64,000 nucleotides of DNA from Pyrococcus horikoshii OT3 (GCF_000011105.1 NC_000961.1:310001-374000); one strand, 5' to 3'; positions 1-64,000 are shown, numbered from the stretch's first letter. The notes: generated by a model not told the origin, from the sequence alone. Numbers and translations: made by a program.

Positions 1-231
1 GTGGGAGATTTAATTGGTAGCTTTATAAAGAGGAGGCTGAATATGCCCAGAGGCTATCCAGCCGTTGGACTTGACCAGTGGGGGTTCTTAATAGCTGCTC
101 TGTGCTTTGCTTATCCTGTGAAAACTATACCTACGGGGGAGGTTCTCTTTCTATTGGTAATAACCCCACTCATACACTGGGGGGCTAATATCTTCGCATA
201 TAAAATGGGTTGGAAAAAAGTTCCGTGGTAA
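1..231 (+). CDS. carS: CDP-archaeol synthase, C-terminal part
   Basis: This is the last 76 codons of a gene that begins before the window, so the GTG at position 1 is not a real start. The fragment has the conserved run GDLIGSFIKRRL, then RGYPAVGLDQWGF and two hydrophobic segments, which is the C-terminal signature of the DUF46/CarS family. The enzyme transfers CMP from CTP to the unsaturated archaeal ether lipid digeranylgeranylglycerol phosphate, giving CDP-archaeol for polar head-group attachment at the membrane. It sits near other lipid and isoprenoid genes (4551-7577). Identification is from motif recall on a fragment. Confidence 0.85.
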   Translation: MGDLIGSFIKRRLNMPRGYPAVGLDQWGFLIAALCFAYPVKTIPTGEVLFLLVITPLIHWGANIFAYKMGWKKVPW

Positions 232-240
232 AATAGGTAG

Positions 241-801
241 TCACTCAACGTACTGGGCATAATATGTTAGGGCTTTTAATAACTCATTGAATCCCTCGTA
301 AGTTACCAGGGAGAGTAAAATGGGCTCCTGCTCAAGCCTTTTTTTGACGAGTTCCCTTAGCCTTTCAAGCTCTTCCCTTGAAACAAGGTCTATCTTATTT
401 ATGACGACTATTATCGGCTTTTCATACCTAAACTTTAGCATATAATGTAGTTTTTCCATTCCCCTGTGAAGGCCCTTTGTGGCATCTATCATGTGGATTA
501 TGACATCGGCATTAACTATCTCCTTAATTAGCTCTTTGAACTTCTCCTCGCTTAGCACCTTTCCCCTGATTTCCTTCTCGGGGTCGAAGAGGCCGGCCGT
601 GTCAATTAGAACTAGCTCATCGGCCCCTCCAAACGGGTTTTTCATTGTTTTTGGTAGCTTTATTTTGCCGAAAGCCCTTTTTATAATTCCTTTAGTCGTT
701 CCTGGGGTTTCAGATACTTCAGAAAATTTCCCTCCAAGGAGTGCATTCATAAGTGTTGACTTACCAACGTTTTCGGCCCCGATAATCGCAACCTTTATCA
801 T
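241..801 (-). CDS. Small Era/Der-like GTPase
   Basis: A 186-residue single-domain GTP-binding protein. The G motifs are in order: G1 GAENVGKST (residues 8-16), a TPGTTKG switch I (about 32-38), G3 DTAG (67-70) and G4 NKID (135-138). The arrangement is that of the TrmE-Era-EngA class of translation-factor-related GTPases, but no KH or other RNA-binding domain follows, so the cellular target cannot be inferred. The start ATG at 801 places the P-loop eight residues in, as usual for this class. It converges on carS with a 9-base gap. Confidence 0.85.
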   Translation of the reverse strand: MIKVAIIGAENVGKSTLMNALLGGKFSEVSETPGTTKGIIKRAFGKIKLPKTMKNPFGGADELVLIDTAGLFDPEKEIRGKVLSEEKFKELIKEIVNADVIIHMIDATKGLHRGMEKLHYMLKFRYEKPIIVVINKIDLVSREELERLRELVKKRLEQEPILLSLVTYEGFNELLKALTYYAQYVE

Positions 802-853
802 AATCTCACCTACCTCTATTTAGAGGAATTACGTATTTAGGGGTTGAGGGGAT

Positions 854-1165
854 ATGAGTCGGGTTAAGCTTGGTCATCACTACTATTACATTGTTACTCC
901 TCAGGATCTCAGAGATGGCAAATATAAAGGAAAGAACATTGTTATTGAGGGTGAAATAAAGGATAAGCCAATAATAGAGTTTCTCCCCATGGAACTTCCA
1001 AGTTACAGGACGATATTCAGAGTTTCAGGATTCAAGGTAGAATTCTCTGGAACCCCAAACGTGAGGATGGGTGAGAAGGTTAAAGTATACGGAGTCTTCG
1101 TTGGGGATGGGATAATAGCAAGGGCCATAGAGACGGAGGGGGCCATCTATATCACGGAGGAGTGA
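854..1165 (+). CDS. Hypothetical protein, probable OB-fold
   Basis: A 103-residue protein I do not recognise by name. Alternating hydrophobic strands (NIVIEGEI, KVEFSG, KVKVYGVFVGDGIIARAIE) and a glycine-rich turn resemble a small OB-fold, a fold often used for nucleic acid binding. That is inference from pattern only. The ATG at 854 is preceded by a purine-rich GGGGAT. It overlaps a possible GTG start of the HD-domain gene downstream, and the next gene's ribosome site lies inside its final codons, so the two are probably co-transcribed. Confidence 0.7.
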   Translation: MSRVKLGHHYYYIVTPQDLRDGKYKGKNIVIEGEIKDKPIIEFLPMELPSYRTIFRVSGFKVEFSGTPNVRMGEKVKVYGVFVGDGIIARAIETEGAIYITEE

Positions 1166-1170
1166 AGGTC

Positions 1171-1695
1171 ATGATCGAAAAGATATTGCTCGTTCAAACC
1201 CTCAAAAGATTGCCCAGAATGGGTTGGCTCATCAAGGGTGTCCAGGAGCCTGAAAGTATTGCTGATCACTCCTTTGGTGTTGCTTTTATAACCCTTGTTC
1301 TTGCCGATGTTTTGGAAAAGAGGGGAAAGAGGATAGATGTCGAGAAGGCCCTAAAGATGGCAATAGTTCACGACTTAGCTGAGGCAATAATAACGGATAT
1401 ACCCCTCTCTGCCCAGGAATTTGTGGACAAAGATAAAGCTGAAGCACTAGTCTTTAAAAAAGTGTTTCCAGAATTTTACGAGTTATACAGAGAATACCAA
1501 GAATGCTCGTCTCCCGAAGCTCAGCTTGTGAGAATAGCAGATAAACTTGACATGATCCTTCAGGCTTATCAATATGAACTCTCTGGGAATAAAAATTTGG
1601 ATGAATTTTGGGAAGCCATAGAGGAGATCAAGAGACTGGAGCTGTCCAAATATCTGGAGGATATTTTGAACTCAGTTGGGAGGTTAAAAGCTTGA
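1171..1695 (+). CDS. HD-domain nucleotide phosphohydrolase, YfbR-like
   Basis: The metal-binding HD signature is clear: the ADHSFG histidine pair near residue 28, then VHDLAEAIITDIP for the HD dyad and the downstream acidic residues. Family members such as E. coli YfbR are 5'-deoxynucleotidases acting on dNMPs, and a Pyrococcus homologue has been described as oxetanocin-like. I chose ATG 1171 rather than the GTG at 1162 because GGAGG at 1156-1160 is 10 bases from 1171 but only 1 base from 1162. That gives 174 residues. Its stop overlaps the TTG start of the next gene (TTGA), so the two are coupled. Exact substrate is unknown. Confidence 0.85.
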   Translation: MIEKILLVQTLKRLPRMGWLIKGVQEPESIADHSFGVAFITLVLADVLEKRGKRIDVEKALKMAIVHDLAEAIITDIPLSAQEFVDKDKAEALVFKKVFPEFYELYREYQECSSPEAQLVRIADKLDMILQAYQYELSGNKNLDEFWEAIEEIKRLELSKYLEDILNSVGRLKA

Positions 1696-2573
1696 TTGAA
1701 GCTCTGACTTTTGTTCTTGCTTTTATATTAACTCCCTATTTTGGCAAGTTAATGAAGAAAGCTGGAATAGTTGGGATAGACGTTCATAAGTTAGACAAAC
1801 GTGAAGTTCCCGAGATGGGGGGATTGGCCCTACTTCTGTCTATCTCTTTAGTTGCTCTAGCCCTCGTTAGAGCTGATTGGGTTGTTTCTATCTTCCTGCT
1901 CGTAGGTCTCGTTGGAATTTTGGACGATCTCGTGAACCTCAGACAGAGTCATAAAGTTATACTAACTTTCTTTTCCACTTCCCCGTTGTTGTTTTACATT
2001 AAGAGGAATTACATAACTATCTTAGCCCTCAAAATTAAGCTTGGTATTATAGCATTGCTCGTATTCTGGCTGTACATCGTGGTTTCGGCTAACCTCGTGA
2101 ACATGCTTGCCGGATTTAATGGGCTTGAGGTTGGAACTTCATCGATAATATTCCTTGTAATAGCCCTACTTAGTGAAGGGGATGTCAGAAAATTAGCATT
2201 AGTAGCATTTTTCGCTTCTTTGGGCTTCTTATATTGGAATAGATATCCAGCGAGGATATTCCCAGGGGACACGGGAACTTTATCCCTAGGGGCTTTAATA
2301 GGAATTTTAGCCATACTAGGAGAACTCGAATTTCCGGTTGCTATCATGTTAATCCCCCATACGATCGACTTCCTCCTTAAAGCTAGGGTTAGGTTCAAAG
2401 GAAAATCCCTGGGGAGAACTAGAGTTCTAGAAGACGGGACCCTTGTTCCCCCTCCCTATCCATCTTTCCTGGGGATGCTGATGAGGGTTAAACCAATGAA
2501 GGAGTGGGAGCTAGTGTTAACCGTTTTATTCCTAGAAGCTTGCCTTGGTATCTTGGCTATTCTATTAGCTTAA
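1692..2573 (+). CDS. aglH: Dolichyl-phosphate GlcNAc-1-phosphotransferase (glycosyltransferase family 4)
   Basis: A polytopic membrane enzyme of the MraY/WecA/ALG7 superfamily, expected to move a HexNAc-1-phosphate from UDP-sugar to dolichol phosphate as the first step of N-glycosylation or surface glycan assembly. Visible signatures are EVPEMGG near the N-terminus, DDLVNLRQSHK, NMLAGFNGLEVG and FPGDTGTLSLGALIG, which hold the Mg2+-binding aspartates and nucleotide loop. An upstream in-frame ATG at 1608 lies inside the HD gene. I chose TTG 1692 because GGGAGG at 1678-1683 is correctly spaced and the TTGA overlap couples it to the previous gene. Length is then 293 residues. The symbol is by analogy, and the sugar is inferred. 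Confidence 0.8.
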   Translation: MIEALTFVLAFILTPYFGKLMKKAGIVGIDVHKLDKREVPEMGGLALLLSISLVALALVRADWVVSIFLLVGLVGILDDLVNLRQSHKVILTFFSTSPLLFYIKRNYITILALKIKLGIIALLVFWLYIVVSANLVNMLAGFNGLEVGTSSIIFLVIALLSEGDVRKLALVAFFASLGFLYWNRYPARIFPGDTGTLSLGALIGILAILGELEFPVAIMLIPHTIDFLLKARVRFKGKSLGRTRVLEDGTLVPPPYPSFLGMLMRVKPMKEWELVLTVLFLEACLGILAILLA

Positions 2574-3276
2574 CCATTCCAAATCCTAGTCCTGTTTTCT
2601 CTCCGAATCCGTTTTCATAACCAAATCTCGCTATCTCTTCAGAACCGGCATATCTAAATACCATGAGGGATCCCCTTATATACGAGCTTCCAACCATGAG
2701 CCTCGTGGGCTTAAACTTAAGGACTTCTATCGTGAAATCCCTATCCTTTGGGGTTTCTCCCATGACTTCACTGTACCTTAGGATCATCACCTTCCTGAGC
2801 CTATCCATGAATAATTCATCGTGAGGATAAAGATCCCAATGCCTTAACTTATTACCCTCGAACTTTACGGTTCTAACTACGATTGGACTCAAAGTTGAGA
2901 ACACGTTTTCTTTTCCAAGTTCTTTAACCTTTATAGCTTTTATATCACCGACTAAAAACGAAAGCTCGCCTATTTTAAATTCTGGGCTCTTCTCAACGGC
3001 TTCCGCTATTGCCCTTATTATGTCCTCGTTTGAGGATGAAATATAGAGGGAAACATCATCTGAGAGAATTTCAATACCCTTATCCGGCAATATCTTCCTT
3101 TTCCTCACGATAATTCTAGAGAACGTCCAGAAACCATGGGGAGAGGATAATAGCTTAGCTATTGTAGGTTCGATCGAGTTGACCTTCTCTAGAATTTGGG
3201 AGTATACCTCGTAGTTGTAATTGAATGGTAGAATTGGGTTGTCCTTAAGTGGTAGTAGCTTAACTTCGATTCTCAT
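2557..3276 (-). CDS. Cas6-like CRISPR RNA endonuclease homologue, stand-alone
   Basis: A 239-residue RAMP protein with the Cas6 layout: N-terminal ferredoxin-like domain opening MRIEVKLLPL, a central LSPIVVRTVK strand, and the C-terminal glycine-rich loop FGEKTGLGFGMVKL. Cas6 cuts CRISPR precursor RNA within the repeat. Tyr25 and His47 lie roughly where the catalytic Tyr and His of P. furiosus Cas6 occur, but the surrounding residues differ. I recall Pyrococcus paralogues of this kind described as non-catalytic RNA binders. No other cas gene and no repeat array is in the window. GGAGG lies about 10 bases before the ATG. It converges on aglH with a 17-base overlap. Confidence 0.8.
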   Translation of the reverse strand: MRIEVKLLPLKDNPILPFNYNYEVYSQILEKVNSIEPTIAKLLSSPHGFWTFSRIIVRKRKILPDKGIEILSDDVSLYISSSNEDIIRAIAEAVEKSPEFKIGELSFLVGDIKAIKVKELGKENVFSTLSPIVVRTVKFEGNKLRHWDLYPHDELFMDRLRKVMILRYSEVMGETPKDRDFTIEVLKFKPTRLMVGSSYIRGSLMVFRYAGSEEIARFGYENGFGEKTGLGFGMVKLIE

Positions 3277-3346
3277 AACTATATCCCCTCCTTATTTATA
3301 CCAGGCTAACTAAATATTATGCAAAAAGAAAATAAAAATAATTCTC

Positions 3347-4570
3347 TCAAAGCCTCTGAGAGAATGGAACTGGAACTGCTGAGATTGCAAAAATTATCCA
3401 AATTAATATTGCAAGTGCTTTTCTACCAGGAGTTAATGGGGTAACCTCATCTAAGGCCCCAGGATTTCCTATTCTTCCCATCAAGAGGATTAGAATTCCC
3501 CAAAGAAGCCACCCTGGCCAGAAGTAGGATAACCCGAGCGTTATGAACCCAAGTGCATACGTTAGTATCCTGTGGGCTCTTTCTGGCATTAAAGCTCTTG
3601 CTATATGTCCACCATCTAATTGGGCTGCTGGTATAAGATTTAGGAAAGTTACCAATATTCCGACCCATCCAGCAACTGCTAGTGGATGCAAAATTATCCC
3701 AGAGCCCTGGGGAAGATTTCCCAGGACAAATTTTGTTAAGGCGTAGAAGAGTATGCTTGTTCCAAAGTATATCGTTTCTCCCTGCTTTAGATAATCTACC
3801 GGGACGATGACCGAAAGCTTAAGTCCAATTATAGTTACAGGAATTGCCACCAAAAGTCCCGCAATTGGCCCGCTAGCCCCTAAATCAACGGCCGCATTCC
3901 TAGTTGGAATTGGAGATTTCACCCTTATTACGGCCCCAAGCGTTCCTATGAAGGAGGGAAATGGAATGAAGTACGGAAACGTTGATTTAACATTATGTAA
4001 AGTTGCAGCTATCTTATGTCCCATCTCGTGGGTTCCAAGTATTGAGATTATTCCAAGGGAGAACGCTAATGCATTTAGATATACGTTCTTTATCCCTGGA
4101 AGGTTCAGCTCGTTTAAAGTTGCGACGTAGAGGGATGAAAGGATATATCCTGCAAAGAAAGTGCTAAAAAGGGTTAGCACGAATAATATTATTCCTATCA
4201 GCGGATTCTCCCTACTTTCCACATTTTTAGCTGGAAAAACATATAGTAGGGTTTTATCCTTGGATCTCTTTAGTGCAACCCAATAGCCAAGCTTTTCCAT
4301 TTCCTTAAGAACTTTCTCAAAATCCTTCTCTATGATCCCTAAAACTTCATATACATAGACTTCTCCTCTCCTCTCCAAAAGCGATCCTAGCTCGTAGAAC
4401 TTCCTAAGGGCTTCTTCCACTCCATGTTCCTCTTCCTCAACGTCTATCTCATAACCTACTAGTATCATATCCCCTCCGCATACGGGGCAGGCGTTGGGGA
4501 GGAGGGGCTTAGTCGAGTCGATAACCTCTCTATGTCCACATGATATACATTCATAGATTCCCTTCGGCAA
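3347..4570 (-). CDS. Site-2 protease-type M50 zinc metalloprotease with zinc ribbon
   Basis: The protein starts with a CISCGH...CPVCGG zinc ribbon (residues 8-33), followed by a small regulatory domain and a multi-pass membrane protease core. HEMGH at 181-185 supplies two zinc ligands and the catalytic Glu, and NLIPAAQLDGGH at 311-322 supplies the third ligand (Asp319). S2P enzymes cut transmembrane segments of substrate proteins, often releasing regulators. The start at 4570 overlaps the preceding gene's end by 20 bases, but it is needed to keep the zinc ribbon. It is last in a run with the aconitase-X genes; no functional link is evident. Confidence 0.9.
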   Translation of the reverse strand: MPKGIYECISCGHREVIDSTKPLLPNACPVCGGDMILVGYEIDVEEEEHGVEEALRKFYELGSLLERRGEVYVYEVLGIIEKDFEKVLKEMEKLGYWVALKRSKDKTLLYVFPAKNVESRENPLIGIILFVLTLFSTFFAGYILSSLYVATLNELNLPGIKNVYLNALAFSLGIISILGTHEMGHKIAATLHNVKSTFPYFIPFPSFIGTLGAVIRVKSPIPTRNAAVDLGASGPIAGLLVAIPVTIIGLKLSVIVPVDYLKQGETIYFGTSILFYALTKFVLGNLPQGSGIILHPLAVAGWVGILVTFLNLIPAAQLDGGHIARALMPERAHRILTYALGFITLGLSYFWPGWLLWGILILLMGRIGNPGALDEVTPLTPGRKALAILIWIIFAISAVPVPFSQRL

Positions 4571-4955
4571 GGATTTCCACCTCCCCCTCCTGGGGGTTGA
4601 TCCTTACCCTCATTCCCGTCTTTAGCTTTGATATGTCAACGTTTGTTATCAAGGGAATTCCAGAGATTATAGCTCCTGCAGTAACTATAGGTTCCGCTTC
4701 CTCCACTATTATAGCCTTAGGTCCCTTACCATTTTTAGAGAGGGCGTAGAGGATGTAGGAACCAACAGTTGACCCCTTTCCCTTTGGAAATACCAAGATC
4801 TTACCAGTTATGCTCTCTCCCTTTATGTCGCTTTCCGGATCCGTTATAGTTCCTGTTTCGGGATCAACTCCCCCTAAAAATGACAAGGGTTTCCTGGATA
4901 CTATCACCTCTCCCTCAACCACAACCTTTCCTATTCCTTTTCCCTTGAGCTTCAT
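4551..4955 (-). CDS. Phosphomevalonate dehydratase small subunit (aconitase X swivel domain)
   Basis: A 134-residue swivelling beta-alpha domain of the AcnX small-subunit (DUF126) family: KGKGIGKVVVEGE, SFLGGVDPETG and FPKGKGSTVGSYILY. In archaea it pairs with the large subunit encoded immediately upstream (the start here at 4955 coincides with that gene's last base). The pair converts (R)-5-phosphomevalonate to trans-anhydromevalonate 5-phosphate in the archaeal modified mevalonate route, feeding isoprenoid lipid synthesis. The GSTVGS loop is the substrate-binding element of the family. The order large-then-small in one operon supports a heterodimer. Confidence 0.88.
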   Translation of the reverse strand: MKLKGKGIGKVVVEGEVIVSRKPLSFLGGVDPETGTITDPESDIKGESITGKILVFPKGKGSTVGSYILYALSKNGKGPKAIIVEEAEPIVTAGAIISGIPLITNVDISKLKTGMRVRINPQEGEVEILAEGNL

Positions 4956-6130
4956 CAGGGGGCCTCCATGATAATTTTTTCAACGCTCTCCAATTTTACA
5001 TTAAGTCCAAAGGATTTAAAATAGAAGGCGGCCTTCCCGCTGTTGGTTGCAACTCCAGAGTACCACTCCTTTACTGGAGAGACTACCAGGCATACATCCT
5101 GTAATAACTTTCCATTGTACCTCTCAATTACCTCGGTGTAGCCTAAAAAGTCGGCTAGGGCTTTAACGCTCCTACTGATCGTTATATAAAGCGGTATTCT
5201 TAATGGTTTTCCCCTCATCTTCAAAAGTTCTGCAATGTTCTTTACCTCCTTAAGGGAAGCATGGGGGCAACCCAGGAGAATGAAATCAACCTCTCCCCAG
5301 TCAGCATTGAACCTCTCCTTAACATCCTCAACCTCCTTAGAATCAATGGTTATCTTCTCTACCTTGTCATTAATTGCTCCTCTCCATTCAGGTGTGTGCT
5401 TCTCCACATGATATAGGGCAACTCCTCCGCTAGCGGCCATGCTGGCCCCTAAGGCCTTAAGTTCATCTAAACTAGGTGTGAGGTTAGAAAAGTAAGGAAT
5501 TCCATTTTCAACTATTTCTCCAACTCTATATCCCAATAAAGAGTATTCAACTTCATTTTTAGGTTCAAACGTTACCTTTACAAAATGTGTGGCCTTTCTA
5601 TTTTCGTCTAGATGAAGTCCATAATTTGGCGTTTTTCCAACTATCGCAGCTGCAAGGCTTGAAGGTCCACCCTCCCTATTGGTTCTTGCTCCGAGAACAG
5701 AATTAGCGAAGCTAACGGCCGAGCTTTCGCTCCATGCTAGGTGATCCCCAAACTTAGGAAGATTGGCCCCATAATAAGGTGTACAGGTTGATGTGACTTC
5801 GATTCCCATTTCCCTGTAAAGGCTTATTATCTCTTCCTGCTTTTCCATGAAATCCTCATTTCCTATTCCTGGAGGATTGAGGGTTGTATAGACTGAAACC
5901 TTCGCCCCCATCTCAACGAGATCCCTTAAAAATTCGAGTCCAGCCTCTCCTAGATTTTTATAGCTTACACCGGCTATTTGAGCACTTTTTATGGGTATAA
6001 GCCTATCAGCTCCGTAAAGATCCCCTAAGGCTACCAATATCTCCATGGCCTTTTGAAGAGCCGGCCCATATTCCCCGGATAATGCGAGTTCCTCCTCTTT
6101 TGTAAGATACAATGTTATCACCTCATTCAA
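4955..6130 (-). CDS. Phosphomevalonate dehydratase large subunit (aconitase X catalytic)
   Basis: A 391-residue AcnX catalytic chain. Signatures include LTKEEELALSGEYG at the start, the TCTPYYGANLPKFGDHLAWSESSAV segment with a cluster-type cysteine, NREGGPSSLAAAIVGKTP, and LLGCPHAS near residue 285. These cysteines are expected to bind the 4Fe-4S cluster of this aconitase-superfamily enzyme. Together with the adjacent small subunit it dehydrates phosphomevalonate in isoprenoid biosynthesis. The start overlaps the ASCH gene by 8 bases, making a four-gene minus-strand run with the M50 protease. Length fits the archaeal family of about 390-400 residues. Confidence 0.9.
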   Translation of the reverse strand: MNEVITLYLTKEEELALSGEYGPALQKAMEILVALGDLYGADRLIPIKSAQIAGVSYKNLGEAGLEFLRDLVEMGAKVSVYTTLNPPGIGNEDFMEKQEEIISLYREMGIEVTSTCTPYYGANLPKFGDHLAWSESSAVSFANSVLGARTNREGGPSSLAAAIVGKTPNYGLHLDENRKATHFVKVTFEPKNEVEYSLLGYRVGEIVENGIPYFSNLTPSLDELKALGASMAASGGVALYHVEKHTPEWRGAINDKVEKITIDSKEVEDVKERFNADWGEVDFILLGCPHASLKEVKNIAELLKMRGKPLRIPLYITISRSVKALADFLGYTEVIERYNGKLLQDVCLVVSPVKEWYSGVATNSGKAAFYFKSFGLNVKLESVEKIIMEAP

Positions 6131-6452
6131 TTGGCTCTATCTCAATTGCAACAACCCCATATTTTTTCTCCCTCTCCTCATCGTAGAACTGTCTATATAC
6201 CTTTACTCCCTCTTCTATGCTTTTTACTCCAGGTAAGACGTTTTCTATCCCCTCTTTTTCTAGCATCTCTTTAAAGGAGCTGTAAACTCGGATACCCTTT
6301 ACTTTGACCTTTAGTTTACCTCCCTCAAATATTATTATATCTCCTGGCTTGATTTGCCTCCTCTTCTCATCGTACAGTCTACCTTCGATCTTCTTTTTTC
6401 CAGCTTTTATTAGCTCAATGTACTCCTCTTGAAGTCCCATTTCCCACTTCAT
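6123..6452 (-). CDS. ASCH-domain protein, possible RNA binder
   Basis: A 109-residue single ASCH domain. The signature is LIKAGKKKIEGRLYDEKRR, which contains the characteristic GxKxxExR near residues 18-25, and PGDIIIFEGG for the following barrel. ASCH domains are PUA-like beta-barrels found in RNA-binding or RNA-modifying proteins and, in some bacterial members, amidohydrolases acting on modified nucleosides. Which applies here cannot be told. I recall structures of Pyrococcus homologues of this size without assigned function. It is first in a tight run with the aconitase-X genes (8-base overlap). Confidence 0.85.
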   Translation of the reverse strand: MKWEMGLQEEYIELIKAGKKKIEGRLYDEKRRQIKPGDIIIFEGGKLKVKVKGIRVYSSFKEMLEKEGIENVLPGVKSIEEGVKVYRQFYDEEREKKYGVVAIEIEPIE

Positions 6453-6464
6453 TTTTATCCCTCC

Positions 6465-7577
6465 CTAGAGAAGGGCCCTCAAGATTATGGGTGATATTCT
6501 AATTAACTTGGCTAACACCCTTGGATTCTTTAGTAGTGCTTTGACCGTCTTGACGTGGTCGTCGAAATCGGCCCTCTCAACGATTATCTTTCTAACTTCT
6601 TCGGAGCTAAGAACTTCGAATATTTCCTCTATTTTTTCCTGCGTCAAGTTCTTGAAAACCTTCCTTATTTTTAATCCAAAGCTAACTTGCTCTCTAACCC
6701 AGGAGCATTCCCTTTCATATATCTCCAAGTTATCGTTTAGTATAGCTTTGGCAAGGCTTTTTGCACAGTAAGCGCCAAAAACTATTCCCCCAGCGGTCGT
6801 TGGCTTTATCTGAAGTGCTGCATCGCCAACTAGAGCTACGTTACCCTTTACCCAGGGTTTCCTCCAGCCAAGGATCACGGCCCCAGATTTTATTTCAACG
6901 GTTTTAAATGGATTTAATCTCCTAATTTTCAAAAATTTTGCGAGGGAATCTATTTCCCCAAAAGTGCCAACCCTTGCTTCTTCCTCGTTTATAGGGGCTA
7001 CCCAAAAGAAGAACTCTGGATTAATATTTTTGTTTACCCAAACTTCAACGTGATCCCTCTTGAAATTTCCGAGAACTTCAATTTCCCATCCTTTTAGGAC
7101 TTCCCCTTCAGTTCTTGCCTGTATTTCCTTGGCAACGCTACTGTTTACTCCATCCGCTCCCACGTAGTATTTTGCCTCTATTTCGAGCCTAGAATCTAAA
7201 TGCTGAAGGATCGCTTTTCCATTCTTGAATCCCAGGAAATTAGTTGAGAGATAGTATTCTGCCCCTTTCCTCATGGCCCTTTTAGCAAGTTCCCTTTCAA
7301 GCACTTTCCTATCTATGAGGTATGCTTGGGGAAGAGATCTATGAATCTCAAAAACCTTCTCCCTGGAAATGAAGAAGGCCCCATTGAAGGCGTTCAATAT
7401 GGCCTTTTCAGGAAGACCTAGGCTTTCATAGTTTTCAGCTCCTACGATCCCTGTGCAGGCTTTTCCCCCAAATGCTCCTTTCTTCTCAATGACACCAACG
7501 TTAACTTTTCCAGCAAGTAAGCTCGCAAGATAATTTCCTACGGGTCCTCCTCCAATAATGAGCACATCATATCTCAT
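6465..7577 (-). CDS. Geranylgeranyl-reductase-family FAD oxidoreductase
   Basis: A 370-residue flavoprotein. The N-terminal dinucleotide fold IIGGGPVGNYLASLLAG (residues 7-23), a GGKACTGIVG motif near 42-51 and VGDAALQIKPTTAGGIVFG near 255-273 are the three FAD contacts of the geranylgeranyl reductase family. In archaea such enzymes saturate the isoprenoid chains of ether lipids, though several paralogues per genome have unassigned substrates. It lies beside the isoprenoid genes at 4551-6130 and 12 bases from the ASCH gene, consistent with a lipid role (inference). ATG 7577 begins directly before the Rossmann strand. Confidence 0.85.
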   Translation of the reverse strand: MRYDVLIIGGGPVGNYLASLLAGKVNVGVIEKKGAFGGKACTGIVGAENYESLGLPEKAILNAFNGAFFISREKVFEIHRSLPQAYLIDRKVLERELAKRAMRKGAEYYLSTNFLGFKNGKAILQHLDSRLEIEAKYYVGADGVNSSVAKEIQARTEGEVLKGWEIEVLGNFKRDHVEVWVNKNINPEFFFWVAPINEEEARVGTFGEIDSLAKFLKIRRLNPFKTVEIKSGAVILGWRKPWVKGNVALVGDAALQIKPTTAGGIVFGAYCAKSLAKAILNDNLEIYERECSWVREQVSFGLKIRKVFKNLTQEKIEEIFEVLSSEEVRKIIVERADFDDHVKTVKALLKNPRVLAKLIRISPIILRALL

Positions 7578-7680
7578 ATAGTCTCCCTACTTGGTTAGTG
7601 TACTGAACACGTTAATAAACTTCTCTCTTGCAAAATTTATTTAGTTAGAAAAGGAAACTAGGATAAGAGGTGGGGATGTA

Positions 7681-9243
7681 ATGAGAAAAATCCTGATAAC
7701 AATTGTTCTACTGCTATTAATTTTACCCCTCGTAAAAGCTCAGGTTACAAACTTCCTCGTAAACGGGGAGGTGCTGTGTCTTACGAACTCAACTACAAGT
7801 GGAGAATTTGAACTAGTTAACCCCCTATCGGTAGATTTTACCTATGTCTCGGTTAGGGAGGTAAAGGTTCTTGATAGAGATGGGAACCAGGTTCAGGGAA
7901 TATCGATAAACCTTGTCGATTTAATAATAAAAAATTGGAAAGCTAAAGAGTCGAAGACGATAAGGTATTTTGCGAAGGCTTCTTCGGATGTTAAACCTGG
8001 TGACTACACGCTTTACCTCTTCATGTGGGGTTTTACCCAGAACAAGTTGTACCTTCTCAGAGCTTACGTTCCGCTAAAGGTTAGTGATAAGCCGTTGATC
8101 TTCCATGAGGCTACCTCATTTGTTAAGGAGAACCCATTCTCGAATGTGGCATTGACGGGAAGTACGTTGGTTGTTTATTCTCATGTTACAAACGTTGCAA
8201 GTTCACCTTTAAATGTAACTTCAGAAGCCTACTTGGAGGATAGTTTTGGTAACATTGTTGTTAAGTCTAATAGGACTATTACCCTTCTTCCTGGGGATAA
8301 TATAGTTAGATTTGAAATTCCGATTCCCTTGACATTACCTGATGGTAAGTATGAGCTTAACTATATAATAAGGTATGATAGGGGATCTTATGAATTTTCC
8401 AAGGAATATTTGGTCGAGTTTGGAGTCTCCTTTAAGGGCGTCTCAATTGAAAGGACCAACGTTTTGGAGGGTGAGAAAAATTACGTCTATTTAACTATTA
8501 GCTCCGACAGGAATATACCTCTAAACTTGACAGTTAGGGTATACAATGATGTTAATGGGTTCGTTTATTTGAATAGAAGCGAGGTTTTCATAAATAAAGG
8601 TTCGAGTATAGTAAAAGTAAAACTTCCAACTGACTATCCTGGGAAAAATACCCTTATTGCCACCTTGGAGTTTGGGAACAGGACTATAGGAGAGGGGAGC
8701 GGATGGTACTTAGTCGTTGGCTACCCCAGGATAAACTCAACGGTTAAGGATTCAATGCTCCAAGTTTTATTGGATAATCCTAACGGTTTTTCAATCAAGG
8801 GAAAGCTCGAGTACAGAATAGAGTGGGAGGATGGAAGGATAGTCAAAAAGAGCGTAGATATTGAAATTCCACCCGGTAGCGAGGTAATAACGATAAAGCT
8901 TGAGGGGGTAGGTAAGTTTAAGTATAATATCTCCCTTAACGTGTTTGGTAAGGAAATAAGGACAGGAGGAACAGGTGAAATCGAGAGGCAAAAGATGGGA
9001 ACTTTTAAGACGACGACATCTAAGGAAAGAACTACAACCAGTTCCCCTAAGATTACCCACTCCAAAACCCAAACCTTGGTAGAAAAACATAAAGAAAGGA
9101 GAAGCTTACTATTGATCTTTTTAGTCGTAACAATACTAATCGTAATCTCTGCCGGGATTCTTTGGTATCTGAAGTCACCGAAGAGAAGAAGGAAAAGGAG
9201 GAAAAAGCCGAAGAGAAGATCTCCACTGGGGAGGGTAAAGTGA
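7681..9243 (+). CDS. Secreted or membrane-anchored protein with Ig-like repeats
   Basis: A 520-residue protein I do not recognise by name. It opens with a signal peptide (MRKILITIVLLLLILPLVKA, cut predicted after Ala20-Gln21). It continues with several beta-rich segments of immunoglobulin-like or CARDB type (about 21-420), then a Thr/Ser-rich linker near 430-460 and one membrane helix near 475-497. It ends in a strongly basic tail rich in KRRRKRRKKPKRR. The topology is an outward-facing domain anchored in the membrane with a cytoplasmic basic tail. It is followed 1 base later by the UPF0216 gene, so the two are probably co-transcribed. Confidence 0.75.
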   Translation: MRKILITIVLLLLILPLVKAQVTNFLVNGEVLCLTNSTTSGEFELVNPLSVDFTYVSVREVKVLDRDGNQVQGISINLVDLIIKNWKAKESKTIRYFAKASSDVKPGDYTLYLFMWGFTQNKLYLLRAYVPLKVSDKPLIFHEATSFVKENPFSNVALTGSTLVVYSHVTNVASSPLNVTSEAYLEDSFGNIVVKSNRTITLLPGDNIVRFEIPIPLTLPDGKYELNYIIRYDRGSYEFSKEYLVEFGVSFKGVSIERTNVLEGEKNYVYLTISSDRNIPLNLTVRVYNDVNGFVYLNRSEVFINKGSSIVKVKLPTDYPGKNTLIATLEFGNRTIGEGSGWYLVVGYPRINSTVKDSMLQVLLDNPNGFSIKGKLEYRIEWEDGRIVKKSVDIEIPPGSEVITIKLEGVGKFKYNISLNVFGKEIRTGGTGEIERQKMGTFKTTTSKERTTTSSPKITHSKTQTLVEKHKERRSLLLIFLVVTILIVISAGILWYLKSPKRRRKRRKKPKRRSPLGRVK

Positions 9244-9244
9244 G

Positions 9245-9655
9245 ATGGAAAAGATTGAGAAGATAATTGAGTTTGAAATAGCTAGGATAAATTCCCATCT
9301 TCCCAGGGCTAGGAGATCACTTAAAGAGCTCTTGGAAATGAAAGAGGCAAAGGTAACACTACGAGATGGTAGTGAGCATTATTTCAAAAGGGAAGAACTA
9401 AAGTTACTCGCAAATCTGCTTGATGAGGATGAGATATCCAAACTAAAGCTTCCAATTGTAATAGAGATAAGCACATTGGAGAGGGATAAGATCATGATCA
9501 GGGGAAGGGTTGAGGTAAAGGTTATCAAGAAGGTTTTAGGTCTTGAAGAGGGATACCTTGAAGAAAATGTTCTAAAGCTTCCTAGGTATTATCTTGCGGA
9601 GATCAGGAGGAAACTTCCAACGACCACCGTTCATGCATTCATCGTGGAGTGGTGA
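9245..9655 (+). CDS. UPF0216 (DUF61) family protein
   Basis: A 136-residue archaeal conserved protein. The recognisable pattern is RINSHLPRARRSLKELLEM near residues 14-32, then KVTLRDGSEHYFKREEL and KLPIVIEIS. The family is archaeal and has no established activity; the conserved Arg and Lys residues hint at nucleic-acid or phosphate binding, which is inference. It begins 2 bases after the secreted-protein gene and its end overlaps a possible early start of the next small membrane protein, so the three genes form one transcription unit. Confidence 0.85.
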   Translation: MEKIEKIIEFEIARINSHLPRARRSLKELLEMKEAKVTLRDGSEHYFKREELKLLANLLDEDEISKLKLPIVIEISTLERDKIMIRGRVEVKVIKKVLGLEEGYLEENVLKLPRYYLAEIRRKLPTTTVHAFIVEW

Positions 9656-9657
9656 AT

Positions 9658-9924
9658 ATGGATAAGACCCTATTACGTTACTACCTCTTCACGATACCTC
9701 ATGTAACGCTATTTTCAGGTGCGATCTTTGGGATACTCATACTAATGGGTATAGATGTAAAGTTAGCTACTGGTATATTCGCCTTCCTTTATGGAACCCT
9801 GTTAATGATAATTTCTCTAATAGTCAGGGAGCACTTCCGAGAGTCAAGGCTATATAAACTAAGTTTACTTGCCTTCCTAACCCTCTTACTTGCTGGGGCT
9901 TTTATCATAATTTTGTCAATTTAA
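9658..9924 (+). CDS. Small membrane protein
   Basis: An 88-residue protein with three predicted membrane helices (about residues 12-32, 36-56 and 66-86) separated by a short charged stretch REHFRESRLYK. I know of no named family. A GTG at 9649 in the same frame overlaps the previous gene; ATG 9658 is preferred because GGAG at 9646-9649 is 8 bases upstream. It is the third gene of the unit starting at 7681 and the last before the glnA promoter. Confidence 0.65.
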   Translation: MDKTLLRYYLFTIPHVTLFSGAIFGILILMGIDVKLATGIFAFLYGTLLMIISLIVREHFRESRLYKLSLLAFLTLLLAGAFIIILSI

Positions 9925-9992
9925 AGCACAATAACCCCCAAATTTTAACTGATTTTTGACAGTATATTAGTGGGTAGAAGATTTCTTCGTCT

Positions 9993-10040
9993 AATGTTCA
10001 ATGTTCATGAGTAAAGACTTATATTTGGTATATTGTTCAC
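9993..10040 (+). promoter_or_regulatory. glnA promoter with repeated TGTTCA elements
   Basis: A TATA-like TTATATTT lies at about 10019-10026, roughly 60-70 bases before the glnA start. Overlapping direct copies of AATGTTCA occur at 9993-10000 and 10000-10007. A third related element, ATTGTTCAC, lies at 10032-10040 just after the TATA box, and CTATTCACT occurs again near the start codon. Repeats placed either side of a TATA box are what a regulator site would look like. The regulator, perhaps an Lrp-type nitrogen regulator, is a guess. Confidence 0.45.
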
Positions 10041-10087
10041 TAAAAGCGGATGATCATTAGATAACTATTCACTAGGTGGTGAGAAAA

Positions 10088-11407
10088 GTGAACATAATTA
10101 AAGGTAATGAGGGGCAAGGAAAAAGGATAAAATTCGTCCAGCTGATCTTCGTGGATATAAATGGAATGCCCAAGGGAATGGAGGTTCCCATTACTAGGCT
10201 TGAAGAAGCTATAGAGGAGGGAATAGCTTTCGATGGCTCTTCAGTCCCAGGATTTCAGGGAATAGAGGATAGTGACCTTGTATTCAAGGCAGACCCAAGC
10301 ACTTACGTTGAAGTTCCCTGGGATAATGTTGCGAGGGTTTACGGTTACATATACAAGGATGGGAAACCATATGAGGCCGACCCGAGGGGAGTTCTTAGGA
10401 GGACTTTAGAAAGGCTTGAAAAACTCGGGATTAAGGTTTACATAGGGCCTGAGCCGGAGTTTTACCTCTTCAAGAAAAATGGAAGCTGGGAACTTGAAAT
10501 ACCCGATGTCGGAGGATACTTCGATATACTGACCTTGGATAAAGCCAAGGATATAAAGAGGGAGATAGCCGAATATATGCCGTACTTTGGCCTTACCCCA
10601 GAGGTTCTCCATCACGAAGTTGGGAAAGCTCAGCATGAGATAGACTTCCGCCATGACGAAGCCCTAAAAACGGCCGACAACATAGTGAGCTTCAAGTACA
10701 TAGTCAAGGCCGTTGCCGAAATGCATGGCTTATATGCAACCTTCATGCCCAAACCGATCTATGGAATGCCAGGAAATGGAATGCACCTTCACATAAGCCT
10801 ATGGAAGGATGGGGAGAACATTTTCAAGGGTGAAGAGGGCCTTAGTGAAACAGCACTTTACTTCATAGGAGGCCTACTAAAGCATGCAAAAGCTTTAGCC
10901 GCAGTAACAAATCCGACTGTTAACAGCTACAAGAGGCTCGTTCCAGGTTATGAAGCTCCAGTGTACATAAGCTGGGGCTATAAGAACAGGAGCGCCCTGA
11001 TAAGAGTTCCAGCGTTCTGGGGGAATGGGGCCAGGATAGAGTATCGCTGTCCAGATCCTAGTGCAAACTCATACTTAGCCTTTGCCGCGATCTTAATGGC
11101 CGGATTGGATGGAATAAAGCATAAGATCGAGCCCTTTGCTTACGTTGAGGAGAACGTTTACGAAATGGATGAGAAGAGGAGGGAGGAGATCGGTATAGAT
11201 ATGCTCCCAGAAAATTTGGGTGAAGCTCTTGATGAACTTGAGAGGGATAAGGTAGTCAAGGAAGCCCTTGGAGGGGCCTACAGAAACTTCGTAGGGTACA
11301 AGAGAAAGGAGTGGGAAGAATATTTAGATTACCTTGAGGCCAAGAATTTGCCAAAGGATACGAAAAATGTTACAGAGTGGGAGCTTGAGAGGTACTTTTT
11401 CATCTGA
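10088..11407 (+). CDS. glnA: Glutamine synthetase, type I
   Basis: Joins ammonia and glutamate with ATP to make glutamine, the main nitrogen assimilation step. Conserved blocks visible are IAFDGSSVPGF near the N-terminus, GPEPEFYLF (metal-binding Glu), NGMHLHISLWK, KRLVPGYEAPVYISW and NRSALIRVPA. The C-terminal region lacks a clear adenylylation loop, as expected for archaeal GSI-alpha types. Three in-frame GTGs precede the body (10076, 10079, 10088). I chose 10088 because the purine-rich GGTGGTGA sits 6 bases before it, giving 439 residues. Converges on the PqqD-like gene with an 8-base overlap. Confidence 0.96.
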   Translation: MNIIKGNEGQGKRIKFVQLIFVDINGMPKGMEVPITRLEEAIEEGIAFDGSSVPGFQGIEDSDLVFKADPSTYVEVPWDNVARVYGYIYKDGKPYEADPRGVLRRTLERLEKLGIKVYIGPEPEFYLFKKNGSWELEIPDVGGYFDILTLDKAKDIKREIAEYMPYFGLTPEVLHHEVGKAQHEIDFRHDEALKTADNIVSFKYIVKAVAEMHGLYATFMPKPIYGMPGNGMHLHISLWKDGENIFKGEEGLSETALYFIGGLLKHAKALAAVTNPTVNSYKRLVPGYEAPVYISWGYKNRSALIRVPAFWGNGARIEYRCPDPSANSYLAFAAILMAGLDGIKHKIEPFAYVEENVYEMDEKRREEIGIDMLPENLGEALDELERDKVVKEALGGAYRNFVGYKRKEWEEYLDYLEAKNLPKDTKNVTEWELERYFFI

Positions 11408-11717
11408 ACCTTATCAAGTTCCTCCTTTGAAGCTGGATTAGAAAAGTTAACAACCTCTCATAGAGGGGTTCAACCTTTTCGCCAAATCTAGCTTTTAAAA
11501 GCTTCCCTATCTCTTCAACATTTCTGGTTCCATCGCATAGTTCCCAGACGTATGCTCCTATTTCATCTAGTTCAAGCCTCCTGTAATTCCCGTGCAGCCT
11601 TCTTGCAAGAAAATCTAGCTTTGATTCCATCGGGATCATAAGGTAGTACTTTCCCTCGATCTTCCTTAATTCTACCTTTTCGTTTCTGATGGGAATTAGA
11701 TTTAGGTAATTATCCAT
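11400..11717 (-). CDS. PqqD-family protein
   Basis: A 105-residue winged-helix-like protein with the PqqD pattern: LELDEIGAYVWELCDGTRNVEEIGKLL in the middle, where the LDEIGAxVWELCDG stretch is diagnostic. PqqD proteins bind peptide substrates for radical-SAM or other modifying enzymes, but no such partner gene is adjacent here, so this member may be an orphan acting elsewhere. An in-frame GTG at 11726 is possible; ATG 11717 fits better because GGTGA lies about 5 bases upstream of it. It precedes nothing on its strand except its converging neighbour glnA. Confidence 0.75.
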   Translation of the reverse strand: MDNYLNLIPIRNEKVELRKIEGKYYLMIPMESKLDFLARRLHGNYRRLELDEIGAYVWELCDGTRNVEEIGKLLKARFGEKVEPLYERLLTFLIQLQRRNLIRFR

Positions 11718-11751
11718 TTCTTTCACCTAAAAATAGTTAAAAGAAGGAAAG

Positions 11752-13632
11752 TCACTTTCTTCCAAGCTTTGTAAGCCAGCCGAGTAGAGCTAGCAGGAAC
11801 AGCACTCCGAGGATATTTCCAGCTAATGTAGTTTTAACCGATGGAGCTATTCCGCCAACTATTAGTGCAGCGAACACTATTCCGGTCAGGGCCTCTCCAG
11901 CTATCAATCCTGCAGCACCGAGAACTCCTGGATCAGTAAAGCTTTCACCCTCTTTTCTGCCCCTGCTAACTAGATACCTTGCTATTCCGCCAAGGAGTAT
12001 CGGAACGCCGAGACTTAGCGGTAGGTATATTCCAACGGCCACTGGCATCACGGGTGTCCTGAATTTAGATCCCCTCCTTGCAAGGATCTCATCTATTATT
12101 ATTAGTGCTATAGCAATTCCTGCTCCAATGAAGACCATCGTCCACTCCAGGGTTCCGGTGAATACCCCCTCCGTAACCTTGGCCATTAAGAATGCTTGGG
12201 GAGCGGGTAGGGCATTCTCACCTTTTGCCGTTGGTGTCCCTGCTATACCGTAAGCCTTTATGAGCAGGTTAAGCACTGGGGCCATAACTAATGCTGCAAA
12301 GAACGTTCCCATAACCTCGAACACCTGCTGCCTCTTTGGAGTAGCACCCACTAGGTATCCCGTTGCTAAGTCCTGCATGGTATCTCCCGCTATAGCTGCA
12401 GCGGTACATATGACGGCCGCGACTAATATGGTTGCAACCATTCCCTCAGTTCCTGAAAGTCCGAGGCCCTTTAATATGAGGGCCGTAAAGAGTAAGCTCA
12501 TGATCGTTATTCCAGATACCGGATTGTTCGAGGAGCCGACGATACCGGCAAGGTATCCAGCTATAGCGCTTCCGAAGAAGCCGAGTATCAGCATTATAAC
12601 CGCCATCACTATGGCCATACCAATGTTGTGAAGGATGTGGGCATAGAGGAGGAATAGAGGTATTACGAATGCTGCTATAAGGGTTAGGACGTAGTTGAGT
12701 GGTAGATCTTCTTCAGTTCTTAATACCGCTTCTCCAGCTTGCCTCCTTCTAGCCGCTTCTAATCCAGCCTTTATTCCCCTTGCTATTGGACCTCTAAGCT
12801 TTACTAGGCTCCATAGTCCGCCTACAACCATCGCTCCAACTCCCATGTATCTTATCTTCGTACTCCAGATCGTCCATGCGAGGTCTAGTGCACTTAAATT
12901 CCCCGGACTACCCATCTTTGCTGCATATATTGGAATCGCAATGAACCATGCTATGGCACCTCCCAGGAATACTAGGAATGCAATGTTCAATCCAACGATG
13001 TATCCAACGCTTATTAAAGCTGCTGAAAGGTCACTTCCAAAGTATAAAACTCTCCTACCAACGAGTTTTGCAGCTTCTAGTGTTCCACTCCATAATCCAA
13101 TGCTTCCAAAGAACTTGTATATTGAGCCAAGGATCCCACCGTAAAATATGGGCTTTGCGTGGGTTCCTCCCTTGTCTCCAGCTATTAAAACCTCGGCACA
13201 TGCAGTACCTTCAGGGTAAGGTAGCTTTTCCTCAACGATGAACGCCCTCCTGAGGACTACGGTAAAGAGTGCACCTAGGGATCCTCCCAGGGCCGCTATT
13301 ACGGTGACTATATAGTAGGGAAATTCGGTGTAATAATTTAGCACGACTAAGGCGGGGAACGTGAAGATTACCCCAGCGGCCAGTGCTTCTCCCGCTGAGG
13401 CCGCGGTTTGAACCATATTATTTTCTAGGATATTCCTATCCCTTAGGGCCATGAGAACTGCCATCGAGATTACAGCTGCAGGTATACTTGCGCTAACCGT
13501 CATACCTGCGTACATACCTAAATATGCGTTCGCTGCACCCATTATTATCGAGAGAAGTACACCCAATATGAATGCTTTAACCGTGTACTCCGGCAGGGAT
13601 TTCTCGGGGGGAACATATGGCTTAAACTCCAT
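11752..13632 (-). CDS. OPT-family oligopeptide transporter
   Basis: A 626-residue polytopic membrane protein of the oligopeptide transporter (OPT) family, which import short peptides or metal chelates by proton coupling. N-terminal motif LSIIMGAANAYLGMYAGMTVSASIPAAVI, the GEALAAGVIFTFPA segment, PYPEGTACAEVLIAG and the NNPVSGITIMSLLF block near residue 375 are typical of the archaeal/bacterial branch. Roughly 15 hydrophobic stretches can be counted. The ATG at 13632 follows a GGAGGG ribosome site. The 248 bases upstream (13633-13880) are AT-rich non-coding DNA shared with the 3' side of the ribonucleotide reductase gene. Confidence 0.92.
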   Translation of the reverse strand: MEFKPYVPPEKSLPEYTVKAFILGVLLSIIMGAANAYLGMYAGMTVSASIPAAVISMAVLMALRDRNILENNMVQTAASAGEALAAGVIFTFPALVVLNYYTEFPYYIVTVIAALGGSLGALFTVVLRRAFIVEEKLPYPEGTACAEVLIAGDKGGTHAKPIFYGGILGSIYKFFGSIGLWSGTLEAAKLVGRRVLYFGSDLSAALISVGYIVGLNIAFLVFLGGAIAWFIAIPIYAAKMGSPGNLSALDLAWTIWSTKIRYMGVGAMVVGGLWSLVKLRGPIARGIKAGLEAARRRQAGEAVLRTEEDLPLNYVLTLIAAFVIPLFLLYAHILHNIGMAIVMAVIMLILGFFGSAIAGYLAGIVGSSNNPVSGITIMSLLFTALILKGLGLSGTEGMVATILVAAVICTAAAIAGDTMQDLATGYLVGATPKRQQVFEVMGTFFAALVMAPVLNLLIKAYGIAGTPTAKGENALPAPQAFLMAKVTEGVFTGTLEWTMVFIGAGIAIALIIIDEILARRGSKFRTPVMPVAVGIYLPLSLGVPILLGGIARYLVSRGRKEGESFTDPGVLGAAGLIAGEALTGIVFAALIVGGIAPSVKTTLAGNILGVLFLLALLGWLTKLGRK

Positions 13633-13880
13633 TTACGTTCCCTCCATTTTGTCGAAATGACAAATTCGAATTTATTATGTAAGTTCTTAATAAAAACATT
13701 TCTATATTTAAATGAAAAACTTTAAGTTCACATTTAGAAAATACTCAATATTAGTAGAAATATATTTTATGCATTTGTTCGTTTACGTTTGTCAACACTT
13801 TTTGGGCATAACTTCCCTAAAGAATCATAGAACTCCTGGAATTTTGTAAAATTTTTAGGAAAGAAAGCAAAGAACAAAAG

Positions 13881-17786
<3,906 letters not shown>

Positions 17787-17818
17787 TCAGCACCAAAAAT
17801 GTTGGCTCACTAGTTATT

Positions 17819-17844
17819 ATCTCTTACCCTTTAGGTAATGAGAT
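17819..17844. promoter_or_regulatory. Hairpin or operator upstream of ribonucleotide reductase
   Basis: An inverted repeat, ATCTC-TTACC / GGTAA-(T)-GAGAT around a 5-base CTTTA loop with one bulged base. It lies about 40-70 bases upstream of the reductase TATA box and about 100 bases after the galT stop. It may be a galT terminator stem or an operator; no T-run adjoins it, so a simple terminator is not obvious. Confidence 0.35.
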
Positions 17845-17941
17845 ATATGACGGGAGTGATATAAGAACTTTGTCATATTATTAAGGGGATACTAAAATCC
17901 AGTTGATGGATGGTGTGTAAGAATGAGAAAGTTGAAGGTTC

Positions 17942-18925
17942 TTAAATACATTTTCCCTTAAGACTCATTCTCTGTGAAACTTTTTTGCATGCTTCTTTAA
18001 GTTTTCTGGCGTTTTCTTCTGGAATTCCATCGTATGTGAATTCCCAAGTCCCGAGTTCAATTCCCGCTGTATACTTAACCTTCCCATTATCTCTTAGAAT
18101 TGGGTAGAACTCTATGTGGAGGTGATAGAAGGGATAATTCCCCTTAAAAGGGGCTTGGAATATCATCATAGCATATGGCATTTGCCTATCTAGAACGGCG
18201 TTTAGCGTTGCGGTAGTTACTTGGATAACTTCCGCTAGGTCTTCAATTTCATTCACCTTAAGGTCGGTTAGGTACTGAATGTGCCTTTTAGGGTATATAT
18301 GAACTTCAAAGGGCCAGCTTGCAAAGAATGGCATAAAAACTATGAAGTTATCATTTTCATAGATAGTCCTCTCCCCGTTCTTTTCCTCTTCTTTAATTAT
18401 CCTGCAGAATATGCATTCCCCAGTTCTCTTATAGTACCTTCTAGAGTTCTCTATTTTAAGTCTAACCTTGAGAGGAATATATGGAAGGGCGTAAAGTTGG
18501 CCGTGAGGATGCTTTAAGCTTACCCCAATTTCCTCTCCCTTATTTCTAAAAATAGCAAGGTATGCAACGTTGCGATTTTCCTTTAACGTTTCCGTAATTT
18601 TTATCCACATCCTCACTATCTTTACCATTTGTTCCCTGGGAAGCTCATCCAAATCTCTGAGCTCATGCTTGGGAGTCTCGACAATAACACTACATTGACC
18701 CATAGCCCTGGCCTTTTTATAGAAATCCTCATTTTTAGGTTTTGGTGCGTCGAATGATAGCATTGGGAATCTGTTCGGAAGTAAAAGGACTTCCCATCCA
18801 TATCCTGTCTCTTCGCTTCCTGGACAAAATGGACAAAAATTTCTAGGTCTCCATGGTCTATTTTTCCTGACTGCAGATACCATGATCCACTGCCCTGTGA
18901 GAGGGTTATATCGAAGTTCTCTCAT
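17942..18925 (-). CDS. galT: Galactose-1-phosphate uridylyltransferase
   Basis: Exchanges UMP between UDP-glucose and galactose-1-phosphate in the Leloir pathway. It starts RYNPLTGQWIMVSAVRKNRPWRP, has the CPFC zinc-binding pair near residue 32, and the active-site HPHGQLYALPYIP with the nucleophilic His near residue 138. A second HIT-like region includes HIYPKRHIQYL and YHLHIEFYP. Length of 327 residues is normal. It faces away from the beta-glycosidase gene across a 54-base AT-rich gap with TATA-like sequence at about 18957-18967. Confidence 0.95.
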   Translation of the reverse strand: MRELRYNPLTGQWIMVSAVRKNRPWRPRNFCPFCPGSEETGYGWEVLLLPNRFPMLSFDAPKPKNEDFYKKARAMGQCSVIVETPKHELRDLDELPREQMVKIVRMWIKITETLKENRNVAYLAIFRNKGEEIGVSLKHPHGQLYALPYIPLKVRLKIENSRRYYKRTGECIFCRIIKEEEKNGERTIYENDNFIVFMPFFASWPFEVHIYPKRHIQYLTDLKVNEIEDLAEVIQVTTATLNAVLDRQMPYAMMIFQAPFKGNYPFYHLHIEFYPILRDNGKVKYTAGIELGTWEFTYDGIPEENARKLKEACKKVSQRMSLKGKCI

Positions 18926-18979
18926 ACTCTCACCAACCTTAAAATTGTTTAGTTCAAAGTATATTAAAGGTGGTCGTAA

Positions 18980-20251
18980 ATGCCTCTTAAGTTCCCCGAA
19001 ATGTTTCTCTTTGGTACCGCAACATCATCCCATCAGATAGAGGGAAATAATAGATGGAATGATTGGTGGTACTATGAGCAGATTGGAAAGCTCCCCTACA
19101 GATCTGGTAAGGCTTGCAATCACTGGGAACTTTACAGGGATGATATTCAGCTAATGACCAGCTTGGGCTATAATGCTTATAGGTTCTCCATAGAGTGGAG
19201 CAGGCTATTCCCAGAGGAAAATAAATTTAATGAAGATGCTTTCATGAAATACCGGGAGATTATAGACTTGTTATTGACGAGAGGTATAACTCCCCTGGTG
19301 ACCCTACACCACTTTACTAGCCCTCTCTGGTTCATGAAGAAAGGTGGCTTCCTTAGGGAGGAGAACCTAAAACATTGGGAAAAGTACATAGAAAAGGTTG
19401 CTGAGCTTTTAGAAAAAGTTAAACTAGTAGCTACCTTCAATGAGCCGATGGTATACGTAATGATGGGATATCTAACGGCTTATTGGCCCCCATTCATTAG
19501 GAGTCCATTTAAGGCCTTTAAGGTAGCTGCAAACCTGCTTAAAGCTCACGCAATTGCCTATGAACTTCTTCATGGGAAATTCAAAGTTGGAATCGTAAAG
19601 AATATTCCCATAATACTCCCAGCGAGTGACAAGGAGAGGGATAGAAAAGCCGCTGAGAAAGCTGATAATTTATTTAACTGGCACTTTTTGGATGCGATAT
19701 GGAGTGGGAAATACAGAGGGGTATTTAAAACATATAGGATTCCCCAAAGTGACGCAGATTTCATTGGGGTTAACTATTACACGGCCAGCGAAGTAAGGCA
19801 TACTTGGAATCCTTTAAAATTCTTCTTTGAGGTGAAATTAGCGGATATTAGCGAGAGGAAGACTCAAATGGGATGGAGCGTTTATCCAAAAGGAATATAC
19901 ATGGCCCTTAAAAAAGCTTCCAGGTATGGAAGGCCTCTTTATATTACGGAAAACGGAATAGCGACGCTTGATGATGAATGGAGAGTGGAATTCATAATTC
20001 AACACCTCCAATACGTTCATAAGGCTATCGAAGACGGCCTGGATGTAAGAGGTTACTTCTATTGGTCATTTATGGATAACTACGAGTGGAAAGAGGGGTT
20101 TGGGCCTAGATTTGGCCTAGTGGAAGTTGATTATCAAACCTTCGAGAGAAGGCCCAGGAAGAGTGCTTACGTATACGGAGAAATTGCAAGAAGTAAGGAA
20201 ATAAAGGATGAGCTATTAAAGAGATATGGCCTACCAGAACTTCAACTTTAG
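18980..20251 (+). CDS. GH1 beta-glycosidase
   Basis: A 423-residue family 1 glycoside hydrolase. Glu155 in ATFNEP is the acid/base and Glu324 in YITENG is the nucleophile. The FGTATSSHQIEG start and the C-terminal YFYWSFMDNYEWKEGFGPRFGL are family blocks. Length and both catalytic positions match what I remember of the membrane-associated P. horikoshii enzyme with preference for alkyl-beta-glucosides. It has no signal peptide. It lies between galT and the MFS gene and overlaps the latter tail to tail by 21 bases, so it belongs to the galactoside-use cluster, though its natural substrate is not proven. Confidence 0.95.
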   Translation: MPLKFPEMFLFGTATSSHQIEGNNRWNDWWYYEQIGKLPYRSGKACNHWELYRDDIQLMTSLGYNAYRFSIEWSRLFPEENKFNEDAFMKYREIIDLLLTRGITPLVTLHHFTSPLWFMKKGGFLREENLKHWEKYIEKVAELLEKVKLVATFNEPMVYVMMGYLTAYWPPFIRSPFKAFKVAANLLKAHAIAYELLHGKFKVGIVKNIPIILPASDKERDRKAAEKADNLFNWHFLDAIWSGKYRGVFKTYRIPQSDADFIGVNYYTASEVRHTWNPLKFFFEVKLADISERKTQMGWSVYPKGIYMALKKASRYGRPLYITENGIATLDDEWRVEFIIQHLQYVHKAIEDGLDVRGYFYWSFMDNYEWKEGFGPRFGLVEVDYQTFERRPRKSAYVYGEIARSKEIKDELLKRYGLPELQL

Positions 20252-21551
20252 GATTTCCTCTGCTCTCATCTTTAGAATTTCTTTGACTTTGTCCCTATCT
20301 TCCGGGTAGCTCCTTCTTATCCAGATCCAGACTAGGGCACAGGGTACCCAGAATAGCGTTCCAATTAAGAGGGTATATTGGTATGCTAGTGGTTTAGTGT
20401 AGCCCATCTGAACGAGTGTTTCTATCAGGAATCCTCCAAGCACAGGCCCAATGGCCTTCCCCACGTTGTCAAGTATGTTGAACAGGCCAAAGACGGTTCC
20501 CCTATCTTCCGGTAGATTGACTTGGGAAACGATAGCCCTTACGTTTGGCCCTGCATAGGAAACGAACTGAATGAATAATATTGAATAAACGGTTAGGCCA
20601 AGCCAGTGTATTGTATTTAGCTTACTCGGAAGTGGATAGAGGATTAATCCAATTGCAGCTATCATTCCAAGGAAAATTGCTATTCCCGTTATAACGGCCC
20701 TTCCTCCTCTTTTCCTGGTCTCGAAGTAATCGCCTACAAAACCTCCAAATAAACTACCAAGAACGCTTGCTATCCCGATTATTAGAAGCATGAACGTTGC
20801 TGTCTGCTTATCCATTCCCCTCGTAACTTGAAGGAAGGAGATAAGCCAATACATGAGTATTCCCCATGGAACGGTTCCTATAATCCCCTGGAGGAAAATT
20901 AAAATATTTGTTCTTGTCTTAAGGGATTTCTTAACTGCTTCAAGACTTAACTTATAGGCATACTCATATCCCTTTTCAATTAGGACTCTAATTTCCCTCT
21001 CTCCTTCTCCCCTCCTTGGTTCTTCAGCTATTATGTAAAATAGGGGAGCGAGTATGAAGTTTGGAACTGCGGCTATAATAAAGGGAGTTCTCCAACTAGT
21101 TATTACCCCTGCAATTATCATTCCAAACAATGTTCCAAAGCCAAAAGCTGTCTCAATGTATGAGTACCCTCTTCCCCTCTTTTCTTCCTCAAACATGTCT
21201 GCAATCAAGGAGTATCCTATGGGAATTATCGATCCGATCCCAATTCCAGTGAGGAACCTCATCGTTAGAAGTTGCCAATATGAGTGAACATAGGCCGTAA
21301 GAAAGCACGGGATTTCTCCCAGGAGAACCCCAATGACTAATAGTTTTTTCCTTTGCTTAATATCTGCAAGCATACCCCATATTATTGTAATCAGCGCGCT
21401 GGTAGCTACGAATATAGATGAGACGAACCCCATTTGAGTTTCTCCTATCCCGAATTCCTTCATTATCTGCTGGTAATTTGGTGGGAGTAAGTTCTGATCC
21501 GCCATCAAAAAGGTTGCCATTAGTACGAGAAGGATAATAGAAATTTTCCTC

Positions 21552-21565
<14 letters not shown>
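20231..21565 (-). CDS. MFS transporter, probable sugar permease
   Basis: A 12-helix major facilitator protein. The loop 2-3 motif appears as WGMLADIKQRKKLLVIG and again as GGFVGDYFETRKRGGRA between helices 8 and 9, and RFLTGIGIGSIIPIGYSLIADMFEEEKRGRG marks helix 4-5. Several upstream in-frame starts exist. I chose ATG 21565 because GGAGG at 21573-21577 is 7 bases before it; this gives 444 residues. It overlaps the GH57 gene by 14 bases and so is in the alpha-galactosidase/galK operon. Import of galactose or a galactoside is the likely role (inference from context). Confidence 0.88.
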
Positions 21566-23701
<2,136 letters not shown>

Positions 23702-23765
23702 TCAGTAATGTTGTAGAGTCTAAAAATCTTCAAGCTCACTCACATTGTCGAAAATTTTATTAAGT

Positions 23766-23786
23766 TTTTGACTATTATAGTCAAAA
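23766..23786. promoter_or_regulatory. 21-bp palindromic operator before AbiE-type operon
   Basis: TTTTGACTAT-T-ATAGTCAAAA is a perfect 10+1+10 palindrome ending 1 base before the ATG of the AbiEi-like gene. A TATA-like TTTTATTA lies at about 23754-23761, placing the predicted transcript start inside the palindrome. It is well placed for autorepression by the winged-helix antitoxin. Confidence 0.7.
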
Positions 23787-23787
23787 C

Positions 23788-24588
23788 ATGGAGAAAAATT
23801 ACTACCTTACAAAGACTGAGCAAAGGATATTCAACGTTATTAAGCACGCTAAAATAATTACAGTTAGGGAAGTTGCTGAGTTATTCCCAGAGCTGAGTAG
23901 AAACATGATTTGTAAGGCTCTTTCAAGCCTCGAAAAGAAAGGCTATCTATATCGGATAAAAAACGGTCTTTATCTTATTCAGCAAGCTCCTACAAAAGGC
24001 TCGATAATAATAGAAGATCCTTATAGGATTGCCCTAGCTATGTTCTCAGGCTACATAGCATTCTCTTCAGCCCTAAGACTTTATAATCTGATTGAATATG
24101 AGCCATTCACAGTTTTCGTAGCAACTCCAAGGAAATCTAAAAAGGTTGAAATAGACAATTATATTATACAGGCCGTAGCTCTTGGAGAGAAAGCCACAGG
24201 TATAACTCTCTATAATGGGGTTTATACATCAACATTGGCAAAGACATTCTTTGACTGCTTTTATAAGCCTCAATACTGCGGTGGTTATGAAACAATAACA
24301 AAAGCTTTGTATGAAGCGGAGAGCATTGACTGGAAAGAATTCCTTGATTACTTCAAGAGATTTGCTTCTCCCTCCCTTTTTCAGAGAACTGGGTATATTT
24401 TGGAACTAATGAATAAGGAGTTAAACTTTAAAATCCCTAAAGAAGTTTTAGAATTTTTCAGGAGTAAAGTTGAAACAAAAACAAAACTTGTTCCCACTTC
24501 ACCATCAAGGGGAAAGTTCATCAAGGAATGGAAGCTGTTAGACAATCTAGGAAAAGATAAAATTCTGGGGTGGGCTTATGGATATTGA
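23788..24588 (+). CDS. AbiEi-type antitoxin and transcription regulator
   Basis: A 266-residue protein with an N-terminal winged helix (TEQRIFNVIKHAKIITVREVAELFPELSRNMICKAL..LEKKGYLYRIKNGLYLI, residues about 8-66) and a longer C-terminal domain including IAFSSALRLYNLIEY and GVYTSTLAKTFFDCF. This is the architecture of AbiEi antitoxins of type IV systems, which repress their own promoter. The 21-bp palindrome overlapping its start supports that. It overlaps the downstream nucleotidyltransferase gene by 11 bases. Confidence 0.85.
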   Translation: MEKNYYLTKTEQRIFNVIKHAKIITVREVAELFPELSRNMICKALSSLEKKGYLYRIKNGLYLIQQAPTKGSIIIEDPYRIALAMFSGYIAFSSALRLYNLIEYEPFTVFVATPRKSKKVEIDNYIIQAVALGEKATGITLYNGVYTSTLAKTFFDCFYKPQYCGGYETITKALYEAESIDWKEFLDYFKRFASPSLFQRTGYILELMNKELNFKIPKEVLEFFRSKVETKTKLVPTSPSRGKFIKEWKLLDNLGKDKILGWAYGY

Positions 24589-25363
24589 AATGCTCAGGTA
24601 TTTGGCCGCAAAGACAGGATTAAGCTTGAATTATATCTCAAAGGATGAGAAGCTATCTTATCTGCTTTTTCAACTGTGGGAAATCTTTGGTAGAAAAGTG
24701 ATTCTAAAAGGAGGGACTGCTCTTAATAGGGTCTATTTATCAAAATTAAATGCCAGCAGGTTTTCGGAAGATATTGATTTAGATTACTTTGATGATATAC
24801 CACTAAATGAAAAAATTAAAGATATCAAAGAAAAAATGGCCCTAATTAAGGATTTTGATGTTAAAGGCCCAAGAATTTTGCACAGAACTTTAAGATTTGA
24901 CTGCTATTACATAAACGAACTTGGTAATAGGGATAGAGTTAAAATTGAATTTTACCTTAGCCAACCACCATTCGTTGAAGCAAATATTGCATTAGTAAAG
25001 TCACCCTTTGTAGAAAGTTATCCGACGATGTTTAGAGTTTATTCCTTCGAAGATTTGCTTGCTAAGAAGTTAATTGCCCTGTATAATAGAACTGAGGGAA
25101 AAGACATTTATGACGTATTTTATGCATTAAGATTATATGTTGATAAAAGAAAGTTTAGAGAGGCCCTGAAGGAAAATATTAGGTTCTACAGGGTCAAAGA
25201 GGAGAACTTCCTTAATAAACTAATTATAAAGCTCGATAATGCAAAGAAAAATGCAAAATATATTGGGAACTCAACAAACCATTTTATTCCAAAGGCATTA
25301 AGACCTAATTGGGAGGAGATGATAGATTCTCTGAAAAGTGCTCTAAATAAGATCAACCTATAA
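24578..25363 (+). CDS. AbiEii-type nucleotidyltransferase toxin
   Basis: A 261-residue nucleotidyltransferase of the AbiEii/AbiGii family. VILKGGTALNRVYL near residues 40-53 is the GG(T)xLxR motif, and RFSEDIDLDYF near 60-70 supplies the catalytic aspartates. FRVYSFEDLLAKKLIALYNRTEGKDIYDVFYAL is the usual C-terminal helical signature. Bacterial homologues inhibit growth by tRNA or nucleotide modification; the target here is unknown. ATG 24578 has GGGGTGG about 5 bases upstream. It converges on cobY with an 11-base overlap. The frame is intact, unlike the related pair at 54-55.6 kb. Confidence 0.87.
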   Translation: MDIEMLRYLAAKTGLSLNYISKDEKLSYLLFQLWEIFGRKVILKGGTALNRVYLSKLNASRFSEDIDLDYFDDIPLNEKIKDIKEKMALIKDFDVKGPRILHRTLRFDCYYINELGNRDRVKIEFYLSQPPFVEANIALVKSPFVESYPTMFRVYSFEDLLAKKLIALYNRTEGKDIYDVFYALRLYVDKRKFREALKENIRFYRVKEENFLNKLIIKLDNAKKNAKYIGNSTNHFIPKALRPNWEEMIDSLKSALNKINL

Positions 25364-25898
25364 GTTTAGCTATCCTATTGGCGAGCTTGAGCTCCTCAGG
25401 TGTATTTACGTTTAGAGCTAGAAGAGGGTTACTTAACTCATAGAATTTTTCTCCTTCAAAACCCACTCCATTAAGCCCCACGATAACGTAGCCCTTATAT
25501 ACTACTGGCCTTAAATCCGTGGGTACTTTGCTCAAAGGTAGGACTCCAGTTAAGCTAGTCTTTCCATCGAAGGCCTTCTTAACTTCAGCTATGTCGCATG
25601 CTTTCACGAAGGGAAGATCGGCGGAAACGCTTACGAAGGAACCAAGCTCTTTGAGTAGGTACCTTACATCTTCAACGTATCCCTCCCCAGGAGTTTCAAT
25701 GAGTGGAATTCCTTCCTTTATGCAAAGTTCCCTAGTCTTTGGTGTATTCTTTGAGATGGCCACTAAAGTTTCCCCGACTTTTGTTGATTCTTCATAAACC
25801 CTAAGGATCATCGGTTTTCCGTTCACCTTGAGGATGGGCTTTTCGGCTCCCATCCTACTTGACCTTCCCCCGGCCATTATTACTATCATATTCTCCAC
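25353..25898 (-). CDS. cobY: GTP:adenosylcobinamide-phosphate guanylyltransferase
   Basis: The archaeal non-orthologous replacement for CobU. It activates adenosylcobinamide phosphate with GTP for lower-loop attachment in cobalamin. A 181-residue nucleotidyltransferase fold opens [25 protein letters not shown] (nucleotide P-loop-like signature), with SVSADLPFV for the metal-binding Asp and [11 protein letters not shown] at the C-terminus. It lies just after cobS with a 13-base overlap, in the order cobZ-(zinc ribbon)-cobS-cobY on the minus strand. Confidence 0.92.
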
Positions 25899-26578
25899 CC
25901 TAGGGTGATGACAACTAGGGTTCCAACCCTCGTTATCTCTGCAACAGCTCCTATACAGTCCCCATTTAATCCGCCAAAATTATCTAATGATATTTTTACA
26001 GCATAAAGTCCTATAAATAAACCTAGAAAGCTTACGAGGTTTCTAGGTTCAGCGATAATTACGGGAATGTACAATAATAAGTAAATCAGCGTTCCATAGA
26101 GGAGTTGGTTCCTATCTAGGGCTTCCATGAAGTACGCTCCAAGCCCTTTTCCGAGTGGTTTCTTGGTAGCCATCGCCAGTAGCATTGCGAACTTAGAGTT
26201 AAGTTCGGCCAGGAAGATAGCGTAAAACGGAACGAGCTGGAGGGAATAAATTTGAAGCATTAAAACGGTAACAACGGCAAAAATCCCAGCTACCCCCACG
26301 TTGATATCTTTCATGGCTTTAATTTTCTTCTCTCTATCTCCTTTTACCATAATTCCATCCGCCCAGTCAGCAAGGCCATCGAGGTGGAGGAGGCCTATGG
26401 TAAAGTAAAGGGATAGTAAGGCTAAGATACTAGCCAAAGGTACCTTGAGGTAAAGTATCAATGCTGGCAAAGGAGATGTAAATACTGAAACTAGGGGAAA
26501 GGCCCAAAGCTCTCTTCTAGCCTTCTCAAAGTCACCTTTTATGGGTATTCTGGTGAGGAACGGGAGGATATTCTTCAC
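25886..26578 (-). CDS. cobS: Adenosylcobinamide-GDP ribazoletransferase (cobalamin synthase)
   Basis: An integral membrane enzyme joining alpha-ribazole (phosphate) to adenosylcobinamide-GDP. The family signature is [30 protein letters not shown] at about residues 62-91, with the conserved acidic residues for Mg2+. Several hydrophobic helices follow, and the C-terminal [20 protein letters not shown] is also characteristic. Length of 230 residues is typical. It is coupled to cobY by overlap. Confidence 0.93.
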
Positions 26579-26626
26579 AGGCTCACCCCTGTTTCGAACT
26601 CTTCTTTCAGCTTAGCCCTTGTCTCT

Positions 26627-26809
26627 TCATCCACGAAGGGCTAAAACAACTCCACAATTCAAGCATAGCCAGGGTGTTACTTCTATCGTGGGCTTGAGAA
26701 AGCCAACTGTTTTACTTTTCCATGGAGGTTGCCAGAAGAACCTAGCATACTTACTCTTGCTCTTAACCATTGTCCCTCCACAGAGTGGGCACTTTCTTGT
26801 TTCGACCAT
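26627..26809 (-). CDS. Small zinc-ribbon protein
   Basis: A 60-residue protein with two cysteine pairs, CPLCGG and CLNCGVV, separated by a segment with FFWQPPWKSK and VTPWL, so probably one zinc site. No function is known to me. I chose ATG 26809, which lies 1 base after the cobZ stop, rather than an in-frame start at 26854 inside cobZ. It lies inside the cobalamin run between cobZ and cobS and is probably co-transcribed with them, but a B12 role is only guilt by association. Confidence 0.6.
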   Translation of the reverse strand: MVETRKCPLCGGTMVKSKSKYARFFWQPPWKSKTVGFLKPTIEVTPWLCLNCGVVLALRG

Positions 26810-26810
26810 G

Positions 26811-27254
26811 TTAATCCCCAGGGTCTTCTTTCTTCGACGAATATAAGCTTTCATCCTGGAAAAGCCTACTCATACATCCAGCTATAAATCCCCCTATGGC
26901 ATCATCCAGGAATGGTGGAAGCTCACTTAATATCCCAGGCTTTTTCGTGTCGTAGTAGAAGAAGTTGAATAACCCCAGTTTTCCACCTATGTACTCGGCT
27001 ATGTCGATTCCTATGAGTTCATCCGCGATGAGATTCACGGGGTCTCCTTCAACCTTAAAGTTCTCCTCGAGTAGTATTGCAGATGTTAAGAGGGCTTGGA
27101 CATTAACGTCTTCAAGATAGTGGAGCATAATCTCCCTGAGCTTTTCTCTAACCCTCCCCTTCTCCCCTCCAATGTAAAGCTCTAAAGCTGCATCTAGCAT
27201 TTTTTCCAGGGTTATCCCCTTAGCCTCAAGTTTTTTTAGGAGTTCAAATTCCAT
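26811..27254 (-). CDS. cobZ: Alpha-ribazole phosphatase, CobZ-type (PgpA fold)
   Basis: A 147-residue protein of the PgpA-like family. The signature is ADELIGIDIAEYIGGKLGLFNFFYYDTKKPGIL followed by LPPFLDDAIGGFIAG, the acidic residues of which bind metal. Archaeal CobZ removes the phosphate from alpha-ribazole-5'-phosphate or the cobalamin phosphate, replacing bacterial CobC. Placement between an ATP-pyrophosphatase and cobS supports the B12 reading over a lipid PgpA function. Start overlaps the previous gene by 19 bases. Confidence 0.82.
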   Translation of the reverse strand: MEFELLKKLEAKGITLEKMLDAALELYIGGEKGRVREKLREIMLHYLEDVNVQALLTSAILLEENFKVEGDPVNLIADELIGIDIAEYIGGKLGLFNFFYYDTKKPGILSELPPFLDDAIGGFIAGCMSRLFQDESLYSSKKEDPGD

Positions 27255-27901
27255 TTCTCTACCTCCCTCAGTTCAAACCTTAGCCACCAGTATCTTTCAT
27301 CTTCCTCAATGGATTCGACTTTAAGCTCAAAGTTTAAAGCGAAGAGTGGGGAGTTTAGAACAACGGTGTGGAACTCTCCCACCTCTCCCAGGGGATCTAC
27401 GTTGGGGTTAGCCCTAAGAAAGTTTTCCAGATCTTCAATAGATCTGAAAGTGTAGCCTAACCACTCCTTCCCGAGTTTTCTCTTATCTACAGCTATTATT
27501 GCCCAATTAAATCCCTCCCTAAGCATTTCTTCCGCTAATTTTCTCGTGTTCCTACCCCAGAGCGGTTCAAGGGGCTTAACGTTGGCTTCCTCCGCTAGCG
27601 ACTTTACCCATAGGATGTGATCTTCAAGGTAAACATCGCCAGCTATTAGGTAGTCAACATCTAGCGAGCTTATGAATTCAGCTAGAGCTTTGCTCCCCCT
27701 CCTCATATCGAAGGTTAGGATTTCCCTCTCCATAACCTTAGCCAGAGTTTTTAGGGCATCTAAGTTCTCCCAGTGCGGTGAGAGCCCTATGCTAGTTTTA
27801 AGCACGAGGAGATAAGGAACTTCTATCCCCATTTCTTCAGCTAAGTAGAGAGCGTAGAGCCCATCTTTACCTCCAGAAAAGAAAGCTACACCCTTACCCA
27901 T
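27236..27901 (-). CDS. ATP-pyrophosphatase, diphthine-ammonia-ligase-like (COG2102 type)
   Basis: A 221-residue N-type ATP pyrophosphatase. FFSGGKDGLYALYLA at residues 7-21 is the PP-loop SGGKD motif; DYLIAGDVYLEDH, PLEPLWGRNT and GEVGEFHTVVL are the family's other blocks. The best-known relative is the diphthamide synthetase Dph6, which adenylates diphthine and transfers ammonia. This gene starts the minus-strand cobZ-cobS-cobY run and is divergent from cbiB, which suggests an amidation or activation step linked to cobalamin rather than diphthamide (inference). Confidence 0.78.
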   Translation of the reverse strand: MGKGVAFFSGGKDGLYALYLAEEMGIEVPYLLVLKTSIGLSPHWENLDALKTLAKVMEREILTFDMRRGSKALAEFISSLDVDYLIAGDVYLEDHILWVKSLAEEANVKPLEPLWGRNTRKLAEEMLREGFNWAIIAVDKRKLGKEWLGYTFRSIEDLENFLRANPNVDPLGEVGEFHTVVLNSPLFALNFELKVESIEEDERYWWLRFELREVEKWNLNS

Positions 27902-27948
27902 TTAACCACCAAGCATATAAATAGCATGGAGTTTTTATCCATTGCTGT

Positions 27949-28800
27949 ATGTACGAGCTCATCCTAGCCCTCGGTTGGGATCTCCTCCTGGGGGAGCCTC
28001 CTGCAGTGGTGCACCCGGTAGTCTGGTTCGGGAAGTTAATAGCTTTCATTGACTCCCATTATTCCAGACGCTCCCCTGCAATAGATTTCCTTGCAGGTTT
28101 ATTTGCAACTCTTGTAGTGCTCTCCTTTGCCTTCTTGCTCTCTATTCTTCCGCTCTACGCTCCCTATCCCTTAAATTATCTCCTCTCAGTCTACCTTCTC
28201 AAGAGCTCTTTTGCTATAAGGAGCCTTTACGAGCACGTTAGGAGGACCATGAAGGATGATGTGGAGGAGATGAGGAAGGAGGTTTCCATGATAGTTAGTA
28301 GGGATACCTCAAAGCTTGGAAGGGAACATTTGATCTCTGCCTCCATAGAGAGCCTAGCTGAGAATACAAATGACTCCGTTGTCGCTCCCCTCTTCTACTA
28401 TCTCCTCTTCGGACTCCCTGGGGCCCTTGTTTACAGGGCCGTGAACACCTTGGATGCTATGGTCGGTTACAGGACTAGTAGATATGAATACTTCGGCAAG
28501 TTTTCGGCTAGACTCGATGACATCCTTAACTTCCTACCTGCTAGGATAACGGTTCTTCTCTTCCTTCCCCTCAATCCCAGGAGGGTTATTAGATACTATA
28601 AGATGGCGAGATTTAAGGTGAACTCTGATAAACCCATAGCAGCTATGAGTGCCGTTCTCGGGATTTGGCTCGAGAAGCCTAACATTTATCGCTTTCCAGG
28701 AAGGGATCCCAGGATGGAAGATATAGAGAGGGCCCTTAAAGTTTACGTGATCGTAGTCTCCGAGTGGATATTATTGTTGCTCTTGGGGGTGATCTTATGA
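27949..28800 (+). CDS. cbiB: Adenosylcobinamide-phosphate synthase
   Basis: A 283-residue membrane protein of the CbiB/CobD(Pseudomonas) family that attaches aminopropanol phosphate to adenosylcobyric acid. Signatures are [21 protein letters not shown] near the N-terminus, [45 protein letters not shown], and [29 protein letters not shown]. The stop overlaps the ATG of cobD (ATGA), so the two are translationally coupled. It is divergent from the ATP-pyrophosphatase gene across 47 bases. Confidence 0.94.
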
Positions 28801-29750
28801 GACCCCTCAACTTTAAAGTTATCCACGGTGGTGCTAGGAAAGAGGGCTTAATAGACTTCTCGGCTTCAGTGAACCCTTATCCTCCAGAGTGGTTAAGCGA
28901 GGTTTTTGAGAGGGCTAAGGATCTTAGTTCAAGGTACATCTACTACGAAGAGCTTGAAGAAGAGTTCGAAAGCCTAATTGGTGAGCCAATCACTATAACC
29001 GCTGGAATTACTGAAGCCCTCTACCTTCTTGGTATCTTAACCCTTAGAAACAAAAGGGTAATAATCCCTAACCATACTTACGGCGAGTACGAGAGGATCG
29101 CCAGGATGTTTGGTGCTAAGGTCATAAAGGGGCCAAACGATCCTTCAAAGCTGGCTGAGCTCGTTGAAAGGGAAAGCGTCGTGCTCTTCTGCAACCCGAA
29201 TAATCCCGATGGAAAGTACTACACTCCTAAGGAACTTAAGTCCTTGATTGATGCAGTTACCGATACAAACTCTCTGCTAATCCTGGATGAAGCCTTTATA
29301 GACTTCGTGAAGAAAGCTAAAAGTCCCAGTGGAGAGAACTTGATTAAGCTAAGGACTTTCACAAAGAGCTACGGCGTTCCCGGGATAAGGATTGGTTACG
29401 TTATTGGCTTCAGTGAAGCCTTTAGAAGCGTAAGGATGCCCTGGAACATAGGTGCAGTTGGAGTTGCTTTCCTGGAAAAGGTAATTGAGGATGAATTTGC
29501 ACACCTTCGTAGGACACTACCTTTGATATGGAGAGAAAAGGAGAGGATCGAAAGGAGGCTCGGTGTTAAAAGCGATGCTAACTTTTTCATAATGAACGTT
29601 GGAGATGCTAGAGCTGTCGTTGAGAAGCTTAAGAAGAAGGGAATACTTGTTAGGGATTGCTCTAGCTTTGGGCTTCCGAATTACATTAGGTTCTCAGTTA
29701 GAAAACCCGAGGAAAATGATAAGCTTATCGAGGCTTTAACGTCTCTTTAA
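28797..29750 (+). CDS. cobD: Threonine-phosphate decarboxylase-like PLP enzyme
   Basis: A 317-residue class I aminotransferase-fold enzyme. INP-type start [35 protein letters not shown] and the PLP-lysine motif [15 protein letters not shown] are all visible. Histidinol-phosphate aminotransferase and CobD are close relatives; the direct fusion of this gene behind cbiB supports CobD, which makes aminopropanol phosphate for the cobalamin linker. ATG 28797 overlaps the cbiB stop and has GGGGGTGAT before it; an in-frame ATG at 28764 lies inside cbiB and is rejected. Confidence 0.85.
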
Positions 29751-29948
29751 GAGGTACTTATCCATTATCTTCTTAACCTCTTCATCGTTCCAATTACCAC
29801 CGAAGAGCTTGTTTTCAGCTATATATCCAGCTAACCTTATAGCTAGTGTCCTGTTTTCTTGGAAGAGTTCATAGATCTTGAAATTGAGGACAGCTTGTTT
29901 CTTCGAAAGTTCTAAAAGCTCCATTTTAAGCTCCTCGATTTTATCCAT
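29736..29948 (-). CDS. Small coiled-coil protein
   Basis: A 70-residue charged protein whose first half (KIEELKMELLELSKKQAVLNFKI) predicts a coiled coil and whose end is basic ([12 protein letters not shown]). I do not recognise a family. Its start overlaps the end of another small coiled-coil gene by 8 bases, and its end overlaps cobD by 15 bases tail to tail. The pair may form a heteromeric complex. Confidence 0.5.
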   Translation of the reverse strand: MDKIEELKMELLELSKKQAVLNFKIYELFQENRTLAIRLAGYIAENKLFGGNWNDEEVKKIMDKYLLKRR

Positions 29949-30120
29949 TTTGCTCCCTCCTTAACCTTTCATTCTCTCTCTTCAACTCTTCGAGAGCTTT
30001 TCTCAGAATCTCGTTATCTCTCTTCATCTCCTCATATTTCCTCTCCATGATTTCAATTATTCTTTTCATTTCAGCTATCCTTTTTTCGAGCTCTTCCTCA
30101 TCTTCCAACTTTCCCACCAT
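29941..30120 (-). CDS. Small coiled-coil protein
   Basis: A 59-residue protein made almost entirely of Glu, Lys, Arg and Leu/Ile in heptad-like order (EELEKRIAEMKRIIEIMERKYEEMKRDNEILRKALEELKRENERLRR). It is a near-certain coiled coil but has no sequence-specific family signal. The ATG at 30120 is directly preceded in frame by a TTG and no clear ribosome site is visible. It is divergent from the epimerase gene and overlaps the next small gene. Confidence 0.5.
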   Translation of the reverse strand: MVGKLEDEEELEKRIAEMKRIIEIMERKYEEMKRDNEILRKALEELKRENERLRREQNG

Positions 30121-30176
30121 CAATTAGTCTGGGCATAATTATATAACTGTAAGGTCTAGTGGGTTAAGGGATATCC

Positions 30177-31133
30177 ATGAGGGTTCTCGTAACTGGAGGG
30201 GCTGGCTTCATAGGTTCCCATCTCGTCGACAGGCTCATGGAGGAAGGGTACAAGGTTAGGGTTCTCGATGACCTGAGCGCTGGAAGCTTGAAGAACATAG
30301 AGGGGTGGCTAGGTAACGAGAACTTCGAGTTCATAAAAGGTGACATGAGGGATGTTGAGATAGTTAGCAAAGCTGTAAAGGATGTTGATGCTGTTTTTCA
30401 CTTAGCGGCCAACCCTGAGGTCAGGATAGGTTCCCAAAGCCCCGAGTTGCTTTATGAGACTAACGTTCTAATAACCTATAACCTTCTCAATGCAGTCAGG
30501 AACTCGGGCGTTAAATACCTTGTCTTTACGAGCTCCTCAACCGTATATGGGGATGCTAAGGTAATACCAACTCCCGAGGATTACGCACCCCTCGAGCCGA
30601 TAAGCGTTTATGGGGCCGCTAAGTTGGCCGCTGAAGCTTTAATCAGCGGTTACGCTCACACTTTTGACTTTAGGGCCTTGATAATAAGGTTAGCAAACAT
30701 AATAGGGAAGAGGTCGAACCATGGAGTTATATACGACTTCATAAATAAACTGAAAGCCAACCCCAACGAGCTAGAAATCCTTGGAGATGGAACCCAGAGG
30801 AAGAGCTATCTCCACATTTCAGACACGATTGATGGAATAATGAAGCTCTTCGAGCACTTCCTTAATGGGGAGGAGAGAGTTGACTTCTATAACCTGGGAA
30901 ACGAGGATTGGATAACGGTTAAGGAAATAGCCGAGATAGTTAGCGAGGAGATGAACCTTAATCCGAGGTTTAAATTCACTGGAGGGGTGGATGGAGGGAG
31001 AGGTTGGAAGGGGGATGTCAAGCTAATGTTACTCAGCATAGAGAAGGCCAAGAGAACTGGCTGGAAACCCAGGATGAACAGTTACGAAGCCGTCAGGAAA
31101 ACCGTTAGGGAGATGCTCGAAGAAAATATTTAG
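30177..31133 (+). CDS. NAD-dependent sugar-nucleotide epimerase, GalE-like
   Basis: An extended short-chain dehydrogenase of 318 residues. VTGGAGFIGSHLVDRL (residues 5-20) binds NAD; HLAANPEVR, FTSSSTVYGDA and the catalytic YGAAK complete the active site. Archaeal members are mostly UDP-glucose/UDP-galactose or GlcNAc 4-epimerases. It could supply UDP-glucose from galT product for the galactose pathway or sugars for surface glycans. The TTG-region upstream carries ATATAACTG for a TATA box near 30140. Substrate is not determinable from sequence alone. Confidence 0.88.
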   Translation: MRVLVTGGAGFIGSHLVDRLMEEGYKVRVLDDLSAGSLKNIEGWLGNENFEFIKGDMRDVEIVSKAVKDVDAVFHLAANPEVRIGSQSPELLYETNVLITYNLLNAVRNSGVKYLVFTSSSTVYGDAKVIPTPEDYAPLEPISVYGAAKLAAEALISGYAHTFDFRALIIRLANIIGKRSNHGVIYDFINKLKANPNELEILGDGTQRKSYLHISDTIDGIMKLFEHFLNGEERVDFYNLGNEDWITVKEIAEIVSEEMNLNPRFKFTGGVDGGRGWKGDVKLMLLSIEKAKRTGWKPRMNSYEAVRKTVREMLEENI

Positions 31134-31209
31134 AGTGTAGTCGCGATTATTATAACGGTGATTATTATAATGGCCATTATACTAAGGAAGGATAGAGCTG
31201 GAGAAAGTC

Positions 31210-32424
31210 TTGAATTCGAGGTTGCTCTTACTCTATGGGCGTAGAAAGACTGGGAAAACCTTCTACGTGAGGGAAAGGGCCGAATATGCAAGATATTTCA
31301 TAGTAACGAAGAGTAGGAGGCTCATTGACATAACGACGAGGGAGGAGATAAGGGAGCAAGAATTTAGAAGGTTATTACCTTATCTTCTAAGGCAAGGGGA
31401 GAGAATAGTCCTTGATGAGTTCCATAGGCTCAGTGATAAAACTTTCTCACTGTTACAAGGGCTTAGCGGTCTTGGGAGTTTAATTTTAATAACGTCAACT
31501 ATGCACTATTTTAGGAGTATTGTCGGTAAGAACAGTCCGATTCTAGGGCTCTTTGAGCTTAAGAATGTTAGCTTGGTAGATCCTAGAGATGCGATAGTGT
31601 TCTCCAACTCCCTGGGATTTAAAGGAAGGGAGATGTTAGAGGTGGCTTGCTTAGTGAGGGAGTCCTGGATAGTTCCAAAGTTGGAGAGGGTTAAGGGGGA
31701 TATCTTTAACTCCCTAGACGAGGAGCTAAGAATTTACGTGCCACATCTGGTTGGGGAAGTATTCGAGGAGGAGGATATAGCATTCACGAGCAGATATTCT
31801 GGAATCCTTGAGGCGGTTGCTGATGGTAGGAACTCCACGTCGGAAATATCTAGCTATCTATTCTCCCTGGGCCTGATAGAGAAGGATAACCCAGGACTGA
31901 TATCTCAATACTTGAAGAACCTAGTTGAGACTGGATTGCTTGTAAGTAGACTGGTGTTTGGAAAGAGGAGGAAAGCCTTTAAGTATAGACATGCTTCTCC
32001 ATTAATCGATTTAGCCTTCTATATGCCTTCTTTGAATCAGATGCTGGAAAGAGTACGGGAGAGGTTTTTGAGGGCGAGACTGCCAACTTACATGGAGTGG
32101 TTCTTCGAGGAATTATTGGAGAAGCATTTTGGAATGCAACCCGTGAAGATAGCAAAGCCCGAACTTGAGGTTGATATAGCTTTGGCTGATTTCAAGAAGA
32201 TTAAGGTCGTTGGTGAGGTAAAGTGGAAGGAAAACGTCGGGGAGAGGGATATAAGGAATACAGAGGAGAAGCTTGGCAAGTTCAGGGATGATAGGAGGAT
32301 AATGATAGTCCCAGAAAAGGATGTCCTCAAAAGGGAACCTAGGGGAATAGAGGTCTGGGACTGGAGGGATTTCATTAAAGTAGACGCTTCCCTGAAAAGT
32401 TTTAAATCCTCGGAATATAGCTAG
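31210..32424 (+). CDS. Archaeal P-loop ATPase with DUF234 domain
   Basis: A 404-residue protein. LLYGRRKTGKTFYVRERA (residues 7-24) is the Walker A, RIVLDEFHRL near 72-81 is the Walker B with a following His. A winged-helix segment precedes the C-terminal DUF234 region, whose VDIALADFKKIKVVGEVKWK resembles a restriction-endonuclease-like fold core (D-x(n)-ExK). Such proteins are common and expanded in archaea with no settled role, perhaps nucleic-acid linked. The TTG at 31210 follows GGAG at 31200-31203. Confidence 0.8.
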   Translation: MNSRLLLLYGRRKTGKTFYVRERAEYARYFIVTKSRRLIDITTREEIREQEFRRLLPYLLRQGERIVLDEFHRLSDKTFSLLQGLSGLGSLILITSTMHYFRSIVGKNSPILGLFELKNVSLVDPRDAIVFSNSLGFKGREMLEVACLVRESWIVPKLERVKGDIFNSLDEELRIYVPHLVGEVFEEEDIAFTSRYSGILEAVADGRNSTSEISSYLFSLGLIEKDNPGLISQYLKNLVETGLLVSRLVFGKRRKAFKYRHASPLIDLAFYMPSLNQMLERVRERFLRARLPTYMEWFFEELLEKHFGMQPVKIAKPELEVDIALADFKKIKVVGEVKWKENVGERDIRNTEEKLGKFRDDRRIMIVPEKDVLKREPRGIEVWDWRDFIKVDASLKSFKSSEYS

Positions 32425-32438
32425 GTTGGTGAATCCGA

Positions 32439-33422
32439 GTGAAGGTCCTCATAATGGCCGGAGGCTATGCGACGAGGCTTTGGCCGATAACCAAGGATAA
32501 TCCCAAGGCCCTCCTACCCTTAGGTAATAAGACGATACTAGAGTACATCCTCGAGAAGGTTAGGGAGCTGGATGTTGACGTTTACATCTCAACAAATAGG
32601 TTCTTTGCTGAGAAGTTCAGGAAGTACGATGTAGAGCTTATAGTCGAGGATACCGTTCATGAGGAGGAAAAGCTAGGAACTATAGCCGCTATGAGGAATG
32701 CCCTTAACATCCTGGGCGAGGATGATTACCTAATAGTTGCCGGCGATAACGTGTTCTCCTTCTCCCTTAAGGACTTCGTTGATAACTTCTCTGGGAAAAC
32801 CCTTATAGCGGTTTACGACGTTGGTGATTTTGAGCTAGCAAAGAGGTATGGAGTTGTAGTCCTTGAGAAGGATAGGGTTATAGACTTCGAGGAGAAGCCC
32901 GCTAATCCCAAGAGTACACTGATAAGCACCGGGGTTTACCTCTTCCCTAGGGATGTCATGAAGCTCCTTAATGAATACCTCGAGGATGGGAACAAGGATT
33001 CCCCCGGCTACTTCCTCCAGTGGCTCCTTAAGAGAGGGGAGGAGATAAGGGCTTACAGGTTCGATGGCTACTGGTACGACATAGGTTCCGCGGATAGTTA
33101 CCTTGAAGCAATGAAGACCCTGCTTAAGGAGAGCTACATAGAGGAGATCCAGATAAGCCCCTACGCAAAGATAATACCTCCGGTGGTTATAAAGAAGGGG
33201 ACTAAGATAATGGGGAGATCGATAATAGGCCCCTACGCCTACATAGGCGAGGAATGCATAATAGAGAATTCTGATATAAGCGATTCCATAATATTCCCGA
33301 GGACTGTGATAAGGAACTCCACTATATGGCGCTCTATTATAGATGAAAAGTGCGAGATAAGGAACCTCGAGCTGAGGAAGAGCCTAGTTGGAGGCCACGC
33401 AAAGATCCAGAGGGGAGATTAA
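32439..33422 (+). CDS. Sugar-phosphate nucleotidylyltransferase with left-handed beta-helix
   Basis: The first 230 residues form a nucleotidyltransferase: LIMAGGYATRLWPITKDNPKALLPLGNK (activation loop), VAGDNVFSF (metal Asp) and DFEEKPANPKS, followed by a C-terminal hexapeptide-repeat helix (IIPPVVIKKGT, IIGPYAYIGEEC, and so on). Members make NDP-glucose or GDP-mannose; the MAGGxATRLWP form is closest to glucose-1-phosphate thymidylyl/uridylyl types, but the base is not certain. GTG 32439 starts 14 bases after the ATPase stop, with GGTTGGTGA upstream. It converges on the DUF1616 gene by 4 bases. Confidence 0.87.
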   Translation: MKVLIMAGGYATRLWPITKDNPKALLPLGNKTILEYILEKVRELDVDVYISTNRFFAEKFRKYDVELIVEDTVHEEEKLGTIAAMRNALNILGEDDYLIVAGDNVFSFSLKDFVDNFSGKTLIAVYDVGDFELAKRYGVVVLEKDRVIDFEEKPANPKSTLISTGVYLFPRDVMKLLNEYLEDGNKDSPGYFLQWLLKRGEEIRAYRFDGYWYDIGSADSYLEAMKTLLKESYIEEIQISPYAKIIPPVVIKKGTKIMGRSIIGPYAYIGEECIIENSDISDSIIFPRTVIRNSTIWRSIIDEKCEIRNLELRKSLVGGHAKIQRGD

Positions 33423-34402
33423 ATTCCCTTAACTTGAACGTTGAGCTTTAGGCTCTGTATCGTCCCATTTATTGCTTCAAGTATCCTCCATGCCTCGCTG
33501 TCAGCACAGTTCTCACCTTCTAAGCATTCCTTAGGTATTGGCGGTTCCCTATCCTTGAACAGGAGGAACCACACTTGCCATCTTCCCGGCCTGTTTATGC
33601 TGAAGGTGTAGTTAGTTTCGAACTGCGGCGTCCAGTTACCCTCTATGTTCACGGGGATCGGGGGGAGCGTTACGTTAAAGGTGTGCATCAGGTACATCTC
33701 GTGTATCGTAGTTTCGTTTGTCGTGAAGTTGTAGGTTAAATTTACCAACCATATCTCGACGTAGTAAGTGACGTTCCTGTGCTCGTGGTTCACTATCCCT
33801 ATTATTACCGTCCCATTCTGGCCTACGAAGAGCTTTGTAGGATAATCACTCGCTTTTCCCTTTGGCCCTAGTATGTAAAATTCGGTAAAGGCTTCACCTG
33901 GCTTTGGATGCGTTATAACGTAAGCGAGAACTCCGATAGATGCAACTATAGCTATGATGAGGATCACGGTGAGGGCCTTATCCACTGTGCTCGCTTCCTC
34001 CCATTCGAGCTCCCTCTTAAGATCCTCAATGGTTATCCAGGGTATCCAAGGCTTTATCGCATTCTTCCTCCTGTACATCGCTATTATGGAAAAGACAACG
34101 ACGAAAATTGTTAAGGAAACTAGGATCGGTATTAACCTTATCCCCCAGGGGGTGTAGTTAAGAACCAATCCTATCAGTGGAACTATGGCTATGCTGAGTC
34201 CGAAGCTCAATGCTAACCTTTCGAGGTTATCCAGCTCTTTCCTCTCGGGGAATAGGGATGTAACGAAGACGTAGCCGGGGAAGAAGAGAACGAAGGCTAA
34301 CCCCAGGATTTTCCTTATAATGCTATCTGGGGCAACGAAGATTATTAGATCTAACAGGAGGGATAGGACTATTACGCTTATCAGATCCCAGTACTTCCTC
34401 AT
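33419..34402 (-). CDS. DUF1616 membrane protein
   Basis: A 327-residue protein with four N-terminal membrane helices. The DUF1616 hallmark GLAFVLFFPGYVFVTSLFPERKELDNLERLALSFGLSIAIVPLIG is clear. Another helix near residue 145 is followed by an outward beta-rich domain with several NxT/S sites (YNFTTN, FNVT, NYTFS). The family is archaeal and of unknown function, often near glycan or S-layer genes. It ends the minus-strand run that begins at 35397 and overlaps the nucleotidyltransferase stop. Confidence 0.85.
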   Translation of the reverse strand: MRKYWDLISVIVLSLLLDLIIFVAPDSIIRKILGLAFVLFFPGYVFVTSLFPERKELDNLERLALSFGLSIAIVPLIGLVLNYTPWGIRLIPILVSLTIFVVVFSIIAMYRRKNAIKPWIPWITIEDLKRELEWEEASTVDKALTVILIIAIVASIGVLAYVITHPKPGEAFTEFYILGPKGKASDYPTKLFVGQNGTVIIGIVNHEHRNVTYYVEIWLVNLTYNFTTNETTIHEMYLMHTFNVTLPPIPVNIEGNWTPQFETNYTFSINRPGRWQVWFLLFKDREPPIPKECLEGENCADSEAWRILEAINGTIQSLKLNVQVKGI

Positions 34403-34406
34403 GCTC

Positions 34407-34649
34407 TCACCCTGATAGGACTTCGTAAACCTTCTTAGCCACTATTATCGCGAAGACTATCAGGAGGATCTCGACGAGTGGCTTTATATTCTCCTTTTGC
34501 TCCTTCGAGAGGAACAAGCTCCCAACCTCTAGGACTATCAGTAATCCTATTAAGGTGAGCGTTAGGAAGACGTCGACACTCTTAGTTGCTAGGGCCGAAG
34601 CTATTATCCAGGCTGAGAGAAAGAGGGTTATGTAATCCTCTACATCCAC
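34407..34649 (-). CDS. Small membrane protein
   Basis: An 80-residue protein with three predicted helices (about 7-23, 27-46 and 59-74), the last two separated by a charged KEQKEN loop. No family recognised. It overlaps the preceding cysteine-rich gene by 10 bases and stops 4 bases before the DUF1616 start, so it is embedded in the same operon. Confidence 0.6.
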   Translation of the reverse strand: MDVEDYITLFLSAWIIASALATKSVDVFLTLTLIGLLIVLEVGSLFLSKEQKENIKPLVEILLIVFAIIVAKKVYEVLSG

Positions 34650-34837
34650 TCCCTAACACCCCCTAGCTTCCTGGCCTTTATCCTTATCCTTTTCCCGGTT
34701 ATGGAGAACTCCTCGCTTTCAATGATCTGCTTGCTTCCCTTGGCTAATGCGAGGAGTATTGATGAGCATATGGGACAGGCAAGCTGGTTGCAACTGCTGA
34801 TGTTCCTCCTGCAGAAAGCAATATCCTGGGGCTCCAC
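34640..34837 (-). CDS. Small cysteine-rich protein
   Basis: A 65-residue protein starting at a GTG with the pattern CRRNISSCNQLACPICSS, four cysteines within 20 residues, then a basic C-terminal part. This may bind a metal or an FeS cluster. The open frame continues upstream to include PCQGVYIEESEEG without a start codon, so the true start is uncertain. Co-directional with the neighbouring membrane genes. Family unknown. Confidence 0.5.
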   Translation of the reverse strand: MEPQDIAFCRRNISSCNQLACPICSSILLALAKGSKQIIESEEFSITGKRIRIKARKLGGVREWM

Positions 34838-34866
34838 GTAAATTTCAAATCCTTCCTCGCTCTCCT

Positions 34867-35397
34867 CTATGTAGACGCCTTGGCAAGGTTGAGTGCTTTT
34901 AGAACTGAGGATGATGCACTCTCGACCTCTCCAACGCTCGTTATCTCTCCCTCAAGGTGTTCCTCAAACTTCTCTAGGAGTTCTAGCCCGGGGGACCTTA
35001 AAAGGAGGCCCATCTGTCTCTCGCTCCCAACGTTCGTTAGAAAAACTATATCTTCCCCAAACCTTCCAGGATCTATGTCGAAGTCCTTCCTTAATGGAAT
35101 GAAGAGCCCTCCCTTTGGTAAGTTCTCATAGGGGGGAATGTACAGGGCGTTACCTTCGAGCTCCAGATCCTCAACGATCCTCCTCAAGCTCTCATGATAA
35201 GCCCTTAAGGTTAGGGAAAGCGTAGATCTCTTCACGTACTCTTGGCCTTTAATCGTTAAAACTATCGCTCCCAGGAAAATTCCGGCCAATCCCATGTTAA
35301 TAAAGTCGGAATTCCCACTAACTACGGAGTACAGCAGCATCATAGTCCCTATAAGAGCTATCGAAATCCCCGAGATTAGCTCGAGTTTAACCCTCAC
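34867..35397 (-). CDS. Membrane protein of unknown function
   Basis: A 176-residue protein with two N-terminal membrane helices (LISGISIALIGTMMLLYSVVSG and INMGLAGIFLGAIVLTI). The roughly 120-residue cytoplasmic part includes LYIPPYENLPKGGLFIPLRK and GLLLRSPGLELLEKFEEHLE. The first in-frame start is TTG 35406; I chose GTG 35397 because it falls at the position expected for a leaderless transcript from the TATA box at 35419-35426. It heads the minus-strand run to DUF1616 and is divergent from the secreted DUF4129-type gene. Confidence 0.6.
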   Translation of the reverse strand: MRVKLELISGISIALIGTMMLLYSVVSGNSDFINMGLAGIFLGAIVLTIKGQEYVKRSTLSLTLRAYHESLRRIVEDLELEGNALYIPPYENLPKGGLFIPLRKDFDIDPGRFGEDIVFLTNVGSERQMGLLLRSPGLELLEKFEEHLEGEITSVGEVESASSSVLKALNLAKAST

Positions 35398-35418
35398 GCA
35401 CTCCAATAATTGGCAATG

Positions 35419-35426
35419 TTTTAAAA
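35419..35426. promoter_or_regulatory. Shared palindromic TATA box
   Basis: TTTTAAAA is self-complementary and lies midway between two divergent genes. Its centre (35422-35423) is about 30 bases from ATG 35453 on the plus strand and about 25 bases from GTG 35397 on the minus strand, so one box could place both transcript starts at or very near the start codons. Confidence 0.55.
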
Positions 35427-35452
35427 GGTTACTTAGTTATTCTGGCGTGGAA

Positions 35453-37195
35453 ATGAGAAAGCTCTTAGCGCTACTACTCCTAACAGTACTCATAGGTCCG
35501 GTTGTAGCTGAAGTTAGACAGGTACCACTTAGCGAGGTTAGGGAAAATGATGAGGGGTATTATCTATTCTTCTCCACTCTCCTGAAGCTCAGCGGGGAGG
35601 CCCTTGAGGATGTTGCGGAGGAAAATTTGAACTCAACCCTTCCTCAGAGGATTCAGGGAATAATTAACGCAACCCTTGTAGAATCTCAACTCTACGGTAG
35701 CTCGAGGATCGAGGATTTTCTACCTCCTTTCATCACCCTGGGAGAGGGAATAATGGAGATCTCTGATGGGCAGAGGATGATCCTTAACTCAACTTCACTT
35801 CCTGAAAAGCTTTCGGGGCTTTCCATGATGAGTAAAGGGGTTGAGAAGTGCGAGATCTCAATCTCGGAGATATCTGGGCTTAAGTTCAAGATGAGCAACG
35901 GAACGTTCAAATACCTGGATGTTTCAAAAGTTAAAGATGAGTTAGACAAGGTTAAAGACCTCGTGAGGACTTATAGTTTCATTCTACAGAGAAGGGAGGG
36001 GAAGGAATTCGTCCTGTACACTTCCGACTTAAACCCCTTTGTCCTGGAGAACGTGAGCTTTTACGGCTTTGCTCCCAATTTCTCTAGGGTTACAATTTTC
36101 ATTGGAAACGAGAGCTTGGAGGCAGAGCTAAGAAATGATAGGTTCTACGCGAACTACACGTTCTTAAAACCTGGCCTTTACAGGGTTTATGCCCTCGGGG
36201 TTAAGGAGAATAAAAGTTTAGTTACATCAAATTCCCTAACGTTAAACGTTACAAGGATCTCGACGAGGATAGTAGTCCCTCGACTTGTTACCGCTAGGAT
36301 CTTTGAGAACTTCACCGTCAATGGTAGCCTTGTTGACTACTATGGGAGATATGTCAGCGGCTCGATATTCGTCAATGGGAAGGAGCTTAGGGTTAACGGA
36401 ACTTTTTCAATAAGGTTTAGCTTCTCCAAATACGGGAACTACAGCATAACTATTTTTTACCCGGGAAGTGAAGTTTACTCCCCCTCGAAAGCTGAGGTTA
36501 AGCTTACCATACTCAGGTTACCGGTTAACTTGAGCATCTCCGTGGATAAGGATAAGGTTAGGAAGGGGGAATCCATAAGGGTTGAAGGGAACATAAGCCT
36601 TGGGGGTGTCCCTGTTAAGGTGTGCGTTGATGAAGAATGCTTTTCAACTCTTTCCAGGGAAGGGAAGTTTAATGCTACCGTTAAGATGAACGAAACAGGG
36701 AGTCACGAGATTTACGCGGTCTTCGAGGGGAGCGAGCTTTACGAGCCCGCTAAGTCGAACGTTGTTGAGGTTGAGGTCTACTCCTATCCAATCCTTGAGG
36801 TTTCCCTAGTCTTAGCTTCCCTGTTCCTGGGTTACTTACTGCTCAACCTACCAAAAAGGAGGAGAAGGGGAATTATAGTTGACTATGAGGAGATAAAAGC
36901 CCTACTTAAGGAGGAAAAGAAGGAAGAAATTGAGAGAAGGAAGGGAATAAGGGATTACTACAGGAATCTATACTTTAGGCTGATAAAAACATTAAACTTG
37001 AGCAGAAGCACAACGCCCAGGGAGTTGCTTTCCCTGTTCAAGGGTAAGGAAATATACGAGGGATTGAGGGAGGTTACCTTGATACACGAGAGGAGCGTTT
37101 ACGGGATGAAGAGGTTAAGGGTTGAAGAAGTTAAGAGGTTCTTCAGGGCCTTAGCTAGTGTTATCATCTCCCTCATCCTGGGTGAGGGAAGATGA
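35453..37195 (+). CDS. Membrane-anchored protein with Ig-like repeats and DUF4129-like cytoplasmic domain
   Basis: A 580-residue protein. It opens with a signal peptide (RKLLALLLLTVLIGPVVA), then has a helical ectodomain, two or three Ig-like beta domains with many NxS/T sites (about 240-440), a membrane helix ILEVSLVLASLFLGYLLLNL near 447-466 and a basic KRRRRG stop. A cytoplasmic tail contains TTPRELLSLF and a predicted DUF4129-like helix bundle. An upstream in-frame start at 35294 is rejected because the signal peptide begins at ATG 35453. It overlaps the next gene by 4 bases and leads the MoxR/DUF58 operon. Confidence 0.72.
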   Translation: MRKLLALLLLTVLIGPVVAEVRQVPLSEVRENDEGYYLFFSTLLKLSGEALEDVAEENLNSTLPQRIQGIINATLVESQLYGSSRIEDFLPPFITLGEGIMEISDGQRMILNSTSLPEKLSGLSMMSKGVEKCEISISEISGLKFKMSNGTFKYLDVSKVKDELDKVKDLVRTYSFILQRREGKEFVLYTSDLNPFVLENVSFYGFAPNFSRVTIFIGNESLEAELRNDRFYANYTFLKPGLYRVYALGVKENKSLVTSNSLTLNVTRISTRIVVPRLVTARIFENFTVNGSLVDYYGRYVSGSIFVNGKELRVNGTFSIRFSFSKYGNYSITIFYPGSEVYSPSKAEVKLTILRLPVNLSISVDKDKVRKGESIRVEGNISLGGVPVKVCVDEECFSTLSREGKFNATVKMNETGSHEIYAVFEGSELYEPAKSNVVEVEVYSYPILEVSLVLASLFLGYLLLNLPKRRRRGIIVDYEEIKALLKEEKKEEIERRKGIRDYYRNLYFRLIKTLNLSRSTTPRELLSLFKGKEIYEGLREVTLIHERSVYGMKRLRVEEVKRFFRALASVIISLILGEGR

Positions 37196-38184
37196 GGAGA
37201 GCTCTCTACGTGATCCTAGTGATCTTCGGGATAACCTTCCTGATAACACCGGTTAGCATTCCCCTCTTCCTTTCGAACGCTGAATTCAGCATGCTGAACA
37301 CGAAGTGGAACGGAATCTCCAGCTTCGCGAAGATGATCTACGAGAGGAAAGGCTTGGTGATCCCGTTAATGGATAGCCTAAACAACGTCGAGCTCAAGGG
37401 AGGAACTTTACTGATAGTCGGCCCCGACTTGAGGTATTCCTCACTTGAGATTGAGAAGATAAGGGATTTCCTTAATGAAGGGGGAACCCTAATCCTAATG
37501 GATGACTTCGGAACTGGGAACGAGATCCTTAAGGGTTTAAACTTAAGCATAAGGTTCTCCAGGAAAGTTCCCGTGGAGCCCTTCTACTTCAAGGATTACA
37601 GGCTACCCATAGTTACCGACATAAGGGATCCCGTCTTATCCAGGAACGTAACTTACATAGTGCTGAACTATCCAGCGGTAATCGTTGGATTTGGTGAAGG
37701 GAATGTATACACGAGCAGGGTTACCCTCCTGGGAAAGGACTTCAGGAGTTATCCTATACTTGTTGAGCTTAAGTATGGGAACGGAAGGATCGTGCTCTTC
37801 TCGGATCCTAGCGTTTTCACGAACGAGATGATAAAGATGAACAGGAACTTCGCGGAGAACTTCATAGACGAGTTCATAAATCCCCCGGTTTACGTGGATG
37901 AAGCCCACCACTCGAACTTCAATCCTTACTATGCTGGAACCATAGTCGTTAGGAGGAGCTTGGATAGGGAAAAATCCTTTTACGTAGTCTTAGCGGTTGC
38001 TGGATTAGCCCTATTCGTGGAAAGTGGGTTAGCTTTTGAGTTGTTTAACCTGGTAATATCCCTAGCTATTAAAATCTTCGTTAGGGGGGAGAAGGTTAGG
38101 GTTGAGGATGTGGTTGAAAAGCTAGCTAAGGAAGGCTACGACAGGAAAATCCTGGAGAGGATAGTCAGGGAAGTTGGTGGTTGA
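37192..38184 (+). CDS. DUF4350-like membrane protein
   Basis: A 330-residue protein with an N-terminal helix (ALYVILVIFGITFLITPVSIPLFL). A Rossmann-like DUF4350 region follows: LLIVGPDLRYSS, IRDFLNEGGTLILMDDFGTGNEIL and RIVLFSDPSVFTNEMI. Near residue 270 is a membrane helix FYVVLAVAGLALFVESGLAF and a short cytoplasmic tail. DUF4350 genes are usual neighbours of MoxR and DUF58 genes in archaea and actinobacteria. Overlaps both neighbours, so it is translationally coupled within the operon. Confidence 0.75.
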   Translation: MRRALYVILVIFGITFLITPVSIPLFLSNAEFSMLNTKWNGISSFAKMIYERKGLVIPLMDSLNNVELKGGTLLIVGPDLRYSSLEIEKIRDFLNEGGTLILMDDFGTGNEILKGLNLSIRFSRKVPVEPFYFKDYRLPIVTDIRDPVLSRNVTYIVLNYPAVIVGFGEGNVYTSRVTLLGKDFRSYPILVELKYGNGRIVLFSDPSVFTNEMIKMNRNFAENFIDEFINPPVYVDEAHHSNFNPYYAGTIVVRRSLDREKSFYVVLAVAGLALFVESGLAFELFNLVISLAIKIFVRGEKVRVEDVVEKLAKEGYDRKILERIVREVGG

Positions 38185-38185
38185 A

Positions 38186-39115
38186 ATGGACGGTAGGAAG
38201 TTCCTTAAGCTGCTGAAGGAAGAGGTTCATAAAGCGGTCGTTGGGAAGGATGACGTTATAGAGTTATTAGCTATAGCCCTCTTAGCCGAGGGGCACGTTA
38301 TGATAGAGGGGGTCCCTGGCGTTGCAAAGACGACGATAGCTAAGAGCTTCGCCCAAGTATTGGGCTTAAAGTTCTCGAGGATACAGCTTACCCCTGATTT
38401 ACTACCCGCTGATATACTGGGTACCGTGTATTATGATCAATCCGATGGCCTCTGGAAGATAAAGAAGGGCCCAATATTTGCGAACGTAGTCTTAGCCGAT
38501 GAGATAAACAGGGCCCAGCCGAAGACTCAATCCGCTCTACTGGAAGCGATGCAGGAGAGGCAAGTTACCATAGAGGGGAGAACCTTTCCGCTCGAGAAAC
38601 CCTTCATGGTTATAGCAACTAAGAATCCTATAGAGTTCGAAGGTGTTTATAACCTCCCCGAAGCCCAGGTGGACAGGTTCATGCTCAACATAAAGATAGG
38701 TTACCCAACAAGGGAAGAGGAGGTTGAGATGCTGAGGAAGAAGGATAGGGGGGAGCTTGGGGAAGTTGGAAGGATTTTCTCTAGGGAGCAGATAGTTAGG
38801 ATGATAAATGAGGTTAAGAGGGTTAAAACCAGTGAGGAAGTGCTGCACTACCTTTACGAGATAGTCAACGAGACGAGGAAGGATGAGAGGCTCATAGTCG
38901 GTGCTTCCCCCAGGGCTAGCGAGCATTTGCTTTACGCTTCAAAGGCTAAAGCTTTCCTTGAGGGTAGGGATTACGTGATTCCAGATGATGTGAAATTCCT
39001 AGCGGTTCCAGTCTTAGCCCATAGGCTTTTGATTAAGGCCGAGCACGAGATCGAGGGGATTAAGGGTGAAGACATAGTCAGGGAGATCCTGGAGAGGGTT
39101 GAGGTGCCCATATGA
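38186..39115 (+). CDS. MoxR-family AAA+ ATPase
   Basis: A 310-residue AAA+ chaperone-like ATPase. EGVPGVAKTTIAKSFAQ is Walker A, VVLADEINRAQPKTQSALLEAMQERQVT is the Walker B and beta-hairpin insert typical of MoxR, and PFMVIATKNPIEFEGVYNLPEAQVDRFML is the sensor region. MoxR proteins work with von Willebrand-type or DUF58 partners to mature or assemble complexes; the DUF58 gene follows directly (ATGA overlap). I chose ATG 38186 with GGTGG 5 bases upstream over the TTG 38174 inside the previous gene. Confidence 0.93.
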   Translation: MDGRKFLKLLKEEVHKAVVGKDDVIELLAIALLAEGHVMIEGVPGVAKTTIAKSFAQVLGLKFSRIQLTPDLLPADILGTVYYDQSDGLWKIKKGPIFANVVLADEINRAQPKTQSALLEAMQERQVTIEGRTFPLEKPFMVIATKNPIEFEGVYNLPEAQVDRFMLNIKIGYPTREEEVEMLRKKDRGELGEVGRIFSREQIVRMINEVKRVKTSEEVLHYLYEIVNETRKDERLIVGASPRASEHLLYASKAKAFLEGRDYVIPDDVKFLAVPVLAHRLLIKAEHEIEGIKGEDIVREILERVEVPI

Positions 39116-40380
39116 AGAGGGAAGACGCTTTGCTAACTCTCATAGGGGTTGATCTGCTTTACGGTTACTTGAGCAATAACTTAGCATCCTCCCTATTTGC
39201 CTTCCTCCTATTCCTCTACATACTTCACGAGAGGATTAACTTTAATCCCAAGGTTGACGTTGAGGTTAAGCTACCCGAGAGGCTTGAGGAGGGTAAGATT
39301 ACAGAGGTAAATGTAGTCGTAAGGAATAGAGGTAGCAAAGGTATTCTAGAGGTTAAAATCGAGGGGGAAGATCTAATTGGCGAAGCTAAGAGGGTGAAGC
39401 TCGATAGCGGGGAGAAGCTCGTTAAGCTTAGCGTTAAACCCCTGAACAAGGGGGATAAGGTGCTCAAGGTTAAGGCTTTATTCGAGGATGAGCTCAACCT
39501 TTACTACAGCGAAGTTTACGAGGCGGAATTTTCCATCCAGGTTCTTCCCTCCGTTGATTCCATTAGGGAAGCAGCGAGGGAAGAGGTAAGCATTAGGATG
39601 AGGGAAGCCCTAAAGAAGGGGAAGATAGGGGTTGAGAGTACCGAGCTCTACGGTTTGAGGGAGTACCTTCCTGGGGATGACGTTAGGAGGATAGACTGGA
39701 AAGCTACGACAAGGCTTAGGAAGTTAATAGTCAAGGAGTTCATGAGGGAGAGCGAGGGAGATGTTTACATAGTCCTAGATGCAACCAGGGAGATGAGGAA
39801 GAGGATTAGGAGGAGTAAGATCGATTACGCCTCCTCCCTGGTTCTCTATATAGCTACGATCCTTATAAGGAGTAATAAGAGGGTTGGGCTAATCCTCTTC
39901 TCTGAGGATGAATTCAAGGTTGTGAAGCCCGAAAAGGGTTCTGAGCAACTGGAGAGGATTAGGGAAACCCTAAGGTTTAAACCGCTGAAGGGTTTAACAA
40001 GCTTCAAGGGCGAAGTTGGTAGGTTAAAAACCTGGGACTTCCTAAGGAAGCTCTTCCCCAGGAAGAGGAGAGGCGTGGAAGAGGCTTTGCTAAGCATAAG
40101 AAATCCATCCTACGTGATCCTCATAACGGATTTAATGAGCAATACTCCTAGGCTTTACTCAGCGGTTTCAATGGTTAAGAAGAAGCATAAAGTGATTATT
40201 CTATCCCCTAACCCGGTATTGTTCTATTCGGGAGAGCTGGATGAGGAAACTTTGAGATTCCTCTACGAGAAGTACAGGGAGAGGGAAAGGATCTTGAGGA
40301 AGTTCAACTCCCTAGTTCCAACCGTTGATTTGGGCCCGAGCGATTACGGAAGGGAAGTCTTGGAGGTGCTTGAGGGGTGA
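39112..40380 (+). CDS. DUF58 protein, MoxR partner
   Basis: A 422-residue protein with an N-terminal hydrophobic segment, a beta-sandwich region, and the DUF58 signature LREYLPGDDVRRIDWKATTRLRKLIVKEF near residues 182-210. It is followed by a vWA-like fold (VYIVLDATREMRK with the MIDAS-type DxT). DUF58 proteins are thought to be recruited by MoxR ATPases. It is coupled to both neighbours by short overlaps. Confidence 0.9.
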   Translation: MKREDALLTLIGVDLLYGYLSNNLASSLFAFLLFLYILHERINFNPKVDVEVKLPERLEEGKITEVNVVVRNRGSKGILEVKIEGEDLIGEAKRVKLDSGEKLVKLSVKPLNKGDKVLKVKALFEDELNLYYSEVYEAEFSIQVLPSVDSIREAAREEVSIRMREALKKGKIGVESTELYGLREYLPGDDVRRIDWKATTRLRKLIVKEFMRESEGDVYIVLDATREMRKRIRRSKIDYASSLVLYIATILIRSNKRVGLILFSEDEFKVVKPEKGSEQLERIRETLRFKPLKGLTSFKGEVGRLKTWDFLRKLFPRKRRGVEEALLSIRNPSYVILITDLMSNTPRLYSAVSMVKKKHKVIILSPNPVLFYSGELDEETLRFLYEKYRERERILRKFNSLVPTVDLGPSDYGREVLEVLEG

Positions 40381-40892
40381 TATGGATCCTTGCTAGCTTA
40401 ATAGCTGGGATCGCATTAAGGGCTTGGAGCGTTTTCATCTTACCCTTGGCTTACATAATTGGTAGGAGGAACAGGGATCTAGGGTTGTTGACTTACTTCC
40501 TGTACGGGGTTCTATTAGTTAGGGAGGTATTTGTGAGGGATTTGATCTCGGAGGAAGCTTTCGTGAGCTTGGGCCTTCTGGTCCCTTCTGTTTTGGCGTT
40601 GAGGGAGATAGGGGAAGAGTTTAGGGTTGACGTTAGGGGATTAGTGGGATTGGGTGTTATGTCCCTCGGGTTTATATATAAGCCCGCTTTAGTTCTTGGA
40701 GTTATTATTACTGGAATTAGTTCTATACCATGGATCGAGCTCTCGATCTTAACCCTTCTCTTCCTTGTGAGTTACGTGGCTAGAGAGCATCAGGAGCTAG
40801 TAGTTGTGGGCTTCGTGCTCGTGATGTCAATATTATTGGCTAAACCAATTGAGAGGAGGGAGATGAGAGTTAAAAGTGGAAGGGGATTTTAA
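40377..40892 (+). CDS. Hydrophobic membrane protein, last gene of MoxR operon
   Basis: A 171-residue protein with at least five or six membrane helices and little soluble sequence; family not recognised. The GTG at 40377 overlaps the DUF58 stop (GTGA) and a GAGGGG run just upstream is the ribosome site. Position in the operon suggests it anchors or scaffolds the MoxR/DUF58 assembly. The gap 40893-40995 is non-coding. Confidence 0.65.
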   Translation: MIWILASLIAGIALRAWSVFILPLAYIIGRRNRDLGLLTYFLYGVLLVREVFVRDLISEEAFVSLGLLVPSVLALREIGEEFRVDVRGLVGLGVMSLGFIYKPALVLGVIITGISSIPWIELSILTLLFLVSYVAREHQELVVVGFVLVMSILLAKPIERREMRVKSGRGF

Positions 40893-40995
40893 GAAAATTA
40901 TATTTTTTGTAGTTGAGAGATACGTTTCCTGGGGTTATTTTTAAAAGAGATAAGTTGGGGTATCTATTTTAGCCCAGGTATAAACCGACCGGAGA

Positions 40996-41400
40996 TTATT
41001 CCACGTACTCCGCTTTTATTTTAAGCTTCTTTGCAATCCTCCATTGCTCTTTGTCGCTAGTTAAAAGCTTGCCATATCTTTTTGCCTGGGCTAGGTAAAG
41101 TGCATCGTAAACCGGAATACTCCAGTTGATAGCTATGCTCATAGCATCCTTGAGGTAATGCTCAAAGGGTTCAAAATTTATGACATCCTCTTCAAGCCTC
41201 TTCAATGCTTTGAGCATTATTCCAACCTCTTCAGCTGATACAACTTTGTATAGCACGTAATGCTTCCAGATGGCGTTTGAGACCTCAGCTAAAGCTAGGG
41301 TTAGGGAGTGCGGATCATCTAGCAGGTATTTTCTGACTTCCTCCCAATTCTCTTCCCTTAATATGTATTTAGCTATGGATGATGCGTCAATTACTATCAC
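40996..41400 (-). CDS. vapC: VapC-type PIN ribonuclease toxin
   Basis: A 134-residue PIN domain with all expected acidic residues: Asp5 (MIVIDAS), Glu39 (ALAEVSN), Asp99 (VYDALYLAQA) and Asp116 (TSDKE). VapC toxins are Mg2+-dependent RNases, typically cutting tRNA or rRNA. The start is a GTG at 41400, overlapping the VapB 3' end by 14 bases. This is the only one of the window's recognisable VapC toxins that looks intact. Confidence 0.92.
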   Translation of the reverse strand: MIVIDASSIAKYILREENWEEVRKYLLDDPHSLTLALAEVSNAIWKHYVLYKVVSAEEVGIMLKALKRLEEDVINFEPFEHYLKDAMSIAINWSIPVYDALYLAQAKRYGKLLTSDKEQWRIAKKLKIKAEYVE

Positions 41401-41608
41401 GATCCTCCCTCACGTATTTTCTTGCGGTTCCCTTTTCAGTTCTTGGCAAATTCTCTAGCATTGCATCTATCTCCTCTAAGGCTTTCTTTCTTTTGTATTC
41501 CCTCACTTTGGCTTCAATGAACTTCCTGATCTCTTCGCTCCAATTTATGTCAATTTTCTTCATTTCCTTCTTGAGCTCGCTGGGAATTCTAAAGCTAATG
41601 ACTTCCAT
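41387..41608 (-). CDS. vapB: VapB-type antitoxin
   Basis: A 73-residue ribbon-helix-helix protein: EVISFRIPSELKKEMKKIDINWSEEIRKFIE is the RHH fold, and the C-terminal LENLPRTEKGTARKYVREDRDSN wraps the toxin. ATG 41608 has AAGGTGG 5 bases upstream; the GTG at 41617 is rejected. Its C-terminus is nearly the same as that of the antitoxin at 57150-57359 (GTA-K-VREDRDS), so the two modules are relatives. Confidence 0.88.
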   Translation of the reverse strand: MEVISFRIPSELKKEMKKIDINWSEEIRKFIEAKVREYKRKKALEEIDAMLENLPRTEKGTARKYVREDRDSN

Positions 41609-41621
41609 GCATACCACCTTG

Positions 41622-41650
41622 ATTACGATACAGTATTACGAATATATAAA
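41622..41650 (-). promoter_or_regulatory. vapBC promoter with direct-repeat operator
   Basis: A TATA box AATATATAAA lies at 41641-41650. Two exact direct copies of ATTACGA at 41622-41628 and 41635-41641 (13 bases apart) lie between it and the vapB ribosome site. The repeats overlap the predicted transcript start, which suits autorepression by the RHH antitoxin. Confidence 0.5.
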
Positions 41651-41834
41651 CATTATTGTATTCTGAAAAGTTTTGAACCCTGGGAATGGAATAGCGTAGA
41701 ATACAAGGAGTCAATGATGTATTGCTGGAGGTTCTACACCTGAAACTCCCCCCTGTGAGCTATATAACGAAAGAAATAGGGGATTTTAATTATGCATTAG
41801 GTTTTTAATTTCTCCTCCTCATTAGGTAGTTGTC

Positions 41835-43061
41835 ATGTCGGAGAGCTTAAAGCTCAAGCTTATTAAGAATGCGGCCTGGCTTTTTGGGGCTGAAATTATT
41901 TCAAAGCTATTAGCTTATGGTGTAATAGTTATCTTGAGCAGAACCCTTGGCCCGGAGGGATTGGGGCAATACTCTTTTATCTTCTATTACGTTGGGCTTC
42001 TTGGCATCTTTTCCGACTTTGGGATAAGTTATTATTTCATGAGGGAGGTTGCTAGGGATAAGAGTAAAGCTGAAGAACTCTTACCAGATGTTTTGGGTCT
42101 TAAAATTGTTCTTGCTTTGATCAATTTTGGTGTTATAGCTGTTTTAACACTTTTCCTCCCAAAGCCAAGATGGATGAAAGTCTTGATATTATTAGTAGGA
42201 GCTGAAGCTATGTTCATGTGGATTTCTTATATGTTTGTAAACCTTATGTATGCTCACGAGGTCACGAAATATGAAGCCATAGCGAGAACAATTGAGAGAG
42301 TTTGGGCGTTCTTTGTTGGAGGAACTATTCTTTACCTTTACAGGTCTTTATCCCCCTTTATAATTGCCCTTCTCGTTGGTTACATGATAAGGGAGTCCCT
42401 TAGAATAAAGTGGGGAAGTAAGTTCGTTAAAAAGGTTAGAATATATTTTAGACTAAAGAATTGGGTTTTTCTGTTGAGAAAAAGCTATCCATTCTGGCTA
42501 ATTGGTCTCTTTACCTTAATTTACTACCGTACCGACATGGTAATGCTCAGCTTGATGAAGGGAGATTACGAAACTGGGATCTATAGGGCGGCTTATACCT
42601 TAATTGAGGTCTCCCTATTTGTGCCGAATATCGTTGTATCTACAACGATGCCTTCAATAGCTAGATTATGGAAAGAAGATAAAAGAACTTTAAATATTCT
42701 TATGAAAAAAAGTATACAGATACTAGTAGGATTGGGAGCTTTAGCTTTAGCTGGATATTTTGTCTTTGCTCGTCTGGGAATCCTTATCGTATTCGGTGAA
42801 AAGTTCCTCCCAAGTGTTCCAGTTCTTAGAGTTCTAGCTTTTGCGGTACCTTTCATGTTTTTAAATTCTCTTTTTGGGAGCTTTCTGAACGCAACTGAAA
42901 AAGAAGGGGTATTTACTAAAATAACGGGGCTTACAGCGTTGTTAAATGTTGTGCTAAATTACCTCTTAATAATGAATTTGGGGGCAAAAGGGGCTGCCAC
43001 GGCTACTATAATTAGTCAGGGGATAGCTACAGTACTAAGTGTTCTGGAAGTTAACTATTAA
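41835..43061 (+). CDS. Polysaccharide flippase (Wzx/MATE-like), C-terminus apparently truncated
   Basis: A 408-residue polytopic protein of the O-antigen flippase family, expected to move lipid-linked glycans across the membrane. Recognisable are the N-terminal LKLIKNAAWLFGAEIISKLLAYGVIVILSRTLGPEGLGQYSF block and the later LNATEKEGVFTKITGLTALLNVVLNYLLI. About 12-13 helices are visible. It stops abruptly after TATIISQGIATVLSVLEVNY, where relatives have at least one more helix. The end coincides with the start of the minus-strand block (27-base overlap with the HAD gene), so the tail may have been lost at a recombination junction. Confidence 0.82.
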   Translation: MSESLKLKLIKNAAWLFGAEIISKLLAYGVIVILSRTLGPEGLGQYSFIFYYVGLLGIFSDFGISYYFMREVARDKSKAEELLPDVLGLKIVLALINFGVIAVLTLFLPKPRWMKVLILLVGAEAMFMWISYMFVNLMYAHEVTKYEAIARTIERVWAFFVGGTILYLYRSLSPFIIALLVGYMIRESLRIKWGSKFVKKVRIYFRLKNWVFLLRKSYPFWLIGLFTLIYYRTDMVMLSLMKGDYETGIYRAAYTLIEVSLFVPNIVVSTTMPSIARLWKEDKRTLNILMKKSIQILVGLGALALAGYFVFARLGILIVFGEKFLPSVPVLRVLAFAVPFMFLNSLFGSFLNATEKEGVFTKITGLTALLNVVLNYLLIMNLGAKGAATATIISQGIATVLSVLEVNY

Positions 43062-43613
43062 AGACCTTATAGCGTTAGATATCAGATTTTTTTCATTTTT
43101 ATCATCGGTAATGTAAATATATGGAAACCAGTGATTTTTTAAAACTTCTCTAAACTTTGTGTCTGAGAGGTGACGCTTTTTTACTCCTATAATCTTTCTC
43201 CCCTTAATATTAAAGGTTGTTGCCGCATATTCTTCAAAACCGAGCATATCTGCAAAGGCTTTTGCAGAAGGCTCAATTGTTGCGGTGAGCAGGACTTTCT
43301 TTGCCCTTTTATACTTTCTGATTTCGGCGAGAACATCAAGATTTATTGGCACTTTTTTAGCCCATTCCCTTGCAAAAGATAATAGGTCTTCGTAATCAAG
43401 CCCAAAAGTCATAAACGAGAGGACGATTTCATCAGCTCTGCGTTTATCCATAAGTTTCGATAGGAGTTTAACTAGTAACCATCCCTCCCTTGCAATAAGA
43501 TAACGTAGCGGCCTCTTCTTTTTCCTGAAGTAGTCGAGCAACAGCTTGTAAGTTGAGTTATATTTAAGTGGTATAAGAGTTCCGTCAAGGTCAGATATGA
43601 CGTGGAGCGTCAT
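43035..43613 (-). CDS. HAD-superfamily phosphatase
   Basis: A 192-residue HAD hydrolase: SDLDGTLIPL (motif I, nucleophile Asp8), LLTATIEPSA (motif II), a Lys near residue 139 and YITDDKNE (motif IV). A helical cap is inserted between motifs I and II. In some bacteria HAD domains occur fused to UbiA-type membrane transferases, and here two UbiA-like membrane genes lie 1 kb upstream on the same strand, which suggests a shared pathway. Overlaps the FkbM gene by 23 bases. Confidence 0.8.
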   Translation of the reverse strand: MTLHVISDLDGTLIPLKYNSTYKLLLDYFRKKKRPLRYLIAREGWLLVKLLSKLMDKRRADEIVLSFMTFGLDYEDLLSFAREWAKKVPINLDVLAEIRKYKRAKKVLLTATIEPSAKAFADMLGFEEYAATTFNIKGRKIIGVKKRHLSDTKFREVLKNHWFPYIYITDDKNEKNLISNAIRSLIVNFQNT

Positions 43614-44589
43614 TTTGCATCACCCTTATAGAAACAACAGTCACTTTCCAGTGAGGGTTGTCACTTATAATGGCAACATCAAAAGGTAGTGAGCGAATGT
43701 AGTCCCACCGCTTTACTTCTGGCGTATCGTGGAACTCGACGACAAGACCTTCAACGTCATAGATGCGACCAGTCTTTAGGAGCTTATCTATTATTCCATA
43801 TTCACACCCTTCACAGTCGAGTTTTATTATATCCGGTTTGAATTCGTTCATCACTCTTATGATGTCTCTCACCTTAACACTCGTCTTCTTACCTGCTCTT
43901 ATATATCTGGACGCACCAAGCGAGAACTCATCTGGAATGAGAAACTCAACCATGCTATCTTTCTCTCCAACAGCCTCATTTATTGCGACAATTATGTTGT
44001 CAAACTCGTTCAGTTTTACATTTTCAACCAACAGCTCATATGCCTCTCGTTGAGGTTCAAAGCTGACGACCTTTTTTGCATCGTTCAGAGCAAAGAACAG
44101 AGCAGAATCGCCGATAAATCCACAAACATCCAGAACTGTTTTACCTTTGTAATCGAAGACCTTGTAATCTTCCCTCACAAACATCTCGTAAAGACTAAAT
44201 ACTCCGGTGACACCTTTGCTTGTCATCGCTAGCCTAAACTTAACAATCCTGCCGTTATATATGAATTCTGCTATAAAGTTGCTCCCAACCCTTAACTTGA
44301 GTTTTTCAATAACATCTCCTATGTATCTCAGCTCGGAGGGTCTGAAAGGTATGCCATCAAGGATGACTTTGCCGTTCCTCACTTTAATGCTCTTGAAGTG
44401 CTTGAACACATCACATACATACACCAAATCGCTTATGAAGTATTTTGAAGGATCGTCTATCTCGATTATCTGCCCGTTTTTGCACTCCAGACGCTTTACA
44501 CTTCTGAGGTATTTGAACAGAAGTAGCGTTATCAGAGGTCTCTTGATACGAGATGATATCTCTTCTAAGATGTTCAACATTGAGTTCAT
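43591..44589 (-). CDS. FkbM-family methyltransferase
   Basis: A 332-residue protein with an SAM-dependent methyltransferase domain in its second half: KTVLDVCGFIGDSALFF is motif I, KVVSFEPQREAYELLVENV motif II, and DIIKLDCEGCEYGIIDKLL the FkbM hallmark. It probably O-methylates a sugar on a lipid-linked or surface glycan. The protein at 48572 shares the arrangement, including DCEGCEY, but is on the other strand and far more AT-rich. Overlaps the membrane gene upstream (ATGA). Confidence 0.88.
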   Translation of the reverse strand: MNSMLNILEEISSRIKRPLITLLLFKYLRSVKRLECKNGQIIEIDDPSKYFISDLVYVCDVFKHFKSIKVRNGKVILDGIPFRPSELRYIGDVIEKLKLRVGSNFIAEFIYNGRIVKFRLAMTSKGVTGVFSLYEMFVREDYKVFDYKGKTVLDVCGFIGDSALFFALNDAKKVVSFEPQREAYELLVENVKLNEFDNIIVAINEAVGEKDSMVEFLIPDEFSLGASRYIRAGKKTSVKVRDIIRVMNEFKPDIIKLDCEGCEYGIIDKLLKTGRIYDVEGLVVEFHDTPEVKRWDYIRSLPFDVAIISDNPHWKVTVVSIRVMQNDAPRHI

Positions 44590-45416
44590 TTCGCACCACC
44601 CCTAAATACTTTTGAGCCAGCATAGAACAGAAGAGAATATCCAAGTAACACCGCAAATACACCCAAGACTGGAAGGTAGTTAACGACATTTAAAACGATG
44701 AGAGGAGCACTGAAGATGAAGAACATAATCCCGGGATACAGCAAAAGGTGAAAGAGCCTTGTTTTTATGAAAACACATTTAAATTTTTTCATAGCATAAT
44801 CAATTCCTCCGTAGAAGGAAAGTGATGCGGAGTATAGTGAGATCACGATAATGGTGCTCTTCTCAGGTGCAAACAAGATAAGTGGGAACATTATGGAAAA
44901 GTGCTTAAGATATCTAAGCATAGCCAAGAAACCATACGCCCTCTTTTCAGTCGAGATGAAGTTATAAACAATGAACAGGGCAATCATTAAAGATAGAATA
45001 GCCGAATACTCGACAAGAAAACCCCTATCAATTACCGAGTATTCATAAGTTAGCAGGAGTGCAAAACTGAGAATTAACACCCTCTCCAGAACGTAAAAGA
45101 CGCTTTTTATGGGTGAGATAAGGGGCAAAACAGTCCTCGCAAACTTGCCCTCCCTTCTCGAAGATATGTTGTCGTTGATTATGTAGCCAATCTCGTAAGC
45201 AGTCATAAACAGCAGAAACATAATGGTAAAAGCGACAACGTTCGAAATCGAAGGATTAACAGCAAAATAATACGTTATGACCGGCAGGTTGGGTAAGTAG
45301 CCAGAGAACACACCAAGAAGTAAGCTTATTTTTCCCTTAGGAGCACCGCCATACTTTTTAACACCCTCAAAGAACCTCTTAAACGTATATACAACGGGCA
45401 ACGGATAGACATTCAC
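44586..45416 (-). CDS. UbiA-like integral membrane protein
   Basis: A 276-residue protein with about eight hydrophobic segments. The loop YEIGYIINDNISSRREGKFART resembles the first Asp-rich motif of UbiA-type prenyltransferases (NDxxD region), though the second motif is not obvious. The next gene encodes a paralogue with the matching loop YELGYLMNDTISRRVEGKVHK. I would call it UbiA-superfamily-like with reservation. It lies between the FkbM and the paralogue genes. Confidence 0.55.
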   Translation of the reverse strand: MNVYPLPVVYTFKRFFEGVKKYGGAPKGKISLLLGVFSGYLPNLPVITYYFAVNPSISNVVAFTIMFLLFMTAYEIGYIINDNISSRREGKFARTVLPLISPIKSVFYVLERVLILSFALLLTYEYSVIDRGFLVEYSAILSLMIALFIVYNFISTEKRAYGFLAMLRYLKHFSIMFPLILFAPEKSTIIVISLYSASLSFYGGIDYAMKKFKCVFIKTRLFHLLLYPGIMFFIFSAPLIVLNVVNYLPVLGVFAVLLGYSLLFYAGSKVFRGGAK

Positions 45417-45422
45417 TTTCTA

Positions 45423-46289
45423 TCACCCCCTCGAAGCGAGGTAGCTTAGGAGTATTAAAACAACGTTAACCGCAAAGGGAATCAAATACTGACGGAGCAA
45501 ATCAGTATTGCCTAAATAGACGAACGAAACCAGAACGGTAAAGGTTGATAGGCTCGTGACTTGAAGATACATCATAGAGAACCTCTCAACCCTTCTCTTG
45601 AAGTCTCTTGGAGGGTTGTCCTTGCAAGCCGTTTTTAGGTAGTGAGCCTGAGAGAACCTGACCGCTATCGGCAGGATGAAGGACAGTGTTATGACGTTCT
45701 CAACCAGCGTTCCAGTGATTATGAAAGGTAGCAGGAGAACAAATGCCTTCATAAATTTGAGCGGGAAGCTGAGCATAACCGTTCTTACGTGCTTGGGAGT
45801 AAGGTCATAGAGGAGAAAAACCAGAAACAGTGTGACCTCCGCCAGAATTACCTGAGTTGAGTATTGTAGACCGACCAATTTCAGGAATACCAACGTGAAA
45901 ATCACAACATATATTGCCCTTGAAAGGGCGATAAGCAGGGAATCAAACACTGTTAGCTTTACTCTAACCTTGTGAACCTTCCCTTCAACTCTCCGTGAGA
46001 TGGTGTCGTTCATCAAATAGCCAAGTTCGTATATTGAGTTCATCAACAAGTAGCCGAGAGCAAGGAAAATAATAGTTTTTAGAGCCGAAAAAGCGAAGAG
46101 ATAATAGAGAACCAACGACAATAATGGAGCGTAGTCATACATAGCGAAGCTGAGGAGCGTCTGAAAAGTTACATTTATAAATGACCTCTTCCCGTTGCCC
46201 GACTTCAATACGTCCGAATAAACCCTAAGAAGCCCGTATCCAGAGGGTATGAGTGCAATTGCTCTGATTTTATTATTTAGAGCTATCAT
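45423..46289 (-). CDS. UbiA-like integral membrane protein, paralogue
   Basis: A 288-residue polytopic protein sharing the GY-x-x-ND-x-ISxRxEGK loop with its neighbour, in the same position after the third hydrophobic segment. The two probably arose by tandem duplication and may act as a heterodimer. UbiA relatives transfer prenyl groups, or in DPPR synthase attach phosphoribose to polyprenyl phosphate; the latter would suit a surface polymer island. Start overlaps the GT2 gene stop by 4 bases (ATGA). Confidence 0.55.
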   Translation of the reverse strand: MIALNNKIRAIALIPSGYGLLRVYSDVLKSGNGKRSFINVTFQTLLSFAMYDYAPLLSLVLYYLFAFSALKTIIFLALGYLLMNSIYELGYLMNDTISRRVEGKVHKVRVKLTVFDSLLIALSRAIYVVIFTLVFLKLVGLQYSTQVILAEVTLFLVFLLYDLTPKHVRTVMLSFPLKFMKAFVLLLPFIITGTLVENVITLSFILPIAVRFSQAHYLKTACKDNPPRDFKRRVERFSMMYLQVTSLSTFTVLVSFVYLGNTDLLRQYLIPFAVNVVLILLSYLASRG

Positions 46290-47251
46290 CCTATTAACCT
46301 CCTTAAAATCCCCCTAATCGGAATGAATAAGTCAAGTATCCACAACAGAGTTAAATACGATTGATGAGACCTCGTGAGCCTATAACCCTTGAGGTAATCA
46401 AGGTATTTCCAGAATAGTTTTCTCGCTTCAGCCCTTCCCAGAGAGTCTGAGACGGATGTGATGTAAGTCATAATGCTATAGGGCATCTGGTAAGACTTTA
46501 ACAGCTTGCATACTTCGTCAGATACTTTCGAAATCTCCTGTATTCTTGTGCAGACTTCTTCATAAACTCTTATCGTTTGCTCTATCTTACTCTCCTGCTT
46601 TATTTTATCGCTCCTCACCATAGATGCTCCCCTTACGAGATGATAGAAGTCTGGACTGGGGACAACGTATATCCTGTCAATTACCGAGAGGTACTGGGTG
46701 TAAAAGTATATGTCCTCAGAATACCACAAGTGCTCTGGAAAGCGTATTCCATAGTTCTCAACTATCTTTCTCCTCAGGAGCGAGTTTCCGTTGCCGAAGC
46801 GGGCCTTGAGCTTCAAAACGTCTTCCCAAGACACTACACCGTGTTTTGAGGCTTTAACATGGACTTTCTTGTCACTATCCTCAAAAACGTCGTAGTATTC
46901 AGTTGAAACTCCGCCGAAGCTCTTTATGTTACTCACAGTATCCTTGAGAAAAGTTTCGCTCCACCAGTCATCACTGTCTACGAATGCCAAAAACTTTCCA
47001 GAAGATACCTCTATTCCCATATTTTTTCCAATCATGGGGCCACTCCTTGGCTTTGGCGTCTTAAGAACTTCTACTTTATTGGGATATCTATCCTTAAACT
47101 CAAGGAGAAGCTCGTAGGTACCGTCATTGGAATGGTCGTCAACTAGTATGAGTTCCCAGTTCGTGTATGTTTGCTTTTCTATTGAGGTAAGAAGTCTCGG
47201 AACGTAATTTTTAGTATTGTACACTGGAACAATGATAGATACCTTTGTCAT
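46286..47251 (-). CDS. Family 2 glycosyltransferase
   Basis: A 321-residue GT-A fold enzyme: VSIIVPVYNTKNYVPRLLTSIEKQTYTNWELILVDDHSNDGTYELL at the N-terminus, and FVDSDDWW as the metal-binding DxD. The second half contains HLWYSEDIYFY, with the catalytic-base-type Glu-Asp. It transfers a sugar from a nucleotide donor to an unknown acceptor of the surface glycan. It is the first gene of the minus-strand run and divergent from the TagF-like gene across 58 bases. Confidence 0.9.
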   Translation of the reverse strand: MTKVSIIVPVYNTKNYVPRLLTSIEKQTYTNWELILVDDHSNDGTYELLLEFKDRYPNKVEVLKTPKPRSGPMIGKNMGIEVSSGKFLAFVDSDDWWSETFLKDTVSNIKSFGGVSTEYYDVFEDSDKKVHVKASKHGVVSWEDVLKLKARFGNGNSLLRRKIVENYGIRFPEHLWYSEDIYFYTQYLSVIDRIYVVPSPDFYHLVRGASMVRSDKIKQESKIEQTIRVYEEVCTRIQEISKVSDEVCKLLKSYQMPYSIMTYITSVSDSLGRAEARKLFWKYLDYLKGYRLTRSHQSYLTLLWILDLFIPIRGILRRLIG

Positions 47252-47309
47252 CCTCGCCCCTAAGCAAATCCTAAGATAATGTTAAAAATTTTAGTGCTAC
47301 TCTTTATCA

Positions 47310-48497
47310 ATGGCAATGGATCGAGTAACAAAGCAATTAACGGTCTCAAAGCTTCTCTCACTGGCAAACTTCATCCCTAAAGATAGTCAAAAAATACTCT
47401 TTTACTCTACTCCAGATGTTTCGGATAATGCTCTAGCTTTATTTAAATACATTTCAGAGAAAACAGATGATTATGAACTAGCTTGGCTTCTTAACAACCC
47501 TAACTCTCCCTCTGTAAAGACGCTTAAAGAAAAATATCCAGAGGTAAAGACTATCTACCTATATTCGCTTGAAGGTCTAAAGGAACTTTTAAGATCCAAG
47601 TTTGTTGTTTTAACGGATGTCTTACCCTTAACTCCCCACCGAGGACAAAAAATAATTCAGCTCTGGCACGGTCTCCCCGGAAAGAAAACTGGCTATGAGC
47701 ACCCCCTTAACGTTAAAGATCTATACCTCTATATGGATAAGTGGACTACCGACTTTGTAACTACATCCGAGCTCGTCGTTGGAGCTTTCGTAAGGCAGTT
47801 CATGATAAATCCAAGGAAGTTCAGGATCCTTGGACAGCCCAGAAACGATGGCCTCTTTGACAATCTAAAGGACGCTAAAAACATTCTTTCCTCAATACTG
47901 GGAAGGGATGTTGAGGATTACGATCATTTAATATTGTACGCACCAACTTACAGGTACACCAGCTATATGAAAGACTTTCAAGCGAGCGTTAATGTTGTCA
48001 AAACCCTCTTTCACCATAAATTCTTAGAATTCCTTAAGGAGGAGAACATCTTGCTCGTAATAAAGCCTCATAAGTTGGTTGCGGATGTCATAAAACCTGA
48101 GATAAAGGAGAATTCAAACGTGATTCTGTTAACGGATGAGCATCTCCAATCACGCCTAATAACAATAAACGATGTGATGGGTGCTTTTGACATCTTAATA
48201 ACCGATTACTCAAGCATCTTTGAGGATTACATACTTTTGGAGAGGCCAATCCTCTTTTACCTACCTGATAGGGAAGCCTTGGAAAGAAAGAGTGGCTTTC
48301 TCCTACCCTACGAGTTTTTCGCTCCTGGGAGAAAGCCTGAAACCCTTGAAGGTCTTATACATGCATTGAAGATTTATATGGAAGACCCAGAAGTAGATAG
48401 TGAGTGGAGAAAAACCGTTAAAAATCTCCTTTATGAAGTTGGGAAGGATAATAAATCCTCTGAAAGGATATATAACCTTATTATCAAGCAGAAATAG
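47310..48497 (+). CDS. TagF-like CDP-alditol phosphotransferase
   Basis: A 395-residue protein of the CDP-glycerol glycerophosphotransferase family that in Gram-positive bacteria builds teichoic acids. Family blocks are IIQLWHGLPGKKTGYEH, ILGQPRNDGLF, LYAPTYRYTSYM and LITDYSSIFEDYILLERPILFYLPDRE; the His of QLWHG and the TDYSS loop are the donor site. There is no membrane segment, so it would act at the cytoplasmic face on a lipid-linked acceptor. A cytidylyltransferase lies 1.1 kb downstream. TATA-like TTAAAAATTTT ends about 20 bases before the start, giving a near-leaderless transcript. Confidence 0.88.
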   Translation: MAMDRVTKQLTVSKLLSLANFIPKDSQKILFYSTPDVSDNALALFKYISEKTDDYELAWLLNNPNSPSVKTLKEKYPEVKTIYLYSLEGLKELLRSKFVVLTDVLPLTPHRGQKIIQLWHGLPGKKTGYEHPLNVKDLYLYMDKWTTDFVTTSELVVGAFVRQFMINPRKFRILGQPRNDGLFDNLKDAKNILSSILGRDVEDYDHLILYAPTYRYTSYMKDFQASVNVVKTLFHHKFLEFLKEENILLVIKPHKLVADVIKPEIKENSNVILLTDEHLQSRLITINDVMGAFDILITDYSSIFEDYILLERPILFYLPDREALERKSGFLLPYEFFAPGRKPETLEGLIHALKIYMEDPEVDSEWRKTVKNLLYEVGKDNKSSERIYNLIIKQK

Positions 48498-48571
48498 GTT
48501 TTTTAGAAATATCTCATTACTTTGCAAAAGTTTTTTTAAAATATTCATTAGGTCATTAACTGGTGATCCTA

Positions 48572-49567
48572 ATGAAGTCATATTATAGATTGCTTGGACA
48601 TTATTATTTGTTACTTCGATTTTTTAAGAATTTGAGGGATCTAGGTGTTTCATTATTAGAGCTCGAGAATATTTTAGGTGTAATATATTGGTACCTTTTC
48701 AAACAAAAGTATTCTACACGTTGCAGATGTTGTAGTGAGTTGTATATTAATCAGACGAATATAAACCCCTATTATTTTGCATCCGCATGTAAATTAAAGA
48801 AAATGGGATTACCAGTTGAAATTCGAAATAGTGTCTTTTATTATGATGGATTAGAAGTCTATCCAACCGTTATTCCATACATAGCAAGAGTGATTAAATA
48901 TAACTGGCAAGTATTTAATATGAAGGGAAATCCTATGATATCATTTACTGTAAAAAATCACGATTTTAAGGCTGTGTTACTTAAGGGATATGAGGGATTA
49001 TTACAATTCTATGAGCAGTTTATTCTAGAACAATATGGAATGTTTGACTATAAAGATAAAACAGTTATTGATATAGGGGGCTTTATAGGGGATACTGCAT
49101 TGTACTTTTATTCGAAAGAGGCACGTAAAATAGTATCTTTTGAGCCATCTAAGAAAAATTACACAATTCTTATTAAAAATATTACCTTAAATAATATCAA
49201 AAATGTAATACCCATAAATGCTGGAGTTTGGGATGAAAATACAAAAGGTATAATTACTAACCCTGCTCCTACTGCCTACAGAGTAAAAGAAGAGAGCAAG
49301 GGTGATGTTGCCTTAGTTTCAATATTAGACATCATAGATTCTTATAGGCCAGATATCATTAAAATGGATTGTGAAGGGTGCGAATACAAAGTTTTCGAAA
49401 AGCTCCTAGAAACTGGATATATCTACGATGTTCCTGAATATGTATTTGAGGCTCATGGAAACATCAAAAATGAACTTTTAAGTAAACTTAGAAGCTTAGA
49501 TGAATTTAGGCTTTGTGTCCATAGTGACCTAGGAAATATGGCTATAGTATCCCTTAAAAAGCTATGA
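48572..49567 (+). CDS. FkbM-family methyltransferase, second copy
   Basis: A 331-residue homologue of the protein at 43591-44589. Its SAM motifs are KTVIDIGGFIGDTALYF, KIVSFEPSKKNYTIL and DIIKMDCEGCEYKVF. A N-terminal CRCCSELY cysteine stretch is peculiar to this copy. Codon use is markedly more AT-rich than the flanking genes, suggesting a separate arrival. I chose ATG 48572 (GGTGAT 6 bases upstream) over GTG 48563. It lies between the TagF-like and the cytidylyltransferase genes. Confidence 0.85.
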   Translation: MKSYYRLLGHYYLLLRFFKNLRDLGVSLLELENILGVIYWYLFKQKYSTRCRCCSELYINQTNINPYYFASACKLKKMGLPVEIRNSVFYYDGLEVYPTVIPYIARVIKYNWQVFNMKGNPMISFTVKNHDFKAVLLKGYEGLLQFYEQFILEQYGMFDYKDKTVIDIGGFIGDTALYFYSKEARKIVSFEPSKKNYTILIKNITLNNIKNVIPINAGVWDENTKGIITNPAPTAYRVKEESKGDVALVSILDIIDSYRPDIIKMDCEGCEYKVFEKLLETGYIYDVPEYVFEAHGNIKNELLSKLRSLDEFRLCVHSDLGNMAIVSLKKL

Positions 49568-49588
49568 AAGACTAAAGGGGGTCTCCTA

Positions 49589-50278
49589 ATGGTCACTCTG
49601 ATCCTTCTCGCTGGCGGATCCGGAACTAGGGCGAGCTTGAATTTGCCGAAGCAGTATTACAGGATCGAGGAGAAAATGGTCATAGAGTACACGCTGGAGA
49701 ACGTCTCCAGAGTTAAAGGTGTAGATAATATAATCCTCGTATCGAATCCACGGTTTATGGATACCGCTTTAGAGCTAAAGGAGAGCTTTCCTAAGATAAA
49801 AGATGTCGCGAAAGGGGGGAGGACGAGGAATGAATCGATATACAACGGATTCATGAAGGTTCCACAAAAAGAGAGCAAGATCCTTGTACACGATGCGGTA
49901 AGACCTTTCACTCCTAGATGGGTGTTTGAGAGAATAATCTCTCTGTTGGATGAGAGAGATGTGATAACTACGGTAAACCCAATAACTGGGAACTTAATAG
50001 AACTCGATAACGGGAAGGTGAAAAGGATATACGACAGGTCTAAATTTGCCATAGGAGAAGCTCCAACTGGATACCGCTATGGGGCATTAAAGAAGACGCT
50101 TGAGGTTGCGGTGAGCAACGGGACTTTAAATGAAATTCCTCATGATATAGTTTTAGCGATGAATGCGGGATTCGATGTTTACGTTCTCCCATGTAATTGC
50201 TTCAACTTAAAAATAACTTTTAAAGAGGATATTGAAATTGCGAGAACCTTGATAAAGATGCTGGAGGAGCGGGAGTGA
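49589..50278 (+). CDS. IspD/TarI-like alditol-phosphate cytidylyltransferase
   Basis: A 229-residue cytidylyltransferase: LILLAGGSGTRASLNLPKQYYRI is the CTP-binding loop, LVHDAVRPFTP the metal-binding motif, and APTGYRYGALKKTL the substrate loop. IspD makes CDP-methylerythritol in the MEP pathway, but archaea use mevalonate (this window has the archaeal phosphomevalonate dehydratase). A TarI/TarD-like role making CDP-ribitol or CDP-glycerol for the TagF-like enzyme is therefore much more likely. GGGGGTC precedes the ATG. Its TGA overlaps the next GTG. Confidence 0.87.
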   Translation: MVTLILLAGGSGTRASLNLPKQYYRIEEKMVIEYTLENVSRVKGVDNIILVSNPRFMDTALELKESFPKIKDVAKGGRTRNESIYNGFMKVPQKESKILVHDAVRPFTPRWVFERIISLLDERDVITTVNPITGNLIELDNGKVKRIYDRSKFAIGEAPTGYRYGALKKTLEVAVSNGTLNEIPHDIVLAMNAGFDVYVLPCNCFNLKITFKEDIEIARTLIKMLEERE

Positions 50279-51159
50279 AGCCAAGGATTTCAGTTATAAT
50301 TCCAACCTACAATAGGGAGGAGCTTCTTAGGAGGGCTATAGAAAGTGTGCTAGACCAGACCTTCGATGACTTTGAAATTTTAGTTATAGATGGCGCTAAG
50401 AGTGAGTCAACTCGAGAGCTTGTTCGTTCCTTTGGTGATGGAAGGATAAGGTACATTCCACAGAAAGGAAAGGGGATTGCTAATGCCCGTAATTTGGGTG
50501 TTTCAAAAGCAAGGGGAGAGTTCATAGCCTTCCTTGACGACGATGATAGGTGGAGGAGGGATAAGCTTGAGCTTCAGCTTGAGCTTTTTAAAGTCTTACC
50601 TCAAAGCTATGGCGTTGTATACACGGCCTTCACCTACTATTACTTAGAGAAAGATAAGGTTTTGGGAATAAAGCATCCTAGGGCGAGTGGTGATGTATAC
50701 AAACACCTCTTGAAGGATAACATCACGGGAACTTCTACTATTATGGTGAAGAGGGAATGCTTTAAGAAAGTGGGGCTTTTTAGGGAGGACTTTGTGACCT
50801 GTGAAGACTGGGATATGTGGCTTAGGATGGCGAAGGTATGCTACTTCGGAGCTATAGATGAACCATTAGTTGATTACTCCATTCATTCGGGTCAATTTTC
50901 CTTTGCTAAATATTTAGAAGGGAGGTACAAGATGATAGAAAAGCATTTGGATATAAAGCGTAACCCTAGGGTCCTTAGCTATCATCTCCTGCAAATTGGG
51001 GTTTTAAAACTTTTTAGCGGAGACAAACGTGGGGTTGAGGATTTGTTAAAGGCCTTTAGACTAAACCCAACGATCAGGGGAAATATCTGGGATATATTGT
51101 CTTCATTCGTTGACGTGAGGACGAGGATATATATTCTTAAGTTCCTGGGGCGACTTTAA
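50275..51159 (+). CDS. Family 2 glycosyltransferase
   Basis: A 294-residue GT-A enzyme: ISVIIPTYNREELLRRAIESVLDQTFDDFEILVIDGAKSESTRELV, then GIANARNLGVSKARGEFIAFLDDDDRWRRDKL with the DxD, and FVTCEDWDMWLRM near residue 184 with an acidic base. It likely extends the same polymer as the TagF/TarI-like genes. The start GTG at 50275 overlaps the cytidylyltransferase stop, so the two are translationally coupled. Confidence 0.92.
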   Translation: MKPRISVIIPTYNREELLRRAIESVLDQTFDDFEILVIDGAKSESTRELVRSFGDGRIRYIPQKGKGIANARNLGVSKARGEFIAFLDDDDRWRRDKLELQLELFKVLPQSYGVVYTAFTYYYLEKDKVLGIKHPRASGDVYKHLLKDNITGTSTIMVKRECFKKVGLFREDFVTCEDWDMWLRMAKVCYFGAIDEPLVDYSIHSGQFSFAKYLEGRYKMIEKHLDIKRNPRVLSYHLLQIGVLKLFSGDKRGVEDLLKAFRLNPTIRGNIWDILSSFVDVRTRIYILKFLGRL

Positions 51160-51173
51160 AAATAGGTGTGGGC

Positions 51174-51590
51174 ATGTTCAAAAGAAGGGAATATGAGCGG
51201 TGGATAGTAGAGGCCAAAAGAACACTTTCTTCTGCATATTCTGACCTGAAGGAAGGTTACTATGAATGGGCAAGTTTTAAAGCACAGCAAGCAGCAGAAT
51301 TAGCTGTAAAAGCGATTTTGAGGGGATTAGGATTTGCCCCTATAGGACATTCTATTACGCGCCTTTTGAAGGATCTATCTGGAAGTCTTAACTTAGATAT
51401 CCCCAGGGAGATTCTATATTTTGCAATGGAGCTTGACAGGAATTATATAGCGCCAAGGTATCCTGATGCATACCCGGAAGGTTCACCTTTCGAGTACTAT
51501 TCGGAGGACATTGCTAAGGAACTTGTAAAATACGCTGAAAAGATAATTAAATTCGTAGAGGTAGTGGTAGATGAGCTTCAAGCAACTTAA
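51174..51590 (+). CDS. HEPN-domain protein (toxin partner of MNT)
   Basis: A 138-residue HEPN helix bundle. Typical are YEWASFKAQQAAELAVKAILRGLGF, GHSITRLLKDLSG and DRNYIAPRYPDAYPEG. HEPN/MNT pairs are toxin-antitoxin systems in which HEPN is an RNase that MNT silences by nucleotidylation. I chose ATG 51174 with AGGTG 5 bases upstream over GTG 51168. It overlaps the MNT gene by 20 bases. Confidence 0.87.
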   Translation: MFKRREYERWIVEAKRTLSSAYSDLKEGYYEWASFKAQQAAELAVKAILRGLGFAPIGHSITRLLKDLSGSLNLDIPREILYFAMELDRNYIAPRYPDAYPEGSPFEYYSEDIAKELVKYAEKIIKFVEVVVDELQAT

Positions 51591-51972
51591 AGAGCTTGTG
51601 GATAGAATAGTCAAATACCTAAACGGAGATGTCACCGTAATCCTCTTTGGTTCCTATGCTAGAGGAGACTATAATAGAACCAGTGACTTTGATATTGTTG
51701 TTATTTCAGATAGGCTAGATGGAAACCCGTTGGAAAGGACAAAGCCATTGTACGCCTTAAACGAGGACTTCCTTCCGGTTGACATAATAGCCTACACAAG
51801 GGAGGAGTTCTTGAAGGCGTTAGAAAACCTCTCCCCAACTGCCCTTGATGCTATTTCATACGGGAAGGTTCTATACGATGATGGATTTTATAAGATAGCC
51901 AGAGAAAAGTTCGAGGAACTCAAGAGGAAGGGGCTAAGGAAGGGGAAGTATTGGATGATAAGAGGTTATTAA
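51571..51972 (+). CDS. MNT nucleotidyltransferase (antitoxin)
   Basis: A 133-residue minimal nucleotidyltransferase: VILFGSYARGDYNRTSDFDIVVISD holds the GSxARG and the DxD catalytic aspartates, and PVDIIAYTREEFLKAL the third acid. It pairs with the HEPN gene upstream and is probably its antitoxin by AMPylation of HEPN. Both frames are intact, so this module may be active. Confidence 0.9.
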   Translation: MSFKQLKELVDRIVKYLNGDVTVILFGSYARGDYNRTSDFDIVVISDRLDGNPLERTKPLYALNEDFLPVDIIAYTREEFLKALENLSPTALDAISYGKVLYDDGFYKIAREKFEELKRKGLRKGKYWMIRGY

Positions 51973-51983
51973 AGGGGATGTCT

Positions 51984-52163
51984 ATGAGCTTTTTCAAAAA
52001 TTTCATCGGAAAGAGAGTAAAGAAAAGGGAAGGGCTTAAGTTTACGTGGAAGGGAGCTTTAAGGGAGTTGAAAAGTAGGTATTCATCGGTTGAACTTCAG
52101 CATAAAGCTCTCGAATGGTGGATCTCTCCAAAGGCCGGAGATTTTCAAAAGAAAGGTTATTAA
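51984..52163 (+). CDS. Small protein, possible orphan antitoxin
   Basis: A 59-residue basic protein with the pattern TWKGALRELKSRYSSVELQHKALEWW, which resembles short Thermococcales antitoxins found next to PIN genes. No toxin gene follows: the next genes are on the opposite strand. I chose ATG 51984 with GGGG 6 bases upstream over earlier in-frame starts at 51951 and 51978. Family assignment is by recall and weak. Confidence 0.45.
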   Translation: MSFFKNFIGKRVKKREGLKFTWKGALRELKSRYSSVELQHKALEWWISPKAGDFQKKGY

Positions 52164-52181
52164 AAATGTAAGCCTTCTGGG

Positions 52182-52646
52182 CTAGTTGCTAAAATCTTCA
52201 TTTGTTAATGCCTTTAGAATTTCTTCTGCAGAATCTATAGCTTTTTTAAGGGCCTCTCTGTCAATTTTAACTTCTATCTTCTTTTTTCCAATAATTCTTT
52301 TTTCTTCACCATAGATTTTTACTATGGTTGGATTTAAGGCATAGTGGTCGGAGGCAACACGATAAACATGAAGGAAGATTATCTCACGATCTAATGCACT
52401 TGATATCATATCTTGGAGAAACATTCTAAAAGGAAAATAATCCTGGTTGGATCCCTGGCCTGGCCGATTTTCTAGGAAGTATTTCTTGTTTGCCCAGAAT
52501 ATGAATAAAGAAAAGTAAAGAGCACTTATAGCTCGTCTTATGAAGACTTCATCAAGCTCGTAATTTTTTGAAACCACAAATTCTTTAAGTTTCTGTATAA
52601 ATTTTGAAGGGTTCATCTGATTTACTCTCTCAGCCCTTGAAGGCAT
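52182..52646 (-). CDS. HEPN-like protein, third gene of a three-gene operon
   Basis: A 154-residue helical protein. RRAISALYFSLFIFWANKKYFLENRPGQG and LHVYRVASDHYALNPTIVKIY suggest a HEPN bundle; RVASDH is an R-x4-H motif of the kind that forms the HEPN RNase site. ATG 52646 has AAGGTGG 7 bases upstream and overlaps the previous gene by 25 bases, so I kept it over ATG 52616. The two other products of this operon are unknown, so this may be the effector of an unclassified toxin-antitoxin or defence module. Confidence 0.65.
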   Translation of the reverse strand: MPSRAERVNQMNPSKFIQKLKEFVVSKNYELDEVFIRRAISALYFSLFIFWANKKYFLENRPGQGSNQDYFPFRMFLQDMISSALDREIIFLHVYRVASDHYALNPTIVKIYGEEKRIIGKKKIEVKIDREALKKAIDSAEEILKALTNEDFSN

Positions 52647-53056
52647 ATTATTGCCACCTTTGATACTAATTCCTTAAATCCAGCTTTTTCCATCTCACTT
52701 TTAACTTCTCTAACGATCCTTCCCCACTCTTCCCAAGTGCCATTTGGGAAAATTATCTCAACAAATAGGGGTTCTTGTGTTTCTGGGTCTTCAACGATAT
52801 CTAGAGTGGGTGATCCAAGGTGAGGATATTTGTTAGAGAGTACTTCTAACAGTAAGGAAAGCTCAAAGATGTCAACTAGTGAAGCAATTTTCAGGAGGGT
52901 TTTTTCATTAAGCCTCCCAATTATCCCTGGGATATATGTGCTATTTTGAGCGATCTTTATCTTAATGGTACTGAGTATACCGTTATCTAATTCTGACCAA
53001 ATTTGAGTACCTCTCCAGAGTGTTGAATATGTATCATGATAATTAGTCATTGCCAT
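52622..53056 (-). CDS. Uncharacterised protein, second gene of HEPN operon
   Basis: A 144-residue protein I do not recognise. It is helical in its first 80 residues (RLNEKTLLKIASLVDIFELSLLLEVLSNKY) and then has a short beta-alpha unit with PLFVEIIFPNGTWEEWGRIVREVKSEMEKAGF. This last part could be a small ferredoxin-like domain. GAGGTGATATAG precedes the ATG at 53056. It overlaps the HEPN-like gene downstream and starts 10 bases after the first gene. Confidence 0.6.
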   Translation of the reverse strand: MAMTNYHDTYSTLWRGTQIWSELDNGILSTIKIKIAQNSTYIPGIIGRLNEKTLLKIASLVDIFELSLLLEVLSNKYPHLGSPTLDIVEDPETQEPLFVEIIFPNGTWEEWGRIVREVKSEMEKAGFKELVSKVAIICLQGLRE

Positions 53057-53066
53057 CTATATCACC

Positions 53067-53510
53067 TCACTCCATAATTTTCTCCCACGTAATTTTCGGA
53101 ACCCATCTAACTACGTACCATGGTTCTCCATTTGGAGTTTTTATCTGAGTATTTTTTGATGCCATCACGGGCTCAATTTCAACCCTAATTTTGTATTTAC
53201 CTAATTCTGGGTCCTCATATTCAACTTCTTCCAGAGCGGATTCCTTTTCGATAATTTTTATCTGTATCCAACCTTCTTTGGGAGGTATCTTGGATGGGGC
53301 TATAGGTTTCCCTTCTAGTTCTCTCATGCTCTCCTCTGAGGGATAGACTGATATTCCAGTCGTAATATTTACACCAAACTCAACACCAAAAGGAGAAGCT
53401 TCTTCAAAAGGATGGACATCGACTATTGCCACTCTGAATTTAATTAGGGTGTTATCTTCAAGTTTTATATTACCCCATTTAGTATTAAGAACTCTATTGA
53501 GTTTTCCCAC
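53067..53510 (-). CDS. Uncharacterised beta-rich protein, first gene of HEPN operon
   Basis: A 147-residue protein with strand-like segments throughout (NTLIKFRVAIVDVHPFEEASPFGVEFGVNITTGISVYPS, WIQIKIIEKESALEEVEYED, YKIRVEIEPVMASK, WYVVRWVPKITW). No named family comes to mind. The start is a GTG at 53510 with AAGGAGGGAG 7 bases upstream. An inverted repeat brackets its TATA box, so as first gene it may encode or be controlled by the operon's own regulator. Confidence 0.6.
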   Translation of the reverse strand: MGKLNRVLNTKWGNIKLEDNTLIKFRVAIVDVHPFEEASPFGVEFGVNITTGISVYPSEESMRELEGKPIAPSKIPPKEGWIQIKIIEKESALEEVEYEDPELGKYKIRVEIEPVMASKNTQIKTPNGEPWYVVRWVPKITWEKIME

Positions 53511-53532
53511 TTTACTCCCTCCTTATAGAATG

Positions 53533-53565
53533 TAACCAAGAATATTAAAATGTTTTGCTTGGTTA
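53533..53565 (-). promoter_or_regulatory. Inverted-repeat operator bracketing the HEPN-operon TATA box
   Basis: TAACCAAG (53533-53540) and CTTGGTTA (53558-53565) are perfect 8-bp inverted repeats separated by 17 bases. The spacer holds TTTTAATATT on the minus strand, correctly placed as the TATA box for GTG 53510. A dimeric repressor bound here would block the box. Confidence 0.6.
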
Positions 53566-53584
53566 AAAGAAAAGAAAGAATAAA

Positions 53585-53669
53585 AATGCCTTTTATCGAA
53601 TCAGCTTCTTACTCGCTGGTTATTTTGTTAATAGCCTTTAAATGTTGGAATAAACTCTAAAAAGGCATT
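53585..53669. repeat. Wide inverted repeat between HEPN operon and AF2212-like antitoxin
   Basis: AATGCCTTTT at 53585-53594 and AAAAGGCATT at 53660-53669 are perfect 10-bp inverted repeats 65 bases apart. They lie in the non-coding gap 53511-53718 upstream of the small gene at 53719. They could be remnant element ends or spaced operator halves; I cannot tell which. Confidence 0.4.
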
Positions 53670-53718
53670 ATAGGGAAGTCCTAAAATAGGTGTACACAAA
53701 AGGTATGGGGGAAGGGAA

Positions 53719-53883
53719 ATGTCAATCATTATTAATAAGAATGGTGTCTTTAAACCTTTAAAGAAAGTGAAGCTAAAAGATTGTCAAAAAGTCAAAATTA
53801 GAGATGTCTCTAAGTACTATGGAGTATTTGGAAAAGCTTCTGCAAAAGAATTAGAGGAATTGGGAGAAGATGCTCAAATGTAA
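53719..53883 (+). CDS. AF2212-like (DUF104) antitoxin, orphan
   Basis: A 54-residue protein: SIIINKNGVFKPLKKVKLKDCQKVKIRDVSKYYGVFGKASAKELEELGEDAQM. The pattern NGVFKPLKKVKLKxGxxVKI is diagnostic of the AF2212/DUF104 antitoxins, which pair with VapC. GGGGGAAGGG lies directly before the ATG. No PIN gene follows; after the stop there is only the promoter of the next regulator. It is likely an orphaned antitoxin left after loss of its toxin. Confidence 0.7.
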   Translation: MSIIINKNGVFKPLKKVKLKDCQKVKIRDVSKYYGVFGKASAKELEELGEDAQM

Positions 53884-53997
53884 TACCTAGTCCTACTTTA
53901 AGATTAAATGGTAAGTGCAGGGGGATGTTGGCATGCAACAATCACTTTGTACATAAAATCAAAAATGTTATATATAATGCTTTCTAATTTTTGGACA

Positions 53998-54939
53998 ATG
54001 TTAACAAAAACTGAAGTTGATGCTCTTTTGAAACTTGAAGATAAAGAAAAAACTATAACCGAGCTAGCGGAACTAAGCTTATCCATTTATCGAACCTACG
54101 CCCTAGTTGTATCCCTTGAAAGGAAAGGCTTAGTAAAGACAGAAAAAAGAGGAAAATACAGGATGGTATCGTTAAGTGGGACAAAACCGGTTGAAATCTT
54201 GAGGAAATTAATGATTAAGTTTGGCCACATGCCTCTAGAAAAGATCCTAAGTGGAAAGAATCTTGCTCTTCTCGCTGTTCTTGAGAACATTCCATTAACT
54301 TCTCGTGAACTCTATGTAAAAAGCAACCTTCCAAGGAGCACCTTTTATCATGTAATCAATAATCTTTCGAAGTATGGACTCATAGGGAAAAGAAATGGGA
54401 AGTACTTCCTGATAGAGAAATATGAGCTATTTCACATCTTTGCAAAGGAAATTTATGAACTGCAAAATCTAATAAGGGCTAGAGAATTCTCCAGGAATTC
54501 AGTCCTAGTGTGGAGTGGGGTTAGTGAATTCATACTCTCAACGGAAGAGTATAAAGGGAAGGATGTTGGAAACTTTCACTTAACTGGACTCGAACGGTTT
54601 AGTGACTTTGGAATAGATGTCATTGGAGCTGGGAGATATCACTACTACTATTCTGAGAAGGTAAGGAGACTTTCGCTGGAAGATATTATTGTACACGCGT
54701 TGCTCATAGATTTTAGCCCGAGAACAATTTTGTATTCGCTCGTTCTATTGCTTACATACAAGGATAAGGTAAATAAAAAGAAGCTCTTTGAGCTTGGGAA
54801 AAAGTACGAGGTTAACACTAGAACTCTATTGGGATATCTCAAAGGAAAAGAAGTTAAAAGATATCCGTACCCATCTATGAAAGAAGTTGTTGAAATTTTC
54901 AAACTATACTTTGGTGAGGAGAGTGAAAACGGTAACTAG
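53998..54939 (+). CDS. Two-domain winged-helix regulator, AbiEi-like antitoxin
   Basis: A 313-residue protein with two winged helices: LTKTEVDALLKLEDKEKTITELAELSLSIYRTYALVVSLERKGLVK (about 1-50) and LAVLENIPLTSRELYVKSNLPRSTFYHVINNLSKYGLI (about 92-130). A C-terminal regulatory domain follows. An upstream in-frame start at 53908 is rejected because TTATATATA at 53968-53976 is a TATA box about 25 bases before ATG 53998, giving a leaderless transcript. It overlaps the broken nucleotidyltransferase downstream, so the pair parallels the AbiE-type module at 23788-25363. Confidence 0.72.
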   Translation: MLTKTEVDALLKLEDKEKTITELAELSLSIYRTYALVVSLERKGLVKTEKRGKYRMVSLSGTKPVEILRKLMIKFGHMPLEKILSGKNLALLAVLENIPLTSRELYVKSNLPRSTFYHVINNLSKYGLIGKRNGKYFLIEKYELFHIFAKEIYELQNLIRAREFSRNSVLVWSGVSEFILSTEEYKGKDVGNFHLTGLERFSDFGIDVIGAGRYHYYYSEKVRRLSLEDIIVHALLIDFSPRTILYSLVLLLTYKDKVNKKKLFELGKKYEVNTRTLLGYLKGKEVKRYPYPSMKEVVEIFKLYFGEESENGN

Positions 54940-55595
54940 AAAATCTAAATTTCACCTATTGGAGGAAAAGACTAGGCGACTAAATATTAAGCCTCTAAAA
55001 GTTTATTTAATTGGTGGAGGCAACTTAGCTTTGAGAGGCCTTAAAAGTGCAACAAAAGATATTGACATCATAATTCTTGATGAGAGGCAATTTTCCATTA
55101 TGCAAAGCCTTTTAGAGACTCCAATACCAAAAATGCCTGTTTATGTTAGACAATATCAGTCTCAGTGGAATTATAACCTTGGCATGAGTTCTAGGTACTC
55201 TCATTTCCTATATGGGTTTAATCTCGAAATTTTTGTAGAGAGTTCTTGGTAAGCTATATCTTTCTAAAGACATGATCTCAAGAGCTGAAATTCCTCAAGA
55301 GTTTTCCTCACATAGGTTCTTTAGGATATATTTAGTTTCAAGAGAGGATCTTTTCCTGTTCAAAAGTGTAACCTCAATAGAAAGAGTAAGGGATATTGAA
55401 GATTTGATTGTACTTGTTGAAACTGGACTAGATTATGAGGTAATCATTCGTGAACTTGAAAATCAGCTCTCTAAGGATGACTCACTTAGGAGCTTAATTC
55501 CGATGACAATCCATCAGCTTGATCTTTTAATGGAACAAATTGGGACTGTAAAAGGACTTATCCACCTCATGGAATATTTAATAGGCAGGGATTAA
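54914..55595 (+). pseudogene. Nucleotidyltransferase (AbiEii-like toxin), frameshifted
   Basis: Upstream part: PLKVYLIGGGNLALRGLKSATKDIDIIILDERQF, with the GG and DxD nucleotidyltransferase motifs, ending GFNLEIFVESSW-stop at 55252. Downstream part in another frame from about 55239: RVLGKLYLSKDMISRAEIPQEF then LFKSVTSIERVRDIEDL. The two join naturally if the GAGAG at 55238-55242 had one more AG (giving FVE-RVLGK), so a dinucleotide contraction is the likely lesion. Start is uncertain (GTG 54914 or 54923, inside the regulator's 3' end). Alternatives are phase variation or a sequencing error. Confidence 0.75.
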
Positions 55596-55706
55596 ATGAG
55601 CGAGATAAGCCAAAATCCTCTAGATTTCAATGCTCTTTGGATTCCTAAGTAGGATAGTAATAAGGAGTGTAATGTTTAAATAATTAATTATAGAATAGGT
55701 AGAATT

Positions 55707-55928
55707 ATGAAGAGAGTAGAGAGTAGGATTGGAGTTTTGGGAGGCAAGCCTGTAATCAAGGGGACGAGGATACCTGTGTACCTGATCTTGGAGCTTCTTG
55801 GGGCCGGACTTACCATTGAGGATATCCTCAAGGAATATCCGGAATTAACTAAGGAAGACATCCTTGAAGCTATTAAATTTGCCTCAAAGCTTGCAAAGGT
55901 GGAAATCATTGATGCGATATCTCCTTGA
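55707..55928 (+). CDS. DUF433 antitoxin
   Basis: A 73-residue DUF433 protein: RIGVLGGKPVIKGTRIPVYLILELLGAGLTIEDILKEYPELTKEDILEAIKFASKL. The KPVIKGTRIPV start and the helix-turn-helix DILKEYPELTKEDILEAI are diagnostic. DUF433 proteins are VapB-like antitoxins paired with DUF5615 PIN-like toxins, which is what follows here with a 17-base overlap. The antitoxin frame is intact while the toxin is broken. Confidence 0.9.
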   Translation: MKRVESRIGVLGGKPVIKGTRIPVYLILELLGAGLTIEDILKEYPELTKEDILEAIKFASKLAKVEIIDAISP

Positions 55929-56234
55929 CGAGAATGTCTCGTTTATAAGGCGGCTACAAGAAAAGTATGATGTTAAAAGAGTCCAGGAAATACGGTGGGG
56001 TTTATCCGATAGGGGATAGCAAGAAAAGAAGGACGTGTTCTAGTTACTTTAGATAAGGACTTTGCCAGCCTTCAGCTGGCTTCAAGAAAAGTGACCGTTG
56101 TGCTGATTGATATCCACCCACCCCTGCCCTGGGAGGTCACAGAAGTATTTATGAATAGCATCAAAATAATTGAGGAGAATCCTGGAAAGCTTATAATAAT
56201 CAAGAAAAGTTATTATTCTTTGACATGTTATTAA
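55912..56234 (+). pseudogene. DUF5615 PIN-like toxin, frameshifted
   Basis: The first frame reads MRYLLDENVSFIRRLQEKYDVKRVQEIRWGLSDRG-stop at 56019. The continuation IARKEGRVLVTLDKDFASLQLASRKVTVVLIDIHPPLPWEVTEVF to 56234 is in another frame. Restoring one G in the run AGGGGATA (56011-56018) would give SDRGIARKEGRVLVTLDKDF, the normal DUF5615 core with its LDENV and LDKDF acidic motifs. AAAGGTGG at 55895-55902 is its ribosome site. The single-base change in a G-run could also be a sequencing error. Confidence 0.8.
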
Positions 56235-56274
56235 ATATTAAAATCTGGCTTATGTAGGGAGAAGTACATCCCAG

Positions 56275-56721
56275 CGAGCTTGGCACTCAGACTCTAGCCT
56301 TAGGTTTTATGTTCCGCACATTCCTTGGAGTGAATGAGTTAAGCTTAGTTGTAATTGGAGAACCAAACTTAAATCTAATTAGAAATTCTTTCGCAGCACT
56401 CCTCAACGTTCTCTTAAATTCCCTATTTCGTTGCAAACGTTTTCAACTCTTCTTGGCTTTACAAGAGGACTAAAATTTATCTCTTTAGTAGGAATTACGT
56501 AAAGTCTTTAATTATTAGCTTCGTTTTGCTTGGAGTTGTTAAGGAAATCCATCTAAAGGTGCTCTATTCCAATCCTTGTAGTATTCCTGGGGGCTTATTT
56601 CTTTTTAGTCTTGCTGAGTAGGAGCATTGATAGGGAAGACATTGAGCTGTTGTTAGCTATAGAGAAAAAGCTTGGTGTGAACCTGAGAATAGTAAAGAAA
56701 ATTTTAAAGAGATTCGTCTAG
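56275..56721 (+). pseudogene. Remnant of a polysaccharide flippase, C-terminal part
   Basis: Several frames joined read as a Wzx-type C-terminus: LGTQTLALGFMFRTFLGVNELSLVVIGEPNLNLIRNSFAALLNVLLNSL, then SFVLLGVVKEIHLKV, then IPILVVFLGAYFFLVLLSRSIDREDIELLLAIEKKLGVNLRIVKKILKRFV-stop at 56719-56721. At least two frameshifts and an internal deletion separate them. It overlaps the region shared with the intact flippase at 41835 but is a different paralogue, so it is not that gene's missing tail. It marks a former polysaccharide gene in what is now a toxin-antitoxin region. Confidence 0.65.
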
Positions 56722-56801
56722 TTGACAAATAAGAAGGTTAAAAAGTCCCAATTTAGTCTATATATGTCACTCTTAATCCCATCTTCCTTGCTTGTCCCTT
56801 A

Positions 56802-57163
56802 TTATTCATTGTGATTAATTTTAGCTTCTAATTCCCTTGCTTGTGCTAAGAACAGGCTGTCATAAGTTGGTATGTCATAATCCATAGCAATTTCCAGAGC
56901 TTCCCGTAAATATTTCTGACCCGGCTCTAGTGTTATTAACCCTCCCTTACGAGCTTTTCCATTTGCTTGTGAAGTCCTGGAGCTTGTTTCCTCGTTAGTA
57001 TCTTGTACTCCTTTATGTACTTTCATATTACATTTGTAGTTTCGATGATTAGCATGTCAACTGCATGTGGTTCTAAGCGGGGATCCAGATATTGTATTAC
57101 TTTTTCCCAGCCTTCTTCCTTTATTAAAAACTTCGAAAAAGCAGAGGAATCAATGACTATCAC
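56802..57163 (-). pseudogene. VapC-type PIN toxin, disrupted
   Basis: From the GTG at 57163: MIVIDSSAFSKFLIKEEGWEKVIQYLDPRLEPHAVDMLIIETTNVI-stop, where the TGA replaces the Trp codon found in the intact homologue (NAIWKHY). The frame resumes KYIKEYKILTRKQA and shifts again before LITLEPGQKYLREALEIAMDYDIPTYDSLFLAQARELEAK. It then ends early without the final Asp motif. So there is a nonsense change, a one-base deletion and a lost C-terminus. It is the former partner of the VapB at 57150-57359. Confidence 0.8.
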
Positions 57164-57359
57164 GATCCTCCCTCACCAACTTTTGTGCCGTTCCCTTTGG
57201 TGCGGTAGGTAAGGTTTGAATATAAGCCACAGCCTCTTGTAGAGCTTTCCTCTTCTTATATTCTCTAATTTTCTCTTTTATGAACTCCCTAATTTTCACT
57301 TTCTTCATCTCCCGCTTAATTTCTGGCGGAACATGAATACTAATAATAACATCTCCCAT
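57150..57359 (-). CDS. VapB-type antitoxin
   Basis: A 69-residue antitoxin: GDVIISIHVPPEIKREMKKVKIREFIKEKIREYKKRKALQEAVAYIQ and a C-terminal GTAQKLVREDRDSH tail almost the same as that of the VapB at 41387-41608. The N-terminus has lost part of the ribbon-helix-helix linker relative to the other copy (about 5 residues). ATG 57359 is chosen over 57404. It overlaps its wrecked VapC by 14 bases, and the frame here is intact. Confidence 0.75.
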   Translation of the reverse strand: MGDVIISIHVPPEIKREMKKVKIREFIKEKIREYKKRKALQEAVAYIQTLPTAPKGTAQKLVREDRDSH

Positions 57360-57455
57360 AATTAATATATAATGTAAGACCAGATTCTGAATGAGACGTA
57401 ACACATTTTTCTTCTGAATAAATACCAGTTAGAGTTATATAGGGCATCTTCCATC

Positions 57456-57656
57456 ATGTGGGCGATCAAATGGATTCGCCAAATCTCCATGCTACTTTTC
57501 TCAAATCTTGTAATTTCTTGTTTAGAATTTTATGTCAAAATAGCTCTCCTGGAGGAGATAGAAGAAATCTTAGAAAATGCTGAATCTTGGTTAATTGACC
57601 AAGAGAAAGCTAAGATAGTGGAAGGCAGAGCATTAGATCTTATGGACAGAGGGTAA
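57456..57656 (+). other. Short open frame, possibly a remnant
   Basis: A 66-codon frame whose second half, ALLEEIEEILENAESWLIDQEKAKIVEGRALDLMDRG, looks like a real acidic helical segment, while the first half (MWAIKWIRQISMLLFSN) does not. It could be the end of a lost antitoxin or regulator gene. No ribosome site is visible. The flanking DNA from 57405 to 57839 otherwise shows nothing. Confidence 0.25.
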
Positions 57657-57839
57657 TTAACTTAGTTTTGTGAATAGAAAACTGGGAAAGATAAATTTCA
57701 TCTTAATTTAAAGCTGTACTATTGTGGAAAGCTAAAAATAAAACCCTTTATCGGGAAATAAATAGTAGTGGAACAATACTCTTAGAGCTTGGAGTTCTTA
57801 AAATCTAGAGCAATGCTAAAAGGTTCAAAATAAAAGGGT

Positions 57840-58086
57840 TCACTTTTTGTAGGCACTTTCTCTCGGCCGAATATCCATGATTACAATAACTTTTTCATCC
57901 CAATATACAGTATAGAAAACCCTGAGTTGCCAGTCCTTAGGCGATAAGTGTTCGTTTCCTTAGTTTTTTCGCCTTTGACAGGCTTTAAATCATATCTATA
58001 AATTCAGCCAACTTTTTGCGTTGGGCAGGTTTAAGGAATTTCTTCGCCTTTTTAATGACATCTTTGTCTACAATGACCTTGTACAA
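57840..58086 (-). pseudogene. RelE-type toxin, disrupted
   Basis: From TTG 58086: LYKVIVDKDVIKKAKKFLKPAQRKKLAEFIDMI, then a stop. Another frame gives YDLKPVKGEKTKETNTYRLRTGN, and a third VFYTVYWDEKVIVIMDIRPRESAYKK-stop at 57842-57840. Aligned on the intact RelE at 63401 (VERYDVKPVKGKR...YRFRIGDYRVFYTILWDEKAVVIVDIKSREKAYKK), this is one RelE gene with a short internal deletion near the VERYD region and at least one further frameshift. GGTGAGG lies 5 bases before the TTG. Confidence 0.82.
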
Positions 58087-58099
58087 TATCCTCACCTTT

Positions 58100-58321
58100 T
58101 TACTCTCTCAACTTTTTAATGGCTTCTTCAGCTGTTAACCCCTCTTCTGGATGCTTTTTTAAATGTTCGGACTTTTTCACAAGCTCTTTGTAAATTTCAT
58201 CATTGATTACTTCAGGTTCTTCTCTTTCAACTTTTAATTTAATTAGTTCAAGCTTAATCTCCTCGAGCTCTTTCTCGATTTTTTCGATGCGCTGAAGGAT
58301 TACATGAACACTCTCAGCCAA
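58100..58321 (-). CDS. RelB-like antitoxin
   Basis: A 73-residue protein with a coiled-coil N-terminus (VILQRIEKIEKELEEIKLELIKLKVE) and an acidic C-terminal half (LKKHPEEGLTAEEAIKKLRE). The same layout is seen in the antitoxins at 60704 and 63692, which sit beside RelE genes. I chose TTG 58321 because GGAGGTGAT lies directly before it, over ATG 58336 that contains that ribosome site. The toxin 13 bases downstream is broken. Confidence 0.72.
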   Translation of the reverse strand: MAESVHVILQRIEKIEKELEEIKLELIKLKVEREEPEVINDEIYKELVKKSEHLKKHPEEGLTAEEAIKKLRE

Positions 58322-58336
58322 TAATATCACCTCCAT

Positions 58337-59148
58337 AAATCGTTCTTTCTCTTAATATATAAATTATTTTTCGAACTTAAAACAAAAATATCTTATTGCT
58401 CCTGTTCTTTAGATTTGCTTGTATGGGCCAATGAGACTTCTGCTGACCTTCTAAATGATTACGTAAAAACTTTGCCAGCACTTCCATGACTATCTATTGG
58501 ATTACCCAATTTAAAGGACACTTATGGTAACTGTGAGCCATTCAGTAACACCGCCCAGTAACTTATTGAACCCAGACAGAAAAATAAAGTTATGAACTCT
58601 CCTCCGTCCTTGGCTCTAAAATTATTCCGGGAGTGCTTCATCTGCTCTTTAAACCAGCGTTTAATGCTGTTCCTCGGCCCAGGGATTACATAAACAAGGA
58701 ATTTAAAAGCAGTACTTTACCAACCAAGCTGACCCTTGCAGAATTTCAAAACTACCAGGATAAAGTTTCTGGCAATCCACAATATAAGTGCTTAAATAGG
58801 GGGGAGAATGGAGATAAAGGCAAGAGTGGGAAGAGAGGAGGAATTACAAAGAGGAAGTTCGACATAGGCAAGATGAGGTGAAAGAATCAAAGGGCTTGGC
58901 TAATGTTTCAGAGTAGGAATTATGTTGTTGACCTGCAACGGGAAGAGGGTTAAGCTTACTAGTGGGGAGGAGTTTGAGGGCCTCCTCAAGGCTAGGGATC
59001 CTTATTTTGTCAGCAACAAAGAATGGGTCGATTTACATTAACAAGATCCTTACATTAAGCCTCTTGAGGAAGTCGGGGGTGGTGATTGAGTGGCGTGGGT
59101 GAGAGGGATTGCATTTTAATAATTGCCGCATTCCCTTTGTTTTTTTAC
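58337..59148. other. Non-coding stretch with decayed fragments
   Basis: No convincing gene. A plus-strand frame at 58633-58881 has unnatural composition (CLNRGENGDKGKSGKRGG). Another at about 58928-59041 reads LTCNGKRVKLTSGEEFEGLLKARDPYFVSNKEWVDLH and looks like a gene fragment I cannot name. The rest shows stops in all frames. The segment ends at an IS-like terminal sequence. Confidence 0.35.
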
Positions 59149-59175
59149 TGACCTCCTCCCGCCCTGAAGGACGAG
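59149..59175 (-). repeat. IS200/IS605-like terminal sequence, inverted copy
   Basis: On the minus strand this reads CTCGTCCTTCAGGGCGGG then AGGAGGTCA. That resembles the subterminal stem found at TnpB-type element ends (CTTTAGGGCGGGGAGG in Thermococcales, by recall). A related copy in opposite orientation lies at 59821-59846, on the other side of the DUF4258/DUF2283 pair. Confidence 0.45.
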
Positions 59176-59248
59176 TCATAAAAATTGAGAATAGCAAAAC
59201 TCTAAAATGGTTTGATTATTATTGAGCAATATCAGGGAGTGGGCAGTA

Positions 59249-59530
59249 ATGATAACCTTTACTGAGCATGCAAGGCGGAGACTTAAAGAGAGGAGAATTG
59301 GAGAGGATGAGGTTAGGCAAGTTCTAACAGAACCTGAGTGGAAATTTTACGATCTCAGGAATGGTCACCAAATAGCAATAGGGCCGAGAAGAAAAGAGGA
59401 ACACTATCTAATTACATTCTATGATCAAGAAGAGGAAATTATAAAAGTAGTGACGGTTATAGATGTTAGCAAAAGCTTAGAAAAGATAATTAAGAGGAGA
59501 TTAGAAGGTAAAAGGTGGGTTGAATTATGA
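59249..59530 (+). CDS. DUF4258 protein, probable toxin of a two-gene module
   Basis: A 93-residue protein: ITFTEHARRRLKERRIGEDEVRQVLTEPE, with the EHARxRLxERxI start that defines DUF4258, and YLITFYDQEEEIIKVVTVIDVSKS for the following sheet. DUF4258 has a RelE/BrnT-like small fold. ATG 59249 is chosen over TTG 59222 because GGGAG lies upstream of it. It overlaps the DUF2283 gene by ATGA. Confidence 0.8.
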   Translation: MITFTEHARRRLKERRIGEDEVRQVLTEPEWKFYDLRNGHQIAIGPRRKEEHYLITFYDQEEEIIKVVTVIDVSKSLEKIIKRRLEGKRWVEL

Positions 59531-59748
59531 AAGTTAGGTATGATCCGAAAGCTGATATCCTATATATACTCATTAAAGAGGGGGAAGTCCTTGATACTGA
59601 CGAAATTGATGAGGATGTTTGGATAGAGTATGGTGAAAACGGTGAGATAATGGGCATCGAAATATGGAACGCTGGGGAAAAGGTCATAATGAATGCTTTG
59701 AGGGAAATAGAGAAGTACACGAAAGGCCAAAAAGCAAAAGCATACTAG
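59527..59748 (+). CDS. DUF2283 protein, probable antitoxin
   Basis: A 73-residue protein: KVRYDPKADILYILIKEGEVLDTDEIDEDVWIEYGENGEIMGIEIWNAGE. YDPxADxLYIxI and DENGxIxGIEI are the DUF2283 hallmark. DUF4258 and DUF2283 genes recur as adjacent pairs in archaea and bacteria and are taken as toxin-antitoxin-like. Here both frames are intact and overlap by 4 bases. Confidence 0.85.
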   Translation: MKVRYDPKADILYILIKEGEVLDTDEIDEDVWIEYGENGEIMGIEIWNAGEKVIMNALREIEKYTKGQKAKAY

Positions 59749-59820
59749 CTTGCGTGAAATTTCCTTCACTGCTTTCTCTGCCACACTGGTTTTCATCAGT
59801 CATATTTTCCCTTCGAAAAC

Positions 59821-59846
59821 CTCGCTCTTTAGGGCGGAGTAGGTCA
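59821..59846 (+). repeat. IS200/IS605-like terminal sequence
   Basis: CTCGCTCTTTAGGGCGGA then GTAGGTCA. It matches the inverted sequence at 59149-59175 at roughly 20 of 26 positions. The two face each other around the DUF4258/DUF2283 pair, about 700 bases end to end. Confidence 0.45.
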
Positions 59847-59849
59847 CCA

Positions 59850-60159
59850 TGAGTGCACCGACACTGGTAGGATAACTGGTGCATCACCTCCTGAGGTCAT
59901 TCAGAGCCATCACTCGGAGGCCGACCAAGGAGGGAATGAACTCTAACAGGATTAACTGCAGTTAAAGACAATGCTAAGAAGGGCTGGTTTCGTAAAAATA
60001 ATTAAAAGTTTATTTGGATGAAATTTTTAAAGCTGGTGAACTTTGTAGTGGTGGGCAGTTCTCGGCATGTGGGGTTTCCAAGCCCGAATGGGGACTACTG
60101 AAGATGTGGGGAGTCACCATTCCCCCCGAAGGTCAGCCGATGAAGACGGGAGGGTGGAA
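59850..60159 (+). other. Possible decayed transposon (TnpB 3' or guide-RNA) remnant
   Basis: A noticeably GC-rich stretch for this genome. One frame reads SGGQFSACGVSKPEWGLLKMWGV then TIPPEGQPMKTGGWKPTRYE, a composition like the low-complexity tails of archaeal TnpB proteins. No transposase core remains. It is downstream of an IS-like end (59821-59846) and upstream of a hairpin (60160-60205). Identification rests on context and recall only. Confidence 0.3.
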
Positions 60160-60205
60160 GCCTACCCGTTACGAAATTAACACTCTACACACTTTACGGG
60201 TAGGC
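60160..60205. repeat. 10-bp inverted repeat, possible IS hairpin
   Basis: GCCTACCCGT at 60160-60169 and ACGGGTAGGC at 60196-60205 are perfectly complementary, with a 26-base AT-rich spacer. GC-rich stems of this kind occur at the ends of IS200/IS605 elements; it closes the GC-rich remnant. Confidence 0.4.
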
Positions 60206-60214
60206 AGAACAGGA

Positions 60215-60420
60215 TCTTCCTAACACTCTCAGACAGTGGAAGAGGTTTTGTAATCTCCAGGGAACCTCCAGGCTTTGTGAAGGAGAGGCTTGGTTCCAGG
60301 GAAGTTCCAGTCTTGTGGCTCACGAAGATTGAGGGAGAGGAATGCTTTGGATAGGAGGGAGTACGCTTTGCTAAGCAAGGAATTCTCACGAGCTCGCTTA
60401 ACAGGTTATTTCACTTCTCT
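60215..60420 (+). pseudogene. Remnant of a DUF835-type protein
   Basis: The frame reads LTLSDSGRGFVISREPPGFVKERLGSREVPVLWLTKIEGEECFG-stop, then in a shifted frame DRREYALLSKEFSRARLTGYFTSLLL. VISREPPxxVKExxG....PVLWLTKIEGE matches DUF835 domains of Thermococcales as I remember them. The N-terminus is missing and a frameshift or stop divides the rest, so it is dead. Confidence 0.5.
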
Positions 60421-60421
60421 A

Positions 60422-60694
60422 CTACTTGTAAGCTCTTCCCCTGGGCTTAAGTTTTAGGATTTTTATGACTTTATCCTTCCAATTTACTGAATAAATCACC
60501 CTATAATCACCCAAACGGGCACGGTAAAGGTCTAAGTCCCCAGTCCCTTCCAATTTAATCACATCAAACTTCTCCCTTGGAACAGGCTCATACTCCAGGA
60601 TGTCTCTAAACTCTAAGAATCTTCGATAGTGGGCCTTAGGCAAACTTTGGAGAGCCTTCACCACTTGCTTGTGGATTTTAACTCGGTATGTCAT
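60422..60694 (-). CDS. RelE-type toxin
   Basis: A 90-residue RelE/ParE-fold protein: YRVKIHKQVVKALQSLPKAHYRRFLEFRDILEYEPVPREKFDVIKLEG, LYRARLGDYRVIYSVNWKDKVIKILKLKPRGRAYK. The RLGDYRVIYxV core and C-terminal RGxAYK with its basic residues are typical of ribosome-dependent mRNA interferases. It lies 9 bases after its antitoxin. Both frames are intact. Confidence 0.9.
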   Translation of the reverse strand: MTYRVKIHKQVVKALQSLPKAHYRRFLEFRDILEYEPVPREKFDVIKLEGTGDLDLYRARLGDYRVIYSVNWKDKVIKILKLKPRGRAYK

Positions 60695-60703
60695 TTGAAC
60701 ACC

Positions 60704-60901
60704 TCAATCTTCGGGTTCGGGGAGTTCCTCAGCATCAATCCAGTTCTCAGGGTCCTCATCCCTAGCCAACTCAAGTAATTCTGCAATCTCCTCCTCAGTA
60801 ATGTCTTCATCCCTCTCCTCCGGCATGAGCATGGCCTCTAAGCGCTGAATCTCAACCTTAAGCCTCTCTAACTCCTTCAAAACATCCCCCACTTTTTCCA
60901 T
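60704..60901 (-). CDS. RelB-like antitoxin
   Basis: A 65-residue acidic protein with a coiled-coil start (GDVLKELERLKVEIQRLEAML) and an EEEIAELLELARDEDPENWIDAEELPEPED tail. ATG 60901 fits the GGGGG ribosome site at 60911-60915 (about 9 bases) better than ATG 60907. It follows a small AbrB-type gene by 14 bases and precedes relE, so three genes share a transcript. Confidence 0.8.
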   Translation of the reverse strand: MEKVGDVLKELERLKVEIQRLEAMLMPEERDEDITEEEIAELLELARDEDPENWIDAEELPEPED

Positions 60902-60915
60902 CCTCATTACCCCCT

Positions 60916-61077
60916 CTAGAAGGGCTTGTAGATTATCTCCCCACTCTCCCGGTTCATGTAAACCTCAACCTTCTCCTTCTCCTCCAACCCAAGTTCTCGA
61001 ACAACTTCATTTGGGATTCGGAGAAAGTACCCATTCTTAGTCTTTCGAATCTTTAAGATCTTAACCTTCTCCCTCAT
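60916..61077 (-). CDS. AbrB-type DNA-binding protein, regulator of RelBE
   Basis: A 53-residue protein: REKVKILKIRKTKNGYFLRIPNEVVRELGLEEKEKVEVYMNRESGEIIYKPF, a swapped-hairpin AbrB/MazE fold (YFLRIPNEVVRELGL). TATAAAAAGG-type sequence at 61101-61110 on the complementary strand is the TATA box about 25-30 bases before the ATG at 61077, giving a leaderless transcript. It heads the AbrB-RelB-RelE trio and may be its repressor. Confidence 0.72.
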   Translation of the reverse strand: MREKVKILKIRKTKNGYFLRIPNEVVRELGLEEKEKVEVYMNRESGEIIYKPF

Positions 61078-61100
61078 GGTCTATAATGAATCCCTTAGAG

Positions 61101-61110
61101 TATAAAAAGG
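61101..61110 (-). promoter_or_regulatory. TATA box of the AbrB-RelBE operon
   Basis: CCTTTTTATA on the minus strand, 24-33 bases upstream of ATG 61077, so transcription should begin at the start codon. Confidence 0.5.
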
Positions 61111-61333
61111 TTTCTTTGACACCTTTAGGAGTAGCACTTAGCATCAAGTCTAAGGGATTCAGCATGAGGCCCACTCTGAAGGGCCAAGGCTTTCAAGTGA
61201 GTAATCACTCCTTCCCTAAATCCCCAACCTCCAATGAAGATGCGGTACTGTAGCGGATAACCAGAAAGAGCTCCTGGCAGGAGTTACAGAGAACTTAAAT
61301 AGTTTTTCTTACAAATTTGAAATGTGGTAAAAA
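61111..61333. other. Non-coding gap with promoter of the AbrB/VapB antitoxin
   Basis: No gene seen. A short open frame near 61160-61255 (MRPTLKGQGFQVSNHSFPKSPTSNEDAVL) has the look of a transposase-tail remnant but cannot be assigned. CTTAAATAG at about 61293-61301 is a TATA box for the gene at 61334. Confidence 0.3.
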
Positions 61334-61570
61334 ATGGAGATTGTAAAACTATCCTCAAAAGGCCAAATCGTAATTCCAGCAAAAATCAGGAAAAAACTAA
61401 AACTATCAAAAGGGGACAAACTGTTGCTTGAAATGAAGGGAGATGCAATAATTCTAAGGCCAGTGGTTAAGCTGTCCAAGCTGAGGGGCGTGGATAAAAT
61501 AGAAGGAGCGTCAGAAGAAATCGAAAAGATAAGAGAAGAATGGGACAAAGAATTCGAGGGGAGATCATAA
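61334..61570 (+). CDS. AbrB/MazE-type antitoxin (VapB)
   Basis: A 78-residue protein: EIVKLSSKGQIVIPAKIRKKLKLSKGDKLLLEMKGDAIILRPV, the classic AbrB swapped-hairpin start, then an acidic helical tail KIEGASEEIEKIREEWDKEFEG for toxin binding. A PIN-toxin remnant follows and overlaps its stop. GTGGTAAAAA precedes the ATG. Confidence 0.9.
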   Translation: MEIVKLSSKGQIVIPAKIRKKLKLSKGDKLLLEMKGDAIILRPVVKLSKLRGVDKIEGASEEIEKIREEWDKEFEGRS

Positions 61571-61722
61571 AGTACCTCTCCGACACTAAAGCGTTCTTTA
61601 ATGATGAGGATGGGTCAGAGTTCGTGGAGAAGCTTTTAAAAGAAGTTGACAAGAGCTCAAGGTGGTTGTACTCCTCCTTAGTTCTGGGAGGATTTGGTGC
61701 GAGGAATGAGCGTGATGTGTAA
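61564..61722 (+). pseudogene. VapC-type PIN toxin, start lost and truncated
   Basis: The frame beginning ATC-ATA-AAG at 61564 reads IIKYLSDTKAFFNDEDGSEFVEKLLKEVDKSSRWLYSSLVLGG then stops at 61722. The KYLxDTxAF start is the PIN N-terminus, but the start codon has become ATC or ATA (a GGGGAG ribosome site remains at about 61558-61563). The sequence after SSLVL diverges, and about two-thirds of the domain is missing. The upstream antitoxin is intact. Confidence 0.72.
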
Positions 61723-62241
61723 AAGGCTGTTAAAGCTCCCTCACGAGCTTGAGAAGCATGATTTGATAGGGAATTGACTTCCTTCCCGTCTGGCTTCTTG
61801 CACTCGCTTGATAATTGTTCTATGAAGTCGTCAAGTTGTAACCGTGGAATTTGGGTTCTAAGAAAATCGGATAATCCTCGAGACTCTCGCATACCACTTT
61901 GCTAGCGTCTTCACTTTCCTTTGATTGACTCCACAAACATTCTAACAATTTTGGCTAAAGTGTTGTACTGGCTAAGGTTCTCACCATGGGATTCTTTGCA
62001 TTTAAGTTTTTGGGTATTCATTTACTTGTGAAGGGTTTTAGGGTTTTCTTCCTGAGGCTCATCATGACAAGTTGCCCAAAACTCCTTTTGGTGTTGTTAT
62101 GGTTGGAGTTTTAGTCTTAACTTGGTAAACTTGAGGATCTTGAAAAGAGGTTTGATAAATTGATGATGAGCTTACAAACATTGGAGCTCACGTTGTGGAT
62201 TTGTACTCAAAAGTTCTGAAAATTGGCAATCTTGCTGTGGT
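61723..62241. other. Non-coding stretch, fragments only
   Basis: No gene supported. Minus-strand fragments such as ENLSQYNTLAKIVRMFVESIKGK and IPRLQLDDFIEQLSSECKKPDGK, in different frames, look like shreds of one decayed gene, perhaps a transposase or a regulator. I cannot name it. Confidence 0.3.
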
Positions 62242-62563
62242 TCACTCTTCAACGATCTTAACTTTTAGGTTTGAGACTTCTGCAATGTCTGAGAAGTCTT
62301 TATCTTTCGTTATGAGTTCTTCGCCATTGTTAATGCAAATTGACGCGATCAACAAGTCAGCAAAAGTTTTTGGTTTTCCCATTTTTAAAAGCTCTTCCTG
62401 AATCTTATGGGCTAGGAGAAAATCCTCAACGGTTGGGAATAAAACATTTCCATAAAACTTCTTATACCTCACTATCGCTGGATATTTAACAAAAGTCACT
62501 CCCGTTATATTCTCTCTAATCTCCTCCTCGACCTATAATGACGCTTGTGTCTAGTACAACCAT
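62242..62563 (-). pseudogene. VapC-type PIN toxin, frameshifted
   Basis: From ATG 62563 the first frame reads MVVLDTSVIIGRGGD-stop. The rest, VEEEIRENITGVTFVKYPAIVRYKKFYGN...KTFADLLIASICINNGEELITKDKDFSDIAEVSNLKVKIVEE to 62242, is in another frame. The PIN acids are present (LDTSVI, FADLLIAS, ITKDKDF). A small indel near 62535-62540 separates the halves. It overlaps the antitoxin by 13 bases. Confidence 0.8.
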
Positions 62564-62763
62564 TTAACTCTCTCCTTCTCCTTTTCCCTAACGTAAACGT
62601 CATCTGAAATTTCTTCCTCAACCTCTTCTACACCTAGAATTTCCCTCAATTTATTAATAGACATAATTCTTGGCGAAATTTCGGCTAATGCCATATTTAT
62701 AATCTCTCTAAGCTTTTCCTCATCAACCCACTCCGGAACCCTTATAGTGACAACTTTACTCAA
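62551..62763 (-). CDS. VapB-type antitoxin
   Basis: A 70-residue protein: KVVTIRVPEWVDEEKLREIINMALAEISP (ribbon-helix-helix-like start) and SINKLREILGVEEVEEEISDDVYVREKEKERVKWLY. I chose TTG 62763 because GGAG lies 8 bases upstream; GTG 62772 is an alternative. Its frame is intact though the toxin is not. Confidence 0.7.
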   Translation of the reverse strand: MSKVVTIRVPEWVDEEKLREIINMALAEISPRIMSINKLREILGVEEVEEEISDDVYVREKEKERVKWLY

Positions 62764-62876
62764 ACAACCCACTCCAAAAATTTGTTAATGCTAAATCTTT
62801 TAAATTTTAACTTTAAAACTGTTAAAGAAACAGTCCAAAAATTAATTTGGACAAGTCTTAAGTAAGTTACAAGTTC

Positions 62877-63060
62877 AACAAGGGAAATTCTCAAGCTAAT
62901 TAACTACGGACACATTAGGGTAGTTCCAATAGAGATTATTGTTCCTTTGATAAAATAAAAGGTGAATGAAGCCCTTTCAATTCTCCAGGAAGCTTTTGAA
63001 GTCCAAGAGGTATAATGAAATTATCATGAAAACTATTCGGGAGAGGTTAAAGTCATTCTA
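62877..63060 (+). pseudogene. Degenerate gene fragment
   Basis: Pieces in several frames read STREILKLINYGHIRVVPIEIIVPLIK, VNEALSILQEAFEVQEV and YNEIIMKTIRERLKSF-stop (63058-63060). The pieces are consistent with one helical protein of about 60 residues, perhaps an antitoxin, broken by two or three indels. No family identified. Confidence 0.4.
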
Positions 63061-63092
63061 AACACAATAAAAAGGCTAATTCTTTTGCCTTT

Positions 63093-63145
63093 GTAATCAT
63101 GATTACGGGAAGGTTTTTATATTGCTTTTTTGTAATCATGATTAC
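63093..63145 (+). promoter_or_regulatory. Promoter bracketed by two identical 14-bp palindromes
   Basis: GTAATCATGATTAC occurs at 63093-63106 and again at 63132-63145, each a perfect palindrome. Between them lies TTTTTATATT (about 63113-63122), a TATA box, and right after the second copy is AGGAGGGGTGG, a ribosome site. The centre-to-centre spacing is 39 bases. This is a textbook layout for cooperative repression. Confidence 0.7.
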
Positions 63146-63157
63146 AGGAGGGGTGGT

Positions 63158-63356
63158 GTTATCCCTATAGATTTGGAGAGTTTGAAGGCTAATATCCTGG
63201 AGTAGGACATAAAAGACCACCGCGCAAACAGGAATTACCTTGCGACCCTTGTACAAGCAAAAGGTCAAGGTAAAGCTCGTAACCGGTAAGAGTTACAAGA
63301 GTTCAAGGATGGGTTGGACAATTAGCTTATCCTAACAATATCCCTACTTTTGAAAG
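63158..63356 (+). pseudogene. Remnant gene behind the palindromic promoter
   Basis: The frame reads VIPIDLESLKANILE-stop(63203-63205)-DIKDHRANRNYLATLVQAKG and continues in another frame KVKLVTGKSYKSSRMGWTIS. The TAG could be a mutated Trp codon. No start codon lies in frame right after the ribosome site. The product is unknown; it was probably a small autoregulated DNA-binding protein, to judge from the promoter. Confidence 0.4.
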
Positions 63357-63400
63357 CTAAGTTTTTATGGAAAGATGTAGGCATAATGGTGGTGTAACTT

Positions 63401-63691
63401 ATGAAATTTGAGGTTATTATCCTTCCAAAAGTCTCAAAGAAGTCCAAAAAATACTTATCAAAGTCTCAGTTGGAAAAATTGAGTAAGTTCTTTAAGACTT
63501 TGGAGTTTGACCCTCTCCCAGTGGAGCGATATGATGTTAAACCTGTTAAGGGAAAGCGTTCCGAAATTGGGAAGGGAAAACTTTATCGTTTTAGAATTGG
63601 AGATTATAGGGTATTCTACACCATTCTTTGGGACGAGAAAGCAGTTGTCATAGTCGATATTAAGTCGAGAGAAAAGGCATATAAAAAGTAG
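63401..63691 (+). CDS. RelE-type toxin
   Basis: A 96-residue RelE/ParE-fold protein: FEVIILPKVSKKSKKYLSKSQLEKLSKFFKTLEFDPLPVERYDVKPVKGKR and LYRFRIGDYRVFYTILWDEKAVVIVDIKSREKAYKK. Frame intact; it is the best local model for the broken RelE at 57840-58086. GGTGGTG lies about 10 bases before the ATG. Unusually, its neighbour antitoxin is on the other strand, tail to tail with no gap. Confidence 0.88.
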   Translation: MKFEVIILPKVSKKSKKYLSKSQLEKLSKFFKTLEFDPLPVERYDVKPVKGKRSEIGKGKLYRFRIGDYRVFYTILWDEKAVVIVDIKSREKAYKK

Positions 63692-63919
63692 TCAGTCTAA
63701 ACCTACATCTTTCCTAAACTCTTCAATGGTTAACCATTCTCCGCTTTTATAAGCCTCCTCGGCTTCTCTTATGAGTTGATCAGCTTCTTCATCGTCTATT
63801 TCCTCGGCTTCCAATTGTTGGGCTTTTAGTTTAAGTAATTCAATCTTAATATTCTCTAACCTCTTTTCAATATCCTCAATCTCTCTAATTAAGTTGCGAA
63901 CATTTATAACTTCACTCAT
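63692..63919 (-). CDS. RelB-like antitoxin, convergent with RelE
   Basis: A 75-residue protein with a coiled coil (VRNLIREIEDIEKRLENIKIELLKLKAQQ) and acidic tail (DQLIREAEEAYKSGEWLTIEEFRKDVGLD), like the antitoxins at 58100 and 60704. I chose ATG 63919 with GGTGA upstream over 63943. Its stop abuts the RelE stop on the opposite strand, so the two cannot share a transcript. Confidence 0.75.
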   Translation of the reverse strand: MSEVINVRNLIREIEDIEKRLENIKIELLKLKAQQLEAEEIDDEEADQLIREAEEAYKSGEWLTIEEFRKDVGLD

Positions 63920-64000
63920 CTTTTCACCACTATCACATTTCACTTTAAGGTTAAAATACTTTCCCTCACTAATGGATTTACTGTTAGAATAAGCTAACGA

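Follow-up and report, generated by a model that had tools for sequence, protein, structure and literature searches.

A conserved TagF-IspD-GT2 cassette with a remodelled cytidylyltransferase in Pyrococcus horikoshii and its probable role in CDP-alditol activation

A stretch of 64,000 nucleotides from Pyrococcus horikoshii OT3 (NC_000961.1:310001-374000), hereafter the window, was analyzed for a putative surface-glycan locus. The original prediction placed a TagF-type phosphotransferase gene and an IspD/TarI-type cytidylyltransferase gene in 47310-50278. The coordinates are exact, as the TagF-like open reading frame has its first ATG at 47310 and the IspD-like one has its final base at 50278, and both Pfam matches are far above the cut-offs (Table 1). 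The accompanying genes named in that prediction were also found to be real, namely two GT2 and two FkbM genes, together with the archaeal mevalonate-branch dehydratase consisting of AcnX and its swivel subunit (4551-6130). The GT2 gene downstream overlaps the IspD stop by four bases.

Table 1. Coordinates of the TagF-IspD-GT2 cassette and of context genes in the window.
Feature	Coordinates	Strand	Remarks
TagF-like predicted CDP-alditol phosphotransferase	47310-48497	+	395 aa, single GT-B domain; PF04464 E 1.7e-61
IspD/TarI-like cytidylyltransferase, remodelled acceptor site (type A)	49589-50278	+	229 aa; PF01128 E 1.8e-33
GT2 glycosyltransferase, third gene of conserved cassette	50275-51159	+	PF00535 E 1.6e-33
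FkbM-family methyltransferase, between TagF and IspD	48563-49567	+	TIGR01444 E 1.8e-27
GT2 glycosyltransferase, divergent neighbour of TagF	46286-47251	-	PF00535 E 1.7e-29
Wzx-type polysaccharide flippase, context gene	41835-43061	+	PF01943 E 6e-31
Second FkbM methyltransferase, context gene	43591-44589	-	TIGR01444 E 3.7e-29
HAD-family phosphatase, context gene	43035-43613	-	PF12710 E 3.5e-11
AcnX, archaeal mevalonate-branch dehydratase	4955-6130	-	
AcnX swivel subunit	4551-4955	-	

Two membrane proteins encoded on the minus strand (44586-45416 and 45423-46289) are grouped with the HAD, FkbM and GT2 genes. They are 26% identical to each other and have the common motif YE.GY..ND.IS.R.EGK, and profile searches gave neither a Pfam or NCBIfam match nor a credible PDB match for them. 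Directly after the cassette, a HEPN and nucleotidyltransferase (MNT) pair is located at 51168-51972 in a toxin-antitoxin-like arrangement. A PIN-domain protein (40996-41400, minus strand) is encoded close to the flippase, and a Cas6-family CRISPR RNA endonuclease is encoded at 2557-3276 on the minus strand.

Full-length IspD matches were counted in 94 genomes of the order. They were found in 15 genomes, PF04464 TagF was found in 18, and all 15 genomes with IspD also carry TagF (Fisher p about 9e-15, uncorrected for kinship). The two genes adjoin each other in these 15 genomes, one draft having them at contig ends, while in two of the three genomes with TagF only the TagF gene is cut by a contig end. 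Three layouts of the pair were recognized. Type A, the layout of the window, is TagF-IspD-GT2 with mostly four-base overlaps and is present in 10 species. A GT2 gene follows IspD directly in every one of the ten type A loci (71-83% identity), and in most of them another GT2 gene occupies the same divergent position as that at 46286-47251 in the window. Among relatives whose contig spans the position, the FkbM gene between TagF and IspD is found in the window only; in one relative the pair is split over two contigs and the spacing is unseen.

In type B (3 species), IspD and TagF are convergent inside a galactose/GH1 cluster. The type B pair (L053:3028-10923, L054, L052) is located beside galK, galT, GH1, GH57 and MFS genes, and the window has a matching galT-GH1-MFS-GH57-galK cluster at 17942-23695, which lacks the pair and is separated by approximately 25 kb from the TagF/IspD cassette of the window. 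The type B neighbours were considered as candidates for an alditol-phosphate reductase or kinase. They are a galactokinase, GalT, GH1, GH57 and an MFS transporter, and no alditol enzyme was found among them.

In type C (2 species), IspD is fused to a short-chain reductase (SDR) and adjoins TagF. The fusions are located at L040:8292-9710 and L041:10103-11527 in two other Thermococcales. Over 96% of its length, the type C protein shares 47% identity with a Parabacteroides bifunctional cytidylyltransferase/SDR (capsule-type cluster), and it has the domain layout of the CDP-ribitol synthase Bcs1/Acs1, of which Bcs1 reduces ribulose-5-phosphate and makes CDP-ribitol (PMC10299916). As the IspD parts of the three layouts are only ~30% identical to one another and the same pairing is nevertheless kept, a functional link between IspD and TagF is the simplest reading.

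The TagF-like protein matches PF04464 with 208.7 bits (cut-off 22.1) over positions 7-366 of the 367 of the profile, and alignment to the orthologues indicates that its start is probably Met3 at 47316. It contains the motifs WHG (H120), KPH (H254) and DYSS as well as Pro123. Both histidines are invariant in 15 relatives and are the equivalents of H444 and H584 of TagF, which are essential (PMC11666461) and whose roles were also described in PMC10299916. WHG is characteristic of alditol-phosphate transferases, while QHG or QYA is found in hexose-phosphate transferases (PMC11666461). The best Foldseek matches of the model (pLDDT 86.5) are TarL and TagF, with TarL first by E-value, and the residue before the second catalytic histidine is lysine as in TarL. 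The score is well under the TarF, TarL and TarB equivalog cut-offs.

The residue at H+3 was reported to be Pro in glycerol-phosphate transferases and Gly in ribitol-phosphate transferases (PMC10299916). By this rule the window protein, with P123, has the residue of the glycerol subtype and not that of the ribitol subtype. Pro is present at this position in all type A and type B TagF-like proteins and in TagF, while Gly is present in TarL, in the PF04464 partners of the TarI-TarJ pair of a methanogen locus (L063, see below) and in those of bacterial IspD-SDR proteins (L062, L064). The type C partners, for which ribitol is the predicted substrate, have Pro (G078) and Ile (G029), so that the rule provides a lean rather than a proof.

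With the CDP-glycerol glycerophosphotransferases TagF, TarF and TagB, the window protein shares PF04464, the WHG and KPH histidines, DYSS and Pro at H+3, and in size it is similar to TagB, TarF and Cps7A (about 380-400 aa). A difference lies in the donor, as bacteria obtain CDP-glycerol from TagD-type and not IspD-type enzymes. No IspD-family enzyme is known to make CDP-glycerol. A pair of IspD-like and TagF-like proteins is also formed by Bcs1/Acs1 and the CroT domain of Bcs3 of Haemophilus influenzae (PMC10299916). Compared with CroT, the window TagF retains the H+5 lysine and both histidines, but it has Pro in place of the ribitol-type Gly, and the window IspD is unfused and has another acceptor site.

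The IspD-like protein scores 116.6 bits against PF01128. The best curated name is IspD (TIGR00453), for which the score of 136.2 bits is below the cut-off of 181.3. In the fold search with the AlphaFold model (pLDDT 85.6), the best PDB folds were IspD and TarI, which score alike and give no substrate discrimination. The residues of the CTP site, R20, K27, G82, S88, R109 and K213 (E. coli IspD numbering is used throughout), are retained in the window protein, as is D106; the CTP contacts were taken from PMC5099578. R20, K27, R109, R157 and K213 are retained in the unfused IspD proteins of types A and B. The difference is found at T140, T165, Q167, T/S189 and D190, positions which we take to line the acceptor site on the basis of E. 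coli IspD structures and the roles of T140, T165 and T189 in them. T/S swaps aside, this signature is present in 13 of 14 bacterial and plant IspD/TarI references, the T. maritima reference being without two of the five, and it is retained by both type C proteins and by every sampled TarI. All five residues are missing from the 13 unfused proteins (10 of type A and 3 of type B), and the aligned residues in all ten type A proteins are N, A/S, T, P and H, respectively. In the tree, types A and B fall into a single supported group (100/99), at which the tree program warns of long branches meeting. The novelty of the finding lies in this remodelled subfamily of IspD.

Changes at two of these positions were also observed in Brevibacterium. 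There, T165 is replaced by Ala and T189 by Ile in IspD homologues paired with TagF (L065, L068, L069, L071-L074), and their TagF partners carry WHAGS. Some Brevibacterium walls contain mannitol phosphate, and acceptor-site changes may therefore track the alditol.

TarI and TarI-TarJ of S. aureus and S. pneumoniae are similar to the window enzyme in cytidylyltransferase family and fold, in the CTP-site residues and in having a PF04464 neighbour gene. The window IspD is, however, only 23-25% identical to them, with T140, T165, Q167, T189 and D190 replaced, and no TarJ is present in the genome.

The original prediction noted that the reductase or kinase making the alditol phosphate is not in the window, and indeed the ORFs of the window that were scanned include none. 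It is not simply elsewhere, as a search of the genome for a TarJ-like reductase, suggested at that time, gave threonine 3-dehydrogenase (end-to-end alignment to PDB 2d8a) as the only MDR. Family searches of the genome also gave no FGGY kinase (glycerol kinase), no NAD-dependent glycerol-3-phosphate dehydrogenase and no mannitol dehydrogenase, and the window IspD has neither a fused SDR nor an SDR near the cassette. The archaeal sn-glycerol-1-phosphate dehydrogenase is present, and sn-glycerol-1-phosphate, which belongs to the archaeal lipid pathway, was the single source of glycerol phosphate that could be located in the genome. The genome also has a dedicated inositol-1-phosphate cytidylyltransferase/DIPP synthase (717.6 bits), two SDRs that seem to have counterparts in the majority of the other genomes searched, and one TagD/FAD-synthase-like protein of 148 aa.

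Taken together, the best explanation overall is that the TagF-IspD-GT2 cassette both produces and consumes an alditol phosphate activated with CDP, probably in a surface-glycan role. The CDP-alditol class of the cassette, for which the three layouts, the reductase fusions in two relatives and the invariant TagF histidines provide support, is the part that we hold with the most confidence. The IspD-like enzyme would convert CTP and an alditol phosphate to the CDP-alditol. In the cytosol, the TagF-like enzyme would then take the alditol phosphate off its CDP carrier and attach it to a hydroxyl group of a sugar in a membrane-linked glycan, as its family and catalytic residues suggest. From the gene context, the two GT2 enzymes would extend the glycan and the Wzx-type flippase would export it.

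The earlier proposal of CDP-glycerol or CDP-ribitol feeding the cell surface is therefore upheld as far as CDP-alditol activation and phosphotransfer in a surface-glycan locus are concerned, while its ribitol half is disfavoured by the acceptor site, Pro123 and the lack of TarJ. The further step to polymer phosphodiesters is not supported. The genome has one PF04464 gene, which encodes a single domain of ~390 aa with the size of single-transfer enzymes, and a second TagF, as in wall teichoic acid systems with several PF04464 enzymes (primase and polymerase), was not found in it. The transfer of one or a few glycerol phosphates and the formation of a polymer are equally likely, and the term teichoic-acid-like is too strong.

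Regarding the identity of the alditol, the loss of the acceptor-site residues, Pro123 and the precursor families present and absent, taken together, suggest that glycerol is more likely than ribitol. Assignment of the alditol as glycerol is nonetheless tentative, and that of the sn-1 form is distinctly more doubtful. The full proposition, which we put forward as a speculative one, is that an IspD-type enzyme was re-tooled to make CDP-sn-1-glycerol and that the TagF homologue decorates a surface glycan with mirror-image glycerol phosphate. CDP-1-glycerol resembles CDP-ribitol at the carbon beside the phosphate, and fukutin and FKRP prefer CDP-1-glycerol to CDP-3-glycerol (PMC8262930). From this likeness, replacement of ribitol by the archaeal enantiomer would be stereochemically plausible. 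The TagD-type route of bacteria, the TagD-like protein in the genome, the unclean Pro rule in Thermococcales and the variation at T165 and T189 in Brevibacterium count against this reading. A literature search of limited coverage gave no relevant paper on archaeal CDP-ribitol or on P. horikoshii IspD.

Formation of CDP-ribitol as in ribitol teichoic acids has to be weighed against the glycerol reading. A reductase, either an SDR or another, would provide ribitol-5-phosphate, IspD would convert it to CDP-ribitol and TagF would transfer the ribitol phosphate. The window IspD does belong to the IspD/TarI fold and sequence family, related Thermococcales have fusions with the layout of a CDP-ribitol synthase, the fold match to TarL and the lysine before the second catalytic histidine are in line with a ribitol transferase, and either of the two SDRs could supply the precursor. 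We consider this route unlikely because the ten type A enzymes are all without the acceptor-site residues that the sampled TarI and the fused enzymes keep, in addition to Pro123 instead of Gly and a cassette with neither TarJ in the genome nor an SDR as neighbour.

Activation of a different polyol or sugar phosphate, such as a pentose phosphate or myo-inositol-1-phosphate, which the TagF homologue would place on the glycan, is judged equally unlikely. The acceptor site is remodelled in both types A and B, Thermococcales make myo-inositol-1-phosphate, and the N-glycan of Thermococcus kodakarensis carries phosphodiester-linked myo-inositol. Nevertheless, inositol-1-phosphate already has its dedicated cytidylyltransferase in the genome, and the TagF-like protein has WHG and not the QHG or QYA of hexose-phosphate transferases (PMC11666461).

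The patchy distribution across the order and the extra FkbM gene, which splits the operon in the window genome only, could also be taken to mean that the genes no longer function and are remnants of gene transfer. This is very improbable in view of the open frames, the 62-79% identity of the window enzymes to the type A orthologues and the invariant catalytic residues of both. Least credible of all is a genuine MEP-pathway IspD that the archaeon has either kept or acquired, as the likeness in fold, CTP-binding residues and best curated name is outweighed by the sub-cut-off score, the lost acceptor-site residues, the occurrence in only 15 of 94 genomes with constant TagF pairing, and the archaeal mevalonate branch represented by AcnX in the window. 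The original assertion that the cytidylyltransferase has no isoprenoid role is borne out by the same evidence, and a likely misannotation of the IspD-like gene as an isoprenoid enzyme is thereby corrected.

A related gene set was observed in a Methanobacteriaceae MAG (L063:6775-14595, JAHFBZ010000008.1), where three TagF-like genes are followed by TarI and then by a TarJ-like MDR. The TarI has the canonical acceptor-site residues, the TarJ-like call comes from reading of the sequence, and contamination is possible in a MAG. It is apparently a complete ribitol-teichoic-type gene set in another archaeal order, which would mean that the lineage of the window is not the only one in archaea to have teichoic-type genes.

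Alditol-phosphate surface chemistry is usually regarded as bacterial. The conservation of the cassette in at least 10 Thermococcales species, with an acceptor site unlike that of IspD or TarI, suggests that archaea have their own version. Moreover, as the genome apparently makes the archaeal enantiomer of glycerol phosphate alone, the enzyme would be a direct test of whether teichoic-type chemistry can operate on archaeal stereochemistry.
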